A DNA stretch of 41,424 bases from a virus. Of this stretch, positions 1 to 41,424 are shown piece after piece. The notes under the pieces are model-generated. The model was not told the origin of the DNA. It was given only the letters and a program-made list of their open reading frames with translations, and ran no database searches. The stretch is taken from positions 1-41,424 of IMG/VR virus record IMGVR_UViG_3300046454_000154. One strand, given 5' to 3'. Made by a program: the position numbers and the translations under genes. Every line of letters begins with the position of its first letter. The first letter of the stretch is position 1.

Positions 1-2
1 TA

Positions 3-689
3 AAGCTCACCTTCAAGCTGTGGAAGGCGAAGCCAAAGAAGGGAGAAGATACGTTTTCGTTCAAGCAATTGGCTACTCTTTTTAAGATGTCGGAGCAGCA
101 AATGCTTGAGATTGTAGATGAGTTAAAGGAGAATAAGGTGCTAAATATCGAAATCAATAAAAGCGAAAGGTCAGCGACTTTTATAAGCAGAAGAATGCAA
201 GCTGCAAGGCTTTTGTCAGAGCGAAATTCTGCCAATGCCAGTTCCAGAAACAAATCAACTGGTGAAGCGAAAGATGAGCGAACAGGCAGCGACCTTATGA
301 TTATGACTTCTGATTATAATTATGAAGATGATAATATTAAAAAAGGAATAGTAGTTAGTCCTTTCAATTCATCAGATTTTTTAAGAGCATGGAACAATTG
401 GAAAGAGCATAGGATGGAAAAGAAGAAGCCGTACAAGTCTGCGAGAGGTGAGCAAGCAGGACTGAATCAGCTTGGACAATTCGATGAAGAGTTTTCTATT
501 ATGTTAATCAATCGTTCAATAGATTCGAACTGGCAGGGGTTAGTGTTTACGGAAACGAAGAGGGAATATGAAAGACTTCGAACGGCTGACGAACGAAAGA
601 ACGGACAGGTTACATTTGTGCCAGCATCAAAAAGAAAATCGTCAGAGAATAACATAGATGAAGAATTAAGAAGCAGAAGAAGATTATGA
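3..689 (+). CDS. Replication initiator / helicase-loader-like protein (5' partial)
   Basis: The frame is open from the left edge, so the true start lies upstream; a TTG at 69 is only an internal codon. The N-terminal part resembles the winged-helix domain of phage replisome organisers (Lin1244/DUF4373 type). Near the C-terminus come a W-N-N-W-K segment, then KSARGEQAGLNQL and a closing SNWQGLVF. This order (W..W, then a Y.S..GEQ-A-L helix, then NGW-GLF) is typical of C-terminal domains of phage primosomal or replication proteins that load helicase. The tail is basic (RSRRRL). It overlaps the next gene by 4 bases, implying co-translation. The role in replication initiation is inferred from motif order only; no catalytic site is visible. 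Confidence 0.7.
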   Translation, partial: KLTFKLWKAKPKKGEDTFSFKQLATLFKMSEQQMLEIVDELKENKVLNIEINKSERSATFISRRMQAARLLSERNSANASSRNKSTGEAKDERTGSDLMIMTSDYNYEDDNIKKGIVVSPFNSSDFLRAWNNWKEHRMEKKKPYKSARGEQAGLNQLGQFDEEFSIMLINRSIDSNWQGLVFTETKREYERLRTADERKNGQVTFVPASKRKSSENNIDEELRSRRRL

Positions 690-1453
690 GTGAAAATTTA
701 ATAGTGACGTACAATAAATCTGGCAGCAAGCTGGCAGCATATCTTCCGAATGAGAAGGAAGGCTTCATCGTTGTGTTGAGAAAGATTGCAACAGCGCATG
801 GAGTGTCTAACATTACGGCTGATGATATTGACTATGCAGATACTTTCATTTTTAAATTCTATTCAGACCTTACCCAGTTCGAGATTGTTTATGCGTTCGA
901 ATTGTATGCAGCAGGAAAGCTGGCGATGGAAAAGAAAAAAGAGTGGAATGCTAACTTTAATATCGAGTTCATCGGAGCGGTGTTGAATGCGTATAAGGTG
1001 TATCGTGAGCCAGTGCTGGCGCAGCAGAAGAAAGCTCCAGTGGAGAAGCAGATAGAGAAAGCTCCGGCACGAACGCTGACGTATATGGAAGCCCAGATAG
1101 AAGATGGTATGCAGATGGACAGGGTGTTCAAAAGGTATATGGAGAAGGAAGGGAAAGTGCCAGTAGCAGGAAACTTTGAAGCAGCGTTCGATTACTTGGT
1201 TGATGCGAAGGAGATTGAAATGACGAAGGAACAGATGATAGAGTTCAAAGAAGGACTTCGTGATAGGCTTTTTATTGAGTACAAATCATTGAGTGATAAT
1301 GTGAGAATGTCGCATGACACGTTCACTTCAAAAATAGCAGAGCTTGATGATGAGAAGCAATTCAAAAAGATATGCAGAGAAGAAAGAGCAAAGCAGTATT
1401 ACAGAGAATATTTAATGAAGAAAAAAAATGAGACAGCCCAGACTACGGTGTGA
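686..1453 (+). CDS. Hypothetical phage protein next to the replication gene
   Basis: 255 residues, start ATG overlapping the upstream TGA. The first ~100 residues are mixed alpha/beta with a helix reading FEIVYAFELYAAGKL, a pattern I associate with unnamed Bacteroidota phage proteins next to replication genes. A proline/lysine-rich linker (about 110-130) leads to a charged helical second half that ends in lysine-rich sequence. There is no Walker A motif, so it is not a DnaC-type ATPase. Its position suggests a replication accessory role, but that is inference from neighbourhood alone. Confidence 0.65.
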   Translation: MSENLIVTYNKSGSKLAAYLPNEKEGFIVVLRKIATAHGVSNITADDIDYADTFIFKFYSDLTQFEIVYAFELYAAGKLAMEKKKEWNANFNIEFIGAVLNAYKVYREPVLAQQKKAPVEKQIEKAPARTLTYMEAQIEDGMQMDRVFKRYMEKEGKVPVAGNFEAAFDYLVDAKEIEMTKEQMIEFKEGLRDRLFIEYKSLSDNVRMSHDTFTSKIAELDDEKQFKKICREERAKQYYREYLMKKKNETAQTTV

Positions 1454-1851
1454 CGAAGGAGAATGCGACCATGAATTACTTGAGCATGAAGAATTGCAGT
1501 ATGACAGGAAGCAAGAACAGAAGTCAGAAGAGAAGAGAGAAGAATCAACAAATAAAAAACAAGCAGACAATGGCAATAGCAACGAAGCAGCGTAAGCATA
1601 CAACGATATTGAAGCAGTTGATGAGAGTGAAGGGATTCACAGCGTTGACACTTGGACAGCGCATAGGGTATTCAGATGTGACTACGAATGCGTATCTGTT
1701 TAACCCAGAGAAGATGGACGGAGAGACCAGAAAAAAAATGGCTAAGGCATTCCAAATTTCCATAGATAAAATGGATGATATTTGCAATGATAAAGTGAAG
1801 AATATTATAGACGTTTTAGAGCCTAAAAATCGCAAGAAGCTCATAGGTTAG
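1450..1851 (+). CDS. Small XRE-like helix-turn-helix protein
   Basis: 133 residues from GTG at 1450, which overlaps the preceding TGA as GTGTGA; ATG at 1471 or 1570 are alternative starts. The first ~45 residues are basic and low in complexity. Residues ~52-110 look like a Cro/CI-type HTH: a first helix with LKQLMRVKG, the two DNA-binding helices around LTLGQRIGYSDVTTNAYL, then helices through KKMAKAFQISIDKMDDI. It is the last gene before the large gene-free region, so it could regulate early genes or the RNA downstream; that is inference. It ends in TAG, followed two codons later by TAA. Confidence 0.65.
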   Translation: MTKENATMNYLSMKNCSMTGSKNRSQKRREKNQQIKNKQTMAIATKQRKHTTILKQLMRVKGFTALTLGQRIGYSDVTTNAYLFNPEKMDGETRKKMAKAFQISIDKMDDICNDKVKNIIDVLEPKNRKKLIG

Positions 1852-1899
1852 GCAAAATAACTGACCATGACTTCCAGTAAGTTACAGAGCAAATGCAAA

Positions 1900-2560
1900 T
1901 ATTTTTTGTCAATCCGAAAAAAAGCCCCATACTTGCATTGTTGTTCAGCGCGAACAACGGTTCTTTGACAGCCCGATTTTTTTAAGTAGCACCAGCGAAA
2001 GCATCCGTTGAGAGTAGCGTCCGATTGTGAAATCCGAAAATGCACTCAGTCAGGAAAATCCCGTAAGACACTGACGAAACGAAATGCAAGCTCCCAGTAC
2101 AGGGAGCAGTCAGTAACTTAGGTGAAAGAAAAATATCAGGTACGTTACCCACAGTTAGTCAACAAGGGTTCAACAGTTATACGGTTGTGAAGCATGGTGA
2201 ATATAGAAAGCCCATGCCGTTCTTTTTCGCACACAGCAGACGGAGAGAGTAACAATCGGAGAGAGTTCAGGATTGAATGCCAGCCATTGAGCAGAGAGCA
2301 TTATTCAGACAAATGAGATTGATAAGAGATTGGTTGAATTGACCGACTAACGATATACCGTCCTTTACAGGGACGGAGGTGCGACAGGGGTTGAGTACCA
2401 TGACGGAGTGAACAATAGTAGCTCCGGCAAAAGGAGAAAAGAAAAAGCCGAATACGGACGGCTGCGAATAATAGTAACAGCCGTTCGTAAGTTTCGCATT
2501 GGCAAGCGAAGCCTGATGAGCCTGCACAAATGAATTGTGCAGGGTTAGCATTGCCCGATA
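1900..2560 (+). ncRNA. Candidate large structured noncoding RNA (~660 nt)
   Basis: No plausible gene lies between 1852 and 2586, yet the stretch is dense in hairpins: 1940-1946/1952-1958 (7 bp, loop AGCGC); 2049-2053/2071-2075; 2090-2095/2102-2107 (GCTCCC/GGGAGC); 2192-2197/2212-2217; 2358-2363/2371-2376 (CCGTCC/GGACGG); 2404-2408/2422-2426; 2453-2464/2478-2489 (12 bp with one G-U); 2493-2497/2506-2510; and 2521-2529/2535-2543 (perfect 9 bp, loop ATGAA). GGCAA at 2501-2505 could also pair with TTGCC at 2551-2555 around the last hairpin. Size and phage context recall the ornate large RNAs GOLLD and ROOL, but I cannot match their consensus from memory. A weak promoter-like TATTTTTTG sits at 1900-1908. 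Exact ends and strand are inferred; no U-tract terminator is seen. Confidence 0.6.
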
Positions 2561-2586
2561 TTTATAAGCGTAAATAAAAAATCAAA

Positions 2587-3330
2587 ATGAAAAAAGTAAA
2601 AATTGAGATTAAGAACAGGTGGACAGGAAAGGTATTGTTTGAATACGAAAGTGAAGACAATACAATTAAGAAAACATTGCTGCAAGCGATTGCAGAGGGC
2701 AGCAACCTTCGTGGCAGCAACCTTAGTGACAGCAACCTTAGTGACAGCGACCTTAGTGGCAGCGACCTTAGTGGCAGCGACCTTAGTGGCAGCAACCTTA
2801 GTGGCAGCAACCTTAGTGGCAGCAACCTTCGTGGCAGCAACCTTAGTGGCAGCAACCTTAGTGACAGCAACCTTAGTGGCAGCAACCTTAGTGGCAGCAA
2901 CCTTAGTGGCAGCAACCTTCGTGGCAGCAACCTTAGTGACAGCAACCTTCGTGACAGCAACCTTAGTGACAGCGACCTTAGTGACAGCAACCTTTCACCG
3001 ATACGAGATGATTTCTTTTTAGTGCTATTGCGTGGCATAGCGGAGATTCCAAAACTAAAAAAGAATGTCATTGAAGGAAACATAAACGGTTCGACATACG
3101 AAGGAGAGTGTGCATGCTTGAGTGGAACATTGTTTAATGCAGCCACAGAGAATAATGGAAAGCAGGAAGCCGAAAGGAAGGGAATGATATTAAGTGTTCG
3201 TGATGCGAACAGACCTATCGAAAGATTCTTCTTAGGAATTAAAAAAGGAGATACGCCAGAGAATAATCAGTTCTCAAAAATTGTTCTCGAATGGATTATT
3301 CAGTTTGAGTTTTTCATAAGCAGCAAATAA
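2587..3330 (+). CDS. Pentapeptide-repeat protein with conserved phage C-terminal domain
   Basis: 247 residues. After ~38 residues come 20 consecutive pentapeptides S-(N/D)-L-(S/R)-(G/D), matching A(N/D)LXX with the central Leu invariant, as in right-handed quadrilateral beta-helices. The C-terminal ~110 residues (IRDDFF, then GSTYEGECACLSGTL, then GDTPENN) form a domain I recognise from other phage pentapeptide proteins. Some family members (Qnr, MfpA) mimic DNA and bind gyrase; whether this one does is unknown. Start context is AAAAAATCAAAATG. It is the first gene after the structured-RNA region. A long reverse-strand open frame over the repeat is a by-product of the repeat. Confidence 0.85.
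   Translation: MKKVKIEIKNRWTGKVLFEYESEDNTIKKTLLQAIAEGSNLRGSNLSDSNLSDSDLSGSDLSGSDLSGSNLSGSNLSGSNLRGSNLSGSNLSDSNLSGSNLSGSNLSGSNLRGSNLSDSNLRDSNLSDSDLSDSNLSPIRDDFFLVLLRGIAEIPKLKKNVIEGNINGSTYEGECACLSGTLFNAATENNGKQEAERKGMILSVRDANRPIERFFLGIKKGDTPENNQFSKIVLEWIIQFEFFISSK
2701..3000 (+). repeat. Tandem 15-bp repeat, 20 units
   Basis: Exactly 20 in-frame units of 15 bases, core AGCAACCTTAGTGGC, with variation limited to a few positions (AAC/GAC, AGT/CGT, GGC/GAC). Near-identical codons across all units indicate recent expansion or ongoing recombination rather than an old repeat kept only at protein level. Confidence 0.95.
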
Positions 3331-3337
3331 TTCGCGC

Positions 3338-3781
3338 ATGGTACAGATAATCTATGTCGGCAAACGAATGACGACAAAGCATCAGCTTGCTTACTTCTTT
3401 GAGAAGCCAGATAAAACAGAGTTCGGTAGATTGAAGCTCCAGTTCAAGGTTGAGATTGGTGAGATACTTGACTATGATGAAGAAGAGCGCAACATTACTC
3501 CGACAAATAAAATGCACGACAATCCAGCTACCATTGTTCAGTGGACAACAGAGAGCATGAGTGCAGAGAAAGATTACAGGCTTCGAAACAGAAAGAAGCA
3601 GCACACAATCAGCAGCAGGATAAGAGAAGTGATAGCGGAGGTAGCTGCGCTTCCTTTATCAGCATACGATAGGATGCAGATTGCTCACCAGATTCATGAA
3701 GCGATTCGTGATAAGGTTCTGCTTAATAGTTTCGCTGAAAAGAAGAAGCCAGCGAAGAAGAAAGGAGTGAAGAAGAAATGA
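3338..3781 (+). CDS. Hypothetical protein with lysine-rich tail
   Basis: 147 residues starting ATG 8 bases after the pentapeptide gene's TAA. The N-terminal half is beta-rich (VQIIYVGKRM, then RLKLQFKVEIG); a helical region follows, and the tail is almost all lysine and alanine (KKPAKKKGVKKK), suggesting nucleic-acid contact. No family recognised. It overlaps the next gene by 4 bases. Confidence 0.6.
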   Translation: MVQIIYVGKRMTTKHQLAYFFEKPDKTEFGRLKLQFKVEIGEILDYDEEERNITPTNKMHDNPATIVQWTTESMSAEKDYRLRNRKKQHTISSRIREVIAEVAALPLSAYDRMQIAHQIHEAIRDKVLLNSFAEKKKPAKKKGVKKK

Positions 3782-3993
3782 CAGAAGGAAGATGGCTGCA
3801 ATGGGCAGATGGAACGCTGGAGTATTGCGTGAGAGGCGACTACGATGCAGAGAAGAAGGTACGATTCAAATATCCGAACATGGGCATCGTGCCAGTAGCA
3901 ATGGCAAACGTTAGTTACAACTTTTACGACAATAAGAACTGCACAGGAGAGACAGTAGCGTGTACGTTGTACGAGAAGCCAGAGAAAAAATAA
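3778..3993 (+). CDS. Small hypothetical protein
   Basis: 71 residues; the ATG overlaps the preceding TGA. Contains a WLQWADGTLEYCVRGDYDAE segment and predicted beta strands, with two cysteines late (NCTGETVAC). No family recognised. A 74-base spacer follows before the lipoprotein gene, in which I see no clear signal. Confidence 0.55.
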   Translation: MTEGRWLQWADGTLEYCVRGDYDAEKKVRFKYPNMGIVPVAMANVSYNFYDNKNCTGETVACTLYEKPEKK

Positions 3994-4067
3994 AAATATC
4001 CGCAGACAAAGCTGGACTGCGTGAAGAAGACCAGCAATAAGCAATTACATTTTTAATACAACAACAA

Positions 4068-4298
4068 ATGAGAAAGAGTAAATTTTTCTTAGCAGTGCTT
4101 ATTGCGCTGCTATCACTTGCCAGTTGCAATTCATGCAACGTTGGCAACGATGTGAAGACAGGGACGGGATTGTTTGACTATGAAACAATCACAATAGACG
4201 GAGAGCAGTATTTAAACATTCGTAGTTATAACAACATAAGAGTTGTTGTACCGAAAGTCAACTGCCATTGTCATGCAGAAAGGGGGTGTGGCAAATGA
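4068..4298 (+). CDS. Small lipoprotein
   Basis: 76 residues with a type II signal peptide: basic MRKSK, hydrophobic FFLAVLIALLSL, lipobox LASC with the lipidated Cys at residue 20. The mature part is ~57 residues and unusually rich in Cys and His (CNSCN early, CHCHAERGC late). Residues after the lipid Cys (NSCNV) do not match the K-(D/E)2 surface-export signal of Bacteroidota, so it may stay periplasm-facing. Phage lipoproteins of this size often act in superinfection exclusion; that is inference. It overlaps the next gene by 4 bases. Confidence 0.7.
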   Translation: MRKSKFFLAVLIALLSLASCNSCNVGNDVKTGTGLFDYETITIDGEQYLNIRSYNNIRVVVPKVNCHCHAERGCGK

Positions 4299-4630
4299 AT
4301 CTTGTATTAAAAGCTATCTATGTATGTGTGACGGCTGGCAATCGCTGGGGCAAGGGATATACAGCATCAGAAGCGAAGAAGAATGCAGGGCTTACAAACA
4401 GTGCTACAAGAAAAGCGATTGAGCATTATGTTCAAGCTGCCGTATTCAATTCAGAAGGTATGACAGATGAAGAGTTTAATAACCTTCACGATTGCGTAAC
4501 TGCAAATTCAATTGATGGGTCTCCTAAATATTACGACCAAGACAGAACAGAAGAAGACACGGTGATGATTAAGAAATATCATGTAGGCTGGTTGATGGTG
4601 GAGAAAAATATAAAGGAGACCAAGAAATGA
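4295..4630 (+). CDS. Hypothetical protein
   Basis: 111 residues from ATG 4295, chosen over an upstream in-frame start at 4268 because it overlaps the lipoprotein TGA as ATGA and has AAAGGGGGTG just upstream. Mostly helical, with an internal TASEAKKNAGLTNSATRKAIEHY segment that could be a helix-turn-helix. No family recognised. Ends in a 4-base overlap with the phosphatase gene. Confidence 0.55.
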   Translation: MNLVLKAIYVCVTAGNRWGKGYTASEAKKNAGLTNSATRKAIEHYVQAAVFNSEGMTDEEFNNLHDCVTANSIDGSPKYYDQDRTEEDTVMIKKYHVGWLMVEKNIKETKK

Positions 4631-5085
4631 ATAAACTTGGATTAGTTCCGCTTTCAAACTTTGCTCAAGTGCTTCCTGATATTTACAGATGCGCACAGCC
4701 GATATACAAGTATCAGTATGACTGGCTTCGTGATGTGCTTGGAATTAAAATGATAGTTGACTTGAGAAAAGAATCTGACATTGATGTGAATTATTTTGAT
4801 AGCGTGATTCGCATTTCAGTTCCAGACCATGAAGTGCCTACAATGAAGCAGGCACAAGAGTTCATGCAGTTAGTGAAGAAGAATAAGCAGCCGATGCTTA
4901 TTCACTGTGCGCATGGACATGGAAGGACATCTACGTTCTGTGTGCTTGCAAGGATAGCAGTTGGATGGAGTGTTGAACGTGCAATTTCTAATGAGAGAAT
5001 AAAGTTTCACTATCAATTCAATCATCCTGCGCAGGAGAAGTGGCTGATGGATAATTTCGGAAAGGAGGCTGGCAATGCTAATTGA
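4627..5085 (+). CDS. Dual-specificity / tyrosine-type protein phosphatase
   Basis: 152 residues, close to a minimal DSP catalytic domain. The signature HCxxGxxRT is intact as HCAHGHGRTS (nucleophile Cys94, Arg100). An upstream PDHEVP supplies a plausible general-acid Asp67, and the N-terminal part (DIYRCAQP, then MIVDLRKESD) matches the DSP core (iyRs.qP, vidLR). Such enzymes form a phospho-Cys intermediate and remove phosphate from proteins, nucleotides or RNA 5' ends. The substrate here is unknown; candidates are host phosphoproteins or a nucleotide intermediate. All key residues are present, so it is probably active. Confidence 0.85.
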   Translation: MNKLGLVPLSNFAQVLPDIYRCAQPIYKYQYDWLRDVLGIKMIVDLRKESDIDVNYFDSVIRISVPDHEVPTMKQAQEFMQLVKKNKQPMLIHCAHGHGRTSTFCVLARIAVGWSVERAISNERIKFHYQFNHPAQEKWLMDNFGKEAGNAN

Positions 5086-5353
5086 TACGACAATCGGAAC
5101 AGGAGACGGAGACCTGAACAAATCACAATACGTTGATATGTTCATTCAAATCTGGATGCTGATAAAAACAAACCAGCCGTGTGTGAAGGAAGACGTGACG
5201 ACAGTGCATAAGTGGACGCTGTTATCGTGGTTCGATAATGTTGAATATTTGAGGATAGGAACGAGCAGGGTATTCAACAGGAGAATACATGAACAATTAA
5301 TGACCAGTGAGATTCCGTTCTTGCAGCAGGCACAAACCTATAAACTGAATTAA
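5075..5353 (+). CDS. Hypothetical protein
   Basis: 92 residues starting at an ATG inside the phosphatase gene (11-base overlap), with GGAAAGGAGG upstream as an unusually good Shine-Dalgarno for this genome. Helical with several Trp residues (FIQIWMLIKTN, HKWTLLSWFDNV). No family recognised. Confidence 0.55.
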   Translation: MLIDTTIGTGDGDLNKSQYVDMFIQIWMLIKTNQPCVKEDVTTVHKWTLLSWFDNVEYLRIGTSRVFNRRIHEQLMTSEIPFLQQAQTYKLN

Positions 5354-5354
5354 G

Positions 5355-5621
5355 ATGGGACAGACTAAACAGAAAGCTCCGGCATTAAAGCCATTCGACT
5401 TCTGGAGAGACAATCTTCTTGCTGGATATTTTCAATTGACAGCAGAAGAATTGCAAACCAAATTTGTTGAATGGAAGCAGAAGCAGAAACCAGAATGGTA
5501 CACTTACTATTATGGAGTTCGCGCAGTGCTATCCTTCTTAGGAGATAAGGACGGATTGAGCGCAACGCATGAGGCAGACCAGTTCGATGATATATATGCA
5601 GTATTAAAACCATGTTTTTAA
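5355..5621 (+). CDS. Hypothetical protein
   Basis: 88 residues, starting one base after the previous TAA. Rich in Trp and Tyr (FDFWRDNLLAGYF, KPEWYTYYYG) and predicted helical. No family recognised. Position suggests cotranscription with its neighbours. Confidence 0.55.
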   Translation: MGQTKQKAPALKPFDFWRDNLLAGYFQLTAEELQTKFVEWKQKQKPEWYTYYYGVRAVLSFLGDKDGLSATHEADQFDDIYAVLKPCF

Positions 5622-5635
5622 AAAGAATGTAGAAG

Positions 5636-5953
5636 ATGTCCAAGAAAGAATTAATCAGGAGGGCTAACAAGGTGATGCGGACTGTGAATGTGTCAAAGGT
5701 GATAGCAGACCACGTTGTAGGTAAGAAGCACAGCATGAAGCACAGGAAGCGGATAGGTGTGAGCGTGATGGTAATTGGAGTTTCTATTGCTCATTTTGCA
5801 GCGAATGGCAATATTGTCACTTCGATTGTTGGTGACTTGATTGGATATGCAATTCATGGAATTGGTTTAATACCTTTTGTCGAATCAGAAGAAATAGAAT
5901 GTGACCCGAAAACTAAAATATGCACTAAGAAAAAACCAAAGGATAAAAAATAA
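5636..5953 (+). CDS. Small membrane protein
   Basis: 105 residues: a basic N-terminus (about 40 residues with many Lys and Arg), hydrophobic stretches around 41-56 (IGVSVMVIGVSIAHFA) and 60-82 (IVTSIVGDLIGYAIHGIGLIPFV), then an acidic/Cys segment and a lysine-rich tail. It looks like a one- or two-span inner-membrane protein. A holin is conceivable, but no endolysin is nearby, so I do not assign one. Confidence 0.6.
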   Translation: MSKKELIRRANKVMRTVNVSKVIADHVVGKKHSMKHRKRIGVSVMVIGVSIAHFAANGNIVTSIVGDLIGYAIHGIGLIPFVESEEIECDPKTKICTKKKPKDKK

Positions 5954-6006
5954 GGTTAAGCAGAGTACCTATAAACGAAGCGCAAAATTGTAAATCTAAT
6001 AACGAT

Positions 6007-6336
6007 ATGTTTACAAACTTTCAAGTGAGGTCTGATGAGGTTGAACAAATCTCAACAGAGAATGCAATGTATTTGCAAAAGGGTGATGTGGTGCTGGTAA
6101 GGTCAGCTAACGTTCCGAATTATGGAGACCATTTCATAGTAGTAACAGGTAAGCCGATTCAGAAGCAATGGGGTATGCGTCCGCAGACCATAGAGTTCTT
6201 CACGGAGACGGCAAAGGAAGTGCTGGATAACTTCTTGCCGTATAATGGAGTTGTGGCTTTGAAGTTGAAGCCGTCCATTAAAGAGGCATTCCATAAGCTG
6301 CATGGAATGTGCAGCAGAAGGGAGGAGATGAAATGA
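6007..6336 (+). CDS. Hypothetical protein upstream of isonitrile synthase homologue
   Basis: 109 residues. A beta-rich middle (YLQKGDVVLVRSANVPNYGDHFIVVTGK) resembles a small barrel-like fold, and a helical end follows. Its TGA overlaps the start of the isonitrile synthase homologue by 4 bases, so the two are probably translated together. No family recognised. The 53 bases before it hold nothing obvious. Confidence 0.55.
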   Translation: MFTNFQVRSDEVEQISTENAMYLQKGDVVLVRSANVPNYGDHFIVVTGKPIQKQWGMRPQTIEFFTETAKEVLDNFLPYNGVVALKLKPSIKEAFHKLHGMCSRREEMK

Positions 6337-7235
6337 ATCCACAATCACATTTGATAGTAGATGTGTTCGAACGGTTCATGATGTCGAAGACACCGATAGA
6401 CCAGTTCGAGCAGCAAGGCAGAAGCCTTCTTATGGAAAGAGTAGATGGGTTTGTTCAACAGAATAAACCCGTTCCGTTTTATATGCTTGGCTTCCCGTTC
6501 AAGAGCAGCAATAAAAGAGATAAAGTGCTTGGAGACTTGCCAGACATGGCAGAGCAGAAGACGCTGGAAAACTTTGCAAGGTTTGACGGAGAAATTAAAA
6601 AGGTATATTCAAACGGAGTTAAGATAAGCATGGTGAGTGATGGCTATGTATTCAATGACTTACTTGGAATAGAAGACAGGACGGTGGAAGATTATAAGAA
6701 GACTTCAATGGAACTTGGACAGGATGCAAAAGCTCCAGTACAGTTCTTAGACCTGCGAGACTTTTATACAAGAGATATTCCAGAAGCCAGAAACAAAGTG
6801 ATGGAGCAGTTCGGGATAACATCAGAAAAGCTGGAGTATGAAATTCTTTTCAATCCAGATGTCAACTACTTATATAGAGGCATGAATATTTTTATGATTG
6901 AAGAGCTTGCAGTAAGAACGTTCCCGTCAAGGCATCAGTTGAAAGCAGCAGCAAAGAAGATGGTGCGAGAGATGATGTTGAGAAATGAAGCGTATTCAAA
7001 TCTTGCTCGAAGAGAGTTCGGAGACCAGATTAGATTGTCAATGCATCCGTCAGTGAACAACGGACAGAAGTATTCCTTCAAGCTGATTGAAGGAAATGCG
7101 AAGTATAGTGCATGGCATTCAGCAATCCTTTTCAAAGGAGCAGAAATGGAAACGATTCATAGGATAGATGCGGAGCAGGCAGGTTATGAATTGGTTTACG
7201 AAAATGGAAGACCTTATTATTTCAAATCAAATTAA
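6333..7235 (+). CDS. Isonitrile (isocyanide) synthase homologue, PvcA/DIT1 family
   Basis: 300 residues from ATG 6333, chosen because it overlaps the upstream TGA and follows GGGAGGAG; an upstream start at 6309 is less likely. Family landmarks occur in order: FPFKSSNKRDKVLGDLPDM (54-72), KISMVSDGYVFNDLLGI (97-113), RLSMHPS (234-240), AWHSAI (260-265) and GYELVYENGRPYYF (284-297). Known members (PvcA, IsnA) convert the amino group of Tyr or Trp to an isonitrile using ribulose 5-phosphate as carbon source. Length is near that of bacterial PvcA. The usual PvcB-type Fe/2-oxoglutarate partner is not adjacent; the only such enzyme here is the TET/JBP-type protein 16 kb away. Assignment rests on recalled motifs. 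Confidence 0.82.
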   Translation: MNPQSHLIVDVFERFMMSKTPIDQFEQQGRSLLMERVDGFVQQNKPVPFYMLGFPFKSSNKRDKVLGDLPDMAEQKTLENFARFDGEIKKVYSNGVKISMVSDGYVFNDLLGIEDRTVEDYKKTSMELGQDAKAPVQFLDLRDFYTRDIPEARNKVMEQFGITSEKLEYEILFNPDVNYLYRGMNIFMIEELAVRTFPSRHQLKAAAKKMVREMMLRNEAYSNLARREFGDQIRLSMHPSVNNGQKYSFKLIEGNAKYSAWHSAILFKGAEMETIHRIDAEQAGYELVYENGRPYYFKSN

Positions 7236-7245
7236 AAAAGATACT

Positions 7246-7584
7246 ATGAAAAAATTAATCGGAACGGTAACGATAGGTTACAATAATGATGGCAAGCCGA
7301 ATCTTGCAGTGTATAGAGCGGAGAAATATCAGGTAGGCATGGGTGAGCTTGACAAGCTAAAAGAAATGACAGCAGCAAACAATCCAAAGGATGCACAGGC
7401 GGTCTGTCATATTGCCCAGACGGTTCTTGCAGGCTATTTCAACAAGGTATCAGAGCTTGAGCTTGCGGACAGGGAGAAGTATGAGATTGTGCCAGAGATT
7501 AAAACGTGTGAGAAATATCCAGACGGCAAAGTGCAGGTCTGTGTAATTGATTTCTACTTTCAGGAGGTGAAGGTGAATGGCTGA
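7246..7584 (+). CDS. Hypothetical protein
   Basis: 112 residues from ATG 7246; longer in-frame starts inside the preceding gene look unlikely. Opens with MKKLIGTVTIGYNNDGKPN, a beta hairpin, followed by helices and a closing strand (VCVIDFYFQEVKV). It starts 10 bases after the isonitrile synthase homologue and may be cotranscribed with it. No family recognised. Confidence 0.6.
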   Translation: MKKLIGTVTIGYNNDGKPNLAVYRAEKYQVGMGELDKLKEMTAANNPKDAQAVCHIAQTVLAGYFNKVSELELADREKYEIVPEIKTCEKYPDGKVQVCVIDFYFQEVKVNG

Positions 7585-7604
7585 TTAAAATAAATTGAGT
7601 GATG

Positions 7605-7671
7605 CCATGTGCAGAATCTATGCTGACGAAAAGTTTAGTTCGAATAAGAGTGCGTCAGCATAGACACATGG
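7605..7671 (+). ncRNA. Long hairpin RNA or regulatory stem-loop
   Basis: An 18-bp interrupted stem with no mismatches: CCATGTG (7605-7611) pairs with CACATGG (7665-7671), and CTATGCTGACG (7618-7628) pairs with CGTCAGCATAG (7653-7663). The two helices are joined by a 6/1 internal loop and capped by a 24-base loop. It lies in the 123-base gap between 7584 and 7708 and has no T-tract, so it is not a standard terminator. It could be a small RNA, a processing site or an operator. Confidence 0.6.
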
Positions 7672-7707
7672 TTTGTTAGTAGTTGAATTTAAAAATCAAA
7701 AAGTAAA

Positions 7708-8109
7708 ATGGAAAAGAAAATTGTAGTTGCATTAAGTGAGGAACAGCTAAAAACAATTAGCGGCTCTTTGAACATGATTAATGATGCAAATAAGAATGCA
7801 ACAAAAAAAGGAAAGAAAGAAGTGGAAAGACTTGAGCATATCCAGAAGAGCATGGAGAGCGGAAACGGAATGGCTATTCATGTAACGATTGGAGGAGGCA
7901 AAGAAAAGCCAGAAGTAAATTCAGACCAGTCAGCGATACTTGAAGAAGTGAAGCAGGAGAAAGTGAAAGCAGATGCTACGCTTGCAGCCTATGAACTGAT
8001 AGATGGCAAGATTGAAGATGTTGTTCTGACTTTAATCACAGCAGCCAGAGAGGTCGGAGCGAAGTATGACATTCACAATAAAATTGTGGACTTGATACCA
8101 GAAGACTAA
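7708..8109 (+). CDS. Hypothetical coiled-coil protein
   Basis: 133 residues, start context AAATCAAAAAGTAAAATG. A short N-terminal strand (KKIVVAL) and helix are followed by a glycine-rich turn (VTIGGGK) and a long charged helical region. The first ~25 residues resemble those of the next gene, so the two may be distant paralogues. No family recognised. Confidence 0.6.
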   Translation: MEKKIVVALSEEQLKTISGSLNMINDANKNATKKGKKEVERLEHIQKSMESGNGMAIHVTIGGGKEKPEVNSDQSAILEEVKQEKVKADATLAAYELIDGKIEDVVLTLITAAREVGAKYDIHNKIVDLIPED

Positions 8110-8153
8110 GAGTAAACAATTAACAGTACTAACTTTATAAATAAAAAAATCAA

Positions 8154-8555
8154 ATGATAAAAATAGAATTGACAGCAGCAGAGTTCTTGCTTTTGAGCAA
8201 GGCGTTAAATTTGGTAGCCAATAATTCAAATGTGATTATTGATACTATGGAAGAATCAGCACACAAAGCGAAGGCAGAACTAAAAGCTGCCAAGAGTATG
8301 AAAGATGCTGCGCTTGGATTAGCGGAGGAATTGAAGCTGGGACACCATGCGAAATCTAAACGTTTCGATGAAGAGACCAGCAATCAATTCACGAAATGGG
8401 AGAGTAAGATTGCAGAGCTTGAAGAGATAGGTGCGATGATGAAAAGAGTTGCGCCAGAAATCGAGAGCTTAAAGATGAACCTGAAAGCGCAAGCAAGGAA
8501 TCTGAAAGCAGAGTATTCAGACTTGGATATTCTGGACAGAGAAAGCGATAATTAA
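8154..8555 (+). CDS. Hypothetical coiled-coil protein
   Basis: 133 residues, start context AAAAAAATCAAATG. Begins with a strand (IKIELTAAEF) and helix like the preceding gene, then a long Ala/Glu/Lys-rich helical region typical of a coiled coil. Same length as its neighbour. No family recognised. Confidence 0.6.
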   Translation: MIKIELTAAEFLLLSKALNLVANNSNVIIDTMEESAHKAKAELKAAKSMKDAALGLAEELKLGHHAKSKRFDEETSNQFTKWESKIAELEEIGAMMKRVAPEIESLKMNLKAQARNLKAEYSDLDILDRESDN

Positions 8556-8575
8556 TTTAAACAAAAAAAATAGAT

Positions 8576-8860
8576 ATGCCACAGCAATTTGTAGAGGCTC
8601 ACGTAATGCATTCACTTGCTCCTAACAAGTATAGGATTCCGACAAAGGAAGACTTGTATAAATTAAAAGTAGGAGACAGTGTGAAGGTTTGTGTAGAGAA
8701 TGAATGCTTCTGGGTTGAGATAACAGAGTTGTCAAAGAAGCTGGTGACAGGCAGAGTTGATAATGACATGGTGTTCACCGATGAGCATGGATTGAAATAC
8801 AATGACACGGTGAACTTTGCGAAGAAGCATATAATAGAAGTTGAACAATTAAATAAATAA
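8576..8860 (+). CDS. Small DUF2314-like protein
   Basis: 94 residues. The core LKVGDSVKVCVENECFWVEITEL, then GRVDNDMVFTDEHGLKYNDTVNF and KHIIEV, follows the pattern G-D-x-V-K ... E-x-F-W-V-x-I-T ... G-x-V-D-N-x ... G-D-x-V-x-F ... I, as in small beta-rich DUF2314-type proteins also found in phages. Function unknown; the match is by motif memory only. Confidence 0.55.
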   Translation: MPQQFVEAHVMHSLAPNKYRIPTKEDLYKLKVGDSVKVCVENECFWVEITELSKKLVTGRVDNDMVFTDEHGLKYNDTVNFAKKHIIEVEQLNK

Positions 8861-8865
8861 ACGGA

Positions 8866-9444
8866 ATGAAAAAAGTAAGTAAAAGCAAAATGAAAATACC
8901 TTTTAAGTCTAAACTTAAAGGGATAAGAAGTATTGTAAAACGCAACGCAGTATTCAAAGCAATGGGAGACCAGAACAAAAGAAAGGAGATTGCTTATGAT
9001 GCGCTGATGTTGATTGTTGATGATAAGATAGAATATACATCAAGTGGGTACTGGGACAGAGGGCTAAGTAATATTGCACACTGGGCATACAATGCAAGAG
9101 ACCTTCAAAAGAAACTTCTTAAACTTGAAGAGACTTGTGATGTTTGTCAGAGGGGTCTGTTTATGCTTTCCACAATCAGATGTGGAAATACTGTTGACGG
9201 TTCTGAGTCGAGCTTAGAAAAAGGAAGCCCAGAAACAATACAGGGATTTACAATGGATGAATTTAAAAAAGCAGAGCAGGTTTATGAGGGATGGACTGAT
9301 ACATCAAGACGACATCCATATACATCAGGAACAAACGAACGCAAAGCCAACATCTGCTGCAATGTGATTAAGAATGGAAAGTTTTTATCAAGTGATATTA
9401 CTGACTATCTGAAAAAATGGAATATCAAAATTCCAAGCGCATAG
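8866..9444 (+). CDS. Hypothetical protein
   Basis: 192 residues with a very basic N-terminus (KKVSKSKMKIPFKSKLKG) and several cysteines in the middle and end (CDVC at ~122-125, CC later). Ends in TAG, one of the few TAG stops here, and is in the same frame as the next gene 13 codons downstream, so readthrough would fuse them; I see no reason to expect it. No family recognised. Confidence 0.55.
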   Translation: MKKVSKSKMKIPFKSKLKGIRSIVKRNAVFKAMGDQNKRKEIAYDALMLIVDDKIEYTSSGYWDRGLSNIAHWAYNARDLQKKLLKLEETCDVCQRGLFMLSTIRCGNTVDGSESSLEKGSPETIQGFTMDEFKKAEQVYEGWTDTSRRHPYTSGTNERKANICCNVIKNGKFLSSDITDYLKKWNIKIPSA

Positions 9445-9483
9445 CCGAAAGCGTATAACGTAGGCAATAATCAAAACAATGTT

Positions 9484-10707
9484 ATGAAAAGAAAGATGAC
9501 AATTAAAGAGCTTGTCGAAGCTCTCAAATCGCAACAGCTAAGAAAGAAAGACTTGGTTGTGCCAAACGATTATCTATTCATGGAGAATGGAAAGATGAAA
9601 ATTAAAAACGTTGCCAACAGTAATGAGCTTTCAGAGCTATTGTTGAATACGGGAATCAGCACAATGTCTAATGTGTCAGGGCATCCAGAAATGGTTCGCA
9701 CTTTATCATTAGATATTCTTGGTATTGCACATTCGCAGATTGCATCGAAGTTGCAGATACCAAAGTTGTATTATGAAAAGCTGATGCAGGAAAAGAATAT
9801 TCCTTTGCTTGACCAGAACGTGAATCATTGGTTGAGACAGCAGGAACAGAACTACCTGCTACGCACGTTCATTGACAAAGAAGAAGAGACAGGAATCATG
9901 AGGGCAATGCTGTCAGACCGATTCAAGGTGATTGACAACTTCGATGTTCTCATGGCTGCGCTTGAAGCAATACAGCAGAGCGGAGTTGAGGTGAACATTG
10001 TTGATGCGGATTTGACTGACAGTAAAATGTATGTCAGGTTTGAAGCACCAAGCATTGTAAAGGAGAGTAAGGAATTGTTGAGCCGATACAAAGTGCCGCT
10101 TGATGGAGGTGATGATGGTAATTCAGGAATTGCAGCAGGCTTTATTCTTACGAACAGTGAAGTAGGTTCAGGAACGTTTACAATCGCTCCGAGAATAATT
10201 GTGCTGGCTTGCAGAAATGGAATGACCATTACGAAAGACAGCTTTAAGAAAGTGCATCTTGGTGGAAAGCTGGAAGAGTATTCAGAGATAAGCTGGAGTG
10301 AAGAAACAAAGCAGAAGAATCTTGAGTTGATTGTAGCCCAGACGAAAGATGCGGTGAAGACTTACATCAGTCCTGAATATCTTGGAAGAGTTGTATCGCA
10401 TCTGGAAGAGAATGGTACGAAGAAGCTGGAGCATCCGATGGATGCGATTAAGAATGTGAGCCGTGAGTTTGCTTTCAGTGAAGAGAAGGAGAAGCGAATA
10501 CTTGACTACTTTATTTCAGGAGCAGACAGCACACCATTCGGAATTGCACAGGCGGTAACGTTCTATGCACATAAGGATGCGAATGCAGATGAGCAGTATG
10601 AGCTTGAGAAGGTATCAGTAGCAATCATTGAGAATGCTAAGACGTTCGATAAGCCAATGGTTGAGAGAAGAAAGAAGACTGATTCGAAAAGTTTTCTTTT
10701 GAACTAA
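9484..10707 (+). CDS. DUF932 (phage/plasmid-like) protein
   Basis: 407 residues. Segments such as GHPEMVRTLS, LRTFID ... MRAMLSDRFKVIDNFDVL, FILTNSEVGSGTFTIAPRIIVLACRNGMT and the later FGIAQAVTFYAHKDAN are the core of the DUF932 / phage-plasmid-like family, common in phages and mobile elements and of unknown biochemistry. Length is typical. The gene is followed by an intrinsic terminator at 10732-10765, so it closes a transcription unit. Confidence 0.85.
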   Translation: MKRKMTIKELVEALKSQQLRKKDLVVPNDYLFMENGKMKIKNVANSNELSELLLNTGISTMSNVSGHPEMVRTLSLDILGIAHSQIASKLQIPKLYYEKLMQEKNIPLLDQNVNHWLRQQEQNYLLRTFIDKEEETGIMRAMLSDRFKVIDNFDVLMAALEAIQQSGVEVNIVDADLTDSKMYVRFEAPSIVKESKELLSRYKVPLDGGDDGNSGIAAGFILTNSEVGSGTFTIAPRIIVLACRNGMTITKDSFKKVHLGGKLEEYSEISWSEETKQKNLELIVAQTKDAVKTYISPEYLGRVVSHLEENGTKKLEHPMDAIKNVSREFAFSEEKEKRILDYFISGADSTPFGIAQAVTFYAHKDANADEQYELEKVSVAIIENAKTFDKPMVERRKKTDSKSFLLN

Positions 10708-10731
10708 GCATTAAAAATCGTTATTAGATTG

Positions 10732-10765
10732 ACGCAGGTGGAGCGAAAGTTCTGCCTGCGTTTTT
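10732..10765 (+). terminator. Intrinsic terminator after DUF932 gene
   Basis: Stem ACGCAGG (10732-10738) with CCTGCGT (10755-10761), inner GGA/TCT pairing, and a T5 run at 10761-10765. Confidence 0.75.
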
Positions 10766-10772
10766 ATATTTG
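10765..10772 (+). promoter_or_regulatory. Bacteroidota-type -7 box TATATTTG
   Basis: Matches TAnnTTTG exactly and follows directly on a terminator. It lies only 4 bases before the ATG at 10777, so the transcript would be leaderless or nearly so. No clear -33 TTG is seen. Confidence 0.55.
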
Positions 10773-10776
10773 CAGG

Positions 10777-11430
10777 ATGAAAAAATATTTCGTTGTAAAG
10801 AAACATGAAGAAGGTGGCTGGCTGGGAGGAGTAGAGAAGGAAGCTCCGGCAGGATTCGAGCCATTAGGAGGCATGGGAGTAGCGCATGATTGTCTTGAAC
10901 ATTTTGCAGGAGACGAAGGAACGATAGATGATGAGTTCGAAGCACTTGGATGCGCGTTGTGGATTAGGGGGGTGGCTGGGCATTTCAGCAGCAGCAAGTA
11001 CAGTGCAGAGTACAATGTGGCAAGCGATATGCCTAAGTTATATTCGTTGTGGCATTCAGGAGAAGTGATGATGAGACCAGCGAAGAGTACACGGTTACAC
11101 ATGGATGATATAGTTGTAGAGACTGCTTATCAAACAAGGAAAGCATTGAGAGCGGAGCATGGAGTTGATGTTGACTATGCTGCATTGAATCGGTTCTGTG
11201 AAGCAGCAAGCTACTGGCTGCAAATAGGATTCAATAAAGGCAAGAAAAAATATCCGAATAATGGAAAGGCATGTTGCATATTTATGGACATAGAAAAAAA
11301 GGTAGATGGATTTTTGAAGTACGCAGAAGAAGGTGATGAAATTCATATTCGATTTAAGAAAACTGAATTGTCAGCACAGGTGAATCACATAAGCTACTAC
11401 GAACTTTTACCAGAAGATTATGCGTACTGA
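10777..11430 (+). CDS. Hypothetical phage protein
   Basis: 217 residues from ATG 10777; a longer frame from 10729 would run through the terminator and is rejected. The N-terminal GMGVAHDCLEHF, then EFEALGCALWIRG pattern is one I associate with unnamed phage proteins (AHD-LEH ... E-x-ALG). A two-helix middle and a beta-rich end follow. Probably transcribed from the box at 10765-10772 with little or no leader. Confidence 0.65.
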   Translation: MKKYFVVKKHEEGGWLGGVEKEAPAGFEPLGGMGVAHDCLEHFAGDEGTIDDEFEALGCALWIRGVAGHFSSSKYSAEYNVASDMPKLYSLWHSGEVMMRPAKSTRLHMDDIVVETAYQTRKALRAEHGVDVDYAALNRFCEAASYWLQIGFNKGKKKYPNNGKACCIFMDIEKKVDGFLKYAEEGDEIHIRFKKTELSAQVNHISYYELLPEDYAY

Positions 11431-11683
11431 TGTCTTCCAGCAAAAAATGGAAAGGCTATCAACGCAATACATGTACTGGTATGAACAGCTTGAAGAGGTT
11501 GAAGAAGAAGGAAAGCAGAGAAAAGGAAAGCAGAGGATAATCGGCAACATGAATCGAATATCAAAACAGATGCAGAAACTTGATGCGCAATATACAAGAG
11601 AGTTGATATTCAGTGACACGGTTAAAGATTATAAGCGAAGGAAAGAAATCGAGAAACTGAAAAATACAGGATTCATAAAATGA
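11420..11683 (+). CDS. Hypothetical coiled-coil protein
   Basis: 87 residues; 11-base overlap with the preceding gene and 4-base overlap with the next. Almost entirely charged helix (QLEEVEEEGKQRKGKQR). No family recognised. Confidence 0.5.
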   Translation: MRTDVFQQKMERLSTQYMYWYEQLEEVEEEGKQRKGKQRIIGNMNRISKQMQKLDAQYTRELIFSDTVKDYKRRKEIEKLKNTGFIK

Positions 11684-12051
11684 ATGAAGTAAAAACGTTT
11701 GAAGAAAAGGCAAGAGAAATACAGCGTCAGATAATGGAGGAGGATGAGCCAGATGCGATGTATGATATTTTGATTGACCTTCAATTTGAAGTTTCGGCTT
11801 TACACAAAAGGATGAATGGAGCAGAGACGGTGACGGAGCAATCGGATATGAAAGGTCAGTTGAGCATCTTGTATTCATTGATTGAAGTCTGCCAAAACAG
11901 AATGAATGACATTCGAGATATTAATGGAAGGATGAATCATAATTTCAGAATGGCAGCAAAGGACGTTCTGGATAAGGAGACGTATCGAAAGATTTGGAAT
12001 GAAGCCAGAAAACCCAGACAGAAGAAGGTGGAGGATGAGAATGGGGATTGA
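11680..12051 (+). CDS. Hypothetical coiled-coil protein
   Basis: 123 residues, start overlapping the previous TGA. Helical throughout, with an Asn/Arg/Met-rich middle (CQNRMNDIRDINGRMNHNF) and a basic tail. It overlaps the NinG-like gene by 17 bases. No family recognised. Confidence 0.5.
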   Translation: MNEVKTFEEKAREIQRQIMEEDEPDAMYDILIDLQFEVSALHKRMNGAETVTEQSDMKGQLSILYSLIEVCQNRMNDIRDINGRMNHNFRMAAKDVLDKETYRKIWNEARKPRQKKVEDENGD

Positions 12052-12559
12052 GTTGAGGGAGGGCATTTGTAGCAACCCAGAATGTCCCAGACGAACGAAG
12101 TTCATAGGGAACAGGAGTAAGATGCTTTGCCTTGACTGTAATGCAGCAAGGCTTAAAATGGGTAAGGAGTTACGAGCGGATAAGAAGCCATTACAGGAGG
12201 GCTGGCAGAAGCCGTCCCAGAAGCCCAGCAGAAAGGAGAAGCCAGCGTATAGGCCAAAGGAACGCAAGGCAACAGGAGAATGGGCGGTATTCATGGAGAT
12301 ATGGAAGGAGAGGGGTGGAAAAAGCGAAATAAGCGGAGACAGGATATACCAGCCCAGACCCATAAACTTCATGCACGTTCTTGGCAAAGGAGCATACCCA
12401 AGATTCAGGTTAAGAAAAGATAACATCGTTATAGGAACTGGCGATGAGCATTACAGTTATGACTTCGGTGATGTGACAAAGCTCCGGCAAGATAAACGCT
12501 GGAGCTTTGTGTTTGAGAAGTTCGAGAAATTGAAACAGGAGTATTATCAATCAAAATGA
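12035..12559 (+). CDS. NinG/Rap-like HNH recombination protein
   Basis: 174 residues from ATG 12035 (Shine-Dalgarno AAGGTGGAGG); 11999 is an alternative start. The N-terminus has a four-Cys zinc site: Cys12 and Cys17, then Cys32 and Cys35 (LCLDC). After a basic linker the C-terminal half reads VFMEIWKERGGKSEISGDR, NFMHVLGKGAYPRFRLRKDN and DEHYSYD, the layout of phage NinG/Rap-like HNH proteins (eIW.eR, SG, HvLpKgaYP, NIv). These act in branched-DNA recombination. Met-His replaces the usual Ser/Phe-His, with the His kept. Confidence 0.75.
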   Translation: MRMGIELREGICSNPECPRRTKFIGNRSKMLCLDCNAARLKMGKELRADKKPLQEGWQKPSQKPSRKEKPAYRPKERKATGEWAVFMEIWKERGGKSEISGDRIYQPRPINFMHVLGKGAYPRFRLRKDNIVIGTGDEHYSYDFGDVTKLRQDKRWSFVFEKFEKLKQEYYQSK

Positions 12560-12714
12560 AAATAACAACAGTAGGACAGGCAGCAGCGTTGTCCAAAGCA
12601 AAAGAGAAAGCACTTGCAGCAAATAAGTGCATGGTGGAAATCAAAACTATTCTTGCAGGAGCAGGCATAGAAGACTATAATGTCAACACGGCATGGTTCA
12701 GTGCGAATGTTTAG
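12556..12714 (+). CDS. Small ORF, possibly cut short by an amber codon
   Basis: 52 residues, MKITTVGQAAALSKAKEKAL onward, starting in ATGA overlap with the NinG-like gene. It stops at TAG 12712-12714, but the same frame then stays open for 26 codons to a TGA that overlaps the next gene's ATG at 12792. The slot 12556-12795 therefore looks like one gene of about 78 codons carrying an in-frame amber (natural mutation, suppression or sequence error). No family recognised. Confidence 0.5.
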   Translation: MKITTVGQAAALSKAKEKALAANKCMVEIKTILAGAGIEDYNVNTAWFSANV

Positions 12715-12791
12715 ACGCTGGCGGTGTGCAGTGCGTTGATGAATATGCCAATGCCATTGGAAGTTGCATTAGAAATGGAGGAGCATAAGAA

Positions 12792-13040
12792 ATGAGAAAC
12801 TTATCAATGCAGAGAAAACTGGATAGGGGTGAAGCGATTGACGTGGCTAAGATGGAGCAGACAGCAGAAGGATTCTATGTTCTGCCAAGCGGAGTTGTTG
12901 AAGGCATGGATTACTGTGATAGTGAAAAGGAACACTGGGTATGGAGCATTGGCAGAAACTTGGAGACAGGACAGGTTGTAGCTTCATTGACGAATGAGTT
13001 GTATCTTAATAATAAATTTGAATGTGTATGGTTACGATAA
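12792..13040 (+). CDS. Hypothetical phage protein
   Basis: 82 residues. The middle, GFYVLPSGVVEGMDYCD, then EHWVWSIGRNLETG and FECVWLR, matches a small conserved phage protein pattern (GFY-L ... Y-D ... E-x-W-I-x-S-I ... C-x-W-L-R) with no known function. GGAGGAG lies ~10 bases upstream of the ATG. Confidence 0.6.
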   Translation: MRNLSMQRKLDRGEAIDVAKMEQTAEGFYVLPSGVVEGMDYCDSEKEHWVWSIGRNLETGQVVASLTNELYLNNKFECVWLR

Positions 13041-13318
13041 AAAGATTTCAGGCTAATTATTACTTAGCAATAGCATCAATGTATAAGATGCATGACTTTG
13101 AGATGCTGGGAGGTCATACGGTTAGCTTCTGGAAAGGACAGAAGAAGTTCTATTCTCAAAATAAAAGTCAGATTGCAGCAGACAGGATGGCGCGGAGCTT
13201 CGGAGATTTTATAAGCAAGGGTTGCCAGCCTGCTCCGAGCGGATTTTTTTATGCAGGAAAGTTTCATTCTGTGATGGCTTTGCTGGAAATATTTAAAAAA
13301 GAAAATGGTTATGGTTGA
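13022..13318 (+). CDS. Hypothetical protein
   Basis: 98 residues from ATG 13022; ATG 13028 is equally possible. Contains aromatic-rich segments (FQANYYLAIASMYKM, GFFYAGKFHSVMAL) and a central basic stretch. It overlaps both neighbours slightly. No family recognised. Confidence 0.5.
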   Translation: MCMVTIKRFQANYYLAIASMYKMHDFEMLGGHTVSFWKGQKKFYSQNKSQIAADRMARSFGDFISKGCQPAPSGFFYAGKFHSVMALLEIFKKENGYG

Positions 13319-13688
13319 AGAAGAATTATTCCAGTCAGAAGAGAAGCCAGCAGGAGAGAGCAAGGTTGATAAGAAGAGAATATCGCATCAGTTCGAGTAT
13401 GTGAAAAAACTACTTGAAGAAAACCCAGCATATCGGGACAATGATGAACAACTGGTAGTGAGAGTTTGGAAGGAAGAGATAGAGAAGAAGGGTGCAGGGT
13501 TTAAATACAAAAGCATCCTATACTTCTTCCGCATGTATGAACAGTATTGGCTGACACCAGCCGATAGTATTACCAGAGCCAGACGAAAGGTGCAGCAGAA
13601 GTTTCCAGAGCTTGAAGGAAAGAAACAGAAGGAGCGAAGAGTGGAGGCGACCAAAGAAGTGAAAGGTGATTTGAAATCAATAAAATAA
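13305..13688 (+). CDS. Conserved phage hypothetical protein (RARRKVQ type)
   Basis: 127 residues. Residues ~35-60 (LLEENPAYRDNDEQLVVRVW) and ~88-105 (LTPADSITRARRKVQQKFPEL) match a small phage protein pattern in which an acidic helix precedes S-I-x-R-A-R-R-K-x-Q. The basic patch suggests DNA binding. Lysine/glutamate-rich tail. Role unknown. Confidence 0.6.
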   Translation: MVMVEEELFQSEEKPAGESKVDKKRISHQFEYVKKLLEENPAYRDNDEQLVVRVWKEEIEKKGAGFKYKSILYFFRMYEQYWLTPADSITRARRKVQQKFPELEGKKQKERRVEATKEVKGDLKSIK

Positions 13689-13694
13689 ATAAGC

Positions 13695-14006
13695 ATGAAA
13701 AAATTTGATATAGAAGAAATGTATAAGGACTATTTGAAGCTGTCCAAGCTGGATGAAAACAAAATGTCTGAACATGAAAGAAGGGAGCGTAGGCATACGT
13801 TCTATGGAGCGATAGGTCAGTTCATTGTAGCCATGCTTCACTATCCAAAGGAAGCAGCAGATGATGATTTTGCAAAAGCGATGGACAGTGCGCTTGCACA
13901 GGTGACAGAGCATTTCAAAGATTCGATTATGAGCTTTCAAGTGAAGCAGCCGAATGTGAATTATCCATATCCGATTTATTATAAAGAAGGAGAAAAACCA
14001 AACTAA
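13695..14006 (+). CDS. Hypothetical protein
   Basis: 103 residues, six bases after the previous TAA. A charged first half precedes a helix reading HTFYGAIGQFIVAMLHY, and the C-terminus is rich in Tyr/Pro (VNYPYPIYYKEGEKPN). No family recognised. Confidence 0.5.
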   Translation: MKKFDIEEMYKDYLKLSKLDENKMSEHERRERRHTFYGAIGQFIVAMLHYPKEAADDDFAKAMDSALAQVTEHFKDSIMSFQVKQPNVNYPYPIYYKEGEKPN

Positions 14007-14008
14007 CA

Positions 14009-14302
14009 ATGCCAGAGATACTAACAAGAGAAATGCTGGAGGCTATGACAGCAGGAGCGATTATAGCGAAAGGTGAAACGGTCAATTCCCCAGACGGAGT
14101 TTATATGACTGACCAAAACATAGGTGCGCCATTAAAGTTCGTAGCGAAGCGTGGAGGCTTTCGTGACTGGGCTATATATGTTGACTGGGCATACAAGAGT
14201 GATGAGGACGTTCTTAAAATGGGTCAAAAGGTTTTCGGAAATGAGCATATCAAAAAACTTGTACCGTGTGATGAAGAAGCACTTAAAATGTATCGTAAAT
14301 GA
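14009..14302 (+). CDS. Conserved phage hypothetical protein
   Basis: 97 residues. GAIIAKGETVNSPDGVYM, then LKFVAKRGGFRDWAIYVDW and a C-terminal KLVPCDEEALKMYR match a conserved small phage protein pattern (aG-x-I-A-x-G-E ... W-V-A-x-R-G-x-x-D-W-A-I-Y ... K-L-V-P-C-D-x-E-A). Function unknown. It overlaps the next gene by 4 bases. Confidence 0.6.
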   Translation: MPEILTREMLEAMTAGAIIAKGETVNSPDGVYMTDQNIGAPLKFVAKRGGFRDWAIYVDWAYKSDEDVLKMGQKVFGNEHIKKLVPCDEEALKMYRK

Positions 14303-14484
14303 GAACAGTAAGCACTATTAACGGAGACTTCGACTTGGAAAGATTCAAGGTATTGAATCGTGGTTGGAAGAAGGCAGTGAAGGAAAGTAAAAAAGAATTT
14401 AACTTTGAAGGCAAAATGATGCTGACAGGTTATGCGAAGTGGCTTGTAGAATATTTAAAACCAACATTCGGAGGAATAAAATAA
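14299..14484 (+). CDS. Small hypothetical protein
   Basis: 61 residues, start in ATGA overlap. Basic, with GWKKAVKESKKEF and a C-terminal YAKWLVEYL helix. Its TAA overlaps the ATG of the next reading frame (TAATG at 14482-14486). No family recognised. Confidence 0.5.
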   Translation: MRTVSTINGDFDLERFKVLNRGWKKAVKESKKEFNFEGKMMLTGYAKWLVEYLKPTFGGIK

Positions 14485-14872
14485 TGTTTAAAATAATAGA
14501 GCATAATAGAGTAAGGACAGGAGACTTTGCAAGCACTGCAAGCGAAGGACGCAATGGATTGTTCGCATTCAATCTCCGAGAGATAAGCACCTGCGGATAA
14601 CATGCATTGTGTCGGACGGAGCAGCGATGCCAGAAGGAAAGAAATGGGAGCATGTGAGTGTAAGCGTTCGCAGCAGAAAGAATGGACAAACATTCAGGTG
14701 TCCAACATGGGAAGAGATGTGCTGGATGAAAGACTTGTTCTGGGATGAGACAGATGCTGTAGTGCAGTTCCATCCGGCAAAAGAAGATTATGTGAACTGC
14801 CATCCGCATGTGTTACATTTATGGAGAAGCGTTGAGCAGGTATTTCCTAAGCCAGATAAAATAATGGTATGA
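14484..14872 (+). pseudogene. DUF7694-like gene split by a frameshift
   Basis: Two frames fill one gene slot. 14484-14600 gives 38 residues, from MFKIIEHNRVRTGDFAST to GLFAFN; the other frame reads DKHLRITCIVSDG and continues through HVSVSVRSR, CPTWEEMCWMKDLFW, VNCHPHVLHLWRS to TGA at 14870-14872. Joined, they match the order of the phage DUF7694 family (RTG..aS ... NG-f ... L-x-I-x-V-S-D-G ... W-E-H-V-S-V ... P-T-W-E-E-M ... V-N-x-H-P). The shift must lie within 14510-14600, best near 14573-14590. The second frame's only start is a GTG at 14609 with no ribosome-binding site. It could be a mutation, sequence error or natural frameshift. Function unknown. Confidence 0.7.
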
Positions 14873-15216
14873 GAACAGCAGAAGGAGTACGAAGTCTAAT
14901 TGAAAAAATTTATAAAGACTGTGAGCCAGCAGAGATGCCATCTGATTCAGAGCTAAAGAAAGCCAGACTGCAATTATCGTTTCTGAAAACAGTTGTTCTT
15001 TATCTTGAGACGAATCCAAATGAAGATTTTATAAAGCAGGAGAATGAAGAGATAGATAGAATCTTAGTTGTGATTAATAATGGATATGAGACATGGAGCA
15101 AAAATACTCCGACAGGTTCAGTTCTTGAATCGCAGAAGAGGGCTATCTATAATAAGGAACGCGATTATGCACGATGGGTGCAACAAAAAAAGATACTTGA
15201 ATTTATACTTGAGTAA
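14869..15216 (+). CDS. Hypothetical helical protein
   Basis: 115 residues starting in ATGA overlap. Predicted all-helical (VRSLIEKIYKDC, LSFLKTVVLYLETN, WVQQKKILEFILE). No family recognised. Confidence 0.5.
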   Translation: MRTAEGVRSLIEKIYKDCEPAEMPSDSELKKARLQLSFLKTVVLYLETNPNEDFIKQENEEIDRILVVINNGYETWSKNTPTGSVLESQKRAIYNKERDYARWVQQKKILEFILE

Positions 15217-15218
15217 TT

Positions 15219-15710
15219 ATGCCAAATCCAAGAGACAGTAGAAATGACCTGAACAGTTCACACTTTGGACGATGCCCAGTATCAGGAAAGGTTAAGTGGG
15301 CTGACAAGAAGACAGCTAAGACGCAAGTGCGGAGGTTAATATCGAGCGGAAAAGCGAAGACAGATGTGACGCATTATCATTGTGACCATTGTGGATTTTA
15401 TCATGTTGGAACTAAGACGGTATATGGAAAGACTGCATCCAGAGAAGCGCACAGGAGCATCAAGCAGGACACAGTAAACACATTCGGAAAAGGAAAGCAG
15501 GTTGAATTTGTAGGAGTGTTCTACAAGCCGAATCGTTTCCCGACTACGCACAGGTATTATGGAAGAGACTATCAAAGTACAGTTGTGTTCAAGAGTGATA
15601 TACTTAATTGTGGATTCCATTTAACACCAAGAGAAGCAGCGATAGCAAGAGACAAAAGAATACTTGAAATAGGATTAGATGTGCCATTACAAATTTTAAA
15701 AAAGAAATGA
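15219..15710 (+). CDS. Zinc-ribbon protein with AP2-like C-terminus
   Basis: 163 residues. The N-terminal domain has CPVSGKVKWADKKTA with Cys19 and a second half HYHCDHCGFYHVG (Cys55, Cys58, His62), a phage zinc-ribbon pattern. The C-terminal ~45 residues (HRYYGRDYQSTVVF, then GFHLTPREAAIARDKRILEI) resemble an AP2/ERF-type DNA-binding domain (GGF-TpeEAA-AYD). AP2-like domains occur in phage HNH and integrase-type proteins. A sequence-specific DNA-binding role is inferred. Confidence 0.6.
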   Translation: MPNPRDSRNDLNSSHFGRCPVSGKVKWADKKTAKTQVRRLISSGKAKTDVTHYHCDHCGFYHVGTKTVYGKTASREAHRSIKQDTVNTFGKGKQVEFVGVFYKPNRFPTTHRYYGRDYQSTVVFKSDILNCGFHLTPREAAIARDKRILEIGLDVPLQILKKK

Positions 15711-16000
15711 AATTAAAAATATCAGAAGGCGTTATAGGAGAAGACTTGTATGTTGCTTTTGGGATAAGTCAAGAAAGAAATGAGCAGCTATTGGATGGCG
15801 TTCAGGCAGTGGTTGATAAAGGTTTTGAAGCAGCAAGAAATGGTAAGCCGTATAGTATTTGCATGGCTCTTTCAGAGATAGGTGATTATTGTGAAACAGA
15901 TGAAGAATTGGCTTATGCTATGTTCACTTTTTCTGGTAATATACATCGGCTGTTTGATTTGAATACGCCAGACGTTTCTCATCCTCGAAAAGAAATATGA
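15707..16000 (+). CDS. Hypothetical protein
   Basis: 97 residues in ATGA overlap on both sides, immediately upstream of a glycosyltransferase. Mixed alpha/beta with an acidic C-terminal half (ALSEIGDYCETDEEL). No family recognised. Confidence 0.5.
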   Translation: MKLKISEGVIGEDLYVAFGISQERNEQLLDGVQAVVDKGFEAARNGKPYSICMALSEIGDYCETDEELAYAMFTFSGNIHRLFDLNTPDVSHPRKEI

Positions 16001-16626
16001 AGCAGCCATACTTCTCAATAATAATCCCAAGCTATCTCGGAGCTTATGCAGGAGCAGCAGAGAATAGAGAAGAGAAGCTGCGAAGAGCGGTACGTTCCAT
16101 TCTTGGTCAGACATTGAAAGCTAATTCAGATGAAGACTTTGAAATAATTTTTGTTTCAGATGGATGCGACAGGAGCTATGAAATAATGGAGCAAACGTAT
16201 GGAGAGCTTGCTTATGTTTATCAAATCCCAAAGCAGACGAAGTGGAGCGGAGCAGTAAGAAACTTCGGCATAGAGCAGGCAACAGGAAAGTACATAGTGT
16301 ATCTTGATACGGATGATAAGTTCGGAGAAAATCACTTGCTGAATATTTACAGGGAGTTAAAACTTGCAGCAGAGCCAGAATGGGTGTTCTTCAATGACTA
16401 TGTTCACAATAAGAAGACGGGCTTTGTTGAACGGGTGTGTCACATGAACAGGCAGCATCAGTGTGGAACATCCAATATCGCGCATAAGGCACAGCTAAAG
16501 GTGCGATGGGGTGACGGATATTTGCATGACTTCTTTTTCATAAAAAAACTTCATCGGTATTCTTATAAAATAATAAAGGGAGCAGAATATTATGTGTGTC
16601 ACATTCCAAATAAATATGATATATAA
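15997..16626 (+). CDS. Family 2-type glycosyltransferase (GT-A)
   Basis: 209 residues. Opens with FSIIIPSYLG, has the nucleotide-site SDG at 54-56, the WSGAVRNFGIEQATGKYI helix-strand, and the metal-binding DxD region YLDTDDKF (DTDD at 104-107). These are the landmarks of GT2 enzymes that transfer sugar from a nucleotide-sugar. The C-terminal half is shorter than in many GT2 proteins. It is the first of several sugar-type enzymes here. The acceptor could be a hydroxymethylated base in phage DNA or a cell-surface glycan. Confidence 0.85.
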   Translation: MKQPYFSIIIPSYLGAYAGAAENREEKLRRAVRSILGQTLKANSDEDFEIIFVSDGCDRSYEIMEQTYGELAYVYQIPKQTKWSGAVRNFGIEQATGKYIVYLDTDDKFGENHLLNIYRELKLAAEPEWVFFNDYVHNKKTGFVERVCHMNRQHQCGTSNIAHKAQLKVRWGDGYLHDFFFIKKLHRYSYKIIKGAEYYVCHIPNKYDI

Positions 16627-17030
16627 TGCCGATAGACTATAACAGATACCCTGCTAATTGGAAGACAGAGATACGACCAGCAGTTCTCAAGAGAGCAAAG
16701 AACAGGTGTGAAGCAGAAGGATGCGTATTTAAGAATGCAGAAATTGTGTGGAGCGTTAAGAAGTACAAAGCGGAGACGGTGTGGGTGCAGACACTTGAGG
16801 AGGCAATTGATGTTGCAGATAAGAGCGGATGGAAATTAGATAACTATTTGAAGGCTGGAATAATAAGAACAGTTAAAGTTGTTATTACAATTGCACATCT
16901 TGACCATGATGAAACTAATAATGATGTAACACTTGACAGACTGGCAGCGATGTGTCAGTTGCATCACCTAAGATATGATGCAAAAGAAAAGTATAGAAGG
17001 ATAATGAATAAATCAAAATCAAATGTTTAA
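16626..17030 (+). CDS. HNH endonuclease
   Basis: 134 residues. Cys28 and Cys33 (RCEAEGC) start the zinc site; the HNH core reads ITIAHLDHDETNNDVTLDRLAAMCQLHHLRYD, with His91 and His94, Asn98/99 and Cys110-x-x-His113-His114. The usual CxxCH is CxxHH here, which may still bind zinc. Such nucleases serve in homing, packaging or DNA repair. It lies between glycosyltransferases with a one-base overlap upstream, perhaps as a mobile insertion. Confidence 0.8.
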   Translation: MPIDYNRYPANWKTEIRPAVLKRAKNRCEAEGCVFKNAEIVWSVKKYKAETVWVQTLEEAIDVADKSGWKLDNYLKAGIIRTVKVVITIAHLDHDETNNDVTLDRLAAMCQLHHLRYDAKEKYRRIMNKSKSNV

Positions 17031-17349
17031 CGACCCAGATTCAAAACCATTACAGAAAGAAGTGAAATGTCCAGAGTGCGGATATAAAATGGGCAGAGTA
17101 GGATTACCAGAGAAAGGTAGAGTAGTTCCAAAGCCAAAGAAAGATGATATATGTCTTTGTTTTAATTGTGCAGCCATGCTTCGATTCAATGCAGATGAAG
17201 AGACAGTTCATACGGTGACAAAAGAAGAGTTGGCATCTTTGGATTCAGATACATTGTATTATGTACTTCATGAGCAGGCAACATTAAAAGCGTTTGCAAT
17301 GAAAAGGAAAATAGACTTGGCAGCGAAACAGAAAGCAGAGCTGAACTGA
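17023..17349 (+). CDS. Zinc-ribbon protein
   Basis: 108 residues. A four-Cys ribbon is visible: CPECGYKMG early (residues ~13-16), then LCFNCAAML. The remainder is helical (LASLDSDTLYYVLHEQATL). Start context is AAATCAAAATCAAATG, with an 8-base overlap upstream. Likely nucleic-acid-binding; function unknown. Confidence 0.6.
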   Translation: MFNDPDSKPLQKEVKCPECGYKMGRVGLPEKGRVVPKPKKDDICLCFNCAAMLRFNADEETVHTVTKEELASLDSDTLYYVLHEQATLKAFAMKRKIDLAAKQKAELN

Positions 17350-17350
17350 C

Positions 17351-17611
17351 ATGGGAGAAATAGCAGACGATATAATTGATGGCTTCTACTGCCAGATTTG
17401 CGGAGAAGTGATAGACGGAGAAGAGAGTGGTTATCCACGTTCTTGTGCTGGATGCGGTGGTGGTGATTGCGTTGACTTTGATTTTTCAGAATCCGATTCA
17501 GCATATTGGAGAGACGTTGAAAAGCATTTCGATTTCGTGAAGAAGCTAAGGCTTTTGAAGCAGATAAAAGAAAGACGGAGAAGAAGTAATACTTTCGCTT
17601 CCAGAATTTGA
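17351..17611 (+). CDS. Small zinc-finger protein
   Basis: 86 residues. CQICGEVIDGEESGYPRSC and CAGCGGGDC give two Cys pairs typical of a phage zinc ribbon; the C-terminus is basic (KQIKERRRRSN). Sits just before a GT-B glycosyltransferase. Function unknown. Confidence 0.6.
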   Translation: MGEIADDIIDGFYCQICGEVIDGEESGYPRSCAGCGGGDCVDFDFSESDSAYWRDVEKHFDFVKKLRLLKQIKERRRRSNTFASRI

Positions 17612-17615
17612 TATA

Positions 17616-18554
17616 ATGGGAAAGCATGTTAATATTATTTGCGCTAACAATGGAGTAGGGCTTAGTCAGGACAGAGAAATACTGAAAGCAATACTGACTG
17701 CGAACGGGCATCAGGTTTCGTTGAATGAAGGGATGCATCCAAAGGATATGCGCAAGCGATATGACCTGAATATCTTCTGTGAGCAACTGCATCCGCAATG
17801 GATAGGGCTTGCAAAAAAGAATATCATGATACCAAACCCAGAATGGTTCTTTGAGGGATGGATAAAATATCTGTATCGGTTCGATAAGATTTTCTGCAAG
17901 ACGAAAGACTGTGAAAGGATATTCATTGACTATGCGGACATGGAGCAACTTGTATATACTTCATTCACATCGCAAGACAGGTACTTGAAAGGAATTAAGA
18001 AGCAGAGAGTATTCAGTCACTTTGCAGGGAAGAGCAATCACAAAGGAACAGGAGCGATAGTTGCAGCCAGTAAGTGCAGAAAACTTCCGTTACTTAATTT
18101 GTATCTGACACCGAATGAAGGACAGCAGAAATATTATGTGAACAATACAGATGTGATTCTGCATACACAGAGAATCCCAGATGATAAATTCAGGCAGTTG
18201 CAGAATAGCAGCATGTTTCATCTGTGTCCCAGCGAATACGAAGGATGGGGACACTACATAAACGAAGCGAAGAGTATAGGAGCTATCATCATAACAACGA
18301 ATGCAGCACCGATGAATGAGCTTGTGACGAGCAGCTTTGGATTCGGAGCAGCCTATGACACTGTAACGAAACATCATTTAGCTCCGACATATAAAGCAAA
18401 TCCTGAATCTATTGCAGAGTGTATATTGCTTGCAGCAGAGATGAGTGACAGCGTAGCTAAGAAACTAAGCAGGAAGTCAAGAGAAGACTACCTGAACAAC
18501 GATAAGCAGTTCAAAGAAGTATTTATTAATCAAGTAAACCTTTTATTAAATTAA
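17616..18554 (+). CDS. GT-B-type glycosyltransferase
   Basis: 312 residues. The C-terminal domain carries the family 1/4 signature CPSEYEGWGHYINEA (204-218), followed by SIGAIIITTNAAPMNEL, equivalent to P-S-x-x-E-G-x-G ... E-A-x-x-x-G-x-P-V-I-x-T in GT4 enzymes. The N-terminal domain begins VNIICANNGVGL with a Rossmann-like start. It is somewhat short for GT4. The donor sugar cannot be predicted. Together with the GT2-like genes it suggests a multi-sugar product. Confidence 0.8.
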   Translation: MGKHVNIICANNGVGLSQDREILKAILTANGHQVSLNEGMHPKDMRKRYDLNIFCEQLHPQWIGLAKKNIMIPNPEWFFEGWIKYLYRFDKIFCKTKDCERIFIDYADMEQLVYTSFTSQDRYLKGIKKQRVFSHFAGKSNHKGTGAIVAASKCRKLPLLNLYLTPNEGQQKYYVNNTDVILHTQRIPDDKFRQLQNSSMFHLCPSEYEGWGHYINEAKSIGAIIITTNAAPMNELVTSSFGFGAAYDTVTKHHLAPTYKANPESIAECILLAAEMSDSVAKKLSRKSREDYLNNDKQFKEVFINQVNLLLN

Positions 18555-18560
18555 TCTATA

Positions 18561-19034
18561 ATGAAAAATGTATTTGTTATTTTATTGCTTGCAATTCTGG
18601 TATCAGGTTGCAGAAAAGATTGTGAGACAAAGCCAGAAGGTGCGGACACACACTTCTCAAAACAAGATTGGCTTGGCGAATGGGACTACACACTGTATGG
18701 AGATACGAATTATAAATTTCCGATTCACATTGGAGATTCGCATGTTGAAGGTTCTGTATTTATTTATTACCCGTTCACTTTAGGAATCTGCTACTTCATC
18801 GCAGAGAACGATGAGACATGGGACAATCTGACAATGCCAAGACAGATATTGTTAGGAAGCAATGCGCCAGATAACGGAATTGCATTGAGTGGAAGCCTTT
18901 GGTTGAGCAGCGATAAGGACACACTGTATATGGTGATACGGCAAGAGCAATGGTCTCAAGATTGTACGCAATGCATAACGACAACTTACTTATCGGACGG
19001 AGTTCATGGTGATACTTTAATCGCTGTACGATGA
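18561..19034 (+). CDS. Surface-type lipoprotein
   Basis: 157 residues with signal peptide MKNVFVILLLAILVSGC; Cys17 is the lipidation site. The next residues, RKDCE, fit the Bacteroidota lipoprotein export signal (a K-(D/E) pair just after Cys), predicting exposure on the outer-membrane surface. The mature part is beta-rich and ends with CTQC. A phage-encoded surface lipoprotein would suit receptor blocking (superinfection exclusion); that role is inferred. It sits amid glycosyltransferases. Confidence 0.75.
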   Translation: MKNVFVILLLAILVSGCRKDCETKPEGADTHFSKQDWLGEWDYTLYGDTNYKFPIHIGDSHVEGSVFIYYPFTLGICYFIAENDETWDNLTMPRQILLGSNAPDNGIALSGSLWLSSDKDTLYMVIRQEQWSQDCTQCITTTYLSDGVHGDTLIAVR

Positions 19035-19213
19035 ATAATACAAGAGTAAATGAACTTTGGTATTTCATTAATGAGCATCAGGATGAATCTGATTGTGCGC
19101 AGCAGATGAGTAAGTTATTTTCAATACCATTGAAGACTGCGAATGATTTAGTGCTTGATTGGGCTATGAATGCGAAAACTAAATTCGCGGAGCGATTGCA
19201 GAAATTCGAATGA
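19031..19213 (+). CDS. Small helical protein
   Basis: 60 residues, ATGA overlap at both ends. All-helical (NELWYFINEH, QQMSKLFSIPLKTANDLVLDW). No family recognised. Confidence 0.5.
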   Translation: MNNTRVNELWYFINEHQDESDCAQQMSKLFSIPLKTANDLVLDWAMNAKTKFAERLQKFE

Positions 19214-19365
19214 AGTGGACAGAGGCAAACAGGCAGATTATAAGAGACTGCATGGGAAGGCTGACAGCAGGACAGATAGCAATGAAGATGGGACTAAGGG
19301 TTCAGCAGATAGAAGGACAAATAATGTTATTAAAAAAGCAGAATAAAAATGGTGGAAGAGTTTAA
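19210..19365 (+). CDS. Small helix-turn-helix-like protein
   Basis: 51 residues (MKWTEANRQIIRDCMGRL onward), starting in ATGA overlap and running 17 bases into the methyltransferase gene. The segment LTAGQIAMKMGLRVQQIEGQI has the spacing of a simple HTH (a-x-Q-I-A-x-x-M-G-L ... V). Could be a small regulator; inferred. Confidence 0.55.
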   Translation: MKWTEANRQIIRDCMGRLTAGQIAMKMGLRVQQIEGQIMLLKKQNKNGGRV

Positions 19366-20041
19366 GTTTAATTATGATGAGCAGCCAGTCATTCTAAAGG
19401 TGAATGACTATCATCAGGCAAATGAAATCAGGAAGGAAGGAACATTCTACGAACATTGGATGCTTGACTTTATTAAGAATAATTTTTCAGGAGGTACATT
19501 CGTTGATGTTGGAGCGAACACAGGAAACCATACTGTGTTCTTTGCTAAGTTTTGCGATTGTAGAGTTATGGCGATAGAGCCAGTGCAGGAGAGCTATGAA
19601 CTACTTGAAGAAAATCTATTGCTGAATGGATTAATCAATGACGGAGTTTTCACTTTTCAAGTTGCGGTAAGTGATAAGCAAGGGGCTGGCAATATGCAGA
19701 TACCAGACCCAGACAAACAATCAATCGGAGGTGCAAAGCTCTTGGAAATTACAGGCGGTAGAGTTCAGGTCAATCCTCTTGATGATATTCTTGATGGTGT
19801 AAAAAAAGTGACGCTGATTAAGATTGACGTAGAGGGGCATGAACTGAAAGCGTTGTTCGGAGCAAGGCAAACGATAAGAAAGCATAAGCCAGAGCTATTC
19901 ATTGAGACTTTTGAAGAATGGACACTGGAGCTTATTGAAGAGCTTCTGAAAACAGAAGGGTATGAATTGAAGGAGCGTTATTGTCATGCGCCAGTATATC
20001 ATTTCAGCACTAACAAAAAAATCCCAGTAACATACAAATGA
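19349..20041 (+). CDS. FkbM-family SAM-dependent methyltransferase
   Basis: 230 residues. SAM-binding motif I is FVDVGANTGNHTVFF (51-65), motif II has MAIEPVQESYELLEENL (74-90), and later LIKIDVEGHELKALFGA is the FkbM hallmark (K-I-D-V-E-G-x-E). FkbM-type enzymes usually O-methylate sugars. In this neighbourhood it would cap a glycan on DNA or on the cell surface. Length is normal. Confidence 0.85.
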   Translation: MVEEFKFNYDEQPVILKVNDYHQANEIRKEGTFYEHWMLDFIKNNFSGGTFVDVGANTGNHTVFFAKFCDCRVMAIEPVQESYELLEENLLLNGLINDGVFTFQVAVSDKQGAGNMQIPDPDKQSIGGAKLLEITGGRVQVNPLDDILDGVKKVTLIKIDVEGHELKALFGARQTIRKHKPELFIETFEEWTLELIEELLKTEGYELKERYCHAPVYHFSTNKKIPVTYK

Positions 20042-20649
20042 ATATCTGGCATGGATGCTTCGATAATAATAATTTCGGAGACCACGTAGGGAACTATGTG
20101 ATTGAAAAGCTAACAGGAGAGAAGCCTAAGTTTGCGCATGACAGCAGGAAGGTTGACGAAGTGCATGTTTACTCCGGCAGTGTTCTGCAAGAGAGTAAGA
20201 GAAACTGGGTGATGTATGGCTGCGGATTCGGAGAAGACGACCAGCAGATACATGAAGCTCCTAAACAGATTGTGTCGGTCAGAGGTAAGTTGTCAAGAGA
20301 GATGCTATTGAAGCAGGGTATAGAATGTCCAGAAATATATTTCGACATCTGCGAGTACTTGCCTTCTATTTATTATCCGAAGATTAAAAAGAAATATGCA
20401 TTCGGATATATACCTCACTACAATGATTCTTCTATGGTGCTGCTTGCTGATAAAGAGAATGATATTATGATTGACATTTGTGGACAGCCAGAAGAAATTA
20501 TAACGCAAGCGTTGTCGTGCAATAGGATAGTGAGTAGTTCTTTGCATGGATTAATATTGGCAGACGTTTATAGCATTCCGAGAGACTGGAAAAGATTCGA
20601 TGGAGTAAGTGATTTTAAGTTTTACGATTATTTTTCTAAATTCAAATGA
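20038..20649 (+). CDS. Polysaccharide pyruvyl-transferase-like protein
   Basis: 203 residues, short for the family. NFGDHVGNYVIEKL near the N-terminus, SVRGKLSREMLLKQGIECPEI in the middle, FGYIPHYNDSS, and IVSSSLHGLILADVYSIP near the C-terminus match the family order (N-x-G-D ... R-G-x-x-S-R-x-x-L ... I-P-H-Y ... S-S-S-L-H-G-L-I-x-A-D-x-x-x-I-P). Known members add pyruvyl ketals from phosphoenolpyruvate to sugars. Part of an N-terminal half may be missing, so activity is uncertain. Confidence 0.75.
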   Translation: MNIWHGCFDNNNFGDHVGNYVIEKLTGEKPKFAHDSRKVDEVHVYSGSVLQESKRNWVMYGCGFGEDDQQIHEAPKQIVSVRGKLSREMLLKQGIECPEIYFDICEYLPSIYYPKIKKKYAFGYIPHYNDSSMVLLADKENDIMIDICGQPEEIITQALSCNRIVSSSLHGLILADVYSIPRDWKRFDGVSDFKFYDYFSKFK

Positions 20650-20858
20650 TAAAATACATAGTGACAATTAACTACTTCGATGAAAAAAGAGATGTCATAC
20701 TTTCTGATACGTTCTTTGTTAATGCGAAGGACGATGATGAGGCTGACAGAGAAGCAAGAAGGATATTCAATCAGGCAAACGAAACAAGACCAGATATTAT
20801 AAAGGTTCATGCACATGAATTTGTAACTGAACTTGAAAGGAGACTTGAATCTTTATGA
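20646..20858 (+). CDS. Small hypothetical protein
   Basis: 70 residues, ATGA overlap at both ends. One beta hairpin (KYIVTINYFDEKRDVILSDTFFVNA) followed by an acidic helix (DDDEADREARRIFNQANE). No family recognised. Confidence 0.5.
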   Translation: MIKYIVTINYFDEKRDVILSDTFFVNAKDDDEADREARRIFNQANETRPDIIKVHAHEFVTELERRLESL

Positions 20859-21739
20859 AAGATGTTTGTCTAATACCAGCACATACAAGACCAGAGTTCT
20901 TATTCTTGAATCTTGATAGGATAAGAAAAGCGGAGCGGAGCAGAGAGCTTCTGTATATCTTCAAACTTGATGCAGGATTCAGCAGAGATTGCATTGATAT
21001 AATAAAGCAGTTCACAATGGATGGCTTTGTGAATTTAATTTATCAGCAGGAGCGCACAGGATATGGACGGGCGAAGCAGAGCTACAATCTATTGACTGGC
21101 TACCAGAGAGCGGTGGAGACTGCGAGAGATAAAGTATTCATGATTGAAGAAGATATAATGATAGCAACTGACTTCTTCACATGGCACTACAAGGTTCATG
21201 AAGCAGAAAACAATAATCTTTTCTGCTCGATTGCAACAGCAAATAATAACAGAGACGTTCCAGTGACGGACAGGATGGATAGTTATTATTTGACACACGG
21301 AGATTATCAATCACTTGGCGTTTGCTTCAATAAGAAAGTTCTGATTGAGGAAGTGTTGCCATTGGCAGTTGCAGCGTACTATACAAATTCACAAGTGTTC
21401 TGCCAGAAGGAGTTCCCGAATAGTAAAATAGGAAGAGCTTATACGGAGCAGGATGGCTTGATTCGAAGGGTTCAAGAACATCAGGATAAGCTAATTGCAT
21501 TTCCGCATGTAGCAAGAGCGTACCATTCTGGATTCATCGGTTACAACAGGCAGAAGAACTTCAATATGGAGCTTGTTCAAAAGATTGAATATATTCGCAG
21601 CATAATATTCAGCGACCAAAGGATGCGCGAAGTGAATTTTAAGAACCCAGACTTCTATAAAGACAGCAAACCAATAAATCTGGATAACCCTAATCTGGAT
21701 TATGACTTAGTTTTTAATCAACCAGAAATAAAATTCTAA
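20855..21739 (+). CDS. GT-A-type glycosyltransferase
   Basis: 294 residues. Starts VCLIPAHTRPEFLFLNL, typical of a GT-A nucleotide-binding start, and has VFMIEEDIMIATDFF, where EED at 98-100 takes the place of the metal-binding DxD. GYGRAKQSYNLL also recalls such folds. It directly precedes the ParB-like/TET-like cassette with only two small genes between. The substrate is unknown; DNA-base glycosylation is a reasonable inference from position. Confidence 0.7.
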   Translation: MKDVCLIPAHTRPEFLFLNLDRIRKAERSRELLYIFKLDAGFSRDCIDIIKQFTMDGFVNLIYQQERTGYGRAKQSYNLLTGYQRAVETARDKVFMIEEDIMIATDFFTWHYKVHEAENNNLFCSIATANNNRDVPVTDRMDSYYLTHGDYQSLGVCFNKKVLIEEVLPLAVAAYYTNSQVFCQKEFPNSKIGRAYTEQDGLIRRVQEHQDKLIAFPHVARAYHSGFIGYNRQKNFNMELVQKIEYIRSIIFSDQRMREVNFKNPDFYKDSKPINLDNPNLDYDLVFNQPEIKF

Positions 21740-21888
21740 TGCAAACAAAATTTATTGATGTAGCTAAAGGTTACGGACGCATAATAGGATGGGTAACATT
21801 TGCAATGCTATTGATTGCAGGACTTGCGCCATTCGCAGCACTGTTATGGTGGTGGTTGAAATTAGTTTTCAGATTAATAGCAGAATAA
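21739..21888 (+). CDS. Small transmembrane protein
   Basis: 49 residues starting in TAATG overlap with the previous gene. One long hydrophobic segment at about 15-45 (IIGWVTFAMLLIAGLAPFAA and a Trp triplet). No family recognised. Confidence 0.55.
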   Translation: MQTKFIDVAKGYGRIIGWVTFAMLLIAGLAPFAALLWWWLKLVFRLIAE

Positions 21889-21895
21889 GAAATCG

Positions 21896-22144
21896 GTGAA
21901 GCCGTGTACTAAATTCCATAAGAGAGATAGCGTTGAGAAATTGATGTTCGGATTCGTCTATGGAATTATTACAAACTTACCATCAGTAACAAAGCAGCAA
22001 GCAATAAAAAACTTTCTTAGACAATTCCATATCGAGCATGAAAGTGTTCGTTCGCTTGAAACCACTTTCGATAGGATGAGGAAGGAGTTGTTCGAAGAGC
22101 AAAGAAGCAATGAAACAGAAGGCAGAGAAGAAAAAAAAGATTGA
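21896..22144 (+). CDS. Small hypothetical protein
   Basis: 82 residues from GTG 21896. Helical, with VEKLMFGFVYGIITNL and a charged C-terminus (MRKELFEEQRSNETEGREEK). It overlaps the first ParB-like gene by 35 bases, longer than most overlaps here. Start uncertain; no family recognised. Confidence 0.5.
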   Translation: MKPCTKFHKRDSVEKLMFGFVYGIITNLPSVTKQQAIKNFLRQFHIEHESVRSLETTFDRMRKELFEEQRSNETEGREEKKD

Positions 22145-22733
22145 GTGGCGTACAGTTCAAGTTCGTATCGGAGACCTGAAAGAAGCAGCGTACAATCCAA
22201 GAAGACTATCAGCGATGAAGGCAGAGCTTCTGGAAAATTCAATAAAAGAATTTGGCTTCGTTGAAATCCCAGTAGTAAATAAAGATTTTACAATTATTGC
22301 TGGACACCAGAGAATCACAGTAGAAAGGAAGCTACACGGTGATGATGTTTGGATTGATTGTAGAGTTCCTAATAGGCAGCTTACTCCAAAAGAAGAGAAG
22401 GAGTATAACATACGGAGCAATAAGAATAAGGGAGACTTTGATATGACGCTGATGAGTGAGTTTATAGGAGCGGATGCATTGCAAGAGTTTGGATTCAAAC
22501 CGATGGAGGCTGACGGAGCAGGAGAAGGATATGAGCCAGCAGATGATATGAGCCTGAAAGAACATTTCATGCAAAATTCAATTAAGCAGATTGTATTTAA
22601 TTTCGAAGGTGAAGCATTCGATAGTGCGATGAGGAGAATGATTGAAGTAGGAAAGAAAGAAGGTTGTGAAAATATGAGTGAGGTACTTGATAAACTGATT
22701 GCGTTCTATGAAGAAACTAATTTGGCTGACTGA
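22110..22733 (+). CDS. ParB-like protein (first of tandem pair)
   Basis: 207 residues. Residues 15-80 form a ParB/Srx-fold domain: VRIGDLKEAAYNPRRLS, then VEIPVVNKDFTIIAGHQRI, where IAGHQR is the ParB box II (G-x-R/E-R-x) analogue. The C-terminal ~70 residues have QIVFNFEGEAF and a helix ending MSEVLDKLIAFYEE. ParB-like proteins without a ParA partner often accompany phage DNA-modification enzymes and are thought to bind or nick DNA. The gene leads a four-gene overlapping cassette with the TET/JBP-type oxygenase. Confidence 0.8.
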   Translation: MKQKAEKKKKIEWRTVQVRIGDLKEAAYNPRRLSAMKAELLENSIKEFGFVEIPVVNKDFTIIAGHQRITVERKLHGDDVWIDCRVPNRQLTPKEEKEYNIRSNKNKGDFDMTLMSEFIGADALQEFGFKPMEADGAGEGYEPADDMSLKEHFMQNSIKQIVFNFEGEAFDSAMRRMIEVGKKEGCENMSEVLDKLIAFYEETNLAD

Positions 22734-23325
22734 AAAGCGAAAGCCGAATCAGTTGATAGAGATGAAAGGTAATCCTCGCAAGAGCAGCGATGAACAGAAA
22801 AAGAATCTACGTGCATCATTGATTAAATTCGGACTGGCAGAGATACCAGTGATTGATATTGACAATACAATCATTGCTGGGCATGACAGGATTAGAGATT
22901 TGAAGCAGCGTAGTAAAGGAGCTACGCTGATTGACGTAAGAGTGCCTAACAGGGCTTTGACAGAAGACGAAAGAAAGCGTTACAATGTGTTGAGTAATGT
23001 TGATTATGGCATCTGGGATGATGAGAAACTGAATAAATATTTCGGACAGAAGGACTTGTTAAGCTGGGGATTCCATGATAATGAATTTGTGGATACGACA
23101 GTTCACACGGATAAGAACTTAATCACTACGCAGCTTGAAACATATATCGAAGGAAACAGGAAGCAGATTGTTATGTACTACGACTTGGAGAGGTACAACT
23201 TTGTGATGGAGAGAATATTCGACATAATGAAGAGAGAGAAGGTGAGCAATGCAACAGAAGTGTTATTGAGTTTATTGTCATATTATGAAACGAATCGAAC
23301 TAAGAAGAAAGCCAATAGAGGATAA
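22708..23325 (+). CDS. ParB-like protein (second of tandem pair)
   Basis: 205 residues from ATG 22708; TTG at 22699 is possible. ParB-fold: LIEMKGNPRKSSDEQKKNL, AEIPVIDIDNTIIAGHDRI and IDVRVPNRALTEDERKRYN. The C-terminus (QIVMYYDLERYNFVMERIF, then ATEVLLSLLSYYE) mirrors the preceding ParB-like protein, so the two arose by duplication. It overlaps the oxygenase gene by 41 bases, which suggests coordinated translation. Role: DNA binding or targeting for modification (inferred). Confidence 0.8.
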   Translation: MKKLIWLTEKRKPNQLIEMKGNPRKSSDEQKKNLRASLIKFGLAEIPVIDIDNTIIAGHDRIRDLKQRSKGATLIDVRVPNRALTEDERKRYNVLSNVDYGIWDDEKLNKYFGQKDLLSWGFHDNEFVDTTVHTDKNLITTQLETYIEGNRKQIVMYYDLERYNFVMERIFDIMKREKVSNATEVLLSLLSYYETNRTKKKANRG

Positions 23326-24100
23326 GCTGTTTCTGAAACGGAGTGCGATGCCTTCTGATTGTGAAAGCCTGATTGACTTTGACTGTCTGATAACAGACGA
23401 AGGAAAGCCAGTGATACTTTATAAGAGACTGGATGAAGACCTAAGAGATTTATTATGGGCAGTGCAGCATGTGAAGTTTAATACAGGCAAGCGAACGCTG
23501 GGGTTGCAAAGTACGAGTACGATATTCGGGTATAGTCCGAAGCTAACGGTTCGCAGAGACTATTGCACAGCTACAAGCATGAGCAGAGAGTTTCCGAAAC
23601 CTCATTCTATAATTTGCAGGCAAGCAGAGCTTGTAAGTAAGTATTATAAAAAATACTTTCCAGACACTTATGTAGCACATGAGCAGGTAGTAACAGAAAA
23701 GGTGCTGCCAGCTTGGAGGATTCCTAATTCAGTGTTTACGTCCGGCATTGTAAATAAGAACAGTGTGCTGAAATATCATCATGATGCAGGTAACTTCAAA
23801 GGAGTAATGAGCAATATGATTGTGATGAAGCATGATGTTGAAGGAGGCAATCTTGCAGTTCCAGAATACGGCATCACACTTGAGGTTGCCAACAATACGC
23901 TGGTGATTTTCGATGGGCAGTTAATCATGCATGGAGTGACACCGATAAAATACTTGAGTGAGCAGAGCTACCGATACAGCGTTGTGTATTATACGTTGCA
24001 GCAGATGTGGAAGTGTCTGCCAGTAGAGCAGGAGAAGCAAAGAATAAGAGAAGTAAAACTAACCAGAGAAAAAAAGAGATTGAAACATGCAGCAGATTGA
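23285..24100 (+). CDS. TET/JBP-type 2-oxoglutarate/Fe(II) dioxygenase
   Basis: 271 residues. The iron triad is visible: His165-x-Asp167 in YHHDAGNF and His216 in LIMHGV, with Arg230 (SYRYSVVYY) placed for 2-oxoglutarate. Flanking phrases FGYSPK, FTSGIVNKNSVLKY, GGNLAVPEYGI and NNTLVIFDGQ match the phage TET/JBP family as I know it. These enzymes hydroxylate the 5-methyl of cytosine (TET) or thymine (JBP) in DNA. No cytosine methyltransferase is in the window, so either one lies elsewhere or thymine is the target. Gene order places it between two ParB-like proteins and a likely base glycosyltransferase. Confidence 0.85.
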   Translation: MKRIELRRKPIEDKLFLKRSAMPSDCESLIDFDCLITDEGKPVILYKRLDEDLRDLLWAVQHVKFNTGKRTLGLQSTSTIFGYSPKLTVRRDYCTATSMSREFPKPHSIICRQAELVSKYYKKYFPDTYVAHEQVVTEKVLPAWRIPNSVFTSGIVNKNSVLKYHHDAGNFKGVMSNMIVMKHDVEGGNLAVPEYGITLEVANNTLVIFDGQLIMHGVTPIKYLSEQSYRYSVVYYTLQQMWKCLPVEQEKQRIREVKLTREKKRLKHAAD

Positions 24101-24824
24101 AGAGACCGTACTGCCGATATTCATTGGTAGTAAGAACAGAATAAACTTTCCAATGAGCAAGCTCCTGATAGGAGCTTTTTTGTTTGTAGAGCCACAGGAT
24201 TATGACCAGTACAAAATGATGTACGGCAAGCAGTATCAGATTGTGAGACTTGGAGCGGACAATATGGGGTTCGCTTATATGTTAAATTCAATGCTTGAGT
24301 TCGCACAGATTAAACAGTTCAGTGAGTATATGTTTGTTGATGATGATGTTCTTGGATGGAAGAGAAGAGACAACAGCAAATGCACGATAGAAGAAATTTA
24401 TCAGAGTGCGAAGGAGCAGATGAATGAACACAACTATGGACAGGTGATGGTGAGTTTCGCTGGACATAATTGGATGCACAAAACAGGAGTTACAAAAGAA
24501 AACATCGGTGCATGGTGCATGGTATTAAACAATACATACCAATTGTCAAAAGCAGGAGGATATGATAAAGAATTAAAAATCTTCAATGACTGGGATATGT
24601 CTGCCAGATTGATTAAGGCAGGATTCAGAACTGCTTGCATATATGCTTATCAGTTTGCACATAAGATGAAAAGTAGAGACGGAGGTGCAGCAGAAATATA
24701 CAAGCAGAATGAGAACATGGAAGTTGCAGCCGATTACCTTATAGCGAAGTACGGAGATAAGGCGGTGAGAAAAGTTGTTGAGCATGGACAAACAGAGGTG
24801 AGATTTAATTGGAAAAAATTATGA
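24087..24824 (+). CDS. TET/JBP-associated glycosyltransferase-like protein (GT-A)
   Basis: 245 residues, overlapping the oxygenase gene by 14 bases. IFIGSKNRINFPMSKLL opens the fold, FVEPQDYDQY follows, and YMFVDDDVLGW carries the metal-binding DDD (85-87). Further on come MVSFAGHNWM and IFNDWDMSARLIKAGF, where the D-W-D/E helix fits a GT-A catalytic region. This pattern resembles the glycosyltransferases found beside phage TET/JBP enzymes, which sugar-modify the hydroxylated base. Order and overlap strongly support that partnership. The sugar donor is unknown. Confidence 0.75.
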   Translation: MQQIEETVLPIFIGSKNRINFPMSKLLIGAFLFVEPQDYDQYKMMYGKQYQIVRLGADNMGFAYMLNSMLEFAQIKQFSEYMFVDDDVLGWKRRDNSKCTIEEIYQSAKEQMNEHNYGQVMVSFAGHNWMHKTGVTKENIGAWCMVLNNTYQLSKAGGYDKELKIFNDWDMSARLIKAGFRTACIYAYQFAHKMKSRDGGAAEIYKQNENMEVAADYLIAKYGDKAVRKVVEHGQTEVRFNWKKL

Positions 24825-25282
24825 AAACATATACAGAAGTCAAGACGACAGAAGCGTTCCCAGCAGACAGAACGAAGCACTACTTTGCATTGCACAGATT
24901 AGAGACCAAGCCAGAAGGAACATTGCCGAATTATACTTGGAGTGAAGAAAGTCACGGTACGTTTTATTATAATGGTATTGGCTGGCAGTTGCAAATAAAC
25001 GGAGCATGTAGCACTATAATGGAAAGCCAGCCGAATGAATCAGTGGTATGGCTGAAAGAGCAGGAGCAGGAAGAAGAGCCGAAACCAGTTATTGTTGGAC
25101 ACCTGAATCGAGAGTTCGGATATAATTATCATTTGCCGATACCGAAAGGTTCAGAGGTGTTTGAGTTCAATGACAGATATTATTTCATAATCACTCCAGA
25201 GAATGAAAAGCTGCCAAAGCAGGAGATGAGATTTTATAAAGAAACATTAAAACCATGCATAGATTTTATTGTAAATAATTAA
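24821..25282 (+). CDS. Hypothetical protein
   Basis: 153 residues from ATG 24821 (ATGA overlap; 24809 rejected). Contains FALHRLETKPEG and GTFYYNGIGWQLQINGACST, then a Glu/Gln-rich linker and a second beta-rich part (YNYHLPIPKGSEVFEFNDRY). No family recognised. Placed at the end of the modification cassette. Confidence 0.55.
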   Translation: MKTYTEVKTTEAFPADRTKHYFALHRLETKPEGTLPNYTWSEESHGTFYYNGIGWQLQINGACSTIMESQPNESVVWLKEQEQEEEPKPVIVGHLNREFGYNYHLPIPKGSEVFEFNDRYYFIITPENEKLPKQEMRFYKETLKPCIDFIVNN

Positions 25283-25294
25283 AGCCAAAATAAA

Positions 25295-25573
25295 ATGAAG
25301 CAATTAAGTTACACGATGCTTGTGAAGTACAAGGGAGACCCAGATACTAAAGCATGGAGTGAGACGAATACTGAATGGGTTGAAGACAGCGTGACTGCAC
25401 AACAGGATGCAGAAAGGATATTGAAAAGATTTAATTCCTCACGAAGAGAAGCAGAAAAGGAAAGGCAGCTTGTGAAGGCATGGGAAGTTGCAGATGCAGA
25501 CCAGCCATTAAAACATCAATGGGGTAAGCTATCTCTTGTTACAGAGAAGGGAGGCTTTGATAGAATGATGTGA
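25295..25573 (+). CDS. Small hypothetical protein
   Basis: 92 residues. Beta start (QLSYTMLVKYKGD) and a charged helical middle (DAERILKRFNSSRREAEKER). Ends at the TGA in ATGATGTGAA. A zinc-ribbon-like frame without a start codon (25569-25682) begins right at this stop. Confidence 0.5.
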   Translation: MKQLSYTMLVKYKGDPDTKAWSETNTEWVEDSVTAQQDAERILKRFNSSRREAEKERQLVKAWEVADADQPLKHQWGKLSLVTEKGGFDRMM

Positions 25574-25682
25574 AATATGCGGAGTAACAGGAAAGAGGTA
25601 TTCGCTTGGAGGTAATGTCCAGATTGATGCGAAGTACAAAAAGAAATATGAACACATGTGTCCAGCTAAAAGAATAAACTAA
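25569..25682 (+). other. Orphan zinc-ribbon-like reading frame
   Basis: 37 codons with protein-like content, CEICGVTGKRYSLGGNVQ then YEHMCPAKRIN, and a Cys pair near the start. There is a TGA just upstream in frame and no usable start codon. It would join the preceding gene by a +1 shift at ATG-A-TGT, or a base has been lost from an original ATG TGT GAA. Coding is uncertain. Confidence 0.4.
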
Positions 25683-25750
25683 ATGGTTTATATTCTTCTC
25701 GCGGACATGGTAGCTAATAGAAAAAGTAACAATCAAATCTTAATATAAAA

Positions 25751-26488
25751 ATGAAACCAGTAGAATTTAAAGACCAGAACATTGTGATGCATAAACCTGC
25801 AAACATGACTGATGCAGAGTGCGGAGCATTGCCCAGTAAGAAGAGCATGTATCTTGAAAAGTACCCACAGTTTGAAAGTGTGTGGGAACTGGAAGCAGGA
25901 GACGAAGAGAAGCTCCGGCAATCGAAACGGATAAGGCTGATGATAGTTGGAAGTGGTATGCCTCCAGTTGGATTGTCAGTAGAAGAGCCAGAAGAGAATC
26001 GTGATACAAGGCAGGCAACAGGAGTGGAGTTGATTGCAATGGAAAGACAGGAGCAGATAAGTAAGCATGGCTATCACTCTGCACATGACTGGGGGCATCA
26101 TCATGGTGAGCTTCGATTAGTGGCTGCAATACTTGCGACAAATGGAACAAACTCAAAAGTTGTCTCTGACTATGGTGGAGATTTTCAATCTGGATTAAAT
26201 GTTTGGGGACTTGAAAACAAGCTGACTGGAGACCAGAATAAAATTCATCGTCTTCAAGTAGCAGGAGCATTGATTGCAGCAGAGATAGACAGGTTGCAGG
26301 CGATAGAGAATGCAGCCAGTGAGCAGGTAGAAGTGTTCTACATAGGAGAGGATGAGTTCAGCAGGAAGTGCTATAAGGCGAAGGACGGACGGATATATGC
26401 AGATGTTGAAGGGGATGGCATTTTGTATTCAACGACCAGCGAAGGAGAGCCGATAGAGCCAGTGAACAATGTTAAAATAATAGGCTGA
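25751..26488 (+). CDS. Conserved phage hypothetical protein
   Basis: 245 residues. The centre, ELIAMERQEQISKHGYHSAH, then GELRLVAAIL and HRLQVAGALIAAEIDRLQ, follows a common phage pattern (E-R-x-x-Q-I-x-x-x-G-w ... H ... G-E-L-x-x-A-A ... K-A-G-A-L-I-A-A-E-I-D-R-L) of unknown function, sometimes likened to all-alpha nucleotide hydrolases. The N- and C-terminal flanks (about 80 and 55 residues) are extra. Gene preceded by a 68-base untranslated stretch with a small stem-loop. Confidence 0.6.
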   Translation: MKPVEFKDQNIVMHKPANMTDAECGALPSKKSMYLEKYPQFESVWELEAGDEEKLRQSKRIRLMIVGSGMPPVGLSVEEPEENRDTRQATGVELIAMERQEQISKHGYHSAHDWGHHHGELRLVAAILATNGTNSKVVSDYGGDFQSGLNVWGLENKLTGDQNKIHRLQVAGALIAAEIDRLQAIENAASEQVEVFYIGEDEFSRKCYKAKDGRIYADVEGDGILYSTTSEGEPIEPVNNVKIIG

Positions 26489-26721
26489 TGGAAGTGATAA
26501 GATATTTTTGGCAGGGAGTAAGAATCATTTGGTATTCAATGTTCCCGACATGGATTATTCTTGAGAGAAAGTTCGTGAGTTACTTGGATGCAAGTAGAAT
26601 GATTAATGAAAGTAGTGGCAAGCCAGCAGAAGATAAATGGGTTCTGGATACGGAGAAGGAGGATGGCAACAGTGAGTATGGAATGGTTTATTTGTGCAGG
26701 AAGAAAAGGAGGTTGCAGTGA
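26488..26721 (+). CDS. Small hypothetical protein
   Basis: 77 residues; the ATG shares its A with the previous TGA. A hydrophobic, Trp-rich N-terminus (IRYFWQGVRIIWYSMFPTWI) may touch the membrane; the rest is polar with a basic end (CRKKRRLQ). No family recognised. Confidence 0.5.
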   Translation: MEVIRYFWQGVRIIWYSMFPTWIILERKFVSYLDASRMINESSGKPAEDKWVLDTEKEDGNSEYGMVYLCRKKRRLQ

Positions 26722-27059
26722 AAGACAATCTTAAAGAGCCGTGCAAAGAATGTCCGTTCAGAAAGACTTCGCTCAAGGGATGGCTTGGTGGAGAGTTGAC
26801 AGCAAAGCAGACACATGACATGGTGTTGGGTGAGGCAGACTTTGCTTGTCACAAGACACGGAGCAAACCGTTGGATAAGATGAGCCGATGCAAGGGTAGT
26901 CAGATATTTTTGCTGAATCATTGTAAGCTGCCAAAGTTTAATCAGCCGTTGGCTAAAGCATTGAAGCAGACAGAGAGAGAAGGACATAAGGAGAATGATT
27001 ATTTAGGATTCGATTTCATAGAGCATCATGAAGGAGGTTATAAACGGAAACAAAAATGA
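26718..27059 (+). CDS. DUF6283-like cysteine-rich protein
   Basis: 113 residues from GTG 26718, chosen for its GTGA overlap and strong AAAGGAGG upstream; 26694 is a longer alternative. PCKECPFRKTSLKGWLGG, then ADFACHKTRSK and MSRCKGSQIFLLN, match the order of DUF6283-type proteins (P-C-x-x-C-P-x-R ... F-x-C-H-K ... C-x-G). The Cys/His set suggests metal or Fe-S binding. Function unknown. Confidence 0.65.
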   Translation: MKDNLKEPCKECPFRKTSLKGWLGGELTAKQTHDMVLGEADFACHKTRSKPLDKMSRCKGSQIFLLNHCKLPKFNQPLAKALKQTEREGHKENDYLGFDFIEHHEGGYKRKQK

Positions 27060-27643
27060 GCAGCAGAGAGAGAATTGATAAAGGTGATTGCTTCAAATCG
27101 AATGGAGAATTATTCGAGAGACAATGGGGTAAGCTGGGAGCATTACTTGTGCATGGAATATGTAAGGGAGCAGGAGGAGAGATAAAGGATATTCCGTTCG
27201 TGCATTGTTGGATTGAATATCAGGGCATCGTGATTGATGAGAGCAATGGAAGAAAGGTTACAGCCAGAATAGAAGACTACTATCGCATCGGAAGGATAAT
27301 GTACACAGAAAAGTACACACTCAAAGAAGCGGAGCGTAAGATGTTTGAGACAGGAATGTGGGGATGCTGGACAGAGAAGCTACACAGAGTTTGTGATGAG
27401 GCAGTGAGAGCGGTGATGAGAAGAAGGGCTTCGTTGAAGGCAAAAGAAAAAAAAGTAGCTTTGCCCTCAAATCAAATCAAAAATGAGGAAAGATACCCAG
27501 CCAAAAGGCAAAGCAAAGCAGAGACCAGAAAAAGTGTCTCCAGCCGACAAAAAACATCAGAAACAAGGAAAATCACAGGAACAGACACCAGCACAAACAG
27601 AGTCGTCCACAGCGAAGGAAACGGTCAGAAAAAGCTATCCTAA
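27056..27643 (+). CDS. Hypothetical phage protein with disordered tail
   Basis: 195 residues. Residues 1-125 form the recognisable part: KGDCFKSNGELF, LLVHGICKGAGG, PFVHCWIEYQGIVIDESNG and DYYRIGRI, with the arrangement D-C ... L-x-H-G ... H-x-W-x-E ... V-I-D of an unnamed phage family. The last ~60 residues are Lys/Arg/Thr/Ser-rich and probably disordered. The downstream terminase frame is also open beneath this tail from 27483. Confidence 0.55.
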   Translation: MSSRERIDKGDCFKSNGELFERQWGKLGALLVHGICKGAGGEIKDIPFVHCWIEYQGIVIDESNGRKVTARIEDYYRIGRIMYTEKYTLKEAERKMFETGMWGCWTEKLHRVCDEAVRAVMRRRASLKAKEKKVALPSNQIKNEERYPAKRQSKAETRKSVSSRQKTSETRKITGTDTSTNRVVHSEGNGQKKLS

Positions 27644-27665
27644 TCGTGGCAATAAGAGCGTAACA

Positions 27666-28013
27666 ATGGCGAATGTGACCGAACGTAATAAAAAGGCGAT
27701 GGTAGAAGCCCTGCAAGCGTCATTAGGTATCGTTACAACAGCGTTAAATGTTTGTACGGAGAAAGGGGTAGCGGTGAGCAGGACACAGTTCTACCAGTGG
27801 ATGAAGGACGACCCAGCCTTTGTAGAGCAGGTGAACCAAGTGAAGGAAATGCAGTTGGATTTTGCGGAGAGCCAGCTATTGAAGAAAGTAAAGCTGGGGG
27901 ATGCGACATGCACAATCTTCTACTTGAAGACGCAAGGCAAAGGAAGAGGATATATTGAGCGGAGTGAGACAGCGATTCTTGGAGCGATAAAAACGAACAT
28001 CACAATCGAGTAG
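27666..28013 (+). CDS. Terminase small subunit (putative)
   Basis: 115 residues from ATG 27666; the frame is open up to ATG 27483, which would overlap the previous gene by 161 bases and add a Lys/Gln-rich tail. The core NKKAMVEALQASLGIVTTAL, RTQFYQWMKDDPAFVEQV, LDFAESQLLKKVKLGDATCT and FYLKTQGKGRGYIER is the pattern of Bacteroidota phage small terminases with an N-terminal HTH. It would recognise phage DNA for packaging with the large subunit encoded ~800 bases downstream. Ends TAGTAA. Confidence 0.75.
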   Translation: MANVTERNKKAMVEALQASLGIVTTALNVCTEKGVAVSRTQFYQWMKDDPAFVEQVNQVKEMQLDFAESQLLKKVKLGDATCTIFYLKTQGKGRGYIERSETAILGAIKTNITIE

Positions 28014-28037
28014 TAACAATTAAACAATCAAAATAAA

Positions 28038-28349
28038 ATGCCATTTAATAATCCAAAAGAAGAGTACACGGAAAGAAGAGGTAAGATAGCAGAGAATAAT
28101 GTAATTGTTCTCAAGGGGCTTATGAAAGAACTTGCAAACCCAGACATCGAGCTATCAGTTGCAGTGGTAACTAAAACCGATACAGGAGAAGTCGGTGTTA
28201 TCTTCGACAAGAAAAATGTAGATAAGGTTGACCTTGTAACAATGCTTTACAAGATTGCTGACAATGCAAACGAAACATTGAGCTTGGAGCAGCGAAAAAT
28301 AATAACAGACAGAAGCGGATGGGGAAGGAAAGGAGAAAAAGATGTGTGA
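28038..28349 (+). CDS. Hypothetical protein
   Basis: 103 residues, start context CAATCAAAATAAAATG. Contains VIVLKGLMKEL and a strand pair (SVAVVTKTDTGEVGVIFD), then a helix and a basic tail. No family recognised. It lies between the terminase subunits. Confidence 0.5.
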   Translation: MPFNNPKEEYTERRGKIAENNVIVLKGLMKELANPDIELSVAVVTKTDTGEVGVIFDKKNVDKVDLVTMLYKIADNANETLSLEQRKIITDRSGWGRKGEKDV

Positions 28350-28668
28350 GCATTGTGACCCAGACCCAGAAGAAACGAAGGAGTTCAGATTAAGTCTTAT
28401 AGAAGATGTTCGACAGAAGGAGGATGGAGCTTATAGAATCGCGTTCGAGCATAGTTCGGTAAGTGAACGAACGACAGAGTTGCTGATGAGCGTGATAAAA
28501 ATAATATTGAAAGAAGAGTTCGACAGCAAGGCAGTGCAGGTAGAGAAGATAGGAGAGAGTGAACGTATTTGGTTCTATACACAGTCCAAAGCAAAAGTGC
28601 TTCGAGCGATTGAAGCGGTTAATGAAATGCAATGCATTCGTGAAAGAAGAATTGCACAATTGAATTAA
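28342..28668 (+). CDS. Hypothetical protein
   Basis: 108 residues, 8-base overlap upstream. Begins MCEHCDPDPEET, with one Cys pair; a helix-strand-helix body follows (ELLMSVIKIILKEEF, ERIWFYTQSKAKVLRAIEAV). No family recognised. Last gene before the terminator/promoter region. Confidence 0.5.
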   Translation: MCEHCDPDPEETKEFRLSLIEDVRQKEDGAYRIAFEHSSVSERTTELLMSVIKIILKEEFDSKAVQVEKIGESERIWFYTQSKAKVLRAIEAVNEMQCIRERRIAQLN

Positions 28669-28672
28669 GAGC

Positions 28673-28695
28673 ATTGTCGCGCCTGTCACGACAAT
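28673..28695 (+). promoter_or_regulatory. Stem-loop upstream of terminase
   Basis: Perfect 7-bp inverted repeat ATTGTCG (28673-28679) and CGACAAT (28689-28695) with a 9-base loop, and no T-tract. It starts 5 bases after a gene ends. Could be an operator, RNA structure or packaging-related site. Confidence 0.45.
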
Positions 28696-28710
28696 TAAGT
28701 GGGGTAGAAT

Positions 28711-28750
28711 GGCTGGTGATGGGTTCATATCCATTGCCAGCTTTCTTTTT
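28711..28750 (+). terminator. Intrinsic terminator before large terminase
   Basis: Stem GCTGGTGATGG (28712-28722) pairs with CCATTGCCAGC (28731-28741) with two G-U pairs, then TTTCTTTTT (28742-28750). Confidence 0.7.
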
Positions 28751-28768
28751 CATATCCCGAATCATTTG

Positions 28769-28776
28769 TATGTTTG
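28769..28776 (+). promoter_or_regulatory. Bacteroidota-type -7 box TATGTTTG
   Basis: Matches TAnnTTTG and lies 30 bases before the terminase ATG, just after a terminator. No convincing -33 element. Probable start of the late packaging operon. Confidence 0.6.
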
Positions 28777-28806
28777 CCGAAATGACAATCAAACAAGTGG
28801 ACGTAC

Positions 28807-30141
28807 ATGGTAAACATTACTTTTAAGAAAGAGAAAGTAAACCCAGTTTACCGACCGTACATCAATACAAACAATCCTTATGAAATTTACTGGGGAGGAG
28901 GAGGAAGCGGAAAGAGCTTCTTTATCGCCCAGAAGAATCTTATCAAATGCTTGGGGAGCAGAAGATATAGATTAGTGTTCAGCAGAAAGCAAGCGGTAGA
29001 TATACGCGATAGTCAATTCTTGTTGTTCAAAGATTTAATCGAGAGCTATAAGTTGCAGCCATTGTTCCATGTGAAAGAATCGAGCATGGACATCATGTGC
29101 GTGAATGGCAACAGTATGCTGGCAGCAGGAATGGACGACCCAGAAAAGATTAAGTCTATTCAGAAGCCAACAGACATCTGGATGGAAGAGATAACGGAGT
29201 TCGACTATGAAGACTTTGAGCAGTTCGATTTAAGGTTGCGTGGAGAAGCAGGAGAGACCCGTCAGTTGTTTGCCAGCTTCAATCCAATCAATGAAGAGCA
29301 TTGGGTGAAGAAGGAGCTATTTGATAAGCCGTTGAAGAATGGAAAGTATGTGCATACAACGTACAAGGATAATCAGCACATAGACCAGCGAGAGTATGAA
29401 GAGAAGCTGAACAGAATGTCTCCGCACAATCAGCGTATCTACAAGGAAGGCAAATGGGGGCTGCTAAGAACAGGGATGGAGTTCTACCCAGCGTTCGATG
29501 CGATGGTGCATGTGAGTGACAAAGCATTGTACGAGCCAGACAGTGCGATTCATCTGACGTTCGATATGAACGTGAATCCATACATGACGCTGCTTGTGAA
29601 TCAGATCAGGTTCATGCCAGAGACCAAGAGAGTGAGAGTGACACAGATTGATGAAATATGCTTACCTCACCCGTTGAATAAGACCCGATATGTGTGCGAG
29701 AGATTCATGCGAGACTATGCAGACCATAATGCAGGATTGTTCTACTATGGAGATGCTACCAGCAAGAAAGGAAACACAATGACGGAGGATGAGGTGAAGC
29801 ATGACTACGACATTGTAGAAAATGTTTGCAGAAGGAAACTGAACAACGGTTCGTTCAGAGTGAACAAAGCAAATCCCCCAGTACTGAAAAGGAAAGACTT
29901 CATGGATGATTTGTTCAGAGGCAATACAGCGATAGACTATTTGATTCATCCGAAGTGCAAGAACACAATCAATGACTATCTGTATTTGAAGGAGGGAGCA
30001 GACGGTAAGAAGTTCAAGGAGAAGGAAGAGAATAAAATCACTGGAGCTAAGTTCGAGAAGTACGGACATTGCAGTGATGCAGAAGAATATTTCTTTTGCT
30101 ATGCGTTCGAGAATATCATGAGACAGTACGAGCGGAGATAA
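28807..30141 (+). CDS. terL: Terminase large subunit
   Basis: 444 residues, normal length. Walker A GGGGSGKS at 30-37 (YWGGGGSGKSFFIAQ), Walker B region TDIWMEEITEF (122-132) with catalytic Glu, a coupling segment LFASFNPIN, and a C-terminal nuclease part starting around IHLTFDMNVNP (Asp near 252) and ending before KFEKYGHCSDAEEYF. It powers DNA translocation into the prohead and cuts the concatemer, with the small subunit and portal. All key motifs are visible. Confidence 0.95.
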   Translation: MVNITFKKEKVNPVYRPYINTNNPYEIYWGGGGSGKSFFIAQKNLIKCLGSRRYRLVFSRKQAVDIRDSQFLLFKDLIESYKLQPLFHVKESSMDIMCVNGNSMLAAGMDDPEKIKSIQKPTDIWMEEITEFDYEDFEQFDLRLRGEAGETRQLFASFNPINEEHWVKKELFDKPLKNGKYVHTTYKDNQHIDQREYEEKLNRMSPHNQRIYKEGKWGLLRTGMEFYPAFDAMVHVSDKALYEPDSAIHLTFDMNVNPYMTLLVNQIRFMPETKRVRVTQIDEICLPHPLNKTRYVCERFMRDYADHNAGLFYYGDATSKKGNTMTEDEVKHDYDIVENVCRRKLNNGSFRVNKANPPVLKRKDFMDDLFRGNTAIDYLIHPKCKNTINDYLYLKEGADGKKFKEKEENKITGAKFEKYGHCSDAEEYFFCYAFENIMRQYERR

Positions 30142-30384
30142 GTGATGGAGATGTATCGGCTATTCAAGAGCAAGTTCTTTGCAGGAACAATCAGCACAGC
30201 AGACCAGTTCTTGATTGATAGTGCATCATTCGTAACGCGGATAGAGATGATGCAGATACTTGAGCTTTACAGCATAGACGAATTGCAGATATTGATACAC
30301 CAGGATGCGATAGGATGCAAGTTGTACGCTTCGCTCCGGCAGTACTTTGTTGACAGAGCCAGAAACGAAGAGAGTGAGCATTGA
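30142..30384 (+). CDS. Hypothetical protein between terminase and portal
   Basis: 80 residues from GTG 30142, directly after the terminase TAA; ATG 30145 is equally good. Helical (MMQILELYSIDELQILIHQ). No family recognised. Location suggests a packaging accessory, but nothing more can be said. Confidence 0.5.
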   Translation: MMEMYRLFKSKFFAGTISTADQFLIDSASFVTRIEMMQILELYSIDELQILIHQDAIGCKLYASLRQYFVDRARNEESEH

Positions 30385-30395
30385 AAAGAATAATT

Positions 30396-30403
30396 TATAT
30401 TTG
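30396..30403 (+). promoter_or_regulatory. Bacteroidota-type -7 box TATATTTG before portal gene
   Basis: Exact TAnnTTTG in the 42-base gap before the portal ATG (30427), giving a short leader. No good -33 TTG at the expected spacing. Confidence 0.6.
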
Positions 30404-30426
30404 ACCCGAATAAAAACAAACCAGCT

Positions 30427-32379
30427 ATGAAGCAATTAGATGCAGAGGTAATCCTTAGAGAAAAAATAAAGGACAATAGCACCCATCAAGACTATGACAA
30501 GGTTGTGAAGTATGCGAAGCTGATGAAAAGGCTGGTGACAGGACACAACATAGAACTGGAGCTATTGCAATTTGTACGAAGGGAGACGCTGCCAGACTTT
30601 ACACAGAGGGTGCAGTTGAGCCATATTATAACGCCAGCGATATGCAGTGCGATAATGTCGCCAGCGTACAAGATTCCAAAGGTGAAGCCAACGGTTGACA
30701 GAATAGACTTCGAGAGTGATTCAACGAAGACAGGAGACAGCATACTGCTTGACCTGAAGGCTAAGACGGAGAAGCTGGAGAGTGCAGTAGATGCATACAA
30801 CGGAGGAGCAGGTGTGTGCGGATTTCAGGAGACAAGATTCTTCCCGATGAGTTATATAGACCCGAATGCATTTGTGCTGACATTGTTCGGAAAGTTTGAT
30901 AGCAGATTCGAAACAGCAAAGCCATATCCAGTAATAGCAAGCAGCGAAGAAGCGATATGGTATGACATTACAGACAATAATTTGTACTGGCTGATTGTTC
31001 GTAACAACATCACGTATCAAGAAAAATTTAATCTTGACCAGACTACAATATCAACGCGGACGGTTGAAGGAAAAGTTTATCAACAGTACTTCGACAATGG
31101 AGTGGTTGAATATTCGCAGGTAGATGCAAGTGATTATGGCAATTTGCCAGACATGACTGAAATTAATCTTGGAGCAGGAGTTGTTTTCTTTAAGGTTGAT
31201 TCAACCAGAGTGTTCAAGGTCAGTTATTACAATGCGAAGACAGGAGGAAAGATTCAGGCGAAGCGCATAGGCTATAAGTTGGATGAAGCAACGGATGGCA
31301 GGACATGTGTAAGCCCGTTGCATCCGGCACTGCCGTATCTGATGAAGAGCATTAAGTTGTGCAGCGAGTTGGATATATCGGTAACGCTGCATACGTTCTT
31401 GCAGAAGATAGCATACCAGCCAAAGTGCAAAGGAGAATCGAATACGATAGGATGCGACAATGGATATGCACCGAATGGTACGATATGCACAGTATGTAAA
31501 GGAGTTGGCTATGTAGTTCATGAGAGTTCGCAGGATGCAATCTACTTGAGCTTACCACGAAACAAAGATGATGCGTTCGACCTGACGAAGCTGATACACT
31601 ATCAGGATATTCCGATTGACATATTGAAGTTCCTGAAAGAGCATTTGCAAGATGTAAAGGATGATGCTATTTCAGCAGTGTATAATGGAGAGGCACTGAT
31701 TGAGCAGAGCATAAACAAAACAGCAACAGCGAAGACATACGACATGCAGAATGTGTATGATGCGTTGTACCCATTGGCGCAACAGGATGCAGCGTTCAGA
31801 ATATTCCAGATAGAATTGATTGCTGGGATGAATGATTTGAAGGGAGTGATTGTTGAGTATTCATATCCGAAAGACTTCAAGATGCGCGGACTTGAAGAGT
31901 TGATGGACTTACTTGAGAAGGCAAACAAAAGTGGTGCGCCTATGGCAATACGAAGTGACATAAGCAATGACATTGCTGCGATGATGTTTCAAGACAGACC
32001 AAATGACCTAAAGAAGTTGCAGGTGAAGCAGCAGTTCAATCCTTTCGATGGAAAGAATGTTGAAGAAATAAATATCATTCTGGTGAATGACCTTTGTACG
32101 AAAGAACACAAAATAATGTGGAGTGAATCGGCTACGATATTTGCAGAGCTTGAAGAGGAGAGTATGCAGCAGACGGTGACGAATGCGAATGCAATATGGT
32201 TCTATGATTTGCCATATAAAGACCAGAAGACTGCTATACAGAAAAAGGTTGCAGAGATTGTAACACAGATAGAAGCAGACCAGCCAGTAGCTACGCAGTT
32301 CGATGCAACTGGTGTTCCAGTTGGAGCAGCACCAGCACCAGTAGCACCAGCAGGTGGTCAGGGTGGAGCAGCATTGTAA
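30427..32379 (+). CDS. Portal protein with DnaJ-like zinc insert
   Basis: 650 residues, large for a portal. Position after terminase, helical central and C-terminal regions (LDISVTLHTFLQKIAY, YNGEALIEQSINKTATAKTYDMQN) and the low-complexity Pro/Ala/Gly end fit portals of Bacteroidota phages. Residues 334-361 hold a zinc-ribbon insert, KCKG ... GCDNGY ... CTVCKGVG (Cys334, 343, 354, 357), like a degenerate DnaJ Cys-rich repeat. The portal ring would form the DNA channel at the capsid vertex. Assignment rests on context and memory of related proteins. Confidence 0.8.
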   Translation: MKQLDAEVILREKIKDNSTHQDYDKVVKYAKLMKRLVTGHNIELELLQFVRRETLPDFTQRVQLSHIITPAICSAIMSPAYKIPKVKPTVDRIDFESDSTKTGDSILLDLKAKTEKLESAVDAYNGGAGVCGFQETRFFPMSYIDPNAFVLTLFGKFDSRFETAKPYPVIASSEEAIWYDITDNNLYWLIVRNNITYQEKFNLDQTTISTRTVEGKVYQQYFDNGVVEYSQVDASDYGNLPDMTEINLGAGVVFFKVDSTRVFKVSYYNAKTGGKIQAKRIGYKLDEATDGRTCVSPLHPALPYLMKSIKLCSELDISVTLHTFLQKIAYQPKCKGESNTIGCDNGYAPNGTICTVCKGVGYVVHESSQDAIYLSLPRNKDDAFDLTKLIHYQDIPIDILKFLKEHLQDVKDDAISAVYNGEALIEQSINKTATAKTYDMQNVYDALYPLAQQDAAFRIFQIELIAGMNDLKGVIVEYSYPKDFKMRGLEELMDLLEKANKSGAPMAIRSDISNDIAAMMFQDRPNDLKKLQVKQQFNPFDGKNVEEINIILVNDLCTKEHKIMWSESATIFAELEEESMQQTVTNANAIWFYDLPYKDQKTAIQKKVAEIVTQIEADQPVATQFDATGVPVGAAPAPVAPAGGQGGAAL

Positions 32380-32381
32380 TC

Positions 32382-32579
32382 ATGGCAGTATTCTATAAGA
32401 AGACAGCGAATGAAGAGCTTGAGGTTGTCAACTTGGAGCATAAGCTGAATAATAATAAGTACAGTAGAGAGATTAAGATATTCGGACTAACTGTTTATAG
32501 ATACGAATACACTTTGAAGTGTTCGATTAAAGCAGAGCCAGAACAAAATAAAGTTGGCTTTACAATAGAAGGCAAATGA
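32382..32579 (+). CDS. Small hypothetical protein
   Basis: 65 residues beginning MAVFYKKTANEEL; beta-rich (FGLTVYRYEYTLKCSI) with a single Cys. Placed between portal and head protein. No family recognised. Confidence 0.5.
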   Translation: MAVFYKKTANEELEVVNLEHKLNNNKYSREIKIFGLTVYRYEYTLKCSIKAEPEQNKVGFTIEGK

Positions 32580-33505
32580 CGAAGGAAGAGATAGCGAAAA
32601 TAAAATCGCAGTTCATAAGAGACAAACAGGTTGCACTGATGAAAATAACAGGAGCAGCAGAGCGTCAGCTATTGGATGAGATTTATAATGCACTATTCGA
32701 TGAGCTTGGAAAGAGTGGTGGAGCTATCGCTTCGGAATCAGGAAGCACGATGAAGTTATCAGGAGCAATTGAAAAAGTGTTCAAGCATTTTCAACAGAAC
32801 AAAAGTGTTGACATAATCAATGGCATTGTCGCAGACCTGAAAGAAATCGGAGACCTGAACAAGCAATACTTTTCAATGTTCAGAGTTCGTGCGCAGAGAT
32901 TGAGTGCGATTGTTCAGGAAGTAGAAACGATGATGCAGCAGCGAATCGGAATAGATGAGAATGGGAAGATTGTAAAGGGCAGCTATCTTTCAAATTTGAT
33001 TTATGATACAACGTTGAAGAATGCAGTGCAGAAGGAAACAAGAGCAGCGATGGCAAATGGATTGACGATAAAGCAGATGATGAACAATGTCAAAGAAGTC
33101 ATTGTAGGCAACCCAGATAAGCTCGGAGGATTAAGCAGCCAGTATCGGACATTCGTGCATGACACGTATGCACAGTATGACAATGGATATGCAAATGGAG
33201 TAGCACAGAAGATAGGACTTAATGCAGCAGTGTATGCAGGCGGTCTCATTGCTACGAGCAGGGAGCTATGCATAAGTCTGAACAATACAGTTCTTAGCAG
33301 AGGAGAGATTGCAAAGCTGAAACAGTCTCCATTGCTTTTGAAGACAAAGCAGGAGCGAAATAGCGGAGTGGTGAGCTACAATCCATTCACGGACATGGGC
33401 AGATGGAATTGTAGGCATAACTGGAATTGGGTAACGGATGCGGAGGCAATTAAAATGAGACCAGCAATTAAATTAATATTGGACAATGAGAAATCTACTA
33501 AGTGA
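32576..33505 (+). CDS. Minor head / head-morphogenesis protein
   Basis: 309 residues in ATGA overlap. Long helices (EIGDLNKQYFSMFRVRAQRL), an AANGLTIKQM-like segment (TRAAMANGLTIKQMMNNVKE), YAQYDNGYANGVAQKIGLNA, and a C-terminal GRWNCRHNWNWV ending match phage Mu gpF/SPP1 gp7-type minor head proteins, whose C-terminal (g)R-x-x-C-R-H-x-w motif is characteristic. It would sit near the portal and take part in head assembly or DNA entry. Confidence 0.75.
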   Translation: MTKEEIAKIKSQFIRDKQVALMKITGAAERQLLDEIYNALFDELGKSGGAIASESGSTMKLSGAIEKVFKHFQQNKSVDIINGIVADLKEIGDLNKQYFSMFRVRAQRLSAIVQEVETMMQQRIGIDENGKIVKGSYLSNLIYDTTLKNAVQKETRAAMANGLTIKQMMNNVKEVIVGNPDKLGGLSSQYRTFVHDTYAQYDNGYANGVAQKIGLNAAVYAGGLIATSRELCISLNNTVLSRGEIAKLKQSPLLLKTKQERNSGVVSYNPFTDMGRWNCRHNWNWVTDAEAIKMRPAIKLILDNEKSTK

Positions 33506-33653
33506 CCTTGATGAAAGAATCAGCAAGTATCGGCAGCTTGCAGAATTGGAATTAAGAAAGCCCAGAGCCTTGAGAAGTTCGAAGCTCCAGCAGTTCTACA
33601 ATCGTATTAATACCATGAAGCGATGGAAGAAGGAGATAACGGAAAGCGTGTAG
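33486..33653 (+). CDS. Small basic protein
   Basis: 55 residues (MRNLLSDLDERISKYRQLAE onward) from ATG 33486, overlapping the head gene by 20 bases. Very basic C-terminal half (RALRSSKLQQFYNRINTMKR). Ends in TAG that overlaps the GTG start of the next gene. No family recognised. Confidence 0.5.
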   Translation: MRNLLSDLDERISKYRQLAELELRKPRALRSSKLQQFYNRINTMKRWKKEITESV

Positions 33654-33868
33654 AGTGCAGAGAAGACCAGCATGACTGGAGATATAATGCGGACTGCGGA
33701 GATGGAAGAGTTCGAAGGATATGCACTATCTGCAAAAGAAAAGAAGCCTCTGGATGGACAGACAAAGCAATATGGTATCGGTCATTGTTTACAGCACTCA
33801 ATGACGGGCTGACAGACGAAGAGAGAATGCGTAGCTGGGTTACTTTACCGATAGGAGTGACTGTTTAA
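33650..33868 (+). CDS. Small zinc-finger-like protein
   Basis: 72 residues from GTG 33650, overlapping TAG as GTGTAG; ATG 33623 is an alternative. CREDQHDWRYNADC, then RRICTICKRKE give a Cys/His set typical of short phage zinc proteins. The remainder is amphipathic. No family recognised. Last gene before a promoter region. Confidence 0.5.
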   Translation, partial: VECREDQHDWRYNADCGDGRVRRICTICKRKEASGWTDKAIWYRSLFTALNDGLTDEERMRSWVTLPIGVTV

Positions 33869-33887
33869 AAATAATTTCGTCAGATTG

Positions 33888-33917
33888 TTGTTTGCGTTTA
33901 AAAGGAATATATATTTG
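33888..33917 (+). promoter_or_regulatory. Bacteroidota promoter (TTG-19-TATATTTG)
   Basis: TTG at 33888-33890 and TATATTTG at 33910-33917 are 19 bases apart, the classic Bacteroidota -33/-7 layout. Best-formed promoter in the window; drives the scaffold-capsid genes. Confidence 0.7.
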
Positions 33918-33952
33918 TCACCTTCAATTTATAACTAATAATAAAAAAACTT

Positions 33953-34303
33953 ATGGCAGCTACTACAAAAATCAAAGCAATCAAGAATGGTCAGGTAAAA
34001 GAGTTCGGAGTTGTGCAATGGGCAAGGCTTGCGAGAAAAGAAAATGGAGTTATTGTGCATGATGGATGGGAAGAAACAGATGCCCCATTGCGTTCAGAGC
34101 CTTTCAAGCCAGCAGAGATTCGAAGCAATGCACCTGCAAAAAAAAAGAAGCAGGAGGATGCCGCACCTGCGGAGGTAGGTGATGCAGAAGCAAAAGCACT
34201 TAAGGACATGACAGACCTTACGAATGGCAAAGCTCCGGCAAAGGCAGAGGTGAAGCAGGCTAAAGTGTCAAAACCAAAAGCAAAGAAAAAGGAGGCGAAG
34301 TAA
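33953..34303 (+). CDS. Ala/Lys-rich hypothetical protein
   Basis: 116 residues. A folded start (KIKAIKNGQVKEFGVVQWAR, then VHDGWEET) precedes a long Ala/Lys/Pro/Glu-rich low-complexity half. Such proteins sit near phage capsid genes and may aid assembly; inferred from place. One base overlap with the next gene. Confidence 0.55.
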   Translation: MAATTKIKAIKNGQVKEFGVVQWARLARKENGVIVHDGWEETDAPLRSEPFKPAEIRSNAPAKKKKQEDAAPAEVGDAEAKALKDMTDLTNGKAPAKAEVKQAKVSKPKAKKKEAK

Positions 34304-34545
34304 TGAAGATAATCACCAACAAAAAAAGCGGTGTTGAACAGAGCGTAACAGAACAGGAGTGGACACAGATTGTAAATGCAAAGCTGGAGAAGCTCTACAA
34401 AGTTGAACAGGTCAACAGCAATCGCAAGCAGCCGACTACTCCAAAAGAAGTTCTGGATAAAAAAGAAAAGGATGCGCTCAAATCACAAATCGCAACTACG
34501 TTCAAGCCAGAAGAAGTTAAGGTGTCAAAGAAGAAGTCAAAATAA
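34303..34545 (+). CDS. Small basic hypothetical protein
   Basis: 80 residues. KSGVEQSVTEQEWTQIVNAK start, then Lys-rich sequence ending KKKSK. Probably helical. No family recognised. Confidence 0.5.
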   Translation: MKIITNKKSGVEQSVTEQEWTQIVNAKLEKLYKVEQVNSNRKQPTTPKEVLDKKEKDALKSQIATTFKPEEVKVSKKKSK

Positions 34546-34586
34546 AATTAACGGGAACAATTAATAATCAAAATCAGTAAACAATT

Positions 34587-35561
34587 ATGCCAACGGAAAA
34601 AGAAATATTAACGGGGTTTGCATCCAAAACTTTAAACATGGATGAAAAGGGAGTTGCATCGTTACTCTATAACGATGATGGGACTGAATTAAAACCAGAT
34701 GCTTTGTCAATCCTTACCACTAAACAAGCAGAAGCAATTAAAACCAGAAGTACTGAAAAATTCCAAGAGGGATATAAGAAGGCTAAAGGTGAAGTGCTAA
34801 GTGAGTTTGAAAAAAGTGTGAAGGAAAAATTTGAAACGGATTCAGATAAGCAAGGCGTAGAACTTGTTGAAGACATTGTAGCAGCCGTTCAAGAAAAGGC
34901 AGGCAGCAAAGAAGTGACAGATGATGATATTAAAAAATCAAAACTGTACCTTGATGCTCAAGACGCATTGAAGAAAGTGCGTAAGGAAGCCGATAAAGAA
35001 TGGGGTGAAAAGTTGACAGCAACAGAAGCCAAGCATAAAAAGGAGAAGGTAATGTCAAGTGTTGTGACTAAAGCCAAGCAAATCCGCGACAGCAGAAACC
35101 CAGTGCCATTGTCAGATGATGAAGATATTGCAAAGAGACAGATGGCGTTGCAGGATAAGTTGTTCGAAGCAGAGCTTCTGCAAAATGATTATGACATACA
35201 AGGTGAGGGAGCGAATGCCCGTATCGTTCTAATGAAGGACGGTAAGATTGTCGAAGACGACATGGGACATGCAGTTGACTTCACAGAGTTTGTTAATAAG
35301 ACAGCAGAAGGTCTCTATACGTTCAAGGCATCGAGCGATAGGACATCACCAGAGGATAAAGGTGGTCAGGGTGGAACAGGAGGCAAAGGTGGTGCAGCAG
35401 GAGGCAAGAAGTATCTCTCCAAGAAGCCTGCAAATTATGAAGAGCTTTCTAAGACTTATGAGGCTATTGAAGCTGACAACAGCTTGAAGCCAGATGAGAA
35501 AATAAAAGTTCAAGCGGAGTTGAATGAAATCTACTCCGGCAGTAAGCAGGTTGCAGTTTAA
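34587..35561 (+). CDS. Capsid scaffolding-like protein
   Basis: 324 residues, highly charged and helical: KFQEGYKKAKGEVLSEFEKS and LDAQDALKKVRKEADKEW are coiled-coil-like; a Gly-rich linker (GGQGGTGGKGGAAGGKKYL) separates a small C-terminal helical domain. The combination of acidic coiled coil and basic C-terminal domain just before the major capsid gene is typical of scaffolding proteins. Start context AATCAGTAAACAATTATG. Role inferred from composition and place. Confidence 0.65.
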   Translation: MPTEKEILTGFASKTLNMDEKGVASLLYNDDGTELKPDALSILTTKQAEAIKTRSTEKFQEGYKKAKGEVLSEFEKSVKEKFETDSDKQGVELVEDIVAAVQEKAGSKEVTDDDIKKSKLYLDAQDALKKVRKEADKEWGEKLTATEAKHKKEKVMSSVVTKAKQIRDSRNPVPLSDDEDIAKRQMALQDKLFEAELLQNDYDIQGEGANARIVLMKDGKIVEDDMGHAVDFTEFVNKTAEGLYTFKASSDRTSPEDKGGQGGTGGKGGAAGGKKYLSKKPANYEELSKTYEAIEADNSLKPDEKIKVQAELNEIYSGSKQVAV

Positions 35562-35594
35562 GATTGTAAACCTTTTTAAAACCTAAAAACTATT

Positions 35595-36638
35595 ATGAGT
35601 GCAGCGAATTTTGATTGTGCCAAGCTACTTCAAGTGAAATTGAAGATTGACCAGCTATGGCAAGATTCAATGGTGAATCAGGACTATATCGCGCAGGTTG
35701 ATGCATTGCTAACATTGCAATCGAATCAGCGTGGAGCGAACTTTGAAGTTCTTCGTGACCCAACGAAGGATAAGGACGTGAAAGTTATCTGGCTTACAGA
35801 TTGCGAAACTGATGAAGTGCAGGACTGTTCGGCAGATTGCGAACTGGACGGTAATGAAATCGGTGACAACTGTAAAGATTATAACTTGAATTTCTGTAAA
35901 GAAATATCGTTTAAGATTGGACGATACAAATACAGGACTTCAATGTGGTCGCCAGAGGAAGTGACAGCCAGAGCGTTCTTGGCAAAGATGAAACAGATTG
36001 ATGAATACATTGTGGAAACAGTTGTGTCAAAACTGGATTCATTTGCAGCGTTAGCAACGAATCAATTTGTTCCGAATTACATGGCGCAGGGTGGTGGAGA
36101 CACTACTATCCCAGCAGCTTACTGGACACCGAATCTGATGGGCTATATGGTTGAAGCAGCCATTAAGAATAAGATGCGTGATGCTTACATGTTGAGCGGT
36201 TCGAATTTGTTCCAGCAAGCATGGATGGTTGCCCAGCAACAGCCGAATGCACAGGGAGGTCAGGCAGACCTGAATAAGATGAATACGTTTAAGAAATATT
36301 TCGATTTGTTCAACATTGATTCAGTGTTGGGTACACAGAAAACATTTCTCATCCGTCCGTCAGCACTTGCATTCGTGAGTAAGAATTACAATACGAATGC
36401 TGCTCCTATCTTCATCGGTGGAAGTACTGGTAATGACATCTATTACCAGACCTCGAAAAATCTTCCGTTCGTCAACTATGACGTTACTCACACTGTAAAG
36501 TGTGAAGAAGTTAATGGACAGACGGAGTACTTCGACATTTACAAACTGAAAGTGAAATTCGACCTGCTTGACAATCCAGTTGGATGCAGTGGGGAGATGC
36601 GTGGCTTGCTTTCGTTTAAGTGCGGAGAGATTTCGTAA
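35595..36638 (+). CDS. Major capsid protein (putative)
   Basis: 347 residues. Follows scaffold, precedes a terminator, and is of capsid-protein length. N-terminal helix FDCAKLLQVKLKIDQLW; an unusual Cys-rich acidic segment at 75-105 (DCETDEVQDCSADCELDGNE); E-loop-like and P-domain regions (IDEYIVETVVSKLDSFAALA, NLFQQAWMVAQQQ); a C-terminal strand set (YFDIYKLKVKFDLL). Such Cys-rich patches could bind metal or form disulfides that stabilise the shell. Assignment by position and length; sequence family not recognised outright. Confidence 0.75.
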   Translation: MSAANFDCAKLLQVKLKIDQLWQDSMVNQDYIAQVDALLTLQSNQRGANFEVLRDPTKDKDVKVIWLTDCETDEVQDCSADCELDGNEIGDNCKDYNLNFCKEISFKIGRYKYRTSMWSPEEVTARAFLAKMKQIDEYIVETVVSKLDSFAALATNQFVPNYMAQGGGDTTIPAAYWTPNLMGYMVEAAIKNKMRDAYMLSGSNLFQQAWMVAQQQPNAQGGQADLNKMNTFKKYFDLFNIDSVLGTQKTFLIRPSALAFVSKNYNTNAAPIFIGGSTGNDIYYQTSKNLPFVNYDVTHTVKCEEVNGQTEYFDIYKLKVKFDLLDNPVGCSGEMRGLLSFKCGEIS

Positions 36639-36662
36639 GATTCGGCAGATTGACGAAAATAG

Positions 36663-36692
36663 AAAAGGGTGGCTGGTAGCTGCCCTTTTCTT
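36663..36692 (+). terminator. Intrinsic terminator after capsid gene
   Basis: Stem AAAAGGGTGGCT (36663-36674) with AGCTGCCCTTTT (36678-36689), 12 pairs including two G-U, loop GGT, then CTT. Confidence 0.75.
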
Positions 36693-36695
36693 ATT

Positions 36696-36703
36696 TATAT
36701 TTG
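36696..36703 (+). promoter_or_regulatory. Bacteroidota-type -7 box TATATTTG
   Basis: Exact TAnnTTTG directly downstream of the terminator and 22 bases before the ATG at 36726, restarting transcription for the tail-side structural genes. Confidence 0.6.
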
Positions 36704-36725
36704 TTCACTTTAAAATCCAAAATCA

Positions 36726-37970
36726 ATGTCAGCAGCACAGGATTGTTTCACGAATGTTATAGGGCTATCAAGAACTGTTTGTCCATGCGCACAGGATAAC
36801 CAGCCATCGGATTATGATTTATCAGAGAGTACGCTATTCTTAGATGAAGAGGATGGGCTTGACCTGAATGTGATTAAAGCAGCAGCCGATTGCAACAGGG
36901 GTAACTTGTGGGAGATAATGGATAATGCGAGAGAAGAAGCAATCAAAGCGTTCAAGACAGACCTGATGAATTATGTAGGGACGCTGACCAAGAGAAAGAG
37001 AAACTATTTTAACGGAGTGGTTGGTGAAGTGGAAGGCATCAGACCATTGAGGGTGAATGAAAACTTTGCATCACTTACATGGAGATGTGCGATTGTTCGA
37101 AGTGGAACAATGAAGATGAAAAGAATCGGTCTTCACTTTGATACAGCAGGGACGTTCTGGGTTTATCTGTATAACAATATTAGCGATACTCCGATAGCAG
37201 CATGGCAGGTGACAGCGAACGCTGGAGAGTTGACATGGTTTACGCTGCCGTCTGCATTGACGCTGCCATTGACAACAGATGTAGCGATGAACATGCAGTA
37301 TTGGTTGATGTATGACAAGACTACTGCACCGAATCCAAGAAATGATACCATCACATGCGGATGCAGTGATTTCAGCAGAGTGAATATCTGGAATAGTGAT
37401 TTGTACAGAAACCTTGCTTCTCCTAAAGCATTGTTCAACTGGCTTGACTGGATTGTGGTTGCAGGAAGCATGGGACAGCAGATCACAAAAAGACGGTTGA
37501 ACTGGACGCATGACAGATACAATTATGGACTGCTTGTGGATATGGAATTGACATGCAACAGCACTGATATTATTTGCAAGGATAATATGGACTTTGTGAA
37601 TGATGAGATTAGTATGGTGATGGCATATACTATTCGATTCAAGGCAGCAGAGAAGTTAATCGAAAAAATAATTGCATCCGGCAATATCAGCCGATATACA
37701 ATGTTGGACAGGGAGCGGTTATGGGGAAAGCGGAATCATTATCAGAAAGAAGCAGCAGACAGGATTGTATATCTTGGAGACCAGTTGACCAGACCAGAGA
37801 GACTGAATCTGTTCAGTGATTGCTTGAGTTGCTATGATGATAGGGACTTCGCAAAAGGAAATGTGAGAGCAACAGACAGCAGAGTTCCGTTCACACGGTT
37901 TCCGAATCATGAACTGGATGCAGAATTATATCCACAACCAAATATAGAGCAGCAAGGTGGCAGCTATTAA
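36726..37970 (+). CDS. Structural protein (head-tail region)
   Basis: 414 residues, start context CCAAAATCAATG. Cys-rich N-terminus (QDCFTNVIGLSRTVCPC), helical EEAIKAFKTDLMNYV, then beta-sandwich-like sequence (IRPLRVNENFASLTWRCAIV, GTFWVYLYNN, TPIAAWQV). A later stretch has CSDFSRVNIW and CNSTDIIC. Located straight after the capsid gene; probably a head decoration, head-tail connector or tail protein. No family recognised. Confidence 0.6.
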   Translation: MSAAQDCFTNVIGLSRTVCPCAQDNQPSDYDLSESTLFLDEEDGLDLNVIKAAADCNRGNLWEIMDNAREEAIKAFKTDLMNYVGTLTKRKRNYFNGVVGEVEGIRPLRVNENFASLTWRCAIVRSGTMKMKRIGLHFDTAGTFWVYLYNNISDTPIAAWQVTANAGELTWFTLPSALTLPLTTDVAMNMQYWLMYDKTTAPNPRNDTITCGCSDFSRVNIWNSDLYRNLASPKALFNWLDWIVVAGSMGQQITKRRLNWTHDRYNYGLLVDMELTCNSTDIICKDNMDFVNDEISMVMAYTIRFKAAEKLIEKIIASGNISRYTMLDRERLWGKRNHYQKEAADRIVYLGDQLTRPERLNLFSDCLSCYDDRDFAKGNVRATDSRVPFTRFPNHELDAELYPQPNIEQQGGSY

Positions 37971-38580
37971 GATTGCAGAATTTAACAGGCGAATGGATGC
38001 GCTGATTGCAAAGCTCCCAGACAAAGCACTGGATGCGCTGGAAGGCATAGGAGCAGATACAAAGAAGCGCATACAGCAGCGTATTACGGAGCAGGGGACG
38101 GATTATAACGGTCAGGCGTTTGCACCGTACACAGAGGCTTATTTGAGGTTTAAGCAGGACGTAGGGCTTTATAGGGGATTCGTTGACCTGAATCTTGGCA
38201 ATTACAGCATCAACAAGCGCATTGCAGCTATCGAATCAAGAAAGAGAAGCAAGCGCACCAGCAGAAGGAAAGCAGGGCTGGAGAGCAATATAAAGACCTT
38301 AAGCAGAGAAGATGTGAAGAGTAAGCAGCAGAGCAGGAGAGCCAAAGCGATACCAGAGGCGAGTAGGTTGTGGAGAAATATTCAGATAATTGAAAAGAAA
38401 AAGACGGGTAACATTCTATTCGTTACGGTTGGAGCGGTTGATGATTTGAATAAGAAAAAGCTGCAAGGATTGGCAAAGAAAAGAGGTGATATTATGGGCG
38501 TGAGCAAATCGGAGCTTGATAATATCAATAAGACTTTCAAAGATGGTGTGTCATTAATAATAAGCGAAGCATTCAGATAA
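37957..38580 (+). CDS. Tail-completion / virion morphogenesis-like protein
   Basis: 207 residues from GTG 37957, 14-base overlap upstream. NRRMDALIAKLPDKALDALE helix, QGTDYNGQAFAPYTEAYLRF, then a basic low-complexity loop (ESRKRSKRTSRRKAGLE) and a C-terminal AVDDLNKKKLQGLAKKRGD part. The ordering G-x-x-F-x-P-Y-T ... basic loop ... FVTVGAV is reminiscent of HK97 gp10/Mu virion morphogenesis proteins. Role inferred. Confidence 0.6.
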   Translation: MAAIKIAEFNRRMDALIAKLPDKALDALEGIGADTKKRIQQRITEQGTDYNGQAFAPYTEAYLRFKQDVGLYRGFVDLNLGNYSINKRIAAIESRKRSKRTSRRKAGLESNIKTLSREDVKSKQQSRRAKAIPEASRLWRNIQIIEKKKTGNILFVTVGAVDDLNKKKLQGLAKKRGDIMGVSKSELDNINKTFKDGVSLIISEAFR

Positions 38581-38581
38581 G

Positions 38582-38995
38582 ATGGGAATGAAAGGATGGG
38601 ATGAAAAGGCAGTAGTGAGAGCAAGCCTGCATCAGAAGTCAGCAGTTCAAAAAACTTCTTTGAAGAAATCGAAATACAACAATAAAAAAGTTGTCGTGGA
38701 TGGAAAAAAGTTTGACTCAATTAAAGAATCAAAAAGATTCACCGATGTTTTGTTCCCAGCGTTTAAGTGTGGAGAAATAACAGAGCTTGAATGTCAGCCA
38801 AAGTATGACATGATTGTGAATGGAGTTAAGATTTGCGAAAGAGGATATAAGCCAGACTTCCGATATAAGAATAAAAAAGGAGAGCTTGTGGTTGAAGATG
38901 TAAAGGGGTACAAGAAAGAAGCAGCCTATAAAATCTTTAAGATGAAAAAGCAATTGATGAAGGCAATTTATAACATTGATGTAGTAGAGATATGA
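38582..38995 (+). CDS. DUF1064 family protein (resolvase/VRR-NUC-like)
   Basis: 137 residues. SKYNNKKVVVDGKKFDSIKE, FKCGEITELECQPKYDM, RGYKPDFRYKNKKGELVVED and VKGYKKEAAYKIFKMKKQL match the DUF1064 pattern (K-Y-N-x-K ... D-S-x-x-E ... Y-x-P-D-F-x-Y ... V-V-E-D-V-K-G), a compact endonuclease-like fold (E ... P-D-F ... E-D-V-K) found in phages. The conserved PDF, E and K residues are present, so it may cut DNA junctions or aid packaging. Confidence 0.8.
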   Translation: MGMKGWDEKAVVRASLHQKSAVQKTSLKKSKYNNKKVVVDGKKFDSIKESKRFTDVLFPAFKCGEITELECQPKYDMIVNGVKICERGYKPDFRYKNKKGELVVEDVKGYKKEAAYKIFKMKKQLMKAIYNIDVVEI

Positions 38996-39615
38996 ATACG
39001 GATATAGCAGAAATTCTTCGAGCAAAGATTGCAGGCCTGAACTTTATTGATAGACTTGCTGGATTGATTCGCCCGTTGATTAAGATTGATGTGGCACAGG
39101 ACGACCAGAATGTTGATTATGTGGTACGCAAAGTATTCCCGATTGCTTGTAATGTTACAGCAGCGCAATGTGAAGAAGACGGACGGTATTTAGACCTTGT
39201 GCCAAATGATAAGTATGCTACGTTAATGTATTTCGAAGACAGGGGAGTTGTGCCAGTGAAGAGAGAAGGAGACTTATACTATTTCAAGAGCAGGCTACGA
39301 TTAGTTGGCTGGATTAATCTGAACAGGTTCGATACTACAAGCTGCTCAATCAGCGCAATGATGGTGATGATATTGATGAAGCAATTTCCGAATGTGAAGT
39401 TTAACTCCGGCAATTATCAGCGCATCAGTATTACTTCGCTTGCAGAAGCACCGAAGAGTTCTGATATATTCGGAGCGTACAGCTATTTGCAAGAGACTAA
39501 TCAGTATCTACTTTATCCGTATGATTATTTTGCAATTGATATTGAAACAGACTTTGCAATTTCCTCGAAGTGCATAGAGGATGATGCATTAACAATTAAA
39601 TCCCCAGACTGCTAA
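38992..39615 (+). CDS. Hypothetical structural protein
   Basis: 207 residues, ATGA overlap. NFIDRLAGLIRPLIKIDVAQ, then VVRKVFPIACNVTAAQC, YFKSRLRLVGWINLNRF and a closing CIEDDALTIKSPDC. It lies in the head-tail gene block. A virion or connector role is plausible from place only. Confidence 0.5.
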   Translation: MNTDIAEILRAKIAGLNFIDRLAGLIRPLIKIDVAQDDQNVDYVVRKVFPIACNVTAAQCEEDGRYLDLVPNDKYATLMYFEDRGVVPVKREGDLYYFKSRLRLVGWINLNRFDTTSCSISAMMVMILMKQFPNVKFNSGNYQRISITSLAEAPKSSDIFGAYSYLQETNQYLLYPYDYFAIDIETDFAISSKCIEDDALTIKSPDC

Positions 39616-39972
39616 ATGATGATAGACTTAATGATTAGTTTTTTCACAGCAGTATGCTATTCAGTGATGATAGCATTTATTGCTTTTACATACTCCGTAA
39701 TATTAACAGACCCGAATATGTTGCTGACTGGATGGTATGGCTGGCTTCGCAAGAAAATTAAGAGAGAGTGGGTATTCAAAATTATCATAGGGTGTGCGAA
39801 GTGCGTGTCTGGACAATGGGCTTTATGGTTTATGTTTTATTATTTAATCCGACACGGAGCGTATCATAAGGATTGGATGATGGCAGGATTACTACATTTG
39901 TTCACTATTAGCTTAACAATATTTACAGTAATGACAATCGAAAGAATATACAGATGGAATCAACAGTCGTAA
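39616..39972 (+). CDS. Multi-span membrane protein
   Basis: 118 residues with three hydrophobic segments, about 3-30 (LMISFFTAVCYSVMIAFIAF), 52-76 (FKIIIGCAKCVSGQWALWFM) and 88-108 (MAGLLHLFTISLTIFTVM). The second contains CAKC (Cys60, Cys63) followed by SGQWAL, a motif I recall from small phage membrane proteins. Starts right after the previous TAA. Could be a holin-like or infection-related protein; uncertain. Confidence 0.55.
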   Translation: MMIDLMISFFTAVCYSVMIAFIAFTYSVILTDPNMLLTGWYGWLRKKIKREWVFKIIIGCAKCVSGQWALWFMFYYLIRHGAYHKDWMMAGLLHLFTISLTIFTVMTIERIYRWNQQS

Positions 39973-40475
39973 TAGAATTAAAAAAATTATACACAGAAGA
40001 GAATGGAAGGAAGCTCTTCGTGAAAGAGTTCAAAGCAAATGGGCATGACTATGTGATTGAAGAAAGCATAAGTTATGACCGATGGATTGAATGGAGAAAG
40101 GTTCAGGTTGAATTGATGTATGGGCATGGAGCGGATGAAATATTTGCCAGCATTAAAAAAGCATACGGACTGCTAAATCAAAAGAACAGTGAAGTGGTTG
40201 AGGCAGGCATAATACTTCACAACTTGATGAGTTCTGTAAAGGCAATCAATGATGAGCGCATACCAGAAGTGATTCAGTTGTGTTCATTGTTTATGAACAG
40301 GGTGGATGAAGACAGGCGAACGATTACTCCAGCGATGATACAAGAAAAGGCAAATGACTGGAGAGAGGAGGGGATAGATATGCAAAGTTTTTTTATGTAT
40401 GCAGTAAATTCGATTCCAAACTTTCTTCCAATCTTCGAATCACTTATCCAAAGTACTTCGGAGACAAAAAAGTAA
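39954..40475 (+). CDS. Tail-assembly chaperone, zero-frame product
   Basis: 173 residues, ending at TAA 40473-40475. SYDRWIEWRKVQVELMYGHG and a helical middle match the general look of tail-assembly chaperones, and it sits two frames upstream of the tape-measure gene, as gpG does in lambda. A slippery heptamer A AAA AAG lies on its last two sense codons (40466-40472). An extended -1 product should also be made. Chaperones of this kind bind the tape measure while the tail is built. Confidence 0.7.
   Translation: MESTVVIELKKLYTEENGRKLFVKEFKANGHDYVIEESISYDRWIEWRKVQVELMYGHGADEIFASIKKAYGLLNQKNSEVVEAGIILHNLMSSVKAINDERIPEVIQLCSLFMNRVDEDRRTITPAMIQEKANDWREEGIDMQSFFMYAVNSIPNFLPIFESLIQSTSETKK
40466..40472 (+). 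promoter_or_regulatory. Programmed -1 frameshift site A AAA AAG
   Basis: Zero-frame codons are ACA AAA AAG TAA, so the site is in the right phase and the stop follows at once. The same heptamer drives frameshifting in E. coli dnaX. Confidence 0.75.
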
Positions 40476-40711
40476 CAGAACAGGAAGAGACATTCGAGCT
40501 TACTGCAAAAGTTAAATTCAATATAGAGACCAACAGCAAAGAATTGTTAATGATGTTGGCAGGACAAAGAAAGACTGAATACGATGCATTGAATGGCACA
40601 GAGCTACTGGAGTTCTGGGGAATAGTCTGGGAGTGGGAGAAGAGCAACAAAAGGAAACTAAAACATTATAGAGAAAATGCAAGTAGAGTTAGACCTGATA
40701 GCGAATCTTGA
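40467..40711 (+). CDS. Tail-assembly chaperone, -1 frame extension
   Basis: Downstream part of the frameshifted chaperone. After slippage the -1 frame reads KKVTEQEETFELTAKVKFNI and on through LAGQRKTEYDALNG, ELLEFWGIVWEWEKS to TGA 40709-40711, giving about 252 residues in total from 39954. There is no good start of its own; ATG 40549-region codons would miss the first, coding-looking part. It overlaps the tape-measure start by 35 bases. This matches the gpG-T scheme of long-tailed phages. Confidence 0.65.
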
Positions 40712-41424
40712 CCAAGCGCAACTTGGAATAAAGAATCTTAATACTTCGACAGCATCATTGCAGAAGACTGCAACTAATGCTGGCAATTCTATGCAGACTA
40801 CTTTTGCTAAAGCAGGTAATGATGCCAAGAGCTTCGCTACACAAATAAATGCTGGTGCAAATTCTCTTGCTGGATTAAGACAGAGACTTGAAGAGCTACG
40901 TGCGCAGAGAGAGGTTGTACCGATAGACCAAGTGACTGCATTGAATGCAGAGATACATAAAGCAGAAGGACAGGTTCAGGTGTTGACTGGCAGGTTCACA
41001 GAAGCAGGTCAAAGAATAAGGAAAGGATTCGGAGCTACAATAGAACAAGTGACATCGCTTGGGGCTGGAGTTGTTGGAGTAACTAACTTAATCGGATTGC
41101 TTGGTGATAAGGGAGAGAAGGAGAATGAAGCTCTTGCGAAGGCTACGAAAGCACTTGTTCTTATTGAATCAGCAAGAGCGGTAGTGCAGGGAGTGGTAGA
41201 AGCTAAAGAGCTTGCATTGTCAATCATTGGGCAAGCCAGAGCTTCACAATTAGCAGTACAGACAGCAGGAACGCTGGCTCTGGCATCAGCAGAAGAAGGT
41301 GAGGCAGCAGCGACAGAGGTAGCGACAGTGGCTACAAAAGGCTTTACAGCGTCATTGCTGGCTAATCCGGCAGTATTGTTTGCATCTGCAATAGCAGCAT
41401 TAGTTGGTGCGTTTTTTCTATTCA
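40677..41424 (+). CDS. Tape-measure protein, 3' partial
   Basis: Open from ATG 40677 to the right edge; at least 249 residues, so the rest lies outside. The start, MQVELDLIANLDQAQLGIKN, then an Ala/Gln/Asn-rich helical part (AGNDAKSFATQINAGANSLA), LRQRLEELRAQREVV, and later hydrophobic stretches (LLANPAVLFASAIAALVGAF) are typical of tape-measure proteins, whose length sets tail length. It directly follows the chaperone pair, which supports the call. Confidence 0.85.
   Translation, partial: MQVELDLIANLDQAQLGIKNLNTSTASLQKTATNAGNSMQTTFAKAGNDAKSFATQINAGANSLAGLRQRLEELRAQREVVPIDQVTALNAEIHKAEGQVQVLTGRFTEAGQRIRKGFGATIEQVTSLGAGVVGVTNLIGLLGDKGEKENEALAKATKALVLIESARAVVQGVVEAKELALSIIGQARASQLAVQTAGTLALASAEEGEAAATEVATVATKGFTASLLANPAVLFASAIAALVGAFFLF

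Follow-up and report, generated by a model that had tools for sequence, protein, structure and literature searches.

A Divergent Isonitrile-Synthase-Family Gene in a Conserved Gene Cassette of Phages

Introduction

Can a phage carry a dedicated pathway to an isonitrile, and of what would such a pathway consist? The question is raised by a gene of the isonitrile synthase family in the IMG/VR virus record IMGVR_UViG_3300046454_000154, of which the whole analyzed stretch (41,424 nucleotides) is hereafter called the window. In the reaction of PvcA-type enzymes, amino acid nitrogen becomes linked to one of the carbons of ribulose 5-phosphate (PMC7949033), and isonitriles are metal ligands (PMC5974471). 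Phages are not known to have dedicated isonitrile biosynthesis, and the open-access literature that we searched contained nothing on phage isonitrile synthases and nothing on isonitriles in connection with cysteine dioxygenase.

General Features of the Phage Record

The window contains the phage genes Terminase_3, portal and a tape-measure-like gene (Table 1), and further virion genes were found downstream of the terminase and portal. Its terminase is nearest to those of Flavobacterium phages, and a Shine-Dalgarno-like motif was found at 7 of the 46 starts; because of these two features, a Bacteroidota host is likely, although it has not been shown. The synthase gene lies far upstream of the terminase on the same strand. 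This is compatible with the early-gene run proposed in a previous sequence-only reading of the locus, but does not establish it.

Table 1. Positions of the cassette genes and the main virion genes in the window.
Feature	Position	Strand	Remarks
Cassette partner, C-terminal domain of the cupin-fusion protein, cupin absent	6007..6336	+	109 aa
Isonitrile-synthase-family protein (DIT1_PvcA / IsnA type), divergent phage clade	6333..7235	+	300 aa; PF05141, 206 bits
Cassette partner, unnamed protein directly downstream of the synthase	7246..7584	+	112 aa; frame open from 7168, ATG at 7246
Terminase large subunit (Terminase_3)	28807-30141		phrog_3717
Portal	30427-32379		
Tape-measure-like gene	40677		

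Several other genes of the window are worth describing. A TET/JBP-family 2OG oxygenase gene (PF12851, 23285-24100) is directly followed by a TET-associated glycosyltransferase gene (PF20691, 24087-24824), and a ParB-like nuclease gene is located nearby at 22110. Together, they likely represent a cluster for glycosylation of DNA 5-hydroxymethylcytosine. A run of surface- or glycan-type genes (15997-20649) includes GT2 and GT1 glycosyltransferases, an FkbM methyltransferase (19349) and a polysaccharide pyruvyl transferase (20038). A pentapeptide-repeat protein is encoded at 2587-3330 and is visible in the DNA as a 15-base tandem repeat at 2638-3054.

Isonitrile Synthase Family Gene

The synthase frame is uninterrupted from its ATG (6333) to its stop codon (7235), and an alternative GTG start at 6309 would add eight residues. 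The encoded protein matched PF05141 (DIT1_PvcA) with 206 bits (E 1e-60) over positions 1-273 of the 273-position profile, for which the curated cut-off is 26.4 bits. The match is far above chance, and the protein is a full-length member of the family. The landmarks K57-S-x-N60, L69-P-D-x-x-E74, S102-D-G-x-V-F-x-D109, Y181-R-G, R234-L-S-M-H-P239 and W261-H262 follow one another in this order. In an alignment of 43 homologues, the window copy counted among them, all 21 invariant columns are kept in the window protein. These residues presumably form the active site.

Based on a sequence search of the PDB, the nearest solved relatives are PIsnA (9dhm, 9dh4) and PvcA (3e59). The AF2 model built from the 43 homologues had a mean pLDDT of 96.7 and matched the crystal structures of both enzymes (3e59, 9dh4, 9dhm) with a TM of 0.90-0.92 and E values down to 7e-26, including PIsnA structures with Tyr and with the isonitrile product. 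The next-best structures were cyclodipeptide synthases and tyrosyl-tRNA synthetases (TM 0.3-0.4). Thus, the protein has the predicted PvcA/IsnA fold with the family-invariant residues in place. The score against the NCBIfam equivalog for tyrosine isonitrile synthase (NF045653) was 112 bits, below its cut-off of 600. It should be noted that, in the absence of activity data, family and fold are the only basis for the proposed chemistry, and the biological role is undetermined.

These results confirm the assignment to the PvcA/DIT1 family made in the sequence-only reading, which rested on ordered landmarks and a normal length. The absence of a PF05141 match or the loss of active-site residues in a structural comparison with PvcA would have refuted the assignment, and neither was observed. 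The claim that a phage is a new setting for this family was also supported, the gene being unusual: no relatives of the window synthase were found among 50,697 GenBank phages (INPHARED), in PHROGs, or among the BFVD viral structure models at E < 0.001. Its matches in plasmids and genomes were mostly bacterial enzymes with about 25-38% identity. A profile of the phage-type synthases gave two positives among 395 Bacteroidota genomes, both of them long proteins of the bacterial type.

Two further relatives were noted. A contig binned as Woesearchaeota (L010; the binning is unverified) encodes a phage-like isonitrile synthase at 2224-3525, followed by a Dabb-domain gene. Another genome of the same phylum (L110, G502:C6:45961-46377) contains a distant match to the phage-type profile (62.6 bits) in an open frame of 424 aa.

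Three-Gene Cassette Shared by Phages

The sequence-only reading had not noticed the context of the gene and has to be amended here, as the gene sits in a conserved cassette. The same block was found in the same order in three other IMG/VR phage records, L009 (106.8 kb), L092 (95.6 kb) and L114 (72.1 kb): a cysteine-dioxygenase (CDO)-type cupin fused to an unnamed domain, the isonitrile synthase, and an unnamed protein of about 110 aa. The block of L092 holds two additional genes. None of the relatives was recovered when viral contigs were scanned with a single protein, and these three records were found by alignment-based scans with different motifs; hence, at least four phage records carry the cassette, and this number is a lower bound.

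The window synthase is 45-55% identical to the other three phage copies. The start of its gene is overlapped by four bases (ATGA) by the upstream gene, whose product corresponds to roughly the C-terminal third of the 315-341 aa upstream protein of the related cassettes. The identity was 43% over 105 aa with the 341-aa protein of L009 (residues 228-332), 49% over 101 aa with that of L092 and 43% over 91 aa with that of L114. The downstream protein shares 34% identity over 104 aa with its counterpart in the same place in L009 and 35% over 113 aa with that in L092. Neither small protein had a match in Pfam, PADLOC or NCBIfam, and the downstream one gave nothing significant in the PDB.

When all window ORFs were compared with the full records of L009 and L092 (L114 was not included), strong matches were confined to the cassette genes; beyond them, one glycosyltransferase and one further ORF matched weakly. 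The terminases also belong to different families, phrog_6681 in L009 and L092 and phrog_3717 in the window. Since the order of the cassette is kept between phages sharing almost nothing else, we infer that the genes of the block are transferred together and function together.

One rival explanation is that the synthase feeds a group into hypermodification of the phage DNA or glycans, as the sequence-only reading had suggested. In its favor, the window encodes the TET/JBP oxygenase, the TET-associated glycosyltransferase and more glycosyl-, methyl- and pyruvyl-transferases. However, these genes are located about 9-17 kb from the cassette and outside it. Furthermore, no TET/JBP match was detected in the two other cassette-bearing records searched (possibly fragments), and the DNA-modification genes of the window had no strong match in L009 or L092. 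The suggestion is therefore weakened, and we regard this explanation as very unlikely.

The possibility that the cassette is a defense system was rejected, since the only match in the PADLOC search was a weak one to mad2, for a methyltransferase in L092. A DSP/PTP-like phosphatase gene with an intact HCxxGxGRT motif is present in the window at 4627-5085; its link to the synthase was dropped, as no PTP was seen beside the cassettes of L009, L092 and L114. On a Burkholderia stagnalis plasmid (L006), a PTP gene lies between two isocyanide synthase genes. In addition, L009 contains at 19728-20528 an adenylosuccinate-synthetase-like gene related to phage genes annotated as "2-aminooxy adenylosuccinate synthetase".

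Cupin Partner

Where the upstream protein is full-length, its N-terminal part contains the motif WGxGxxSPVHGH and a third conserved His. In L114 the motif has diverged, but HxH is kept. The L092 protein matched Pfam CDO_I (cysteine dioxygenase type I) with 23.0 bits, at the cut-off, while those of L009, L114 and a Myxococcota MAG (L054) gave no Pfam match when searched singly. In this MAG, the synthase gene adjoins a cupin-fusion gene (5812-7972) among ordinary chromosomal genes. A profile of the four cupin copies matched CDOs in the PDB, 20 distinct sequences in all, with E values from 7e-5 to 1e-3, and three putative metal-binding His residues (H131, H133 and H206 in L009 numbering) are invariant in these divergent copies. 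Based on this remote match, the partner in the related records appears to be a CDO-type cupin with a putative 3-His metal site. Structure prediction from two sequences gave no usable model (pLDDT 31.6).

Searches for the fusion in cellular genomes found none in 395 Bacteroidota genomes (with a two-row profile), in 398 genomes of the Legionella phylum or in 294 genomes of the Planctomyces phylum, and the single positive among 46 genomes of the L054 phylum was the L054 copy already known. For most of these searches, the genomes examined included no positive control. The L054 pair itself may represent an undescribed bacterial two-gene pathway.

In the window, which may be an incomplete record, tblastn and profile searches of the whole sequence found only the C-terminal domain of the fusion. 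Upstream of 6007, the sequence in frame from 5947 has merely faint similarity to the end of a cupin domain. A Pfam scan of the neighboring ORFs from 4627 to 10707 gave no match to a TauD-type Fe/2OG oxygenase (PvcB). The earlier statement that no PvcB-type partner adjoins the synthase is thus correct, with the addition that the fuller cassettes have a CDO-type cupin instead of PvcB. Overall, no cupin, PvcB or transporter was identified beside the window synthase.

These data bear on another rival explanation, in which the gene came from a bacterium as a mere passenger, is decaying or without function, and has already lost its cupin. The missing cupin domain and the faint similarity before 6007 speak for it. 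On the other hand, the synthase ORF is uninterrupted and has lost none of the invariant residues, the cassette partners are conserved across a large divergence (34-55% identity), the GC content of the cassette (0.41-0.44) fits that of the phage (0.41), and the phage copies form their own clade without joining a single bacterial lineage (see below). This explanation is therefore unlikely.

Divergence of the Phage Synthases

The synthase tree included three phage copies, which grouped together with support of 100/84; with L010 and L054 they formed a group supported at 99/88. The long branches make the deeper joins unsure. The phage synthases did not branch with any single bacterial lineage and represent a clade of their own.

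C101, RSxAW, HPQ and PSHF, which hardly vary among the bacterial enzymes sampled, are altered in the window and sister phage copies, and the changed near-invariant positions of the phage clade are P52, C101, S218, W221, Q240, G248, S295 and H296. Canonical RSxAW is replaced by RNEA(Y/F) in the phage copies and L054 and by RGEAY in L010. In the phages and L010, Q240 is replaced by S/T, G248 by S and PSHF by PYYF; W221 is substituted by Y clade-wide, and the L114 synthase has MHNS and PYNF. Because these sites are near-invariant elsewhere, the substrate or product of the phage enzymes is likely to be altered, as inferred from sequence. For the same reason, the mention of Tyr and Trp in the sequence-only reading has to be amended: specificity for these amino acids should not be assumed, and it is possible that the substrate is neither.

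Membership in PF05141 is also no guarantee of an isonitrile product, because yeast Dit1, a member of this family, is reported to make N-formyl tyrosine and not an isonitrile (PMC7345447). It is possible that the phage protein resembles Dit1 in its chemistry or has put the PvcA fold to another use. Its substrate could be a different amine, that of another amino acid, of a modified nucleobase or of a sugar, or its product could be an N-formyl compound, and it might contribute to the modification of, for example, amino acids, tRNA or surfaces. This rival is supported by the clade-wide substitutions described above at W221, Q240, G248, PSHF and RSxAW and by the precedent that PvcA does not replace Dit1 in yeast (PMC7345447). 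The weak structural resemblance to TyrRS and to cyclodipeptide synthases suggests an amino-acid-binding scaffold. Against it, 21 of 21 family-invariant positions are kept, the model has the same fold as Tyr-bound PIsnA, and the oxygenase-type cupin partner parallels the PvcA-PvcB logic.

Proposed Role of the Cassette

Based on the above results, we suggest that a mobile small-molecule cassette of three genes is present in the window phage in shortened form. Its synthase would form an isonitrile (or N-formyl) product, which the cupin would oxidize in the full versions. We assign this reading a probability of about 0.6, the catalysis being inferred from family and fold. The synthase would attach the amino group of its amino acid substrate to C2 of ribulose 5-phosphate, with release of an isonitrile, which may hydrolyze to an N-formyl product or be replaced by one, as with yeast Dit1. 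In the full cassettes, the CDO-type Fe(II) cupin, standing in the place of PvcB, is predicted to oxidize the synthase product. The unnamed C-terminal domain and the protein of about 110 aa may assist the synthase, because both are retained in the window, which has no cupin. More speculatively, the product could be a metal ligand or an inhibitor of metalloenzymes, acting in the infected cell or on competitors, and would give the phage an advantage in infection or in competition with other phages or bacteria.

A bolder version is that a whole pathway to isonitriles, so far undescribed, is encoded by phages, most of them phages of Bacteroidota. It would consist of the divergent synthase, a CDO-type cupin replacing PvcB and two accessory domains or proteins, would be transferred as one unit from phage to unrelated phage and, during infection, would yield a new metal-binding isonitrile that inhibits metalloenzymes of the host or competitors. 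We consider this version less likely than not. If the enzyme works as suggested, some phages make their own reactive, metal-binding small molecule, and chemical warfare or host control would be exerted by a small molecule and not by a protein effector. The combination of the synthase with a CDO-type cupin would then represent a new branch of isonitrile chemistry, and the divergent active site may give access to new substrates.

Comparison with Known Systems

The likeness of the cupin to cysteine dioxygenase type I (PF05995) consists of the motif WGxGxxSxxHxH and the third His, at the positions of the metal-binding triad. The differences are the remoteness of the match (E 7e-5 at best), the long N-terminal part and the extra C-terminal domain. 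The substrate of the cupin cannot be inferred from this match.

The window synthase shares the Pfam family, the whole-length fold and the invariant residues with PvcA of Pseudomonas aeruginosa (PA2254; 3e59) and PIsnA (9dh4, 9dhm), which are L-Tyr/L-Trp isonitrile synthases. However, the structural-alignment identity is only 22-24%, several near-invariant positions are changed, and, unlike these enzymes, it is phage-encoded and has no PvcB-type Fe/2OG oxygenase beside it. Dit1 of Saccharomyces cerevisiae belongs to the same Pfam family but is a eukaryotic spore-wall enzyme.

In the PvcA-PvcB and IsnA-IsnB pathways (paerucumarin, rhabduscin and hapalindole), the synthase gene adjoins a gene for an Fe-dependent oxygenase, as it does in the full cassettes. 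The partner in the PvcA-PvcB pathway is a TauD-type Fe/2OG enzyme, whereas in the phage cassettes and the Myxococcota MAG it is the CDO-type cupin fused to the unnamed domain, and in the window this domain alone remains of the partner. Thus, the enzyme family is already known, and what is new is its setting in a phage and its partner, the CDO-type cupin.
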